Assembly (NCBI RefSeq): GCF_001202025.1
Contig: NZ_LGHS01000068.1
Location: 1-35,974 of the forward strand
Length of the DNA: 35,974 nt
Reading direction: 5' to 3'
Source: Pseudorhodobacter aquimaris
GTDB lineage: Bacteria; Pseudomonadota; Alphaproteobacteria; Rhodobacterales; Rhodobacteraceae
In this document: positions 1 through 35,974 of the stretch, piece by piece
Position numbering within the stretch: the first letter of the stretch is position 1
How the letters are laid out: the number at the start of each line of letters is the position of its first letter
The notes under the pieces: model-generated
What the model saw: the letters and a program-made list of their open reading frames with translations, nothing else
Database searches by the model: none
Told to the model about the DNA's origin: nothing
Translations under genes and position numbers: made by a program

Positions 1-548
1 AGTGGGCATCAAACAGCATCTCATGTGTTTGCAGCAGATAGGCCCGCACCAAGAATGCGCGGCTATGCGACAGCTTGATATGGGCGACCTACAGCTTGAT
101 GCGCTCACCGCCGACATAGGCCCAGTCCTCACTCCAGTCGAACTGGAAAGCCTCGCCCGGCGCGAACACCAGCGGCACGAAAGTCCCGCGATCTGTCGTG
201 TGATGCGCACGCTGCCGTTCACCCTTCCAGTCCCGCACGAAAGCCGCAACACGCTCGTAGGAACCGTCATACCCAAGCTTTACAAGATCGGCATGCATCA
301 GCTTCGCCGTTCGCCGTTCGGCGCTCCTTGCGTGATTTGCGCTGATCAGTCGTCAGCCATGCTGTAAGATGCTTGGCATAAGGGTCCAGTTTGCTGGGAC
401 GATCCGGCGCCTGAAACGCAGGTTCAACAATCCCTTCCCGCAAATACTTCTTGATCGTGTTGCGAGACACGCCCGTCCGACGCGCGATCTCGCGAATGGG
501 CATCTTATCTCGCAGCGCCCATTTCCGAATAACTTTCAAAAATCCCAT
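1..548 (-). pseudogene. istA: istA transposase of an IS21-family element, broken
   Basis: The N-terminal helix-turn-helix of an IstA DDE transposase is readable from the ATG at 548 (motifs MPIREIARRTGVSRNTIKKY and later SRKERRT). The reading then shifts frame. The 7-base unit CGCCGTT is present twice in tandem at 305-311 and 312-318; removing one copy restores the IstA sequence into KLMHADLVKLGYDGSYERV and then the catalytic-core segment FQFDWSEDWA. A second lesion is an in-frame TAG (plus-strand CTA at 89-91) where IstA proteins usually have a glutamine; the expected protein resumes after it (VAHIKLSHSRAFLVRAYLLQ) to the window edge. With a frameshift and a nonsense codon the gene should be inactive. 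An upstream in-frame ATG at 608 exists, but the conserved N-terminus starts at 548. Confidence 0.85.
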
Positions 549-661
549 GTCTATCACCCCATGTGCCCTCAGCTGATTCAAGCCTGGGCAAGGTTGCACA
601 TGGGTCAATTCTCAATGACAATTTCTGCTGTTGCCGGGGCAGCTCTCAGTGACAATCAACA
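1..661 (-). mobile_element. IS21-family insertion sequence, left part, degenerate and cut by window edge
   Basis: The segment holds the beginning of an IS21-type element read on the minus strand and continuing past base 1. The outer end is placed at about 661. Reading inward on the minus strand it starts TGTTGATTGTCACTGAGAG, and the core CTCARTGACAAT occurs twice (611-622 and 644-655), matching the repeated terminal motifs usual for IS21 ends. The neighbouring minus-strand reading frame from 895 hits a stop exactly in the terminal TGTTGA, which supports this boundary. The second IS21 gene (istB) would lie outside the window. Confidence 0.75.
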
Positions 662-895
662 GGCTATTTCTTCAATTTGTTCAGAGTTTAGCGCCAAGCC
701 TGCAATGTCTGGATTTTTACGGATTAAGGCCTCTCGCCTTTCACTGCCATCTGCCATTTTTGCTACGACGTCTATTGGGACACGTGGGCGAAGAGTGGAC
801 AAGGACTCACAGATTTTTTCGACCTGGCCGCGTGCAACACTGGGATGTGTTGCCAATAAAGTATCTATTTTCCTTTCCAACAAAGTCGCAAGCAT
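656..895 (-). pseudogene. N-terminal fragment of an unknown protein, cut by IS21
   Basis: This is a 79-residue minus-strand frame beginning MLATLLERKIDTLLATHPSV. It is charged, looks helical, has no membrane segment, and I do not recognise its family. The last native codons read EEIA; the next two (Cys, stop) are the first bases of the IS21 end, so the gene was probably longer and lost its 3' part to the insertion. A second in-frame ATG lies a few codons downstream of the first. Whether the fragment is expressed cannot be judged. It could also be a chance frame, but the clean join to the IS end argues for a real truncated gene. Confidence 0.45.
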
Positions 896-1083
896 ACCAT
901 CCTATCGAGACATAGTTTTCCCAACAGCAGAAGGAGTGCGAGGCGAAATTAAAAACGTCCGTTGAACGATCCTCAAACGTACAGCCCACAGTCATTCGAT
1001 GCACCGTTCACAAATGACGGTCGTGCGGGATAAAGCGGACACTCACGGAGCCTGGTCCAGAGGTCCGCCCCTGCGGACGACAA

Positions 1084-1869
1084 TCATTTTTTCCGGGGTA
1101 GAACCTCACTAGGGTCGACCCCCGTATCACGGCAAAGTTGCGCGAAGAATTCGTCGGCACGCTCGGACATCGCGAACTCCTCGAATTGAGCCGAAGTAGA
1201 ACCGTCCATTATCAGGCTTCCTTTCCCCGAAAGCGAGACGAACCGGCTGCGGCAGGCCTTCAGGTACGAAGCGAGATCGGACCGGGTGAGTGTCCCCTCT
1301 CGTTCGAGAAAAGCCTTCAGGATACATTCGGCATTCATCTCTACCCGCTGTTGACCCGCTGCTATGTCTAGCGGCTCCTTTTCAAGCATCGCACCGACCG
1401 CTCTATTCACAGATCTCTCCACCAAGATCATGTTAACCCAAGCGTCCGGCCAAATGTCACTGAGTCGAGCTTGGCTGACAGCATGGTCGCCGTCGAAGAG
1501 ATGAATATCCTTCTCCGAGCCTTCTAGCGTCCGCAACTGAGCTTTTACGGCGTCTCTATAGGAGGAGTAACGCACAGAAACCCATATTTGACTGTACTCC
1601 AGACCTTCCGGATACCCCCATCGCATGACTTGGCCAGATACAACTACGGCCTTTCGCCGTCGACCGATTGGCACGATTGTAAGCTTGTTTTCCTCGACCC
1701 AACCTTTCAGAGCGCTCCGGTCTTTAGTCGCGATAGGGAGACGAACGTCGCCTTCGATCGCCGTCAGAAAATCCATCTCGGTGGAATGGATCATCAAAAT
1801 TTGATCGTCGAAGGAGTTACTCTTTTGCATGTAGGGCTCACTATTCTGCACCTTATTCGGTTTTTCCAT
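1084..1869 (-). CDS. Hypothetical protein, 261 aa, unknown function
   Basis: This intact frame of 261 codons is the only undamaged gene among the mobile-element relics of the left end. The protein is soluble, rich in charged residues, and shows no signal peptide or membrane segment. A central patch around residues 130-165 (LFDGDHAVSQARL followed by PDAWVNMILVERSVNRAVG) looks conserved, and the C-terminal 90 residues look helical and end in a basic tail (LPRKK). I do not recognise the family. The start is uncertain: Met1 (ATG at 1867-1869), Met14 and Met26 are in frame and none has a clear ribosome binding site. Lying between an IS21 end and IS3/IS630 relics, it may be mobile-element cargo, but that is inference. 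Confidence 0.55.
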   Translation of the reverse strand: MEKPNKVQNSEPYMQKSNSFDDQILMIHSTEMDFLTAIEGDVRLPIATKDRSALKGWVEENKLTIVPIGRRRKAVVVSGQVMRWGYPEGLEYSQIWVSVRYSSYRDAVKAQLRTLEGSEKDIHLFDGDHAVSQARLSDIWPDAWVNMILVERSVNRAVGAMLEKEPLDIAAGQQRVEMNAECILKAFLEREGTLTRSDLASYLKACRSRFVSLSGKGSLIMDGSTSAQFEEFAMSERADEFFAQLCRDTGVDPSEVLPRKK

Positions 1870-2139
1870 ATAAGCGCAGACCGTAGTGATGTCGGCAAGG
1901 AACCGCGCTAGTGCTGGAAATCGAATTATCCTTCGGTGGGGGGCGCTATCCGCGCTGGCGAAGACAAAAGTTCTAAGACTTTACGCCATTTCGAGCCTGA
2001 TCGAGTTTTTCAACAACATCGGCTCGATTGTGCCGTTCGCTGCGCTCCGCCAGAGCGGCAGCTTTCAAGAAGTGAACCAAGCGGATACCGATCTTGGATT
2101 GCGGGCCTTGCGCGGCCGTCCCGCCAGTCGCAGGCAACG
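1870..2139. other. Gene-poor stretch between the hypothetical gene and the IS3 relic
   Basis: Short frames exist on both strands but none resembles a known protein. The segment around 2000-2030 (GAGTTTTTCAACAACATCGG) has the look of sequence found beside IS elements in related genomes, so it may be a further relic. I cannot assign it. Confidence 0.3.
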
Positions 2140-2536
2140 GACTGACTTGGTCACATTTGCACATATCAAGGAACAATCTCGACTTAGCCTTGGTCGCTAC
2201 GGCAGGCCACGGATGACCGAAAAGCTGAAAAGAGATTGCTCTGAATGTCGGTCATCGTTGCGTTGGCCGCTTGACGCGTCAGAACGGCATATCTGTTGTT
2301 CGGACACGTAAACATAAGGTCACGACAGCTAGCAATCATAAGTTCAAAATTGCGCCCAATCTGCTGGATAGGGACTTTATCGCCGCGGGGCCAAACCCGA
2401 CATGGGCAGGCGACATTAGTTATGTGTGGACCCGGGAGGGCTGGCGTCCGACATGGGCCTCAGACCAGCGGCGGCCCTATGTCGAACTTGGCTGTCATCC
2501 TTGATCTGCATTCACGCCGTGTGATCGGCTGGCCGC
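2140..2536 (+). pseudogene. IS3-family transposase (orfB) remnant
   Basis: Pieces of an IS3-family OrfB integrase-type transposase are readable on the plus strand in three frames. The first is FAHIKEQSRLSLGRYGRPRM at about 2155-2220. Next comes VGRLxRQNGISVVRTRKHKV through LDRDF and WAGDISYVWTREGW at about 2260-2440. Finally, after extra bases, LAVILDLHSRRVIGW ends near 2531. The WAGDISYVWT segment carries the first catalytic Asp region of the rve domain. At least two frame changes and loss of everything after RRVIGW show that the gene is dead. At its 3' side it is fused to an oppositely oriented IS630 relic. The usual upstream orfA was not found. Confidence 0.8.
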
Positions 2537-3257
2537 GTCGATCTTTTTGAGGAAGTCGAGAAACTCGATTGCCCGATGGCGCTTGTAGCATTTGCCGATC
2601 ACCGCCAGCGTGGCGATGTCCAACGCGGCAAACAACGACGTCGTGCCATGTCGGATGTAGGTATGGGTTCTGCGCTCGGCGACACCCGGTGCCATCGGCA
2701 GCACGGGCTGTTCCCGATCCAATGCCTGGATTTACGATTTTTCGTCTACGCACAAAACGATAGCCCTGTCCGGCGGTGACATGTAGAGGCCGACGATGTC
2801 CTGCACCGTGTCGACGAACAGCGGATCGGTCGAGAGCTTGAACGTCTCGCTCCGATGCGGCTGCAGACCAAATGCGGCCCATATGCGCCGGATGGTGGTG
2901 TGCGAAAGGCGGTCGCCGCGGCCATCGAACGGATCGACCAATGGGTGGCGTCCTTCGGCGTGGCGTTCAAAGTGCGCTCATCACCTCCGCCACCTGTGCA
3001 TCCGACACCGTACGCGGGCGACCGGGACGGCACTCGTCGGTAAGCCCTTCGATCCTATCTTTCACGAACCGCCTGCGCCACTTACCAACGGTGTGTTCAT
3101 GCATTCCGAGTCGGACACCCACTTCCTTGCTTTGCAAGCCTTCCGCACAGAGCAGGATAATTCGGCACCGATCCGATAGAGACCGCGCCGCCTTGTGCCG
3201 ACGCACCTGCGCTTCCAGAAAGGTTCGTTCCTCATTGCTCAGGATCACCTCGGCCAC
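2533..3257 (-). pseudogene. IS630-family transposase remnant
   Basis: On the minus strand a helix-turn-helix N-terminus starts at the ATG at 3257 (MAEVILSNEERTFLEAQ) and runs to the GRPRTVSDAQVAEVM segment near 2975. The frame changes to give ERTLNATPKDATHWSIRSMA, then changes again near 2905 into HTTIRRIWAAFGLQPHRSE and PDRAIVLCVDEKS, the region of the first catalytic Asp of the DDE domain. A TAA (plus-strand TTA at 2732-2734) follows where a Gln codon is expected; the same frame then continues QALDREQPVLPMAPG and reaches FLKKIDAA at about 2535. The C-terminal third, including the second Asp and the Glu, is missing. Two frameshifts, one nonsense codon and the truncation make it inactive. Confidence 0.85.
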
Positions 3258-3346
3258 CGCACGTCCCGCTATCGCAGCATCTCCTGTTTCACATCACAGA
3301 AATGATACGAATTATAGTTCCGGGCGACTAGGGCGTAAGGTGCCTT

Positions 3347-5578
3347 TTACGGGATAGGTTCATCTGAAATCAGTTTTTCCAAGAGGGCGCGTGCGGCGAC
3401 ACTTTCCTCCAAGGTGGCACGGCCTTGCGCGAGTGGCCCCTGCGCTTGCGATTCGGTTTCAGGAAGTACTGCAGAGTTAGTGTTCTGAGAAAGATCCGTG
3501 TCCACAACGAGCGCTGCGGCCTCCTGCCAAATACCACCTGGTGCCAAAGTAACAAGCTTTGGCCACTCTTCTTGTTGCCGCGCTGTGCGAGCGGCTTCAT
3601 CTCGCTGCCCGGCATTTGCCAATTGCTCAACTGCATCGGGGGTTCGGAGTGCTGCGAGCGCCTTAACCCTCAATGCGTCTGCTGCGTCACCAGAAAGATT
3701 CGCAAGATAGTCTAGCGCAGTAATGGCATCACTGCGTGCGATTTCAGCCTCGGCCCGCAACAGTAGATCTGAAGCAGCCATTTCATTGGGGTTAGCAGCA
3801 TTTGGGCTAACCCATTTGATTGCTTGATCTGGAAAGTTGAGATCAAGCAAGCGGCGTGCCAGCTTTTGTCGGGTCGCTATGGACGTATTTGGAATTCGGG
3901 CTGATTTTTGTAATATTGCATGGTTTAAGATAGCCCGATCTGTGCCGCGTTCTGCAAGTATGCGCCAAATAGGTGTGGCCTCCTGAATTGGAATGGCCGA
4001 CGTCTCAAAGGCTAACGTATAGCGGTCTTGTGATGCGTAGGCCAATGCAATTGCGTTGCGCAGATCGCTTTCACCAACACCGCCCCTTGCCTCTTTTAGC
4101 AAGGCTTCAGCAGATGTTGTTAAGTCTAAACTTACTTCTTGCCCATCGTTTGCGAGCATTTGAATAAGCGCAATAGTTGATTCAACCCCGGCAGGCCCCG
4201 AGCTTCCCGAAAGAGGGGAGAGAATGGCCTCGGCATTGACGGTGTCACCTTTCGCCAGATCAATTCTGGCCTTCATGAGTTGAACAGCAGCGGTGTCATC
4301 TCCGGGTGCGCGCAGGATAGCATCGCGAATTGCTCTCGCCGTGGCGGTATCGCCCTGCGCCAAGAACCTATTCGCCAAGCCCGGCCCAAGTTGCCGTCGC
4401 AGATGCAAAGGCAAGCCAGAAAAGCTGCGCAAGACCGCGGGAATGGCGACTTGGTTTGGCGAAGGCAGCTCGGCTTTGGACAACACGGCCCAAAATGACG
4501 CCAAGGAATCGCAGATCTCCATACCATCAAAAACCGTACCTGGCGGGACCTCCATATCTACGATGTAGGACATCGTTTCCCATATTCTGCGATCAGGCAT
4601 ATCTACATTTAGTGCCGAAAGAGTTTGGCGCGCTTCCGCACCGAAGCCCAAAGCCAGAAGGTACTGCACACGGCGCGTGATGGCATCTTGGCTAGGCCGG
4701 TCAAACTCGCCGACAAGACTGGTTGTATTTGTTGCGAAATCCAGCGCAGGATTCCCGGACCCTGCCCAGGTTGTGATGTCAAGCCGCGCATCGGCAAAAC
4801 AGGGGGTCCCATTTCCTGTCATGCTATCCAACTGGCGTTCAGATGCAGTGGGATCAATTCCAATGTGATTGCCTGTGCTAATGTTGTTTTTGGCGCCAGC
4901 GGTGGCAGCTGGTGCGTCCCCAATGTCCAGTTTTCCTGTGGCTTCAACCATTCCTGCAGCAACAGCTTTGCTGAGTTGCCACAACAATTCATCCCGAGCC
5001 TTATTAAGCTGCAAGGGTGGGTTTTCCAGTGGAATAGAGTGTTCGGGCTGAGGGCTTCGCGCTGCAGTGCCTATCGCGTTAGCAAAAGCTTTGGCCTCAA
5101 GTGTTGTCATCTTGTCTTCGGGCTCCGGCGCGACGACGGCAGGTGTTGCGCCAGCTGCAGATGTTAGCGATTGCAACTTCGTACCATCTACCTTCAACTC
5201 AAAAGATGAGCCTTCGGGAGCGCTGCCATCCTTGATATCCACGACCAAAATGCCAGGCTCAAGCTCAAAAGGCATTGCATAACAATCACAGTCTAATGTC
5301 AGGCGTACAGAAGATGAGTTTGGCACCGCTGTGATCTTGGATAGGCGTTTGGTCGTCAACCGACGATATACATCGCTCAGGTCAAAGCGCGGCTTCTGCC
5401 CCTTCATATCCAATATGTAACCATCATCCGTTCTGTTTAAAGACCATTCGGCCGAGCCTGAATAACTAAACACAAGTCGTGAAAATCCAGAATGCTCGCC
5501 AGAGGTCACGGCAATACTTTGCGCGTTCCCCGTTTGAAATGAGGCCAAAAAGAATAGAATGGTGATCAGTAACTTCAT
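3347..5578 (-). CDS. Large periplasmic protein of the flagellar motor operon (possible MotC-like role)
   Basis: The 743-residue protein begins with a signal peptide (MKLLITILFFLASFQTGNA). Residues about 20-115 look like a beta-rich AMIN-like domain (SGFSRLVFSYSG, YILDMKGQKPRFDL). A low-complexity linker follows, then a long helical, Ala/Leu-rich C-terminal half (about 290-740) with the feel of TPR/SEL1-like repeats (LGFGAEARQTLSAL, GDTATARAIRDAIL, AKGDTVNAEAIL). Its ATG overlaps the motA stop by four bases (ATGA), so it is translationally coupled to motA. I know no experimentally named member. In rhizobia the periplasmic MotC, chaperoned by MotE, supports MotB. A MotE-like gene lies two genes upstream here, so a MotC-like function is a reasonable inference, but MotC homology is not demonstrated and the length is much greater. 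Confidence 0.7.
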   Translation of the reverse strand: MKLLITILFFLASFQTGNAQSIAVTSGEHSGFSRLVFSYSGSAEWSLNRTDDGYILDMKGQKPRFDLSDVYRRLTTKRLSKITAVPNSSSVRLTLDCDCYAMPFELEPGILVVDIKDGSAPEGSSFELKVDGTKLQSLTSAAGATPAVVAPEPEDKMTTLEAKAFANAIGTAARSPQPEHSIPLENPPLQLNKARDELLWQLSKAVAAGMVEATGKLDIGDAPAATAGAKNNISTGNHIGIDPTASERQLDSMTGNGTPCFADARLDITTWAGSGNPALDFATNTTSLVGEFDRPSQDAITRRVQYLLALGFGAEARQTLSALNVDMPDRRIWETMSYIVDMEVPPGTVFDGMEICDSLASFWAVLSKAELPSPNQVAIPAVLRSFSGLPLHLRRQLGPGLANRFLAQGDTATARAIRDAILRAPGDDTAAVQLMKARIDLAKGDTVNAEAILSPLSGSSGPAGVESTIALIQMLANDGQEVSLDLTTSAEALLKEARGGVGESDLRNAIALAYASQDRYTLAFETSAIPIQEATPIWRILAERGTDRAILNHAILQKSARIPNTSIATRQKLARRLLDLNFPDQAIKWVSPNAANPNEMAASDLLLRAEAEIARSDAITALDYLANLSGDAADALRVKALAALRTPDAVEQLANAGQRDEAARTARQQEEWPKLVTLAPGGIWQEAAALVVDTDLSQNTNSAVLPETESQAQGPLAQGRATLEESVAARALLEKLISDEPIP

Positions 5579-6444
5579 GCCGCTTCCTGTTTCAAACCAC
5601 GCAACGCTTCCTCAAGGTCTGAAAAGCTGGGTCTGACGTGATGTGGGGTGTTTTGACGACCGACTTCGATACAGATATTTGCAGGGTGGTTGTGAAGATT
5701 GGCGATCAGGACTTCTCGGATCAGGAGGTAGAAATGGTTGTCGTCCTCAGTTACCGATTTCACCCGTGACGCGAATGGTCCAACCAAGCCGTATGCGAGG
5801 AATACGCCCAAAAAAGTCCCGACCAATGCGCCACCGATCATTTTTCCCAAAATCTCGGGGGGCTGGTCCAATGCACCCATAGTCTTGATGATACCCAAAA
5901 CCGCGGCGACGATTCCAAGAGCGGGCAGGGCATCGGCCATACTTTGAAGTGCATGGCTGGAATGCATTGCATGATTTTGAGTCGTTTCCATGCGCTTGTC
6001 CAGCACCTCTTCTACTTGATGTGGATCATCATAATTCATAGATGCCGCGCGCAATGTGTCGCAAATCAGCTCAATGGATTCGTGGTCTTTCTGGATGTTT
6101 GGATAACGTTGGAATACGCTCGATTCCGAAGGGTTCTCAATGTGCTCTTCAAGTGCAACAGGATTTGCTTTCGCAATGCGAATAAGCTCGAATAACAGGC
6201 ACAGAAGGTCACGATAGTCGGCCGGTTTCCACTTCGGCCCTTTGAATACTTTTCCAAGATCACGCCCTGTGGCCTTAACCGCCGCAAAGTCGTTTGAGAC
6301 AAAAAATGTGCCTATTGCAGCACCACCGATCATAATCATCTCAAACGGCATTGCCTTGAGGATGATACCAAGTTTGCCGCCAGCAAGCACAAAGCCGCCG
6401 AAAACCATGACAAAGATGACAAGGATACCTATGAGGCCAAACAT
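5575..6444 (-). CDS. motA: Flagellar motor stator protein MotA
   Basis: This 289-aa protein has four predicted membrane helices: residues about 1-20, 32-52 (MPFEMIMIGGAAIGTFFVSN), 170-190 (ADALPALGIVAAVLGIIKTM) and 200-225 (IGGALVGTFLGVFLAYGLVG). A large cytoplasmic loop between helices 2 and 3 contains FQRYPNIQKDHESIELICDT, typical of proteobacterial MotA. MotA forms the five-fold ring of the proton-driven stator around MotB and exerts torque on FliG. MotB is not in this window. The gene lies in a minus-strand operon downstream of fliL and the motE-like gene and overlaps the next gene by four bases. The length is normal for the family. Confidence 0.95.
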   Translation of the reverse strand: MFGLIGILVIFVMVFGGFVLAGGKLGIILKAMPFEMIMIGGAAIGTFFVSNDFAAVKATGRDLGKVFKGPKWKPADYRDLLCLLFELIRIAKANPVALEEHIENPSESSVFQRYPNIQKDHESIELICDTLRAASMNYDDPHQVEEVLDKRMETTQNHAMHSSHALQSMADALPALGIVAAVLGIIKTMGALDQPPEILGKMIGGALVGTFLGVFLAYGLVGPFASRVKSVTEDDNHFYLLIREVLIANLHNHPANICIEVGRQNTPHHVRPSFSDLEEALRGLKQEAA

Positions 6445-6512
6445 GTGCTGCTCCTGAAGTTGTTCGTTGCTGCCAAAGTGGCAGAGACCCGTTAATAAAG
6501 CCTGATCTCAGC

Positions 6513-7109
6513 TTAGTTTTTAGGAACTTTGGCGTTGCGGCCGGCCAAAAGAACACTGACGGTATATGCATCTTCGGGTGTCATTCCCGACAGGATCGCA
6601 GCAGATGATTCCGGACGCATACGCCCCAGAAAACCCGCAGCAAATTCTGGTGCCATTGTTGCGAATAATGCGGCGGCATCTTTGGGCTTCATAGATTGAT
6701 AGACCTCGGTGAGCCGGGTCAGGTCTGCCTCTGACGCGCCATCCGCACGGGCCAGGGTATCGCTCAATTTTGCCTCCGCTTCTGCAAGTTTTGCCAAGCG
6801 TTGCTCTATGGCGTCATCTGCAAGAGAGAGTGCGGCAAATCGATCGGTTAGGGCTGCCTCGCGTGCTGAGACGCGCATTTCACGCTCGGCCAGCGCTTCT
6901 GCCAATGCAAGCGGCGGCGTGGGGCAGCTCAGCGCTTTGGCGGCAGGACTTCCTGATGTATCCGCCACCTCCGTGCCGGTGCGCGCCATCGCCAAGCCGA
7001 TTCCATCGCCCAACCGAATTAGGCCAGAGACTGCCATAAAAGCCGCCAAGGTTACCAATGCCCCCCGTCCCGACTTTTTCCGTGCCGAGACCTTTTTCTG
7101 CGCTTTCAT
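6513..7109 (-). CDS. motE: MotE-like flagellar protein with MgtE-N/FliG-like C-terminus
   Basis: This 198-aa protein has a basic N-terminus (KAQKKVSARKKSGRG) followed by a membrane or signal helix (about 17-42), a coiled-coil segment (about 78-125, IEQRLAKLAEAEAKLSDTL), and a C-terminal domain of about 60 residues (VYQSMKPKDAAALFATM, FLGRMRPESSAAILSGM). That domain matches the MgtE-N/FliG-M-like fold seen in MotE-type proteins. MotE of Sinorhizobium meliloti is a periplasmic chaperone for MotC. The start ATG overlaps the stop of the upstream 131-aa gene by four bases. The symbol is given by family resemblance and position between fliL and motA; the precise partner is inferred. Confidence 0.7.
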   Translation of the reverse strand: MKAQKKVSARKKSGRGALVTLAAFMAVSGLIRLGDGIGLAMARTGTEVADTSGSPAAKALSCPTPPLALAEALAEREMRVSAREAALTDRFAALSLADDAIEQRLAKLAEAEAKLSDTLARADGASEADLTRLTEVYQSMKPKDAAALFATMAPEFAAGFLGRMRPESSAAILSGMTPEDAYTVSVLLAGRNAKVPKN

Positions 7110-7501
7110 TCCGCAGCCTCCAAATTATCGTGCGACAACTTGCGACGCACGAAACGAAGACGTTTTTCAGGTTCATGACCCGACGAATCAGATTTGGCCG
7201 CATTTGATTTTGGCGCATCCGGCAGGTCATGCATTGAGGCCAGCAAAAGCTCCAACCGCGCGGCAACACCCTCGCCCCGCTGAGTCAAGCTATCAAGTGA
7301 CTTCGCCTGATGATCGGCAGCGCCACGCGCTTTTTCCAATACGCGTGTCATGTCGTCAACCTGTGAGGACAGAACAGCAATTGCCCCGCCCATACCCGTC
7401 TCCAGTGTTTGCAGCTTTTTCAACCTGCGCGCCAGAATGTAGCAGTAGATCGCGGCGCCAAATGCACCGGATGCCAAAAGAATGTCAGCGATTAGTTGCA
7501 T
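7106..7501 (-). CDS. Small membrane-anchored coiled-coil protein in the fliL-motA operon
   Basis: This 131-aa protein has one N-terminal membrane helix (about 3-24, LIADILLASGAFGAAIYCYI) followed by a charged region predicted as coiled coil (about 25-95) and a hydrophilic tail rich in Lys/Arg/Ser. It has no catalytic motif and I do not recognise an experimentally studied family, although similar small proteins commonly sit between fliL and motA in Rhodobacteraceae. It starts 13 bases after the fliL stop and overlaps the motE-like gene by four bases, so it is probably co-translated with stator genes and may act at the membrane side of the motor. Functional assignment is inference from context only. 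Confidence 0.65.
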   Translation of the reverse strand: MQLIADILLASGAFGAAIYCYILARRLKKLQTLETGMGGAIAVLSSQVDDMTRVLEKARGAADHQAKSLDSLTQRGEGVAARLELLLASMHDLPDAPKSNAAKSDSSGHEPEKRLRFVRRKLSHDNLEAAE

Positions 7502-7514
7502 TTTCTTACCTCAC

Positions 7515-7997
7515 TCAGTTCAATACAAATTCGGTTATCAAAAGGTCGCGCACGCGCCCTTCGCCGGTCACGATTTGAATTCGTCGCAGCATATGCGCGC
7601 GAATACGGATCAGGGCGGACGGATCTTCTAGCTGGGTCACATCGATTGCCCGCAGATAGCCGTTCATGATGTCCATGATGCGCGGCATAAGAAGAGTTAC
7701 CTCCTCAACCATCGGGGTGTTCACCTCAATCTGTGAGGTAAAGCGTAAGTGGCGCGCAGAAGAGCCGGGTGTCAGGGAAACGATGATCGGTTCCACTGGC
7801 ACAAAGGCGATGTCTGGCAGCGGGCTGGATGTAACGACAGCCACCTCTTCCTCATGCGCGCCCAAGATCATCCCTGACCAGGTCGCGTAAAAACCACCGC
7901 CCCCCAAAACAAGCGCCAAGACCGCGCCGATCATAATCGGAAGCTTTGATTTTTTTTTCGGGGTGGCTTCTTCGTCTGGGGTTTCAGCCTCGGCCAT
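7515..7997 (-). CDS. fliL: Flagellar basal body-associated protein FliL
   Basis: This 160-aa protein has a short charged cytoplasmic tail (EEATPKKKSK), one membrane helix (about 20-42, LPIMIGAVLALVLGGGGFYA) and a periplasmic FliL domain (about 60-160; FVPVEPIIVSL, RHLRFTSQIEV, LMPRIMDIMNGYLRAI). The domain ends in the family's typical RVRDLLITEFVLN. FliL forms a ring around the stator and helps MotAB work under load. It heads the minus-strand operon fliL - 131-aa gene - motE-like - motA - large periplasmic protein, and is divergent from fliF. The start ATG at 7997 gives the usual length. Confidence 0.92.
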   Translation of the reverse strand: MAEAETPDEEATPKKKSKLPIMIGAVLALVLGGGGFYATWSGMILGAHEEEVAVVTSSPLPDIAFVPVEPIIVSLTPGSSARHLRFTSQIEVNTPMVEEVTLLMPRIMDIMNGYLRAIDVTQLEDPSALIRIRAHMLRRIQIVTGEGRVRDLLITEFVLN

Positions 7998-8044
7998 CGG
8001 GTACTCCGTCCATTGCTCATAAAATATCTATAAGCCGCTGGTCA

Positions 8045-8059
8045 CTAACCGATTATTAA
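8045..8059. promoter_or_regulatory. Possible CtrA binding site between fliL and fliF
   Basis: The sequence CTAA-N7-TTAA (minus strand TTAA-N7-TTAG) matches seven of the eight fixed bases of the alphaproteobacterial CtrA consensus TTAA-N7-TTAA. It lies in the 84-base gap between divergent fliL and fliF, where a shared control site would act. CtrA controls motility genes in several Rhodobacteraceae. One near-match in a short AT-rich gap can arise by chance. Confidence 0.4.
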
Positions 8060-8081
8060 TATCAATCCGCGAAACCTGAGG

Positions 8082-9731
8082 GTGAGTGGGGCAGAAGCCT
8101 CGAAAATGGAAAGAATGTCCGTGCAAAACCTTATTTCGCTTTGGTCCTCCCTCAATATGCGTCGTCGAATCATTATTGTCGGTGCAACGGTTGCAATGTT
8201 TTTGGCCGTTATTGGATTATCACGTATGGCCACCAACCCGGAAATGTCGCTGCTTTACGCAGGGCTGGATAGTAGCGCGGCCGGCGAGGTGGTGCGCGCC
8301 CTGGACCAGCGTGGCGTTATTTATGAGGTGGTTGGCGATACGATCCGTGTCGAAAGCGGCCAGCGTGATTCGTTGCGTATGACGCTTGCGGCCGAAGGTT
8401 TGCCAACGTCCGGTGGCGCAGGATATGAGCTGCTTGACGGCCTTTCAGGGTTTGGAACAACCTCACAAATGTTTGACGCGGCCTATTGGCGCGCAAAAGA
8501 AGGGGAGCTGGCCCGCACAATTGTGGCATCTCCTGCGATTCGTGCCGCACGGGTCCATATAGCACAGACGCAGGCCCAGCCCTTTCAGCGGGACCGCCGC
8601 CCGACGGCAAGTGTAACCGTAACCTCTGCATCGGGCGCTTTGGGCGCTGGACAGGCGAATGCGGTGCGCCATCTGGTTGCGGCTGCGGTTGCAGGGATGC
8701 AGCCCGATGATGTCTCAGTAATCGACAGTGTTTCCGGGTTTATTCCGTCGGGGGATGCGGCGTTCTCTCCTACCAAGGGCGGGGATGCGCGTGCAGAAGA
8801 ATTGAAACGTAATATCGAGCGGTTGCTCGTTGCCCGCGTTGGCCCTGGCAAAGCTATTGTTGAAGTGGCCATCGATGTGGAAACCGATCGCGAGCAGATT
8901 ACCGAACGTCGTTTTGATCCGGAAAGCCGTGTCGCAATTTCCTCGGACACCGAAGAGCGCAGCAACTCCGCAACGCAACCCAGTAACGATGTTACGGTCG
9001 CCTCGAACTTGCCCGAAGGCGATGCAGGGGCAGGCGGTCAAGGGTCAAGCAACTCTACGGAAACGCGTGAGCGAGTAAATTATGAAGTGTCTGAAACACA
9101 AAGAGAAATCATAAAATCCCCCGGTGCGTTGCGTCGTATCTCGGTGGCTGTCCTGGTCGACGGTGAACAAGTAGCGGCGGCGGATGGTACCGTCGCATGG
9201 GAGCCGCGCAGCGAAGAAGAGCTTGGGATCTTGCGAGAGCTGGTCATGTCTGCTGCCGGCCTGGATGAGGCGCGTGGGGACGTTCTGGTATTGAAATCAC
9301 TCGCCTTTGAGCCGATCACAGAAGCGGGCAGCATCGCCGAGAGCAGTATAATGTCTGCCGTCGGTCCACTTGACATTGTCTCGCTAATTCAGGCTGCTGT
9401 TTTGGGGGTTGTTGCCCTGATCCTGGGCCTGTTCGTGCTGCGCCCTCTTATGATGAACGGGTCTCGCAATAATACCGTGACCACGGAGAGTGCAGCCCTT
9501 GCATTGCCCCCCGCCGAAGGAAAATCAGCAACGGCACAAGAGCCCAGAGTCCTGACCGGCGAAATTGATGATCAGGACATGCCTGACCTGTCGGTTGTCT
9601 CATATGATGAAAACGGCAAAGTCGATGCAGACCCCATGGCCCGCCTGCGTCGCCTGATTGATGAGCGCCAAAGTGAAAGTGTGGAAATTCTGCGTGGCTG
9701 GATGGAGACCGATGAAGAGGAGAACGCGTAA
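8082..9731 (+). CDS. fliF: Flagellar MS-ring protein FliF
   Basis: This 549-aa protein has the usual FliF architecture: a first membrane helix (about 28-48, RIIIVGATVAMFLAVIGLS), a periplasmic YscJ/FliF domain (about 50-225; MSLLYAGLDSSAAGEVVRAL, GYELLDGLSGFGTT), an acidic low-complexity stretch near residues 285-330, a second membrane helix (about 430-455) and a cytoplasmic tail. The final 25 residues (RLRRLIDERQSESVEILRGW) match the segment that binds FliG. FliF assembles the MS ring that is the base of the flagellum. The GTG at 8082 follows a GAGG and gives the listed length; an ATG at 8106 is an alternative but has no good ribosome site. The stop overlaps fliH (TAATG). Confidence 0.94.
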   Translation: MSGAEASKMERMSVQNLISLWSSLNMRRRIIIVGATVAMFLAVIGLSRMATNPEMSLLYAGLDSSAAGEVVRALDQRGVIYEVVGDTIRVESGQRDSLRMTLAAEGLPTSGGAGYELLDGLSGFGTTSQMFDAAYWRAKEGELARTIVASPAIRAARVHIAQTQAQPFQRDRRPTASVTVTSASGALGAGQANAVRHLVAAAVAGMQPDDVSVIDSVSGFIPSGDAAFSPTKGGDARAEELKRNIERLLVARVGPGKAIVEVAIDVETDREQITERRFDPESRVAISSDTEERSNSATQPSNDVTVASNLPEGDAGAGGQGSSNSTETRERVNYEVSETQREIIKSPGALRRISVAVLVDGEQVAAADGTVAWEPRSEEELGILRELVMSAAGLDEARGDVLVLKSLAFEPITEAGSIAESSIMSAVGPLDIVSLIQAAVLGVVALILGLFVLRPLMMNGSRNNTVTTESAALALPPAEGKSATAQEPRVLTGEIDDQDMPDLSVVSYDENGKVDADPMARLRRLIDERQSESVEILRGWMETDEEENA

Positions 9732-10327
9732 TGCCCCCCCTTCAGCTGGAAGTTTTTGAAACCAAATCTGATGAAGGGTCAGCGACTCTTGTCACCGATT
9801 TGAACGCGATGGAGGAGGCGCGTCTCGCAGCATATGAGCAAGGATATGCTGCAGGTTGGGAAGATGCTGTGGCGGCACAGACAGGTGAGCGGAACCAGAT
9901 GGCCGCTGATCTGGCGCATAATTTGCAGTCTTTGAATTTCACCTATCATGAGGCGCGCACCCATGTTTTGAAGGGGTTAGAGCCACTTTTAATGGATATT
10001 GTTGGGCATTTATTGCCAGCGATCGCATCTGGCGTTCTGGCACCCGTCGTTGAGAAATCGCTGATGCCGCTGGCAGCCATGGCTGCCGATACCCCGATAA
10101 AACTTTTGTTCAACCCCGCAGCGCGCGAAGTGATCGAACCCTTGATTGACCATGAAAATGCCCCGCCACTGACCCTGGTAGAGGAGCCAACGCTTGGTGA
10201 GGGGCAGGTTTTCCTACGCCTCGGCGACTGTGAAACCCGTGTCGATCTTGATGGCGCCATAGCTGAAATCAAGGATGCGCTGTCGGACTTCTTTACCCTT
10301 ACAACCAAGGACCAAAATCATGGATGA
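9731..10327 (+). CDS. fliH: Flagellar export ATPase regulator FliH
   Basis: This 198-aa protein has a FliH-type layout: a short N-terminus, a helical segment with an AYEQGYAAGWEDA repeat (about 33-47) typical of FliH, a coiled region, and a C-terminal globular part (about 90-190) ending in LGDCETRVDLDGAIAEIKDA, which resembles the FliH/HrpE/V-ATPase-E stalk domain. FliH binds the export ATPase FliI and tethers it to the C-ring through FliN. The start ATG overlaps the fliF stop by one base and the stop overlaps the fliN start region by eight bases, so fliF-fliH-fliN are translationally coupled. FliH is poorly conserved, so position in the operon carries much of the assignment. Confidence 0.82.
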   Translation: MPPLQLEVFETKSDEGSATLVTDLNAMEEARLAAYEQGYAAGWEDAVAAQTGERNQMAADLAHNLQSLNFTYHEARTHVLKGLEPLLMDIVGHLLPAIASGVLAPVVEKSLMPLAAMAADTPIKLLFNPAAREVIEPLIDHENAPPLTLVEEPTLGEGQVFLRLGDCETRVDLDGAIAEIKDALSDFFTLTTKDQNHG

Positions 10328-10589
10328 TCTTGCTGATAATAACCCCTTCAGCCAAGTGCCGATCGAAATTACCATATCTGTCGGTCGGGCGCGGCCACAG
10401 GTCAAAGAGCTTTTAAAGCTGGAAAAAGATGCCGTTCTTGCATTGGACCGCCGCGTCGATGACCCTGTCGAACTTTGGGTCGGTGACCGTCTGATCGCAC
10501 GTGGAGAGCTGGAAGAGATGGAGGGCGAAAATGCGGGTCGTCTGGCCGTGCGATTGACAGAAGTTGCAAACCTGAAGGGTGGGCTTTGA
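10320..10589 (+). CDS. fliN: Flagellar motor switch protein FliN
   Basis: The protein has 89 residues, essentially one SpoA/FliMN-C domain (about 15-85): VPIEITISVGRARPQVKELL, then LDRRVDDPVELWVGDRLIAR and RLAVRLTEV. FliN builds the lower C-ring with FliM and FliG and docks FliH during export. The ATG at 10320 lies inside the 3' end of fliH and is preferred over an in-frame ATG at 10275 because the SpoA domain begins right after it and FliN proteins of this group are short. The stop TGA shares a base with the fliP ATG. Confidence 0.9.
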   Translation: MDDLADNNPFSQVPIEITISVGRARPQVKELLKLEKDAVLALDRRVDDPVELWVGDRLIARGELEEMEGENAGRLAVRLTEVANLKGGL

Positions 10590-11308
10590 TGCATCGGCTT
10601 CTTGGCTTTGCCTTACTTCTGAGCGTCCTTGCCTCCCCGGGTTTTGCGCAGCAAGTAACACTTGATCTAGGAGACGGGGCGTCGCTTTCCGGTCGCGCGG
10701 TGCAGCTTATGGCTTTGGTCACCGTGCTCAGCTTGGTGCCCGGAATAGCGATTATGGTCACCTGTTTCCCCTTTATCGTAACGGTGCTTTCTATTATGCG
10801 GCAGGCCATCGGCTTGCAGCAATCGCCACCAAACATGCTCATCATCAGCCTTGCGATGTTTCTGACGTGGTTCGTCATGGAGCCGGTATTCACCGAGGCA
10901 TGGCTGCAGGGCGTCAAGCCGTTGACAGAAAATACCCTTTCCTTTGAAGAGGCGTTTTACGCCACACTTGGCCCGTTCAGAGGGTTTATGTCGGCGCGAA
11001 TGGATGTCGACACATTTGCAACCATGCAAGCGCTGCGTCCGGGTGAGGCAAGCGCGCCGATCGACTCCCCTCTATCGCTATTGGTGCCATCCTTTTTGCT
11101 GTCGGAAATTCAGCGGGCGTTTGAAATCGGTTTCCTTATCTACCTACCTTTTTTGATTATCGACCTGGTTGTTGCTGCGGTTTTGATGTCGATGGGCATG
11201 ATGATGGTCCCCCCCGCTGTGGTATCAATGCCATTCAAACTGGCCTTCTTCGTGGTCGCGGATGGTTGGGCACTTGTATCAGGGGCACTTGTTCGAAGCT
11301 ATTTTTAA
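10589..11308 (+). CDS. fliP: Flagellar type III export gate protein FliP
   Basis: This 239-aa protein begins with a cleavable signal peptide (HRLLGFALLLSVLASPGFAQ), a known feature of FliP. Membrane helices lie near 33-60 (MALVTVLSLVPGIAIMVTCF), 75-100, 170-195 and 205-230. Family motifs are visible: RQAIGLQQSPPNMLIISLAM and SEIQRAFEIGFLIYLPFLII, followed by MGMMMVPPAVVSMPFKLAFF. FliP forms the core of the FliPQR export gate in the MS ring. The ATG at 10589 overlaps the fliN stop; a TTG one codon earlier is possible. It is the last gene of flagellar block A; fliQ is not seen, and the next gene belongs to a metabolic locus. Confidence 0.95.
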   Translation: MHRLLGFALLLSVLASPGFAQQVTLDLGDGASLSGRAVQLMALVTVLSLVPGIAIMVTCFPFIVTVLSIMRQAIGLQQSPPNMLIISLAMFLTWFVMEPVFTEAWLQGVKPLTENTLSFEEAFYATLGPFRGFMSARMDVDTFATMQALRPGEASAPIDSPLSLLVPSFLLSEIQRAFEIGFLIYLPFLIIDLVVAAVLMSMGMMMVPPAVVSMPFKLAFFVVADGWALVSGALVRSYF

Positions 11309-11387
11309 CAGGCTTTGTGTGGAGTTAGATAGCCGAGATGTTGCATTGCGCTTGCAGGCGACACCAAGCCATCGGCCACTCTACCCA

Positions 11388-12194
11388 TCAAGCCCCCAAG
11401 CTGGCAGAGACTTGCGCCCCCGCTTTTTGAACCAACCTGCCAATTGCGACGGTTTTTTCAGGCGTCAAGCGATGTGATGGGCCAGAGATAGATATTCCGC
11501 CGACAGCCTCGCCGTAGAAATTGGTGATCGGAGCCGCAATACAGCGCATACCGATGGCTTTTTCCTCATCATCAAAAGAAAAGCCCTGTTTGCGGATCAA
11601 GCTAAGCTCTTGGATCAGACTCTCGGCAGTGCATATCGTATTTTGTGTAAAAGGTGGCAGAGGGTTATCGACAAGATAGCGGCTCAATTGCTTTTCAGAA
11701 TACATCGCCAACAGCGCCTTGCCGATACCGGAGGCGTGCATCGGCGCCTGTGTCCCCGGAGGAAAAAATGCGCGAATGGACTCATGGGTTTCCACTTGGG
11801 CGACGAAAACCACGTTATCTTCACGCTCTATCCCCAGATTGGAGGTTTCGCCGGTTTGATCACGCAGCAGCTGCATGACGGGCATCGCGCGGGTGATAAG
11901 GTTGCTGCGCCGCAAAAACGCGCTGCCGATCCGGAATGCCTCTGCCCCGATTGACCATTCTTGTGATGCTGGATTTACCTCAGCCACGCCGCGCAGTCGG
12001 AAGGTGGAGAGCACACGATAGATCGTTGCGGGCGATTGCCCCATGTTTTCGGCGATTTGTGACAAGGTCATGGCGCCGCCTTTGGCCAAGGTTTCCAAGA
12101 CGTCAATTGCGCGATCCAATGACTGAATGATGTTCTGGCTTTCATCACCATCGAACCGTTTCGGCCGACCTCTGTTGCGCTGACTATTGGTCAT
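11388..12194 (-). CDS. bhcR: BhcR, IclR-family regulator of the beta-hydroxyaspartate cycle
   Basis: The 268-aa protein has an N-terminal winged helix-turn-helix (about 22-85; SLDRAIDVLETLAKGGAMTL, SQIAENMGQSPATIYRVL) and a C-terminal IclR effector-binding domain (about 95-265; ASGIGKALLAMYSEKQL, DDEEKAIGMRCIAAPI, AVGGISISGPSHRLTPE). It is divergent from bhcABCD. In Paracoccus denitrificans the corresponding BhcR binds the bhc promoter and responds to glyoxylate; this gene has the same position, so I apply the name. Inverted repeats in the 194-base gap to bhcA are candidate operators. It converges on fliP with about 80 bases between. Confidence 0.88.
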   Translation of the reverse strand: MTNSQRNRGRPKRFDGDESQNIIQSLDRAIDVLETLAKGGAMTLSQIAENMGQSPATIYRVLSTFRLRGVAEVNPASQEWSIGAEAFRIGSAFLRRSNLITRAMPVMQLLRDQTGETSNLGIEREDNVVFVAQVETHESIRAFFPPGTQAPMHASGIGKALLAMYSEKQLSRYLVDNPLPPFTQNTICTAESLIQELSLIRKQGFSFDDEEKAIGMRCIAAPITNFYGEAVGGISISGPSHRLTPEKTVAIGRLVQKAGAQVSASLGA

Positions 12195-12235
12195 GTATCG
12201 GCTCTTTCGTCGAAAATACGGGGACGTAGAGGATT

Positions 12236-12260
12236 AAATGAAAAATCATTTCTGTAAATG
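12236..12260. promoter_or_regulatory. Inverted-repeat operator candidate nearer bhcR
   Basis: AAATGA-AAAA-TCATTT is a perfect 6-4-6 inverted repeat (12236-12251). It overlaps a second one, CATTT-CTGT-AAATG (12247-12260). The element AAATGAAAAA recurs 20 bases apart (12236 and 12256), about two helical turns. The sites lie 42-66 bases upstream of the bhcR start, fitting autoregulation or shared control of the divergent promoters. Confidence 0.5.
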
Positions 12261-12308
12261 AAAAAATGTAACACCCCGAATATCATACCAAAAATATGTT
12301 ATATTGTG

Positions 12309-12329
12309 TTTTGAAAAAATATTTCAAAA
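12309..12329. promoter_or_regulatory. Perfect inverted repeat, likely BhcR operator upstream of bhcA
   Basis: TTTTGAAA-AAATA-TTTCAAAA is a perfect 8-5-8 inverted repeat, about 60 bases before the bhcA start. Its 15-base core TGAAAAAATATTTCA has the same length and symmetry as the classical IclR operator (TGGAAATNATTTCCA) and agrees with it at most fixed outer positions. This supports recognition by the IclR-family protein encoded next door; binding is inferred. Confidence 0.55.
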
Positions 12330-12388
12330 AAATTGAGCCGGTGCGCAACTCCCCCTAGTCTTATCGCAACCCTATGGAGGAGAATGTC

Positions 12389-13582
12389 ATGACCTTTCAA
12401 AATCCGGTCTTTATTCCCGGCCCCACCAATATGCCGGAAGCGATCCGTCAAGCCTGCTATATGCCAACGATAGATCATCGCTCTCCTGTATTTGGCAAGA
12501 TTTTACATCCCTGCCTTGAGGGCGTGGGAAAGGTTCTGAAATCGAACAGCGCCAAGATTTTCATCTTTCCGTCGACGGGAACAGGCGGCTGGGAAACAGC
12601 CTTGACGAACACGCTGAGCAAGGGCGACAAAGTTCTGGCCGCGCGCAATGGTATGTTCAGTCACCGTTGGATTGATATGTGCCAACGTCACGGGCTGGAT
12701 GTGCAAGTCATTGAGACCCCGTGGGGCGACGGCCTGCCAGCCGACAAATATGAAGAAATTCTGCGCGGCGATAAATCCCACAGTATCAAGGTTGTTTTGG
12801 CCACGCATAATGAGACCGCAACTGGCGTGAAGTCCGATATTGCGGCCATGCGCCGGGCGTTGGACGCGGCAAACCATCCTGCGATGCTCTATGTAGATGG
12901 GGTATCCTCTATTGGTTCGATGGATTTCCGGATGGATGAGTGGGGCGTTGATATTGCGGTGACCGGCAGCCAGAAGGGTTTCATGCTGCCCGCAGGCCTT
13001 GCGATTGTCGGTTTTTCCGAAAAGGCGATGAAGGCCGTGGAAACCGCGACCCTGCCGCGTACTTTTTTTGATGTGCGTAATATGGCCAAAGGCTATGGCA
13101 ATAACGCCTATCCCTATACGCCGCCGGTCGGTCTGATGAATGGTCTCAAGGCGTCATTGGCGATGATTGAGGCCGAGGGGCTGGAAAATGTCTTTGCCCG
13201 TCATACCCGCATAGCCGAGGGCGTGCGCCGTGCGGTGGACGCTTGGGGATTGACGCTTTGTGCGACGTCGCCGGATGTTTATTCCGATACCGTTTCCGCC
13301 ATTTGCACGCCCGAAGGTTTCAATGCGACCGATATCGTGACGGTTGGCGCACGCGATTATGACATGGCCTTTGGTGTCGGCTTGGGGGAGGTTGCGGGCA
13401 AACTGTTCCGCATCGGCCATCTTGGCAGCCTGACCGATGCGATGATGCTCTCGGGGTTGGCGACGGCGGAAATGGTGATGGTGGACCTTGGGCTGGATAT
13501 CACGCTTGGGTCCGGTGTTGCGGCGGCGCAGGAGTATTACCGTCTTGGGTCGGGTAAATCCAAACGTATCGCGGCGGAGTGA
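12389..13582 (+). CDS. bhcA: BhcA, aspartate-glyoxylate aminotransferase
   Basis: The 397-aa protein is a fold-type I, class V PLP aminotransferase of the serine-glyoxylate/alanine-glyoxylate type: FIPGPTNMPEAIRQA at the N-terminus, STGTGGWETAL for cofactor phosphate, VDGVSSIGSMDF with Asp170 for the pyridine ring, and GSQKGFMLPAG with the PLP-binding Lys196. In the beta-hydroxyaspartate cycle BhcA transfers the amino group of aspartate to glyoxylate, giving oxaloacetate and glycine. The ATG at 12389 is chosen because GGAGGAGA lies just upstream; an ATG at 12374 would bury that site in the gene. It is first in the bhcABCD operon and five bases before bhcB. The specific substrate follows from the four-gene context. 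Confidence 0.92.
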   Translation: MTFQNPVFIPGPTNMPEAIRQACYMPTIDHRSPVFGKILHPCLEGVGKVLKSNSAKIFIFPSTGTGGWETALTNTLSKGDKVLAARNGMFSHRWIDMCQRHGLDVQVIETPWGDGLPADKYEEILRGDKSHSIKVVLATHNETATGVKSDIAAMRRALDAANHPAMLYVDGVSSIGSMDFRMDEWGVDIAVTGSQKGFMLPAGLAIVGFSEKAMKAVETATLPRTFFDVRNMAKGYGNNAYPYTPPVGLMNGLKASLAMIEAEGLENVFARHTRIAEGVRRAVDAWGLTLCATSPDVYSDTVSAICTPEGFNATDIVTVGARDYDMAFGVGLGEVAGKLFRIGHLGSLTDAMMLSGLATAEMVMVDLGLDITLGSGVAAAQEYYRLGSGKSKRIAAE

Positions 13583-13586
13583 GATT

Positions 13587-14540
13587 ATGTATATCCCCAC
13601 ACTCGCCGATATGCTGGTCGCGCATGAACGGATCAAACCCTATATCCACCGCACGCCTGTTCTGGCCTCGCAATACCTCAATGATCTGACGGGGGCCGAG
13701 CTGTTTTTCAAATGTGAGAACCTGCAAAAAGCCGGTGCCTTCAAGGCGCGAGGCGCGTCCAACGCCGTGTTTGGCCTGACCGAGGAACAGGCCGCCAAAG
13801 GCGTTGCCACCCATTCCAGCGGCAATCACGGGACGTGCTTGTCCTATGCCGCGGGTCGGCGGGGCATTCCTTGCACCGTGGTCATGCCCCGCACCGCGCC
13901 TCAGGCCAAGAAAGAAGCCGTGCGCGGTTATGGCGGCCGTGTGGTGGAATGTGAGCCGTCAACCACCAGCCGTGAGGCGGTCTTTGCCGAGGTGGTGGCG
14001 GAGACGGGCGCGGAATTTGTGCATCCCTATAATGATCCGCGTGTGATCGCGGGACAGGCGACCTGTTCAAAGGAGCTGATCGAGCAGGCGCAGGGCCTTG
14101 ATGCGGTGATCGCCCCCATCGGGGGGGGCGGTATGGTTTCGGGCACTTGCCTGACGCTGTCCAACCTTGCGCCGCAGATCAAGATTTATGCCGCCGAACC
14201 GGAACAGGCCGATGATGCCTATCGCAGCTTCAAGGCCGGTCATATCATTGCCGATGACGCGCCGGTGACGGTGGCCGATGGGCTGAAGGTGCCGCTAAAG
14301 GATCTGACGTGGCATTTCGTGCAAAGCCACGTCACCGATATTCTGACGGCCTCGGACCAAGAGATCATCGACGCGATGTTATTGATCTGGAAGCGGATGA
14401 AGATCGTGATGGAGCCGTCGAGCGCTGTACCTTTGGCGACCATTCTCAAGAACAAAGAGATTTTCGCGGGCAAGCGCGTGGGCGTGATTATCACCGGGGG
14501 CAATGTCGATCTCGACCTGCTTCCCTGGCAGCAGAAGTGA
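13587..14540 (+). CDS. bhcB: BhcB, beta-hydroxyaspartate dehydratase
   Basis: This 317-aa fold-type II PLP enzyme belongs to the threonine/serine dehydratase family. It shows FKCENLQKAGAFKARGA with the PLP Lys53, SSGNHG at 77-82 holding the substrate carboxylate, and the glycine-rich phosphate loop IGGGGMVSG at 178-186. In the cycle it dehydrates (2R,3S)-beta-hydroxyaspartate to iminosuccinate. The ATG at 13587 lies just after the bhcA stop; longer frames reaching back into bhcA are ignored. Family membership alone would suggest a serine/threonine/hydroxyaspartate dehydratase; the neighbours bhcA, bhcC and bhcD make the hydroxyaspartate role very likely. Confidence 0.92.
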   Translation: MYIPTLADMLVAHERIKPYIHRTPVLASQYLNDLTGAELFFKCENLQKAGAFKARGASNAVFGLTEEQAAKGVATHSSGNHGTCLSYAAGRRGIPCTVVMPRTAPQAKKEAVRGYGGRVVECEPSTTSREAVFAEVVAETGAEFVHPYNDPRVIAGQATCSKELIEQAQGLDAVIAPIGGGGMVSGTCLTLSNLAPQIKIYAAEPEQADDAYRSFKAGHIIADDAPVTVADGLKVPLKDLTWHFVQSHVTDILTASDQEIIDAMLLIWKRMKIVMEPSSAVPLATILKNKEIFAGKRVGVIITGGNVDLDLLPWQQK

Positions 14541-14550
14541 GGGCAAAAGT

Positions 14551-15714
14551 ATGAATACAGATACAAATTTTGATAACTATGAGGTCGGTTACGACATTCC
14601 CGCCAAGCCCGGTATGGATGAGGCGGATATCCAGACGCCGTGCCTGATCCTCGATCTGGATGCGCTGGAACGGAACGTGAAAAAGATGGGTGACTATGCC
14701 AAAGCCCACGGTATGCGTCATCGCGCGCATGGCAAAATGCACAAGTCGGTCGATGTTTTGAAGCTGCAAATGGAGATGGGCGGGGCGATCGGCGTTTGCT
14801 GTCAGAAAGTGTCAGAGGCTGAAGTGTTTGCGCGCGCGGGCATCAAGGAGATCCTCGTATCCAATCAGGTGCGGGAGGCGGCCAAGATCGACCGTCTGGC
14901 GCGGATGCCGAAACTTGGGGCAAATGTAATTGTCTGTGTCGATGACGTGGCCAATATCGCCGATCTGTCGGCGGCCGTACAAAAACATGGGACCGAGCTG
15001 GGCGTGTTCATCGAGATTGACTGCGGCGCGGGCCGTTGCGGCGTCAAGACGACCGAGGCCGTGGTTGAAATCGCCAAGGCCGCAGCCGCCGCGCCGGGGC
15101 TGACGTACCGCGGTATTCAGGCCTATCAAGGCGCAATGCAGCATATGGACAGCTTTGATGATCGTAAGGCCAAGCTTGATGCGGCCATCGCGCAGGTTTC
15201 CGATGCCGTTGAGGCATTGAAAGCCGAGGGGTTGGAAACCGAACTGGTTTCCGGCGGGGGCACGGGTTCCTATTACTTCGAGAGCAATTCAGGGATTTAT
15301 AATGAATTGCAGTGTGGTTCCTATGCCTTCATGGATGCCGATTATGGCCGTATTCACGACCAGGATGGCAAGCGCATCGATCAGGGCGAATGGGAAAACG
15401 CGTTGTTTATTCTGACCAGCGTGATGAGCCATGCAAAGCCCGATAAAGCCATTGTTGATGCGGGCCTCAAGGCGCAATCGATTGACAGCGGTCTGCCGTT
15501 CATCTTTGGCCGCGACGATGTGAAATATATCAAATGCAGCGACGAACACGGTGTTGTTGAGGATCCTGACGGGGCGCTGAAGGTGAATGACAAGCTGCGC
15601 TTGGTGCCGGGCCACTGTGACCCGACGTGCAACGTGCATGACTGGTATGTCGGTGTGCGCGGCGGCAAGGTGGAAACGGTCTGGCCGGTCTCGGCGCGCG
15701 GCAAGGCCTATTGA
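14551..15714 (+). CDS. bhcC: BhcC, beta-hydroxyaspartate aldolase
   Basis: The 387-aa protein belongs to the D-threonine aldolase/D-serine dehydratase (alanine-racemase-like TIM barrel, fold-type III) family. The PLP-lysine region is HRAHGKMHKS (Lys62 by position). Family motifs include DCGAGRCGV, VSGGGTGSYYFE and a C-terminal metal-binding segment GHCDPTCNVHDWY. BhcC condenses glyoxylate with glycine to (2R,3S)-beta-hydroxyaspartate, the carbon-joining step of the cycle. The start at 14551 lies ten bases after the bhcB stop, with a weak upstream ribosome site. It has full family length with no lesion, and its codon use looks like that of its neighbours. Confidence 0.93.
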   Translation: MNTDTNFDNYEVGYDIPAKPGMDEADIQTPCLILDLDALERNVKKMGDYAKAHGMRHRAHGKMHKSVDVLKLQMEMGGAIGVCCQKVSEAEVFARAGIKEILVSNQVREAAKIDRLARMPKLGANVIVCVDDVANIADLSAAVQKHGTELGVFIEIDCGAGRCGVKTTEAVVEIAKAAAAAPGLTYRGIQAYQGAMQHMDSFDDRKAKLDAAIAQVSDAVEALKAEGLETELVSGGGTGSYYFESNSGIYNELQCGSYAFMDADYGRIHDQDGKRIDQGEWENALFILTSVMSHAKPDKAIVDAGLKAQSIDSGLPFIFGRDDVKYIKCSDEHGVVEDPDGALKVNDKLRLVPGHCDPTCNVHDWYVGVRGGKVETVWPVSARGKAY

Positions 15715-15778
15715 TTGCCCCTAGCGGGATGGTTTGAGCAGATAAAGGGCAGGGCTCGGCCTTGCAGAAGGGATGTCT

Positions 15779-16744
15779 ATGTGGATTGTACCAGAGGCGA
15801 AGATTGCCGATTTGATGGATCGGGCGACCTGTTTTACGGCAATCGAAGGGGTGTTTGCCGCGATGTCGCGCGGCGATGCCTATAACTTTCCGGTCATCCG
15901 CGAGTCTATTGGCCATGCTGATGCGCTTTATGGGTTCAAGTCGGGGTTTGACCGGCAGGGATTGGCGTTGGGCCTTAAATCCGGGGGCTATTGGCCCGGC
16001 AATGAGGCCAAGGGGCTGACCAACCACCAGTCCACCGTTGTCTTGTTCGATGCAGATACCGGCAAGGTAAAGGCGCTGGTCGGCGGGAACCTGTTGACAG
16101 CCCTGCGCACGGCTGCGGCTTCTTCGGTCTCTATCCGCCATTTGGCGCGTGAGGACGCCAAGGTTTTGGGCATGGTCGGCGCGGGGCACCAATCCGCCTT
16201 CCAGATGCGGGCCGCGGTGGAACAGCGCCAGTTTGAAAAGGTCGTGGGCTGGAACCTTCATCCTGAAATGCTCGACCGCCTTGCCAATACCGCCCAAGAG
16301 CTGGGCCTGCCGTTTGAGGCCGTCAGCCTAGACGAGCTGGGCGCGCAATCGGATGTGATCATCACGATTACCTCCAGCTTTGATCCGATTTTACATGCCG
16401 CACAGATCAAACCCGGCACGCATATCGCCTGCATGGGCACGGACACCAAGGGCAAGCAAGAAGTAGGCGCCGATCTGGTGGCGCGCGCGACGGTGTTTAC
16501 CGATGAGGTCGCGCAGGCGATCAGCATCGGTGAATGTCAACACGCCATTGCCAGCGGTGTTCTGGCCGAGACTGATATTGCCGAACTCGGCGCCGTGATC
16601 AACGGCACCCACAAAGGTCGCAGCAGCGTCGAAGAGGTAACGCTGTTTGATGGCACCGGTGTTGGCTTGCAGGATCTGGCCGTGGCGGCGGCGGTGGTTG
16701 ATCTGGCCATTACCAAAGGTGTCGCAATCGAAGTGGATTTCTAA
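15779..16744 (+). CDS. bhcD: BhcD, iminosuccinate reductase
   Basis: The 321-aa protein is of the ornithine cyclodeaminase/mu-crystallin family. It has an N-terminal dimerisation and substrate part with GLKSGGYWPGN and HQSTVVLFDADTG, and a Rossmann NAD(P) site VLGMVGAGHQSAFQ (about 128-141). In the cycle it reduces iminosuccinate to aspartate, regenerating the amino donor for BhcA. The ATG at 15779 is preferred because AGAAGGG lies six bases before it; an ATG six bases earlier would sit directly on that site. A 64-base gap after bhcC holds no gene. The family also contains cyclodeaminases and other imine reductases; the operon decides the role. Confidence 0.9.
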   Translation: MWIVPEAKIADLMDRATCFTAIEGVFAAMSRGDAYNFPVIRESIGHADALYGFKSGFDRQGLALGLKSGGYWPGNEAKGLTNHQSTVVLFDADTGKVKALVGGNLLTALRTAAASSVSIRHLAREDAKVLGMVGAGHQSAFQMRAAVEQRQFEKVVGWNLHPEMLDRLANTAQELGLPFEAVSLDELGAQSDVIITITSSFDPILHAAQIKPGTHIACMGTDTKGKQEVGADLVARATVFTDEVAQAISIGECQHAIASGVLAETDIAELGAVINGTHKGRSSVEEVTLFDGTGVGLQDLAVAAAVVDLAITKGVAIEVDF

Positions 16745-16753
16745 AAACCCAGT

Positions 16754-16774
16754 CCCCTTTTTTTCGCAAAGGGG
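16754..16774. terminator. Possible terminator between bhcD and the convergent LysR gene
   Basis: CCCCTTT (16754-16760), a seven-base T-rich loop and AAAGGGG (16768-16774) form a stem between the two convergent stop codons, with a short T run further on (16781-16784). It could end transcription from both sides. The stem is short, so this is tentative. Confidence 0.45.
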
Positions 16775-16782
16775 GCCGGATT

Positions 16783-17706
16783 TTACAAAAGCGTTTCCAA
16801 CCGCAGATCGCCCATATTCTGGGCCATCCGCTCAACCATGAAATCAATGAAAAGCCGCGCTTTGGGGTCTTGTTTTCGGCGGTGGGAATAGAGACAAGCC
16901 ATCTGGATGGGTACAGGCGGGTGTTGCCGTAAAACCGGCACCAAACGCCCGTCCTTGATGTAATCGGACACTTCAAAAAGGGGCTTCATGATGATGCCCT
17001 GCCCCTGCAGCGCCCAATTTGTCAAAATATCCCCATCGTCACATTCAAAGGGACCGGAAACCTCTATTCGTTTGGGGCCGTCACTGGTTTGCAGCGGCCA
17101 CTGAAACTCTGGCGCGCCGGGATAGCGCAAGTTCAGGCAATCATGTTTTGACTTCAACGCCTCAACGCTGTCGGGTTCGCCACGCGCCGCAATATAATCG
17201 GGCGAGGCGCATAAAACCCGTTCACAATCGGCAATTTTACGGATGCGTAGACTGGAATCTTCGGGAATGCCAAGGAAGAATGCAACATCCAACCCCTCCA
17301 TCGCCAAGTCGATCTTGCGGTCGGACAGGCGCAGGCGGATCTTGATCAACGGATAATCCGCGTGGAATGAGGCCGCCTCGGGTGCGATCAGACGCCGCCC
17401 CACCCCCAAAGGCGCCGAGACATGCAAAATGCCGCGCGGCACCAGCGTGACCTCATTCACCTCTGCTTCGGCCTCATCCACCGCATCCAGAATTTTGCGC
17501 GCGCCGGGGTAAAAGATATTGCCCTGCTCGGTCGCGTTCAGCATCCGTGTTGTGCGTTGAAACAGCCGCACGCCCAGATGTTCCTCAAGCTGCGAGATCC
17601 GCGCCGAGGCCACCGCCGCCGATATCCGCATATCGCGCGCGGCCGAGGACATATTCCCCAGCTCGTACACACGGATGAAAGTTCTGATGTTATCAAGATA
17701 TGCCAT
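16783..17706 (-). CDS. LysR-family transcriptional regulator, divergent from the puuD-like gene
   Basis: The 307-aa protein has a LysR helix-turn-helix at residues about 3-62 (NIRTFIRVYELGNMSSAARD, SAAVASARISQLEEHLGVRL) followed by the PBP2-type effector domain (about 90-295; LHVSAPLGVGRRLIAPEAAS, LAMEGLDVAFFLGI, GQGIIMKPLFEV). It is divergent from the puuD-like gene across 106 bases, the usual place for a LysR protein that controls its neighbour. The effector cannot be read from sequence; a purine or C2 metabolite is a guess from context. Confidence 0.88.
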   Translation of the reverse strand: MAYLDNIRTFIRVYELGNMSSAARDMRISAAVASARISQLEEHLGVRLFQRTTRMLNATEQGNIFYPGARKILDAVDEAEAEVNEVTLVPRGILHVSAPLGVGRRLIAPEAASFHADYPLIKIRLRLSDRKIDLAMEGLDVAFFLGIPEDSSLRIRKIADCERVLCASPDYIAARGEPDSVEALKSKHDCLNLRYPGAPEFQWPLQTSDGPKRIEVSGPFECDDGDILTNWALQGQGIIMKPLFEVSDYIKDGRLVPVLRQHPPVPIQMACLYSHRRKQDPKARLFIDFMVERMAQNMGDLRLETLL

Positions 17707-17720
17707 GACAGGATTGATAG

Positions 17721-17759
17721 TACAATTTTGAAACAGCTAGAAGTCTTTTTGTAATACAA
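17721..17759. promoter_or_regulatory. Candidate LysR operator upstream of the puuD-like gene
   Basis: TTGTAATACAA (17749-17759) is a perfect palindrome around a central A. The half-site TACAAT recurs at 17721-17726 and at 17755-17760. Both lie in the gap between the LysR gene and the puuD-like gene, fitting LysR recognition and activation sites. Confidence 0.4.
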
Positions 17760-17812
17760 TCAAATCGCGCGTGCGTTTAAAGTCGAAAGATTAGGGAAAA
17801 GGGGAGGTCTAT

Positions 17813-19072
17813 ATGTACGAGATGGCAATCATCTGGGACTGGCTGGGCTTTGCTATACGGTGGCTGCATGTCATCACCGCGATGGCATGGATCGGCGCAT
17901 CATTCTATTTTATCGCACTGGATCTTGGCCTGCGCAAAGTGCCGAACATGCCAGAAGGCGCGCATGGTGAGGAATGGCAGGTCCATGGCGGCGGGTTTTA
18001 CCACATCCAGAAATATCTGGTCGCACCGGCCAATATGCCCGAGCATCTGATCTGGCATAAATGGCAAAGCTATACGACCTGGATTTCAGGCGCGGCCTTG
18101 TTGATGGTCGTCTATTGGGCGGGTGCAGAGCTGTATCTGATCGACGCGCAAAAGGCCGATCTGTCGCAGTTGCAGGGCATCGTGATCTCGGCCGCATCGC
18201 TGACCCTTGGCTGGATGATCTATGATTTTCTGTGCAAATCCAAGCTGGGCGAGCGTCCGACCTTGTTGATGGTCTTGCTGTTTGTTTTGCTGGTGATCAT
18301 GGCTTGGGGCTATAACCAGATTTTCACGGGCCGCGCGGCCTTGCTGCATCTGGGGGCCTTTACCGCCACGATCATGACCGCCAATGTGTTTTTCATCATT
18401 ATGCCGAACCAGCGCATTGTGGTGAAAGATTTGCAAGAGGGCCGCACCCCGGCCGCGAAATACGGTAAAATCGCCAAGCTGCGCTCTACGCATAACAACT
18501 ATCTGACGCTTCCGGTTATTTTCCTGATGTTGTCGAACCACTATCCCTTGGCATTTGCGACCGAGTACAACTGGCTGATTGCGGCGCTGGTGTTCTTGAT
18601 GGGGGTTACGATCCGGCATTACTTTAACACGATGCACGCCACGGGCACGGGGCCGCATTGGACATGGTTTGTGACGACCGTGCTGTTCATCCTGATCATG
18701 GCGCTGTCCACCGCCCCGCTTATGCAAGACAGTTATGATGAGGCCGAGGCCCGCGATCTGACCAAGCTGGAACAGGTTTTCGCCAATGCCGAGGGTTTTG
18801 AGGAGGCGTCCGGGATCATCCCCGGGCGTTGCGCCATGTGCCATGCGCGGGAGCCGGGTTGGGAAGGCATCCACCGCGCACCCAAGGGGATCTTGTTGGA
18901 AACGGCCTCTGATATCGCGAAAAACGCCAAGCTGATTTATCTCCAATCCGGCGTTACCCGCGCGATGCCCCCCGCCAACCTGTCCTTCATGGAAGAGGAA
19001 GAGCGCGCCACGATCCGTAAATGGTATCGGAATGCGTCAAAAAATCTGCCCATTGCGGTTGCGATGGATTAA
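17813..19072 (+). CDS. puuD: PuuD-like membrane urate oxidase with cytochrome c domain
   Basis: The 419-aa protein has about eight membrane helices in its first 300 residues (WLHVITAMAWIGASFYFIAL, ISGAALLMVVYWAGAELYLI, then LLMVLLFVLLVIMAWGYNQI). It belongs to the urate hydroxylase PuuD (DUF989) family. The C-terminal 100 residues form a cytochrome c domain with the heme motif CAMCH at residues 340-344 and a likely distal Met in TRAMPPANLS. PuuD-type enzymes oxidise urate to 5-hydroxyisourate and pass electrons to the respiratory chain. The ATG at 17813 follows GGGGAGG. No other purine-degradation genes are present, so urate as the substrate rests on family only. Confidence 0.82.
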   Translation: MYEMAIIWDWLGFAIRWLHVITAMAWIGASFYFIALDLGLRKVPNMPEGAHGEEWQVHGGGFYHIQKYLVAPANMPEHLIWHKWQSYTTWISGAALLMVVYWAGAELYLIDAQKADLSQLQGIVISAASLTLGWMIYDFLCKSKLGERPTLLMVLLFVLLVIMAWGYNQIFTGRAALLHLGAFTATIMTANVFFIIMPNQRIVVKDLQEGRTPAAKYGKIAKLRSTHNNYLTLPVIFLMLSNHYPLAFATEYNWLIAALVFLMGVTIRHYFNTMHATGTGPHWTWFVTTVLFILIMALSTAPLMQDSYDEAEARDLTKLEQVFANAEGFEEASGIIPGRCAMCHAREPGWEGIHRAPKGILLETASDIAKNAKLIYLQSGVTRAMPPANLSFMEEEERATIRKWYRNASKNLPIAVAMD

Positions 19073-19102
19073 GCTACCCAAAAGCAAGGGTAGAGGGTTG
19101 GT

Positions 19103-19453
19103 ATGATTGTCCATCTGGCAACATTATTGATGTTCCAACTGGCGGGGGAGGCCCTGTCGCGCGGGCTGGGATTGATTATCCCCGGTCCGGTTCTTGGCAT
19201 GGTGTTTTTGCTGGTGTTTTTCATCCTGCTGCCACGAGCGGCGGCGGCAATCCAGCCCACAGCATTGGGCCTGTTGTCCCACCTGTCCTTGTTGTTCGTG
19301 CCGGCTGGTGTCGGGATTGTGGGGCATCTGGACAAGCTTGGCGCTGACGGGATGGCGATATTGCTGGCGATTGTGGGCAGCACGGGTTTGGCGATTGTAG
19401 TTGGCGCCCTGGTTTTTGTTGGCCTGTGCCGTTTGACGGAGAAAAGCCAATGA
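19103..19453 (+). CDS. lrgA: LrgA/CidA family membrane protein
   Basis: The 116-aa protein has four membrane helices and the LrgA family signature LIIPGPVLGMVFLLVFF near residues 24-40. LrgA/CidA proteins were first described as holin-like, but LrgAB-type pairs are now known to move pyruvate in Bacillus and Streptococcus. The gene begins 30 bases after the puuD-like stop and overlaps lrgB by four bases (ATGA). The short gap before it contains a small inverted repeat, CTACCC (19074-19079) with GGGTAG (19088-19093). It most likely forms one complex with LrgB. Confidence 0.85.
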   Translation: MIVHLATLLMFQLAGEALSRGLGLIIPGPVLGMVFLLVFFILLPRAAAAIQPTALGLLSHLSLLFVPAGVGIVGHLDKLGADGMAILLAIVGSTGLAIVVGALVFVGLCRLTEKSQ

Positions 19454-20166
19454 CCGGCCTGCCAGATATCTGGACCTATCTCGCCCAAGAGCCGTTGCTT
19501 TGGTTAACCGCCACCCTGATTGCTTACGGCGTGGGGGATGCGCTTTTCGGGCTGTCGGGGCGCAAGCCCTATGTGAACCCGGTGATGATCGCGGTTATCC
19601 TGCTGGCATCGCTTTTGTGGTTCGCGCGTGTGCCCTATGCGACCTATTTTGACGGCGCGCAATTTGTGCATTTCATGCTTGGACCGGCCACCGTGGCTTT
19701 GGCGGCGCCGCTTTATGCCAATCTGGGCAAGATCAAAACCTCTGCCATCCCGATGATCGGGGCGCTGGTTGCAGGCTCTGTCACCGCGATGCTTTCGGCC
19801 TTGGGGATTGCCTATGCTTTGGGCGTGCGAGGCGAGGTGCTTTTGTCGCTGGCCCCGAAATCCGTGACTGCTCCTGTCGCTTTGGGGGTGTCGGAATCCA
19901 TTGGCGGGTCGCCTACATTGACGGCCGTGCTGGTTATCCTGACAGGGATCACGGGGGCGGTGATGGCGACGCCCTTGCTCAATCTTATGCGGATCAAGAA
20001 CTGGCAGGCGCGGGGCTTTGCGGTTGGGGTTGCCTCGCACGGGATCGGAACGGCGCGGGCGTTTCAGGTGAATGAAACCGCCGGGGCCTTTGCCGGTATC
20101 GGGATGGGCATGAACGCGGTCTTGACGGCGATCATCGCGCCGATCCTTGTACGGCTGTTCCTCTGA
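19450..20166 (+). CDS. lrgB: LrgB/CidB/PLGG1 family membrane transporter
   Basis: The 238-aa protein has about seven to eight membrane helices and LrgB motifs: RKPYVNPVMIAVILLAS, LGPATVALAAPLYANL, LAPKSVTAPVALGVSESIGG and VGVASHGIGTARAFQVNETA. The family includes the plant plastid glycolate/glycerate carrier PLGG1 (an LrgA-LrgB fusion) and bacterial pyruvate carriers. Next to a glyoxylate-assimilation locus, a glycolate or glyoxylate transport role is attractive but inferred. The ATG at 19450 overlaps lrgA; a longer frame from 19426 would overlap it more without reason. It converges on the flavin reductase gene with three bases between stops. Confidence 0.88.
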   Translation: MTGLPDIWTYLAQEPLLWLTATLIAYGVGDALFGLSGRKPYVNPVMIAVILLASLLWFARVPYATYFDGAQFVHFMLGPATVALAAPLYANLGKIKTSAIPMIGALVAGSVTAMLSALGIAYALGVRGEVLLSLAPKSVTAPVALGVSESIGGSPTLTAVLVILTGITGAVMATPLLNLMRIKNWQARGFAVGVASHGIGTARAFQVNETAGAFAGIGMGMNAVLTAIIAPILVRLFL

Positions 20167-20169
20167 CCC

Positions 20170-20670
20170 CTATTCGGACGCGGAAAACTGGCCGTATTTC
20201 CCTTGGGTAAACACCAAAGGCGCGCCTGCATTTCGGACACAGCGCAAGACGCGGCCCACGATGATCAGGTGATCCCCGCCATCATGGGTGGCATGTTGCA
20301 CACAGTCAAACCGTGCCAGCGCGCCTGCGATCAGGGGCACCCCCTCGGCGTTGTGATGATAGGATATGCCCTCAAACCCCGGCCCTCCACGAATGAATCG
20401 CGGGATCAAATCACCCTGGGCCGCGGTCAGAACATGAATGGCAAAGTGCCGCGCGCCTGCAAAATGCGTGAAACGAGAGGACCGCTTGGCAGGTGACCAC
20501 AGCACCAGCGGCGGCTCCATCGACAGGCTGGCAAAGCTGTTGGCGGTAAATCCCATCGGCGTGTGTTCCCCCGCAATCGTGACAATCGTCACCCCGGTCG
20601 CAAAGCAGCCCAAAGCATCGCGAAATGCGCGGGCGTTGCTGGCGTCGGGGATAAAGTTCTGTTCTGTCAT
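20170..20670 (-). CDS. Flavin reductase-domain protein (HpaC/FMN-binding type)
   Basis: The 166-aa protein has the flavin reductase-like split-barrel domain: FRDALGCFATGVTIVTIAG, GFTANSFASLSMEPPLVLWS, RFTHFAGARHFAIHVL and HHNAEGVPLIAGALARFDC, ending in LVFTQGKYGQF. Such proteins supply reduced FMN/FAD to a two-component monooxygenase, or bind FMN themselves. The ATG at 20670 is preferred over 20736 because GGAGACGAA precedes it and the domain follows directly. It lies downstream of a LysR gene on the same strand (147 bases). No partner monooxygenase is in the window. Confidence 0.85.
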   Translation of the reverse strand: MTEQNFIPDASNARAFRDALGCFATGVTIVTIAGEHTPMGFTANSFASLSMEPPLVLWSPAKRSSRFTHFAGARHFAIHVLTAAQGDLIPRFIRGGPGFEGISYHHNAEGVPLIAGALARFDCVQHATHDGGDHLIIVGRVLRCVRNAGAPLVFTQGKYGQFSASE

Positions 20671-20816
20671 TTCGTCTCCGTCGGGCGGTGGAATGTCTTT
20701 TGTCGCCCTTTGGGCCTGCAGGTTTGGCGCGACCATATGGCCAAGCCGTTAACGGGAACAGCCCTTGGCCGCGTCTTTGTGCGAAATAAGGTGATTATCA
20801 GACAAGGCAACGCCAA

Positions 20817-21773
20817 TCAGCGATAGGTCCGCACAGAAAGGGATGTTTGTTCCAAGGTGGTTTGCAGCAGCGAGAGCAACCCTACCTCGGCCTGGTTCAT
20901 GGTGCGTTTGGGATTGGTCACAACATGAATGTCGATCGCAGGCAGGCCAGTATAGGGCGGCAGTTGCCACAAAAGGCCTTGGGCCACATCGCGGCGCGCC
21001 ACATGCACCGGCAGTGCGCCAATACCGAGGTTAGAGATGATCATCCGCCGCACCTCTGGCAAGCTGGACGATATCCCCTTCAGCCCCGGTCGCAGCCCCA
21101 GTTGCGCGCGCAAAGCAGCCACGCCAAACAGCGGGCCATTCGCCTCATCCGTTTGAAATGACACCGCATACTCGTCATGCAACTCTGACACAGCAATATC
21201 CTTGCGGCCAAAGAGCCTGTGTTTCGGGCCGCAATAAAATCCGAAATATTCACGGTAGAGGATGCGTTGGTCCAGCTTGCGGGTGTTGTCCTCCAGCAAA
21301 CATATCCCCAAAGTGACGCGGTTTTGCTGTACATAGGCCAGCACCTCGGCGCTTTCGACGGTTGAAAAGCTATAGGTGACCTGCGGGTGGTCCGCATTAA
21401 ACTGTTCCAGCACCGTATCAAAATGGGAAGAGACAACATGGCTGGCCACGGCGATGCTGATATGGCCGGTCACCTCGTCATCCATACCGCTCATCAGATT
21501 GGGCAGTTGTGAGATGGTGCCAAAAACCGAGCGCGCCTCGGCGTAAAGCACCTGACCAAGCGGCGTCACGCTGAAATGTGTGGGGGAGCGGTTGATAAGC
21601 TTGCGCCCAAAGCTGTCCTCCAGCCGCATAAGGGCCGCAGAGATGGTGGGCTGCTTTAGCCCCAGAAAATTCGCGGCAGGTGTGATACCGCCCTCATCCA
21701 CAACCACCATAAAAGTGCGCAGCAGATTCCAGTCCAATTGCCAGGGCAGACGCTGTTCATATTTTCTAAGCAT
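20817..21773 (-). CDS. LysR-family regulator, divergent from the amino-acid ABC transporter
   Basis: The 318-aa protein has a LysR DNA-binding domain (about 13-72; WNLLRTFMVVVDEGGITPAA, LGLKQPTISAALMRLEDSFG) and a C-terminal effector domain (about 100-310). It is transcribed away from the substrate-binding protein gene across about 134 bases containing a LysR-like palindrome, so it probably controls the transporter-catabolic operon. The flavin reductase gene follows on the same strand. The effector is unknown; the transported amine or amino acid is the natural candidate. Confidence 0.88.
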   Translation of the reverse strand: MLRKYEQRLPWQLDWNLLRTFMVVVDEGGITPAANFLGLKQPTISAALMRLEDSFGRKLINRSPTHFSVTPLGQVLYAEARSVFGTISQLPNLMSGMDDEVTGHISIAVASHVVSSHFDTVLEQFNADHPQVTYSFSTVESAEVLAYVQQNRVTLGICLLEDNTRKLDQRILYREYFGFYCGPKHRLFGRKDIAVSELHDEYAVSFQTDEANGPLFGVAALRAQLGLRPGLKGISSSLPEVRRMIISNLGIGALPVHVARRDVAQGLLWQLPPYTGLPAIDIHVVTNPKRTMNQAEVGLLSLLQTTLEQTSLSVRTYR

Positions 21774-21790
21774 AGATGAAATCTATTTTG

Positions 21791-21805
21791 GATATTTTCA
21801 ATATC
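21791..21805. promoter_or_regulatory. Candidate LysR operator for the ABC transporter operon
   Basis: GATATT-TTC-AATATC is a perfect 15-base inverted repeat, flanked on each side by ATCTATT. It lies 18 bases upstream of the LysR start, in the gap shared with the divergent substrate-binding protein gene. Size and T-N11-A form fit a LysR site. Confidence 0.5.
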
Positions 21806-21907
21806 TATTTGCCCTATGACCCCGTGCAATGCAACTCTGCTTGTGGAAAACAGATTTGGGCGCGATAATGCCCCGATATAAAGCAAACAACCGGGAGAGA
21901 TTTGCAC

Positions 21908-22693
21908 ATGACAATGATCACAAACATCCTTCGCCGCAGCGTCCTTGCAGGCGGAATCGCCGCCTTGGGCCTGACCCTTGCCCCCGCCGCCTTTGCGGAT
22001 GAACTGGAGGGTTTGAAAGAGCGCGGCGTCATGAAGATTGCGATGACAGGCCAATATCCGCCCTTCAATTTCGTGAACGACCAGAATGAGGTCGTCGGCT
22101 TTGACCCGGCAATCGGCGCAGAGATTGCCAAGCGCATGGGCATCGAGGTTGAAGTGGTGACAACCGCCTGGGACGGGATCATCGGCGGGTTGCTGGCCAA
22201 TAAGTTCGATGCTGTTGTCGGTTCCATGTCGATCACGGCAGAGCGGGAAAAGGTGATTGATTTCGTCGGCCCCTATTACAACACAAAACGCGCGTTTTTC
22301 ACTGTGGCGGGCTCGGATATCACCACGCTGGAACAACTGGATGATGCGGTTGTGGGCCTGACTTTGGGCGAAACCCACGACGAATGGGCCCGCGCGCAGG
22401 GCTATAACGTGAAAACCTATAAGGGTCTGCCAGAGTTGCTTATGGAGCTGACAAACGGTCGGATCGACGTGGTGATCAACGATTCCATTCCTGTTTTGCT
22501 GGCGATGAAAAGCGGGCAATATGATCTGGCTGAAATTCCGGCACCAGATGCAGAAAAATTCCCCGCTGGTATCGCCATCCGCAAAGGCAACCCCGAACTG
22601 AAAGCAGCCATGCAAGCGGCGCTGGATGAGATGATGGAAGACGGCACCTATCTGGAGATTGCGAACGAATGGGTCGGCGGCGACATCCGCTAA
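21908..22693 (+). CDS. Periplasmic substrate-binding protein of a polar amino-acid ABC transporter
   Basis: The 261-aa protein has a signal peptide (about 1-30, RRSVLAGGIAALGLTLAPAA then FA-DE) and a family 3 solute-binding domain: GVMKIAMTGQYPPFNFVNDQ, VVGFDPAIGAEIAKRMGIEV, FDAVVGSMSITAEREKVIDF and GRIDVVINDSIPVLLAM. These proteins bind amino acids, opines or related amines. The ATG at 21908 follows GGGAGAG. It is the first gene of an operon with two permeases and an ATPase, separated from the first permease by a strong hairpin. The ligand cannot be told from sequence; the downstream enzymes point to a non-standard amino acid. Confidence 0.9.
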   Translation: MTMITNILRRSVLAGGIAALGLTLAPAAFADELEGLKERGVMKIAMTGQYPPFNFVNDQNEVVGFDPAIGAEIAKRMGIEVEVVTTAWDGIIGGLLANKFDAVVGSMSITAEREKVIDFVGPYYNTKRAFFTVAGSDITTLEQLDDAVVGLTLGETHDEWARAQGYNVKTYKGLPELLMELTNGRIDVVINDSIPVLLAMKSGQYDLAEIPAPDAEKFPAGIAIRKGNPELKAAMQAALDEMMEDGTYLEIANEWVGGDIR

Positions 22694-22708
22694 ACCATCT
22701 CGTTAAAA

Positions 22709-22731
22709 GCCTGCCGGGGGGTCCGGCAGGC
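22709..22731 (+). promoter_or_regulatory. Strong hairpin between binding-protein and permease genes
   Basis: GCCTGCCGG (22709-22717), a five-base loop and CCGGCAGGC (22723-22731) form a perfect nine-pair GC-rich stem 15 bases after the binding-protein stop. No T run follows. Such intergenic stems often stabilise the upstream message or partly attenuate, giving more binding protein than permease. Confidence 0.6.
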
Positions 22732-22783
22732 GATGAGCGCGCTTTTGGTATTGGCGCGCAAGACCATCTCCAAAGGGCCAAAT

Positions 22784-23431
22784 ATGGATATTGACCTGAT
22801 CCTTCGCGTCTACCCTTTCTTTATCGAAGCGGCGTGGGTCACGATTGAATTGTCAGTTCTGACCACAATTCTAGGGCTTACTTGCGGGGCCTTGGGGGCA
22901 GCCGCCCGGCTGTCGCGCAATGTCGTATTGCGGGCAATAGGGGCGGTATATGTCAGCGTCTTTCGTGGCACCCCTGCGCTGATCCAACTGTTTATCCTCT
23001 ATTTCGGGGGGCCGCAGATCGGCATCAATCTGGATGCCTTTGATGCGGGGGTGATCGGGCTGGGGGTCAATATCGGCGCCTATATGACCGAGACCATGCG
23101 GGGGGCCATTATTTCCGTCAACAAGGGCCAGACAGAGGCCGCGCGCACGCTTGGCATGTCACGTTGGGAAACCATGCGCAAAGTTGTCCTGCCGCAGGCC
23201 ATGCGCATGATGATCCGTCCCTTGGGTGTGAATATCAACGCGCTGATCAAGGGCACGGCGCTGGTGGCTGCCATTTCGGTGGTGGAATTGACCTATACCG
23301 CGCAGCGCTACATCGGGTCGACCTATAAACCTTTTGAGATGTTCTTGCTGTCTGGCGTTTTGTACATGGTCATCATCTATATCGTCGGTCATGGCATTTC
23401 ATGGCTGGACCGCAAGGCGCGGATCGTATGA
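22784..23431 (+). CDS. Amino-acid ABC transporter permease (first)
   Basis: The 215-aa His/Glu/Gln/Arg/opine-family permease has about five membrane helices, the N-terminal motif FIEAAWVTIELSVLTTILGL, FRGTPALIQLFILYFGGPQI, and the cytoplasmic EAA loop EAARTLGMSRWETMRKVVLP that docks on the ATPase. The ATG at 22784 is chosen over 22733: the earlier one would start two bases after the hairpin, and AAAGGG precedes 22784. The pair with the next gene forms a heterodimeric channel. Confidence 0.9.
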   Translation: MDIDLILRVYPFFIEAAWVTIELSVLTTILGLTCGALGAAARLSRNVVLRAIGAVYVSVFRGTPALIQLFILYFGGPQIGINLDAFDAGVIGLGVNIGAYMTETMRGAIISVNKGQTEAARTLGMSRWETMRKVVLPQAMRMMIRPLGVNINALIKGTALVAAISVVELTYTAQRYIGSTYKPFEMFLLSGVLYMVIIYIVGHGISWLDRKARIV

Positions 23432-23452
23432 CCGGGCAAGGGGAGAACCGCT

Positions 23453-24109
23453 ATGGGACTTGATTTTAGCGTCGTGCCCGGCTATTTCGGCGTGCTTTTG
23501 CAGGGCATGGCATGGACGGTGGCCATCACCTTAGGTGCCGGTATCCTATCGTTTTTCGGCGGTATCATATTTGCCGTGGCCGCACTTTATGCGCCTTGGT
23601 TCATTCGCCTGCCGATGCGCCTGTTTGCATGGCTGTTTATGGGTACACCGCTGTTGTTGCAATTGTTCCTGATCTATTTCGGGCTGATCCAGATCGGGAT
23701 CGACCTGCCGGCCTTCGTCGCGGGCATCATCGGCTTGGGGCTGCATTTTGCGGTCTATAACTCGGAATTGATCCAATCATCGATTTTGGCGGTGGATAAG
23801 GGCCAATATGAGGGCGCGCGCACCCTTGGCCTTTCGCGTGGGCAAACCCTGCGCCAGATCATTATTCCGCAGGCGGTCCATGCGGTTATCCCGCCGATGG
23901 GCAACAATATGATCGCCCTGCTCAAGGATTCCGCGCTGGTGTCCGTGATCGGCGTGATGGAGCTGACGCTGGCCGCGCAGCAATCCATCAGCCGCACCTA
24001 CCGGCCCTTTGAATTCTACATCGCCGCTGCTTTTTGCTATTACATCATCAACCTCGCGCTGGAGGCTGGCTTGCGCCGGCTGGAACGTCGCATAGCCGCT
24101 TCGCGTTAA
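23453..24109 (+). CDS. Amino-acid ABC transporter permease (second)
   Basis: The 218-aa permease is of the same family as the preceding gene, with about five membrane helices, MGTPLLLQLFLIYFGLIQIG, and the EAA-type loop EGARTLGLSRGQTLRQIIIP near residues 120-140. GGGGAG precedes the ATG. It is 21 bases after the first permease and 15 bases before the ATPase. Two permease genes with one ATPase and one binding protein is the standard arrangement for polar amino-acid uptake. Confidence 0.9.
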   Translation: MGLDFSVVPGYFGVLLQGMAWTVAITLGAGILSFFGGIIFAVAALYAPWFIRLPMRLFAWLFMGTPLLLQLFLIYFGLIQIGIDLPAFVAGIIGLGLHFAVYNSELIQSSILAVDKGQYEGARTLGLSRGQTLRQIIIPQAVHAVIPPMGNNMIALLKDSALVSVIGVMELTLAAQQSISRTYRPFEFYIAAAFCYYIINLALEAGLRRLERRIAASR

Positions 24110-24124
24110 GGAAAGGAGGCACAG

Positions 24125-24895
24125 ATGAGATCATCCGCCTTTGTGGAAATCAAGAATGCCGCCAAAAGTTTTGGTACTTTGCAGGTGTTGCGTGACATTA
24201 ACCTGAGCGTGGAACGTGGGCAGATCGTGGCCATCATCGGGCCTTCAGGGTCGGGTAAATCCACCCTTCTGCGCGCGATAAATGAGCTGGACCCGCTGAC
24301 CTCGGGGGAGGTCTGGCTGGAGGGTGTGCAGATCAACCGCCAACTGCCACCGCGCCAATATGAAAAACACGTCAATCAGGTGCGCCAAAACATCGGAATG
24401 GTGTTCCAACATTTCAACCTGTTTCCGCATCTGACCGTGCGCGGCAATATCACGCTTGCGCCGCGGATGCTGAAAGGCATCAGCGAGGCCGATGCGAATG
24501 CGCTGGCCGAAGAGCAGCTGACCAAGGTCGGTCTGTTGGAAAAAATCGATGAATACCCCTCGCGGCTTTCGGGTGGTCAGAAACAGCGCGTGGCAATCGC
24601 GCGCGCCTTGGCGATGAAGCCGAAGGTGATGCTGTTTGACGAGGCGACATCCGCCCTTGACCCCGAATTGGTCGAGGAGGTCAATCAGGTCATGAAGCAG
24701 CTGGCCGAGGAACATATGACCATGATCATCGTGACCCATGAGATGGATTTCGCGGCCTCGGTCTGTGATCGGGTGATCTTTATGGATGGTGGCGTGGTGG
24801 TCGAAGAAGGCCCGCCAAGTGTGCTGTTCAAAAACCCGCAAGAGGAACGCACCCGCAACTTCCTGCGCAAACATCTTGCACGCAACGGGGACTAA
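24125..24895 (+). CDS. Amino-acid ABC transporter ATP-binding protein
   Basis: The 256-aa protein has the full ABC ATPase set: Walker [13 protein letters not shown] (about 39-50), Q-loop [17 protein letters not shown], signature [15 protein letters not shown], Walker [15 protein letters not shown] and the switch His in [10 protein letters not shown]. It is of the GlnQ/HisP type. A good ribosome site (AAGGAGG) precedes the ATG. The stop is one base before the aminotransferase ATG, tying uptake and catabolism into one message. Confidence 0.94.
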
Positions 24896-24896
24896 G

Positions 24897-26228
24897 ATGT
24901 CAAACCTGTTCTATCAGACCAAATCGCCCCGTCCGATGCTGGACAGGGCGCAGGGCATCTATATGTGGGATGTCGATGGTAAACGCTATATCGACGGGTC
25001 GTCGGGGGCGATGGTGTCGAACCTCGGGCATTCCGACCCTGACGTGCTGGCGGCGATGCGCGCGCAGATGGACAAGTCGACATTCGGTTACCGGCTGCAT
25101 TTTCAGACCGAAAGCTCTGAGGATCTGGCGCGCAAAGCCGCCGCCCTTGCGCCTGAAGGTCTGAACAAGGTGTTCTTTGTTTCCGGCGGGTCCGAGGCGG
25201 TGGAAAGCACGTTGAAACTGGCGCGGCAATATGTGGTGACGCAGGGCCAGCCGCAACGGTACAAGGTGATTTCGCGCTATCCGTCCTATCACGGCTGTAC
25301 CTTGGGCGCTTTGGCGATCACCGGCTATGCGCCGATGGCGGCCCCCTTTGACCCGATGATGCAGCGGATGCCGAAAATTCCCGCGCCGCGCGCCTATCTT
25401 GACGGTTTGGATGCGGATGATCCGGCGACGGGCCTGCATTACGCCAACATGCTGGAGGCGGCTATTTTGCAAGAAGGCCCCGAGACCGTTATGGCCTTTG
25501 TGGTGGAACCTGTCGGCGGGGCCTCTACCGGGGCATTGGTGCCGCCTGCGGGCTATATGCAGCGGATCCGTGAGATTTGTACCCAATATGGTGTGTTATT
25601 GATCCATGATGAGGTGATGACAGGCGGCGGCCGGACGGGGCGGTTTTTTGGCGCCGAACATTGGGGCACGGTGCCGGATCTGATCGCGCTCTCCAAGGGT
25701 TTCGGCTCTGGCTATGCGCCCTTGGGGGCAATGGTTGCGCGGGATGATATTGTTAAGGCCGTGATGCAAAGCGGCGGTTTCATCCATGGTTTCACCTATG
25801 CGGGCAACCCTTTGGCCTGTGCGGCGGGGGCGGCGGTGCTGGACCAGATCGCCAAGCGTGACCTTGTGGGCAATGCGGCGCGGATGGGTGAGGTGCTACA
25901 AAACCGGCTGGAAGGCTTGATGCAACGCTACGCCCTGATCGGGGATGTGCGGGGCAAGGGCCTGATGACCGCGTTTGAATTGATGGCCGACCGCGCGACC
26001 AAAGCACCGCTTGATCCGGCGCTGAATGCCCATGCGCGGCTGGTCGATATTGCCTATGACAACGGGTTGATCATCTATTCGCGGCGCACGCGAGGTGGGA
26101 CCTCGGGCGATCACTTCCTTGTCTGCCCGCCGCTGATCACAACCGAGACACAGGTTGATGAGATCACCGAGATCCTCGACCGTTCCCTTGCGCAATATAT
26201 GGCCGAACTGCCCGCAAAGGTGGCTTGA
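24897..26228 (+). CDS. Class III (omega/beta-amino acid) PLP aminotransferase
   Basis: The 443-aa fold-type I class III aminotransferase shows MWDVDGKRYIDGSSGAMVSN at the N-terminus, FVSGGSEAVESTLKLARQY for cofactor binding, the YPSYHG segment, LLIHDEVMTGGGRTGRFFG with the ring-binding Asp, and LIALSKGFGSGYAPLGAM with the PLP lysine. This class acts on amino groups away from the alpha carbon, such as beta-alanine, GABA, diamines or taurine. It is coupled to the ABC ATPase upstream and the BKACE gene one base downstream. Making a beta-keto acid for BKACE from a beta-amino acid is the natural reading, by inference. Confidence 0.88.
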   Translation: MSNLFYQTKSPRPMLDRAQGIYMWDVDGKRYIDGSSGAMVSNLGHSDPDVLAAMRAQMDKSTFGYRLHFQTESSEDLARKAAALAPEGLNKVFFVSGGSEAVESTLKLARQYVVTQGQPQRYKVISRYPSYHGCTLGALAITGYAPMAAPFDPMMQRMPKIPAPRAYLDGLDADDPATGLHYANMLEAAILQEGPETVMAFVVEPVGGASTGALVPPAGYMQRIREICTQYGVLLIHDEVMTGGGRTGRFFGAEHWGTVPDLIALSKGFGSGYAPLGAMVARDDIVKAVMQSGGFIHGFTYAGNPLACAAGAAVLDQIAKRDLVGNAARMGEVLQNRLEGLMQRYALIGDVRGKGLMTAFELMADRATKAPLDPALNAHARLVDIAYDNGLIIYSRRTRGGTSGDHFLVCPPLITTETQVDEITEILDRSLAQYMAELPAKVA

Positions 26229-26229
26229 G

Positions 26230-27156
26230 ATGTCAAAAATCATTATCACCTGTGCGGTGACGGGATCCATTCACACCCCGTCGATGTCGCCTTATCTGCC
26301 GATCACACCGGATGAGATTACAGAAAACGCCGTGGATGCCGCCGCTGCGGGTGCCGCGATTTTGCATCTGCATGCCCGCGATCCGCTGGATGGCCGACCG
26401 TCATCCGCGCCGGAACATTTCATGGCTTTCCTGCCAAGGATCAAACAAGCCACCGATGCGGTGATCAATATCTCGACCGGCGGTAGCGCCACGATGACGT
26501 TGGACCAAAGGCTTGCGGCCCCGAAACTGGCCGCGCCCGAGATGTGCTCGTTGAATATGGGCACGATGAATTTCGCGCTTTATCCCGCAGCCGACCGGAT
26601 TACCGACTGGAAATTTGATTGGGAAAAGCCGTTTTTGGAGAATTCCGACGATCTGGTTTTCAAAAACACACCCCGCGATATGGCGCATGTGATGGAACAA
26701 ATGGGCGCGCAGCGCGGTGGCCGCTTCGAGTTTGAATGCTATGATGTCAGCCATCTTTATATGCTGCGTCATTTTGTAGATCGCGGGTTGGTGAAGGCGC
26801 CGCTGTTTATCCAGTTTGTCTTTGGCGTGCTGGGCGGGATCGGGCCGGACCCTGAAAACCTGACACATATGAAGCTGATCGCGGATAAGCTTTTCGGGCA
26901 GGATTACACGTTTTCGGTGCTTGCGGCGGGTCGTCACCAGATCCCGCTGATCACCATGTCGGCGATTTTGGGCGGACATGTGCGTGTCGGACTGGAAGAC
27001 AGCTTGATGATCTCACGCGGTGTTTTGGCGAAATCCAATGCCGAACAAGTCACCAAGATCCGCCGCATCGTCGAAGAGCTGGGCCGCGAAGTTGCCACAC
27101 CAACAGAGGCGCGCGCGATACTGCAATTAAAAGGCGCCGACCGGACGACGATGTGA
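26230..27156 (+). CDS. Beta-keto acid cleavage enzyme (BKACE, DUF849/Kce family)
   Basis: The 308-aa TIM-barrel enzyme of the BKACE family has the metal-binding HLHARD with His46 and His48, the numbering known for the lysine-fermentation enzyme Kce, and a C-terminal ILGGHVRVGLEDS (Glu256) matching the third ligand region. Other motifs are VINISTGGSATMTLDQRL and FVFGVLGGIGPDPENL. BKACEs react a beta-keto acid with acetyl-CoA to give acetoacetate and a shorter acyl-CoA. The substrate varies among subfamilies and cannot be fixed by eye. The ATG at 26230 lies directly after the aminotransferase stop. Confidence 0.9.
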   Translation: MSKIIITCAVTGSIHTPSMSPYLPITPDEITENAVDAAAAGAAILHLHARDPLDGRPSSAPEHFMAFLPRIKQATDAVINISTGGSATMTLDQRLAAPKLAAPEMCSLNMGTMNFALYPAADRITDWKFDWEKPFLENSDDLVFKNTPRDMAHVMEQMGAQRGGRFEFECYDVSHLYMLRHFVDRGLVKAPLFIQFVFGVLGGIGPDPENLTHMKLIADKLFGQDYTFSVLAAGRHQIPLITMSAILGGHVRVGLEDSLMISRGVLAKSNAEQVTKIRRIVEELGREVATPTEARAILQLKGADRTTM

Positions 27157-27599
27157 TGCGTATTTACCCTGTCACCAAGGCTGATATCCCTATGCTGCAT
27201 CAGGCTCTTGCCCAGCTTTCGCAGGATTTGGGCGATCAGCATATGGCCAGCCTTGCGGCATTGACGGCGGCCGCGCCTTTGTGGCGGGCCATTCTGGCGG
27301 TAGATGAGGCCCCAAAGGGCGCGCTTTTGGCGACGCCTTTGTTTTCGACGACGCGGGGTGGCGTCGGGCTTTATGTTTCCGATCTTTGGGTTTCGGCCGA
27401 GGCGCGGGGGCAAGGCTTGGGCCAACGCTTGTTGTCGGCGGCTTTGCAGCAATGGCGCCCAGTTTTCATAAAGCTCTCGGTTTATGACGATAATACGCGC
27501 GGACGGGCGTTTTACGAGCGGGCGGGATTTGTCGCCCAGGACGAAACCAATATGATTTTGCAGGGGGCGGCACTGGATCGCCTGAAAGGACAGCCATGA
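27156..27599 (+). CDS. GNAT-family N-acetyltransferase
   Basis: The 147-aa GNAT domain shows GVGLYVSDLWVSAEARGQGL with the acetyl-CoA pyrophosphate loop (ARGQGLGQRL), then KLSVYDDNTRGRAFYERAGF and a final beta strand. The ATG at 27156 shares one base with the BKACE stop (TGATG); a GTG at 27153 is an alternative. The stop overlaps the next gene by four bases. It is co-encoded with a deacetylase-fold protein, so the acceptor is probably an amine in the same pathway or its toxic intermediate; the acceptor is unknown. Confidence 0.82.
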   Translation: MRIYPVTKADIPMLHQALAQLSQDLGDQHMASLAALTAAAPLWRAILAVDEAPKGALLATPLFSTTRGGVGLYVSDLWVSAEARGQGLGQRLLSAALQQWRPVFIKLSVYDDNTRGRAFYERAGFVAQDETNMILQGAALDRLKGQP

Positions 27600-28615
27600 A
27601 AGCGATATTTGACGATCGGCAGTGGAAGCATCAGCCCAAGAATTTTATGGCCAACGGGGCGCTCTTGCCCAACCCCGAGCAGCCGGAACGGATTGACCGG
27701 CTTTTGGCCGGCGCCAAGGCTGCGGATTGTACAGTGCAGGCCCCTAAGGATGCAGGGCTTGGCCCGATTGCGGCAATCCATTCGGCGGAATATCTGACAT
27801 TCTTGCAAAATATCTATACGCGTTGGCAGCGGATTGAGGGTGCCGGCGCGGAGGTAATCCCCAATATTCACCCTGCGAACCGGACGGATAGCTATCCGAA
27901 ATCCGCGATTGGGCAGGCGGGTTTTCACCAAGCCGATACTGCTTGCCCTATTGCAAGCGGCACATGGGAGGCCGCCTACTGGTCAGCCCAGACTGCGATC
28001 ACGGGTGCGGATCTTTTGGAAACCGAACGCGCCGTCTATGCGCTGTCACGTCCGCCGGGGCATCATGCCTTTGGTGATCTTGCAGGGGGGTTTTGCTTTT
28101 TGAACAATTCAGCCATCGCGGCTGAAAGGCTTTTGTCGCAGGGAAAGCGGCCCGTAATTCTGGATGTGGATGTCCATCACGGTAATGGCACCCAAGGCAT
28201 TTTCTACCATCGGCGCGACGTGTTGACAGTCTCGCTCCACGCTGATCCTGTACGGTTTTACCCGTTTTTCTGGGGTCATGGCCATGAACGGGGTGAGGGT
28301 GCCGGATTGGGATACAACCTCAACCTTTGTTTAGACCGGGGCACGGATGATGCGGGCTATTTGGCGGCATTGGATGTGGCCTTGCAGCAAATCCGCAGTT
28401 TTGGCGCGGATGCGGTGGTGGTTGCCTTGGGTCTGGATGCATTTGTTGATGACCCGTTCAAGGGACTTGCCGTGACGACCGAGGGGTTTGGTCGAATTGG
28501 TGCTGCAATTGCCGGTCTGGGCCTGCCAACCCTTTTCGTGCAAGAAGGCGGGTATCTGTGCAAAGAGCTTGGCGATAATCTGACCAGTACCTTGACCGGA
28601 TTTGAAGGTGCGTGA
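27596..28615 (+). CDS. Histone-deacetylase-fold amidohydrolase (acetylpolyamine amidohydrolase-like)
   Basis: The 339-aa arginase/deacetylase-fold protein contains ALSRPPGHHAFGDLAGGFCF (catalytic His pair), VILDVDVHHGNGTQGIFYHR (Zn ligands Asp and His), LGLDAFVDDP (third Zn ligand Asp) and VQEGGY with the transition-state Tyr. All catalytic residues seem present. Bacterial members of this class remove acetyl or other acyl groups from amines such as acetylpolyamines. The N-terminus MKAIFDDRQWKHQPKNFM also resembles acetylpolyamine amidohydrolases. ATGA overlap with the GNAT gene shows tight coupling. It is the last gene of the operon, converging on flagellar block B with 12 bases between. Confidence 0.88.
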   Translation: MKAIFDDRQWKHQPKNFMANGALLPNPEQPERIDRLLAGAKAADCTVQAPKDAGLGPIAAIHSAEYLTFLQNIYTRWQRIEGAGAEVIPNIHPANRTDSYPKSAIGQAGFHQADTACPIASGTWEAAYWSAQTAITGADLLETERAVYALSRPPGHHAFGDLAGGFCFLNNSAIAAERLLSQGKRPVILDVDVHHGNGTQGIFYHRRDVLTVSLHADPVRFYPFFWGHGHERGEGAGLGYNLNLCLDRGTDDAGYLAALDVALQQIRSFGADAVVVALGLDAFVDDPFKGLAVTTEGFGRIGAAIAGLGLPTLFVQEGGYLCKELGDNLTSTLTGFEGA

Positions 28616-28627
28616 TGCAGATCGCAA

Positions 28628-28966
28628 CTAGGGTTTCTTGCCAAGCTTGTCTTGCAATTGGCCCAATACCTGCGCCCGACCGAATGCGCGCTGCGCATCT
28701 TTGCGCGCCTCCATCCATTCTGCAGTCTGACGGGCAAGTGTAATGTTGATCTCGGCGCGGCGGGCATCTGCCCATTGTTCATATCGCAGCATGGTTTGCG
28801 CTTGGGCGATCGGGTCCATTGCCGGGGTTTCCTTGACGCGCAAACCTTCGAGACGCTGCTGGCTGGTCGCGCGGGCCGCCGCGCAAACCTGCAGCGTGGA
28901 CAGATGCTGATCAAAGATCATATCGGAAAGCGCCTTTAGTTTTTGCAAACGTTTGAGAGAGCTCAT
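28628..28966 (-). CDS. Small coiled-coil protein, last gene of the flhA-fliR-flhB operon
   Basis: The 112-aa protein is almost wholly helical and charged (MSSLKRLQKLKALSDMIFDQ, QTMLRYEQWADARRAEINIT, then WMEARKDAQRAFGRAQVLGQ), without membrane segment or signal. Its ATG overlaps the flhB stop by four bases. I know of no named family; size, coiled-coil nature and place in an export-apparatus operon resemble FliJ-type export chaperones, but no FliJ motif is proven. It borders the metabolic segment. Confidence 0.7.
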   Translation of the reverse strand: MSSLKRLQKLKALSDMIFDQHLSTLQVCAAARATSQQRLEGLRVKETPAMDPIAQAQTMLRYEQWADARRAEINITLARQTAEWMEARKDAQRAFGRAQVLGQLQDKLGKKP

Positions 28967-30057
28967 GGCGATCTCCTTGGCGCGGCGCGCATTTTTTTGC
29001 GCATAGATTCGGCAAAGCGGATGGCGGCAGCAACAGCGCGGAATTGTTCCGGATGGACCTCGTCCCCGATCTTCAGATTGGCGTAAAGCAGACGTGCTGT
29101 CGGTGGATCGGGGTGGATGGGAATATTCGCCTCGGTCGCTTTTTCCCGGATACGGGCCGCAATTTCATCCACGCCCTTTGCCACACAAATGGGCGCACGC
29201 CGCGATTTTCTGTCCCATTTCAACGCGACGGCGTAATGTGTGGGGTTAACGACAATCACATCGGCAAGTGCCACATCGGCAAGCATGGAATTGGTGGCGA
29301 TTTCCTGCGCTTTTTGTCGGCGCTTTGCCTTCATGTGGGGATCGCCTTCGGAGTTCTTGTGCTCGTCCATCATCTCTTTGCGCGACATGCGGTTGGAGCG
29401 CATATGCTCAGCCCGCTGCCAAAAGTAGTCGATCCCGCCGATGGACAATGCGATAAGTGTTATCAATGCCAAGAAACGGATCACTTTTTCCATGAGCATC
29501 GCCGTCGACAAAGCCGGTGAAAGATACATCATGCGCAAGATCCCCTCTGCCTCATACTTAAGAAAGCTGAACAGTAAAAAGCCGATCACAAACAGTTTGG
29601 TGGCGCTTTTTGCGAATTCAAACAGCCCTTTTCGGCCAAATTTGTTTTTGGCGCCCGAGATTATTGAAATACGGTTCAGTTTCGGCGCCAGCTTTGACGG
29701 AGCAAACAGCATGGCCCGCTGCGCAATGACCATCAACAACGCGGTCATAAAGGGCAGCAGGAAAAAAGCCGAAAGGGCGGTGGCAAACGCAAGGATGATG
29801 CCGCCAATACTGCCGCCTGCACCATTTTTCATCATGGTCGACAGACGGTCAGACTGCCCCAGTAGCACAGCGCCGGCCTCCCCTGCCTTGATCAGGGCCG
29901 TCCCGCCAACGGTCATCCCCGCCAACAAAAAACCCGCATAGGATGCCGCAGTTGTCAGATCGGCCGATCGCGGAATTTCCCCTTTTTTTCGGGCATCATC
30001 CAGCTTTTTCTGTGACGCCTCATGTTCTTTTTCGGAGGGGCTTTGATCCTCGCTCAT
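28963..30057 (-). CDS. flhB: Flagellar type III export protein FlhB
   Basis: The 364-aa protein has an N-terminal charged segment (QKKLDDARKKGEIPRSADLT), four membrane helices (to about residue 215), a linker, and the cytoplasmic autocleavage domain. The self-cleaving motif NPTH occupies residues 271-274 (VVNPTHYAVALKWDR), almost the same position as in enteric FlhB. FlhB is the export switch that changes substrate class from rod/hook to filament. Both ends overlap neighbours by four bases. Confidence 0.95.
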   Translation of the reverse strand: MSEDQSPSEKEHEASQKKLDDARKKGEIPRSADLTTAASYAGFLLAGMTVGGTALIKAGEAGAVLLGQSDRLSTMMKNGAGGSIGGIILAFATALSAFFLLPFMTALLMVIAQRAMLFAPSKLAPKLNRISIISGAKNKFGRKGLFEFAKSATKLFVIGFLLFSFLKYEAEGILRMMYLSPALSTAMLMEKVIRFLALITLIALSIGGIDYFWQRAEHMRSNRMSRKEMMDEHKNSEGDPHMKAKRRQKAQEIATNSMLADVALADVIVVNPTHYAVALKWDRKSRRAPICVAKGVDEIAARIREKATEANIPIHPDPPTARLLYANLKIGDEVHPEQFRAVAAAIRFAESMRKKMRAAPRRSP

Positions 30058-30833
30058 GGTGCCACCAAATATGGATTGGCAAGATATGCATCAAATGCAG
30101 TCATCCAAAGGCTCAACATAAGGGGTGTCGCGACTGCCATCAAAACAAGGCCGCCCAAGGTTAGCGCAGGCGCGCCAACAAGAACCACCATCAATTGTGG
30201 CATAGCCCGGTTGATGACACCAAGCGCGATATTGTAGATCACCGATGCCGCAAGAAAGGGGGCCGCCATTGAAAACGCCAAGGAAAAGGCCGTGCGTATC
30301 TGCGAGACACCCCAATCCGACATGATGGAGCTGTCGGGAAAGACACCGAAGGGCAGCACATTATAGGAGAGGATCAAGACCTCGGCCACGCGAACATGCA
30401 GGCCCGATACGACTGCCAGCGCTAGGCCCGCCATCACAAAAACATGCGATATTGCAGGCTGTGGTTCCGCACCTTGCCCGCCAAAGAGTTGCGAGAGAGA
30501 GGTCGATTGCGCGACCAGCGTCCCGGCGATTTGAAGGGCAAACACAAACATTCGGAACCCGATTCCAAGCGCCAAACCCGCAACAGCCTCTGTCGCAAGC
30601 GGGAGTGTAAAACCCTCCTCTATTCCAGGCGCCTGTGCGACGACGGCGGGCGCAATGATCATTGTAAAGCAAACAGTCAAGGCTAGGCGAACACGCTGAG
30701 GAACGGATTGCTCACCAAATGCAGGGAGCAGCGCCATCACAGCGCCCACCCGGACGAAAACCAGAAAAGTGGCCCAAAGCCAACTTTCCGTTTGGTTTGT
30801 CGCGGCAAGTAGACCGTTCAGCAAGTCGGTCAT
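30054..30833 (-). CDS. fliR: Flagellar export gate protein FliR
   Basis: The 259-aa protein has about six membrane helices and FliR features: FLVFVRVGAVMALLPAFGEQ, VPQRVRLALTV, FRMFVFALQIAGTLVAQSTS and INRAMPQLMVVLVGAPALTL. FliR joins FliP and FliQ in the helical export gate. It lies between flhA and flhB with four-base overlaps on both sides. Length is normal. Confidence 0.95.
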   Translation of the reverse strand: MTDLLNGLLAATNQTESWLWATFLVFVRVGAVMALLPAFGEQSVPQRVRLALTVCFTMIIAPAVVAQAPGIEEGFTLPLATEAVAGLALGIGFRMFVFALQIAGTLVAQSTSLSQLFGGQGAEPQPAISHVFVMAGLALAVVSGLHVRVAEVLILSYNVLPFGVFPDSSIMSDWGVSQIRTAFSLAFSMAAPFLAASVIYNIALGVINRAMPQLMVVLVGAPALTLGGLVLMAVATPLMLSLWMTAFDAYLANPYLVAP

Positions 30834-32902
30834 ACGGGAACTTGCCCTATCATCGCGGCCCGCACTTCCAACCCGATTTCGTCGTAAGAAAGAACCGGCG
30901 TCGTTAACCCTTTGGTCCCCAAAACGGTGCGCAGAAACCGGCGCCGCAGAGTAGAGGTGACAAGGGCAGGCTGCACCCCGGTTTCAGCCGCTTTGTTAAG
31001 CTTTTCGGCAAGATTGTTTGCCAAGCGGTTGAATTGCTCTGGTGGAAGGGCAACATCGCGCTGTCCCTTTTCGCCATCAATTTGATAGGTGGAAAATTGG
31101 GTTTCCCACTCGGGCGCAAGCTGGATCAAGGGGACAGTACCGTCTTCACGGCGCAGGCCCGCGACCAGCTGGAACCCCAGCCGTTGGCGAACATGCTCAA
31201 CGATTGTTTCCGGGGAACCCATACCGCGGGCCTCTGCTATTGCTTCCAGGATCAGCGGCAGGTTGCGAATGGATACACGCTCTTCCAGAAGCAGTCGCAA
31301 AACGGCAAGCAAAAGGTCGACGGGCACCTTGTCGGGCACAAGTTCATCCAGCAAGCGGCGGTTTGCCTCGGCGCGAACGGGGTCGGAAAGGTTGACGAAT
31401 TCATCCATTAACCGGCGCAGACCGCGCAGGCTGAGCAGACGAGACAGATTGTTCTTGAGAACTTCAAGCAAATGCGTCGCCAAAACCTCTGTCGGAGAAA
31501 CAACGGTAAAGCCGATAATCGAGGCGTCCTCTTGCGCGTCAGGGGGAATCCAGCGGGCCGGCGCGCCGTAAACCGGTTCGCGAACATCCATCCCGTCTGG
31601 CGCAGGCAGGTCATCGGACAGCAAGGCAAGAACCCGATCAGGGAACAGCCGGTCGCGGACTTGCTCGACGCCTTGCAATCGAATGCGGTAAGTGCCCGGC
31701 GGCAGTGCAGCTTCATCGGTCAAGCGAATCTCAGGCAGGATCAGACCGAAAGAACTGGCGATATGGTTGCGCATATTCGCAATCCGGACGTCAAGACCTG
31801 TTGCCGGGTCCAGTACCATCGCCACAAGATCGGGTGCAAATTCAATGTGGATATCATCAAAATCAAGGACATCACCAAGGCGCTTTTCCGCAGCGGGTGC
31901 AGGGGTTTCAACGTCCTCTGAGGGCTGTCGTGCAGCGGCACCCGCAACCCAATAGGCAGCCCCACCCAGTATGAGCGCACCAGTCATGAAGGGAAGAAAA
32001 GGCAAGCCGGGCACCAGTGCGAACAGCGCCAGCAAGAATGCCACGGTTGCTAGTGCGCCCGGGTAACGACCCAGCTGCGCAAAAAAGGATACGTCTGCCG
32101 CGCCGACTGCCCCGCCACGCGCCAACAAAAGTGCGGCGGCGATAGAGATGACAACAGCCGGAATTTGGCTGACAAGCCCGTCACCGATGGTCAAGATGGC
32201 ATATGTCTCAAAGGCCTGACCAAGCGGCATGCCATGGACCAAGGTGCCCATCACCAGTCCCATGACAATATTGAGCAATGTAATCAACAACCCCGCGACT
32301 GCATCACCTTTCACGAACTTTGAGGCACCGTCGAGAGAACCAAAGAAATTCGTTTCCGCCAGCTCATCCTCACGACGGCGTTTGGCCTCGGCGTGGTCAA
32401 TGGCACCGGCCGACATATCGCTGTCAATCGCAAGCTGCTTGCCGGGCATCCCGTCCAACGCGAACCTTGCACCAACCTCGGCCATGCGGCCTGCACCCTT
32501 GGTGATAACCATGAAGTTCACGATCAAAAGCACGCAGAAGGTCACAACCCCCAGCAGAACAGAGCCGCCCATGATGAAATTGGCAAAGCCCTCAATCACA
32601 TTCCCGGCAGCCGACGTGCCTGTATGCCCTTGGCCAATAATCAGTTTTGTCGACGATACGTTCAGTGCCAGCCGCAGCATCAGTGACGCCAGCAAGATGG
32701 TTGGAAACGCTGAAAATTCCAACGGGCGTTGAATAAACAGGGTGACCGTGAACATCAAGATCGCCAAGGCGAATGAGATAGACAGCCCGATGTCCAGCAT
32801 CCAGGAGGGTACGGGCAGGACCATCATGACGATAACCGCCATCAATGCCAGCGCAAGCAAGATGGTCGGTTGGAAAATCATGCGTAGGTTAAGAGTATTC
32901 AT
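30830..32902 (-). CDS. flhA: Flagellar export protein FlhA
   Basis: The 690-aa FHIPEP-family protein has about eight membrane helices in residues 10-320 and a cytoplasmic domain (about 345-690). The family signature region is FMVITKGAGRMAEVGARFAL followed by GMPGKQLAIDSDMSAG and a RRREDELAETNFFGSLDGAS loop. The C-terminal nonameric ring domain includes VREPVYGAPARWI and SIRNLPLILEAIAEA. FlhA is the proton-using core of the flagellar type III exporter and docks chaperone-substrate complexes. Its ATG overlaps the upstream transglycosylase gene. Confidence 0.96.
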   Translation of the reverse strand: MNTLNLRMIFQPTILLALALMAVIVMMVLPVPSWMLDIGLSISFALAILMFTVTLFIQRPLEFSAFPTILLASLMLRLALNVSSTKLIIGQGHTGTSAAGNVIEGFANFIMGGSVLLGVVTFCVLLIVNFMVITKGAGRMAEVGARFALDGMPGKQLAIDSDMSAGAIDHAEAKRRREDELAETNFFGSLDGASKFVKGDAVAGLLITLLNIVMGLVMGTLVHGMPLGQAFETYAILTIGDGLVSQIPAVVISIAAALLLARGGAVGAADVSFFAQLGRYPGALATVAFLLALFALVPGLPFLPFMTGALILGGAAYWVAGAAARQPSEDVETPAPAAEKRLGDVLDFDDIHIEFAPDLVAMVLDPATGLDVRIANMRNHIASSFGLILPEIRLTDEAALPPGTYRIRLQGVEQVRDRLFPDRVLALLSDDLPAPDGMDVREPVYGAPARWIPPDAQEDASIIGFTVVSPTEVLATHLLEVLKNNLSRLLSLRGLRRLMDEFVNLSDPVRAEANRRLLDELVPDKVPVDLLLAVLRLLLEERVSIRNLPLILEAIAEARGMGSPETIVEHVRQRLGFQLVAGLRREDGTVPLIQLAPEWETQFSTYQIDGEKGQRDVALPPEQFNRLANNLAEKLNKAAETGVQPALVTSTLRRRFLRTVLGTKGLTTPVLSYDEIGLEVRAAMIGQVPV

Positions 32903-33573
32903 TGCAATCCTCCAATCACAGGGCGCGATGTTCGGCCCATATTAATAAGAGGGCCGCGCGCGCCGACCAACCCGTATCGGCTTGGCACTGGATTGGCCTT
33001 CCGCGCTGGTGGATGCCGGGCGGGCTGAGAGGCCGCAAGGTGCGTTTCAAACAAGGTTTCCAAACGACTGACATAGGCTTGGGCCCTTGGCGCTTTGCGG
33101 GAATGATAGTGTCCAACCGCCTGACGCCAATCGCCGGTCTCAGTATAAAGGCGTTGCAAAAACTGCGCTGCATAGAGAGCATTTTCGCGTGGAGAAAACA
33201 TCGTTTCTATATTTGGAAACGCTTTGCCGTGCCAATGTAGATTCAGCTGAAAGCAGCCGACATCAATATTGCGCGTGCCTTGTTCGATCAACCCGTTGAC
33301 ATATGAAATCGCTGAAGGCGCGTCAGCGAACCAGTCACCCTTGTTTCCGGACTGCACGGCCCATGGCCATGCGGTAAACCGGTTGTTCTGGCGGTTTGTG
33401 CGCCCGGTTTCGGCAAGCGTAACAGCGCGTAGAATAGAGAGCGGTACCCCCGTCTCCGCCGCCGCATATTGCGCCGCCGCTTCACATAACGTGGAAGTGG
33501 TGGCCGCACCACGCCCAGCAAAGACCCCATGCGCCGCAAGGAAAGTGAAAAGCGCGGATAGCAACATTCGCAT
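32899..33573 (-). CDS. Lytic transglycosylase (SLT/lysozyme-like) heading the flhA operon
   Basis: The protein has a signal peptide (MRMLLSALFTFLAAHGVFA) and a lysozyme-like SLT domain: PLSILRAVTLAETGR with the probable catalytic Glu, DVGCFQLNLHWHGKAF, PRENALYAAQFLQRLYTETG and AVGHYHSRKAPRAQAYVSRL. The proline/arginine-rich tail of about 40 residues looks disordered. It likely cuts peptidoglycan locally so that the rod can pass, since alphaproteobacteria often lack the FlgJ muramidase domain. The start is uncertain: in-frame ATGs at 33615, 33600, 33573 and 33567; I prefer 33573 because the signal peptide begins there. The gene is coupled to flhA by a four-base overlap. Confidence 0.82.
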   Translation of the reverse strand: MRMLLSALFTFLAAHGVFAGRGAATTSTLCEAAAQYAAAETGVPLSILRAVTLAETGRTNRQNNRFTAWPWAVQSGNKGDWFADAPSAISYVNGLIEQGTRNIDVGCFQLNLHWHGKAFPNIETMFSPRENALYAAQFLQRLYTETGDWRQAVGHYHSRKAPRAQAYVSRLETLFETHLAASQPARHPPARKANPVPSRYGLVGARGPLINMGRTSRPVIGGLQ

Positions 33574-33615
33574 TGGCAACCCATCATTATCGAGGGGCAT
33601 TCTGCACCCACACAA

Positions 33616-34020
33616 CCGACAGTACGGTCAATTCCTTTCCAATCAGTAACCAATTTAAAGAAATTGCGACGAATCGTGCCATCATCCAAACCTGTCTATC
33701 GCTGCAGATCTTGGACATAGGGAATCTTATAATCGTGGATACGGGCAAGCGTATTAGTGAAGCACTCATACGGGTCGATACGGCTTCAGCTTTGTCGGTC
33801 CAGTCGAAGTAATGCCACCTGCCAAAGTTTCAGCACCGGTTTCGGCCATCTGGAAGCCTTCTTGTGAAACGCGCGGAGATCTCTATCGATATGGCTTGAT
33901 GAAGAGATGGCCTGAGATGCAAAAAGCCTCTGATCGGTTTGGGCGTAAGAAAATCCAAAGCGGCGCGGGTGGCGTCAGACAAATTCGAACCTGTTTCAGC
34001 TTGCCATAATAGACACAAAC
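33616..34020. other. Gene-free stretch upstream of the flhA operon
   Basis: Only short frames without recognisable homology occur here. The part next to 33616 must carry the promoter of the transglycosylase-flhA-fliR-flhB operon, but I could not identify a convincing one. The far part (33820-34020) has the look of degraded sequence next to the IS6 relic. Confidence 0.4.
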
Positions 34021-34625
34021 CTATGCGGAACAAAGCTGGCGTCACCCCGATAGAGCATCGGTTCGATTGAGCTTGAAATTTAATCGGCTATAAAAATGTC
34101 TTTTTTTGGTTAAAAATGGTTTTGGACTGAGGCGCGTACAGCGACAAATTTCTCCAAGGTTTCTATGCTGCGGATCCGCTAAACGGCACGTTCTCGTCAT
34201 CGAAGCGGCAGATGCGAATTCTCGGTCCGATTGTTGAACCAGCGACAAGTGTCTTGTTTGCCTGTCACAAACATATGTCTAGTGCCGTGCCATCTTATTG
34301 TTTTTCCGATAAATTTCAATGCAGTATTTCGATCACGCCGTTTTGTACCAGTGCTTTCAACACCCCCCCCCGATCCATGGTCGACCGCGCGCCAAAAATA
34401 GCGCTGCACCCCATTTTTCACGACCACTTTATCCGGATGTCAATGCCAATTCGAATGCGCTTGAGGTTGCCAACCTGTTTTCCCCAGAGTTCAGCGGCGA
34501 ACACCGGACCAATACAGTTCCACCAGAGCCGCACCGTTTCGTGACTTATATCGATGCCGCGTTCATGCAGCAGATCTTCGACATTGCGAAGTCAAAGCGG
34601 GAGCCGGACATACGTCATTATCTAC
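34021..34625 (-). pseudogene. IS6-family transposase remnant
   Basis: On the minus strand pieces of an IS6-type DDE transposase can be read in order. First is VRLPL-stop-LRNVEDLLHERGIDISHE then TVRLWWNCIGPVFAAELW (about 34615-34490). Next, after a frame change, comes VQRYFWRAVDH with TKRRDRNTALKFIGKTIRWH, NNRTENSHLPLR (about 34420-34200). The end is NQKKTF/FYSRLNFKLNRTDALSG, then stop-RQLCSA-stop at 34021. An in-frame TGA replaces an expected Ser near the N-terminus and another replaces the Trp of the usual WRQL ending; at least two frameshifts lie between. The gene is dead, and the N-terminal 20-30 residues are missing. Terminal inverted repeats were not found. Confidence 0.75.
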
Positions 34626-34764
34626 AGACAGATAATCTAGAGTGATTTTTTGAAACGACGAAAGGGACTGGGCTTTGTCTTTCGGTGGCGCTGGTCGGCG
34701 CGAACGCAACCGGCAAGAAATTTTCTGTAATACCGCCCCTCAAGGATTTCGGCAAAGGCTGGTG

Positions 34765-35264
34765 TCAGGGAAGCGGCGTTTTTGTAACTGGCAGGGCTGT
34801 GACCGGACAATGCTGGACCAGTTCAGCTGTTATGGCCGTTTTGCGCAGTGGTTTGGTAAGGTATTTATCAATTCCGGCCGCGAGAATGGAGGTGTCATCC
34901 CCTTCCATCGCATGTGCTGTCAGCGCCACAATCGGCACATGGCCGCCCCGAGCTTTTTCCTTTTCCCGGATGGCACGGGCCGCCTCCTTGCCATCCATTT
35001 CTGGCATGGAAATATCCATAAAAATCAAATCAGGCTTGAAGCTGTCAAAGAGGCTTAACGCCTCATGCCCGTTATTTGCAAAGACAAGATCAATGCTGAG
35101 GTCTTTTACCATCTTGCGAAAGACCAGCTGGTTTGTCCGATTGTCCTCAGCTGCCAGCACACGCATCATCTGACCGGCTTTGGGTCCGGGCACCGCGTCG
35201 GGGGCTGACTGCGCTGATTTCTTTGGACCAGACAAATTCTGCAAATTGCGATAGAGTTCAGCCC
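34765..35264 (-). pseudogene. Inverted copy of the C-terminal receiver domain of a hybrid sensor kinase
   Basis: Read on the minus strand this is the end of a multidomain signalling protein: a linker (KKSAQSAPDAVPGPKAG), then one complete receiver domain starting RVLAAEDNRTNQLVFRKM, with DLIFMDISMPEMDG (phosphoacceptor Asp), VPIVALTAHAMEGD (conserved Thr) and YLTKPLRK (conserved Lys), and a natural stop at 34765. From 35264 the sequence is an exact reverse copy of 35703-35974. The open frame continues upstream to an ATG at 35313, but residues from there to 35264 are antisense of the opposite gene and so artificial. An ATG at 35169 could yield a free-standing receiver. Upstream domains are absent on this strand. 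Confidence 0.75.
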
Positions 35265-35974
35265 TGATTGAATGTATGGGCGGCAGCGTTTGGGTCGACA
35301 GCGAGGTTGGCAAAGGCTCTTGTTTCGGGTTCCGCTTGGTTCTGCCGGTGGCAGAGGATCAGACCACAAGGCAAGTGTCCGTCTCCTTGAAACGTGCCTT
35401 GGTGGCGGATGACCAATTCATAAACCGTACCATCCTTGAACGGCAGCTGGCGACTTGCGGCATGGATGTAAAGCTTTGCCGTTCGGGTGCCGAGGTATTG
35501 GCAGAACTGGCCGTTGACAGCGGGTATGATGTGCTGATCACCGATCATGAGATGCCGGAAATGAATGGCATAGAGTTGGCGGAACAGGTTCGTGAACAGG
35601 GGTATGATTTGCCGATTGTCCTGTTCTCTTCCAATCCTGCGGGGGCGCGGGACGGCGCGGGTGCGGTGCATCTGGCGGCTGTCATGCAGAAACCTTTGTT
35701 GCGGGCTGAACTCTATCGCAATTTGCAGAATTTGTCTGGTCCAAAGAAATCAGCGCAGTCAGCCCCCGACGCGGTGCCCGGACCCAAAGCCGGTCAGATG
35801 ATGCGTGTGCTGGCAGCTGAGGACAATCGGACAAACCAGCTGGTCTTTCGCAAGATGGTAAAAGACCTCAGCATTGATCTTGTCTTTGCAAATAACGGGC
35901 ATGAGGCGTTAAGCCTCTTTGACAGCTTCAAGCCTGATTTGATTTTTATGGATATTTCCATGCCAGAAATGGAT
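34993..35974. repeat. Large exact inverted repeat around a kinase fragment
   Basis: Bases 35703-35974 read forward are identical, by eye, to the reverse complement of 34993-35264 over at least 272 bases, with a spacer of 438 bases. The right arm runs off the window, so its true length is unknown; the left copy continues to the gene's stop at 34765. The inner edge is sharp: the shared GGGCTGAAC is preceded by unrelated bases on each side. Confidence 0.9.
35264..35974 (+). CDS. Hybrid sensor histidine kinase, C-terminal part (5' end lost, runs off window)
   Basis: The plus-strand frame opens mid-domain with LIECMGGSVWVDSEVGKGSC-FGFRL, the last piece of a HATPase_c kinase domain just after where the G2 box should be. 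It is followed by a first receiver (ALVADDQFINRTILERQLAT; DVLITDHEMPEMNG with the acceptor Asp; VMQKPLL with the conserved Lys). After the KKSAQSAPDAVPGPKAG linker comes a second receiver (RVLAAEDNRTNQLVFRKM) cut at the window edge in MPEMD. The kinase core expected upstream is missing: at 35264 the sequence flips into the inverted copy, and an in-frame TAG lies at 35252. The complete protein would be an HK-REC-REC hybrid. No start codon can be given. Confidence 0.8.
   Translation, partial: MIECMGGSVWVDSEVGKGSCFGFRLVLPVAEDQTTRQVSVSLKRALVADDQFINRTILERQLATCGMDVKLCRSGAEVLAELAVDSGYDVLITDHEMPEMNGIELAEQVREQGYDLPIVLFSSNPAGARDGAGAVHLAAVMQKPLLRAELYRNLQNLSGPKKSAQSAPDAVPGPKAGQMMRVLAAEDNRTNQLVFRKMVKDLSIDLVFANNGHEALSLFDSFKPDLIFMDISMPEMD

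Follow-up and report, generated by a model that had tools for sequence, protein, structure and literature searches.

L-beta-Lysine breakdown in Pseudomonas B4 was reportedly described by the Barker laboratory (about 1979–1981): the amino acid is said to be acetylated at N6 and transaminated, the resulting 3-keto-6-acetamidohexanoate cleaved to 4-acetamidobutyryl-CoA and this deacetylated to GABA, all by enzymes described without genes, the last of which is said to be a combined deacetylase-thiolesterase. To our knowledge, no genes have been assigned to the breakdown of N6-acetyl-beta-lysine, which is known only as enzyme activities. Genes for an aminotransferase (AT), CoA-transferase A and B, a peptidase, ablB and ablA follow one another in records from Bacillus velezensis and Cytobacillus spongiae; a B. 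subtilis record has the same order, with the ablA homologue unlisted and split across two frames. In B. subtilis this operon is kamA-yodPQRST. According to one study, B. subtilis KamA produces L-beta-lysine in vitro, with a role still to be determined (PMC6522883). N6-acetyl-beta-lysine itself is described as an osmolyte in salt-adapted methanogens (PMC1224877). Searches of literature titles and abstracts, mostly without subscription journals, gave no account of the operon described here, and neither acetamidobutyryl nor acetamidohexanoate occurred among the matches listed; EC 3.5.1.51, EC 2.6.1.65 and the enzyme names likewise returned nothing from the literature searched, again mostly without subscription journals.

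The locus lies in a window of 35,974 nucleotides, the whole stretch analysed, from Pseudorhodobacter aquimaris (contig NZ_LGHS01000068.1). It would cover the same steps as the Pseudomonas B4 route, with one gene family per step, although the deacetylase-thiolesterase of that route could not be matched to the histone deacetylase (HDAC) fold of the window. It differs from the Bacillaceae operon in having a beta-keto acid cleavage enzyme (BKACE) for the CoA-transferase and thiolase, an HDAC-fold protein for the M20 peptidase and an unrelated GNAT acetyltransferase for AblB, and in having no KamA-family gene; however, the Bacillaceae ATs fall on the same side of a tree branch as the operon ATs, and many operons related to that of the window also have the order AT-CoAT-CoAT-M20. 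The view of the first-pass annotation that no described pathway has this set of enzymes was therefore too strong, given the related Bacillaceae operon and the chemistry reported for beta-lysine-grown Pseudomonas. A BKACE is also described in a cluster for carnitine import and catabolism, where an acyl-CoA thioesterase lies in the same region, but the beta-keto acid there comes from a carnitine dehydrogenase (PMC12421898), whereas in the window an aminotransferase would supply it.

Organization and conservation of the operon

The importer genes, all on the forward strand, encode an amino-acid-type solute-binding protein of family 3 (21908..22693; PF00497, SBP_bac_3), two ABC permeases (22784..23431, alternative start 22733, and 23453..24109; both PF00528, BPD_transp_1, and TIGR01726 above cut-off) and an amino-acid-type ABC ATPase (24125..24895; PF00005, ABC_tran; the best NCBIfam model, GlnQ, is under its cut-off). 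In an alignment with AncQR, residues of the solute-binding protein line up with the Arg and Asp that hold the amino-acid zwitterion in homologues. The class III AT gene (24897..26228, forward; PF00202, Aminotran_3, 4.7e-104) starts one base after the ATPase gene, the start of a longer open reading frame at 24786 falling within the latter, and is followed on the same strand by genes for BKACE (26230..27156; PF05853, 4.4e-110), GNAT (27153..27599 from a GTG, or from an ATG at 27156; PF00583, 3.9e-10) and the HDAC-fold deacetylase (27596..28615; PF00850, Hist_deacetyl, 3.9e-67). Families for all four functions of the proposed pathway (acetylation, transamination, beta-keto acid cleavage and deacylation) are present in this one unit. 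The coordinates, families and touching or overlapping arrangement of enzyme genes behind an ABC importer hold as first annotated; the extent given at that stage, 24125–28615, was too short, because the rest of the importer is encoded upstream on the same strand. Divergent from the importer genes, a LysR-type gene (20817..21773, reverse strand; Pfam HTH_1 and LysR_substrate) is the probable regulator of the operon, and a homologue is present at 37 of 53 AT loci.

Among 149 genomes of the family, 24 have a BKACE orthologue (at least 66% identical to the window protein), and in 21 of these an HDAC orthologue (at least 57% identical) adjoins it. This adjacency exceeds chance (Fisher P = 7e-14 over 149 genomes, relatedness ignored). 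Separate inheritance from BKACE of the HDAC or GNAT gene, which the first-pass annotation had named as an argument against a single pathway, is not found for the HDAC gene; the GNAT gene is less constant, being mostly co-inherited (30 of 42 BKACE operons) and missing from the rest.

Gene replacement at aminotransferase loci

We compared the genes around ATs in two sets of loci. The first comprises 53 loci with an AT scoring more than 300 bits, from 73 examined (the window and L022–L093; 20 left out); the second comprises the best 80 further AT loci of one scan, drawn partly from the same genomes, and spans Alpha-, Beta- and Gammaproteobacteria, Desulfobacterota and Neomarinimicrobiota. In the first set, 42 loci have BKACE, 7 have CoA-transferase A and B (with a same-strand thiolase in 6) and 4 have neither; in the second, the corresponding counts are 28, 43 (with a thiolase in 27) and 9. 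BKACE and CoA-transferase occur together on the AT strand at none of the 133 loci, and at least three switches between them are required on the AT tree. Beta-keto acids are substrates of both the BKACE and the 3-oxoacid CoA-transferase routes; as the AT is followed by one or the other and never both, its product should be a beta-keto acid. This supports the single pathway originally suggested, in which an imported compound would be transaminated to a beta-keto acid and cleaved to acetoacetate and an acyl-CoA. A deacylase (HDAC, M20 or both) is part of the operon core (48 of 53 loci and 70 of the best 80). The importer type varies between loci, and thioesterase genes lie near the AT at 8 of 53.

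One branch of the AT tree separates 38 operon and Bacillaceae ATs from 21 other class III ATs, with a support of 89 (SH-aLRT); this value does not reach the starred level, and the tree was built by a quick method and has long branches to the outgroup. The Bacillaceae ATs of ablB-ablA operons are 35–38% identical to the window AT, which scores 475.6 bits against NF005685, below the cut-off of 485. We propose that it is an N6-acetyl-beta-lysine transaminase.

Proposed order of acetylation, cleavage and deacetylation

The window BKACE scores 367.8 bits against PF05853 (gathering score 24.8) and 513 bits against NF053538 (3,5-dioxohexanoate:acetyl-CoA acetone transferase; cut-off 430). Phloroglucinol-type genes, which the name of the latter model brings to mind, were not recognised in the operons read. 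In the BKACE tree, one branch (support 93) separates 48 operon-type BKACEs from 20 paralogues, and position 228 is Phe in all 48 of the former and Trp in 19 of the latter; the operon-type group need not be a clade, because the five Kce-like sequences join the tree within the operon part. BKACE15, the substrates of which are described as uncharged beta-keto acids (PMC11961710), has Trp at the position equivalent to Phe228. We propose that the window enzyme cleaves 6-acetamido-3-oxohexanoate with acetyl-CoA.

These results bear on the order of steps. The first-pass annotation had placed the HDAC-fold enzyme first, with AT and BKACE acting on the free diamine to give 4-aminobutyryl-CoA. The nearest characterised relatives of the deacetylase do use small acetylated amines (PMC4784309, PMC11532494), but this order would leave GNAT purposeless, and a free 6-amino-3-oxo acid would, by chemical inference, cyclise. 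Furthermore, the 3-keto-5-aminohexanoate cleavage enzyme of lysine fermentation (Kce) belongs to the BKACE family and has the same reaction type, yet the window BKACE falls short of the Kce model (254 bits against a required 382) and passes that of a family named for an uncharged substrate. Deacetylation first is thus probably wrong, and we rate the free-diamine route as very unlikely. The presence of an acetyltransferase and a deacylase in the same operon is best explained if AT and BKACE act on compounds that carry the acetyl group, whether newly added or retained, and deacetylation comes last. The thioesterase genes of some relatives and the GABA genes at two loci also speak against deacetylation first.

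Acetylpolyamine amidohydrolases are the nearest relatives of the HDAC-fold protein in the PDB, and those of M. ramosa, P. aeruginosa and Marinobacter have its fold, length and catalytic residues; H156, H157, D192, H194 and D281, which are catalytic or metal-binding, are invariant across 58 HDAC homologues. Together with PotABCD/PotD-type importers at 18 of 53 loci, this would suit acetylpolyamine catabolism, with the HDAC-fold enzyme as polyamine deacetylase and the AT as a polyamine or GABA transaminase. However, the window protein has Ile105 and Ala116 where the M. ramosa enzyme has its polyamine-binding glutamates, Glu106 and Glu117, and an acidic residue is found at these places in only 2 and 0 of the 58 homologues, respectively, whereas Glu117 is kept in 7 of 20 family controls. 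This loss lowers the likelihood of polyamine deacetylation without excluding it, because PsApaH also lacks both glutamates and is nevertheless described as a polyamine deacetylase (PMC11532494). The loss of these acids led us to drop polyamines as the main reading. Common polyamines also yield no beta-keto acid for BKACE, and we regard such a route as highly improbable. Lys289, near the rim of the HDAC-fold protein, was considered as a carboxylate clamp and ruled out, being Lys in just 14 of 58 homologues. We propose instead that the enzyme deacetylates 4-acetamidobutyrate or its CoA ester. For GNAT, PDB matches are weak, thialysine acetyltransferase among them (3.8e-6), and the AblB model TIGR03827 gives no match; N6-acetylation of free beta-lysine is its proposed function.

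From gene order, families, co-inheritance, gene replacement and neighbouring genes, we infer the following reactions, substrate and order. The importer would take up N6-acetyl-beta-lysine, and free beta-lysine would be acetylated by GNAT. The AT would act on the 3-amino group to give 6-acetamido-3-oxohexanoate, which BKACE would convert with acetyl-CoA to acetoacetate and 4-acetamidobutyryl-CoA. Either a thioesterase encoded elsewhere or the HDAC-fold protein may hydrolyse the thioester; the HDAC-fold protein would strip the acetyl group as the last step, giving GABA. While in place, the acetyl group would protect the amine, which could otherwise cyclise by attack on the ketone or the thioester.

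Candidate substrates and their implications

Neighbouring genes in other phyla point to beta-lysine. Two of 245 Neomarinimicrobiota genomes bear the AT, and in both a gene for AblB, the beta-lysine N-acetyltransferase (313 and 321 bits, cut-off 205.1), adjoins the M20 gene of AT-CoAT-CoAT-M20. A GABA transaminase above cut-off lies immediately upstream of the AT at one locus (L212), and GABA-T-like and SSADH-like genes, both under their cut-offs, lie about 5 kb or less downstream at another (L146). These AblB, ablA and GABA neighbours all belong to phyla other than that of the window, with CoA-transferase and M20 instead of BKACE and HDAC, and of the 49 AT genomes searched for AblB just 3 give a score above its cut-off. 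KamA-family genes (TIGR00238) match in 12 of 40 operon genomes, none near the operon; none was found beside the operon outside Bacillaceae among the loci read, and the window genome has no match, so the organism would import its substrate.

We conclude that the operon probably serves the uptake and breakdown of an N-acetylated beta-amino acid, with N6-acetyl-beta-lysine as the likeliest substrate, and also of free beta-lysine after acetylation by GNAT, with deacetylation last, to GABA. N-acetyl-beta-lysine, initially a guess, is now the leading substrate, with AblB and ablA adjoining homologous clusters in other phyla. The same chemistry could serve another acetylated beta-amino acid, such as a beta-ornithine or beta-arginine derivative or a methylated or hydroxylated analogue, giving 3-acetamidopropionyl-CoA or similar. 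The gene arguments for an N-acyl beta-keto acid suit other chain lengths, GNAT is not AblB and BKACE is unlike its paralogues; but synthesis and acetylation genes, and GABA genes, are found in relatives for beta-lysine only, and we consider a different amino acid rather unlikely.

The proposed pathway has no need for the D-amino-acid genes and extra amidases of relatives. A D-amino-acid gene (DauA/RidA, DgcA/DgcN-like or alanine racemase) occurs at 20 of 53 loci and a creatininase- or dimethylformamidase-type gene at 15, and one DauA-type protein has D-arginine dehydrogenase as its best PDB match (1e-78). Candidate amidases are of the creatininase, dimethylformamidase, M19 dipeptidase and M20D amidohydrolase types, the M19 locus being one without an AT. 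The substrate might then be a conjugate, a beta-amino acid amide-linked to a D-amino acid, which the amidases would split and of which the DauA/RidA, DgcA/DgcN-like or racemase proteins would take the D half. None of these genes is linked in the window, and several operons are without them (for example, L089, with only AT, CoA-transferase A and B, M20 and thiolase), which makes a conjugate substrate quite unlikely. A broader idea, also unlikely, is that operons of this family serve, as a whole, to break down an undescribed class of natural product in which an N-acylated beta-amino acid is joined to a D-amino acid, N6-acetyl-beta-lysine being the simplest substrate or the product of the first cut; it would account for the four unrelated kinds of C–N hydrolase and for one of three unrelated D-amino-acid modules in many relatives.

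If degradation of N6-acetyl-beta-lysine is correct, the operon would provide gene candidates for its breakdown enzymes and would assign a role to the AT-CoA-transferase-peptidase genes of Bacillus, the Bacillaceae operon being homologous. HDAC-fold and M20 enzymes would be mutual replacements in one route, and one aminotransferase group would mark this breakdown route across several phyla.

An importer-linked operon and its conservation

Eight same-strand genes in the window, with a divergent gene for a LysR regulator, encode an amino-acid ABC importer (binding protein, two permeases and ATPase), then a class III aminotransferase (AT), a beta-keto acid cleavage enzyme (BKACE; PF05853), a GNAT acetyltransferase and an HDAC-fold deacetylase (HDAC). 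One base separates the ATPase and AT genes and one base the AT and BKACE genes; the BKACE gene runs 4 bases, or 1, into the GNAT gene, which in turn shares 4 bases with the HDAC gene. The first-pass annotation covered the last five genes, but the run of eight is longer than that. A flavin reductase gene like FerA (20170–20736; 219.6 bits, cut-off 260) adjoins the LysR gene. The window also holds a complete beta-hydroxyaspartate cycle cluster (bhcR on the minus strand, with bhcA, B, C and D; 11388–16744; all above NCBIfam cut-offs). With fliF (8082–9731) and flhA (30830–32902) on either side of the metabolic genes, this seems to be a flagellar cluster with a catabolic island inside.

HDAC and BKACE were used as queries against 149 genomes of the family that includes the window. 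An HDAC match at 57% identity or more is present in 34 genomes, and 24 have a BKACE match at 66% or more. The two genes lie no more than about 2 kb apart in 21 of the 24 BKACE genomes, the exceptions being G064, G079 and G091 (co-occurrence P = 7e-14, n = 149; Fisher test, which ignores relatedness). The co-inheritance of HDAC and BKACE expected in the first-pass annotation is thus borne out, and for GNAT it mostly holds: the gene is found in 30 of the 42 BKACE operons described below, versus 1 of 7 CoA-transferase operons. HDAC also exists outside the operon, as 13 carriers have no such BKACE.

Exchange of the genes that follow the aminotransferase

We retrieved 72 regions, each surrounding an HDAC, BKACE or AT orthologue; among these and the window, 53 loci carry AT. 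It is followed by BKACE in 42, by CoA-transferase subunits A and B in 7 and by neither in 4 (L025, L075, L077 and L086); the BKACE, GNAT and amidase genes of L086 appear as short fragments, a sign that the sequence there may be poor. In L068, the CoA-transferase subunits, an M20 gene and a thiolase all score above subfamily cut-offs. An AT-alignment scan of 84,980 species genomes under a loose criterion gave at least 576 stretches; the best 80 were kept, and share some genomes with the first set. On the AT strand, these best 80 carry CoA-transferase in 43 cases (27 also with thiolase), BKACE in 28 and neither in 9, and none carries both. Divergent neighbours lie nearby: BKACE in L211 and L223, and CoA-transferase in L206. 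The AT tree requires at least three changes between BKACE and CoA-transferase (loci with neither excluded). Because BKACE and CoA-transferase plus thiolase replace each other and both need a beta-keto acid, the AT product would be a beta-keto acid, for which this exchange is the best evidence here.

Operons of AT, GNAT, HDAC and DauA genes in L025, L199 and L222 have no BKACE between AT and GNAT. Five loci (L036, L037, L046, L049 and L052; L046 is a short contig) have BKACE and HDAC with no linked AT found, and four of them have GNAT; in L037, DauA and RidA stand in place of AT, as if a dehydrogenase had substituted for the aminotransferase. In G138 (C14, about 5515–7571), an additional AT, only distantly related to that of the window (45%), adjoins a distant BKACE-family match.

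Proposed order of steps, and accessory genes

The window BKACE passes a model with 3,5-dioxohexanoate in its name but not the one for Kce, the 3-keto-5-aminohexanoate cleavage enzyme. Substrates named for its relative BKACE15 in a passage of PMC11961710 are beta-ketohexanoate, 3,5-dioxohexanoate and similar compounds, and the groups described in part of PMC4922564 keep uncharged and positively charged substrates apart. An acetylated side chain would fit this BKACE, as an acetamido group is uncharged, a free amine is charged and the passed model's named substrate is uncharged; we infer that the enzyme would act on an acetylated rather than a free-amine compound. The acetyl group would shield the amine during the AT and cleavage steps, an order that would explain why the operon encodes both an acetyltransferase and a deacetylase. 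The BKACE tree has a branch with support 93 that separates 20 family paralogues from 48 operon-type BKACEs, of which 6 belong to loci lacking AT; we do not claim the operon type as a clade, because five long Kce-like branches attach on its side.

HDAC is present in 36 of the 42 BKACE operons and missing from 6 of the 7 CoA-transferase operons. It was swapped with an M20 ArgE/DapE-type deacylase in at least four changes on the AT tree, and five of the 53 loci have neither (L055, L057, L064, L071, at a contig end, and L091). The nearest solved relatives of the window HDAC are acetylpolyamine amidohydrolases; M. ramosa Glu106 and Glu117 align with its Ile105 and Ala116. Among 58 HDAC homologues of the fetched loci, not all adjoining AT, the residue is acidic at the Glu106 place in 2 and at the Glu117 place in 0, and Glu117 is kept in 7 of 20 other family members used as controls. 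This loss is a hint only, because PsApaH, according to a passage of PMC11532494, likewise lacks both glutamates yet deacetylates polyamines.

Importers across the 53 loci are of amino-acid (16), PotABCD (18) or Liv (4) type, or absent or unrecognised (15). GNAT occurs in 4 of the 43 CoA-transferase operons among the best 80 of at least 576 stretches, and thioesterase genes in 8 of the 53 loci. Linked amidases are dimethylformamidase-like (PF20254), creatininase-type and, in one locus without AT, an M19 dipeptidase. The PF20254 gene immediately precedes AT in 11 of 53 loci (for example, L073 10393–12030 and relatives), and a creatininase-family gene lies between binding-protein and permease genes in L022 (8246–9034), L024, L062 and L090. 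D-amino-acid genes, in 20 of 53 loci, form three modules: a DauA-type dehydrogenase, often with RidA (best PDB match D-arginine dehydrogenase, 1e-78); DgcA/DgcN-like pairs scoring below cut-offs; and an amidohydrolase with alanine racemase. We cannot place them at any step of the proposed pathway.

Gene context for beta-lysine and GABA

In L146 (Ca. Neomarinimicrobiota), an AT–CoA-transferase–CoA-transferase–M20 run abuts a TIGR03827 gene for a putative beta-lysine N-acetyltransferase (AblB; 313 bits, cut-off 205.1), and no more than about 5 kb away are GABA-T-like and SSADH-like genes, neither of which reaches its cut-off. The gene preceding AT (7802–8968), without an NCBIfam match, by eye resembles the saccharopine-dehydrogenase type. 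Searching 245 Neomarinimicrobiota genomes yielded one further AT genome with the same arrangement (AblB, 321 bits); the lysine 2,3-aminomutase AblA had no match in the L146 genome. Records of Bacillus velezensis and Cytobacillus spongiae carry, on one strand, AT, CoA-transferase A and B, a peptidase, ablB and ablA; a B. subtilis record has the identical order as far as ablB, then an unlisted ablA homologue split over two frames. The records behind these Bacillaceae pieces are filed as plasmids. In a quick tree with long outgroup branches, a branch with support 89 places the Bacillaceae AT on the side of the operon ATs, opposite 21 further class III ATs drawn from three genomes. In entries of a survey of PLP proteins (PMC6522883), B. 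subtilis KamA yields L-beta-lysine in vitro, its role being left undetermined, and a biotin role is guessed for YodT. A GABA transaminase above cut-off lies immediately upstream of AT in L212 (a Desulfuromonadales contig).

Two results count against the beta-lysine link: AblB is above cut-off in only 3 of 49 AT genomes searched, and a search of 40 operon genomes found no KamA-family gene close to the operon. In L253 (Desulfobacteraceae), an AblB gene (325 bits) stands after those of an amino-acid ABC importer; that genome's AT is on another contig, and it has no AblA above cut-off. L254 (a Desulfobulbaceae contig) carries genes for lysine 2,3-aminomutase, a BKACE-family protein and, by eye, lysine 5,6-aminomutase, a set resembling a lysine fermentation cluster.

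Judged from its sequences, the operon is conserved, widespread and catabolic. Its substrate is most likely N6-acetyl-beta-lysine, an assignment drawn from gene neighbourhoods in other phyla. The Bacillaceae module has CoA-transferase and M20, and the window operon would be the BKACE/HDAC variant of that module.
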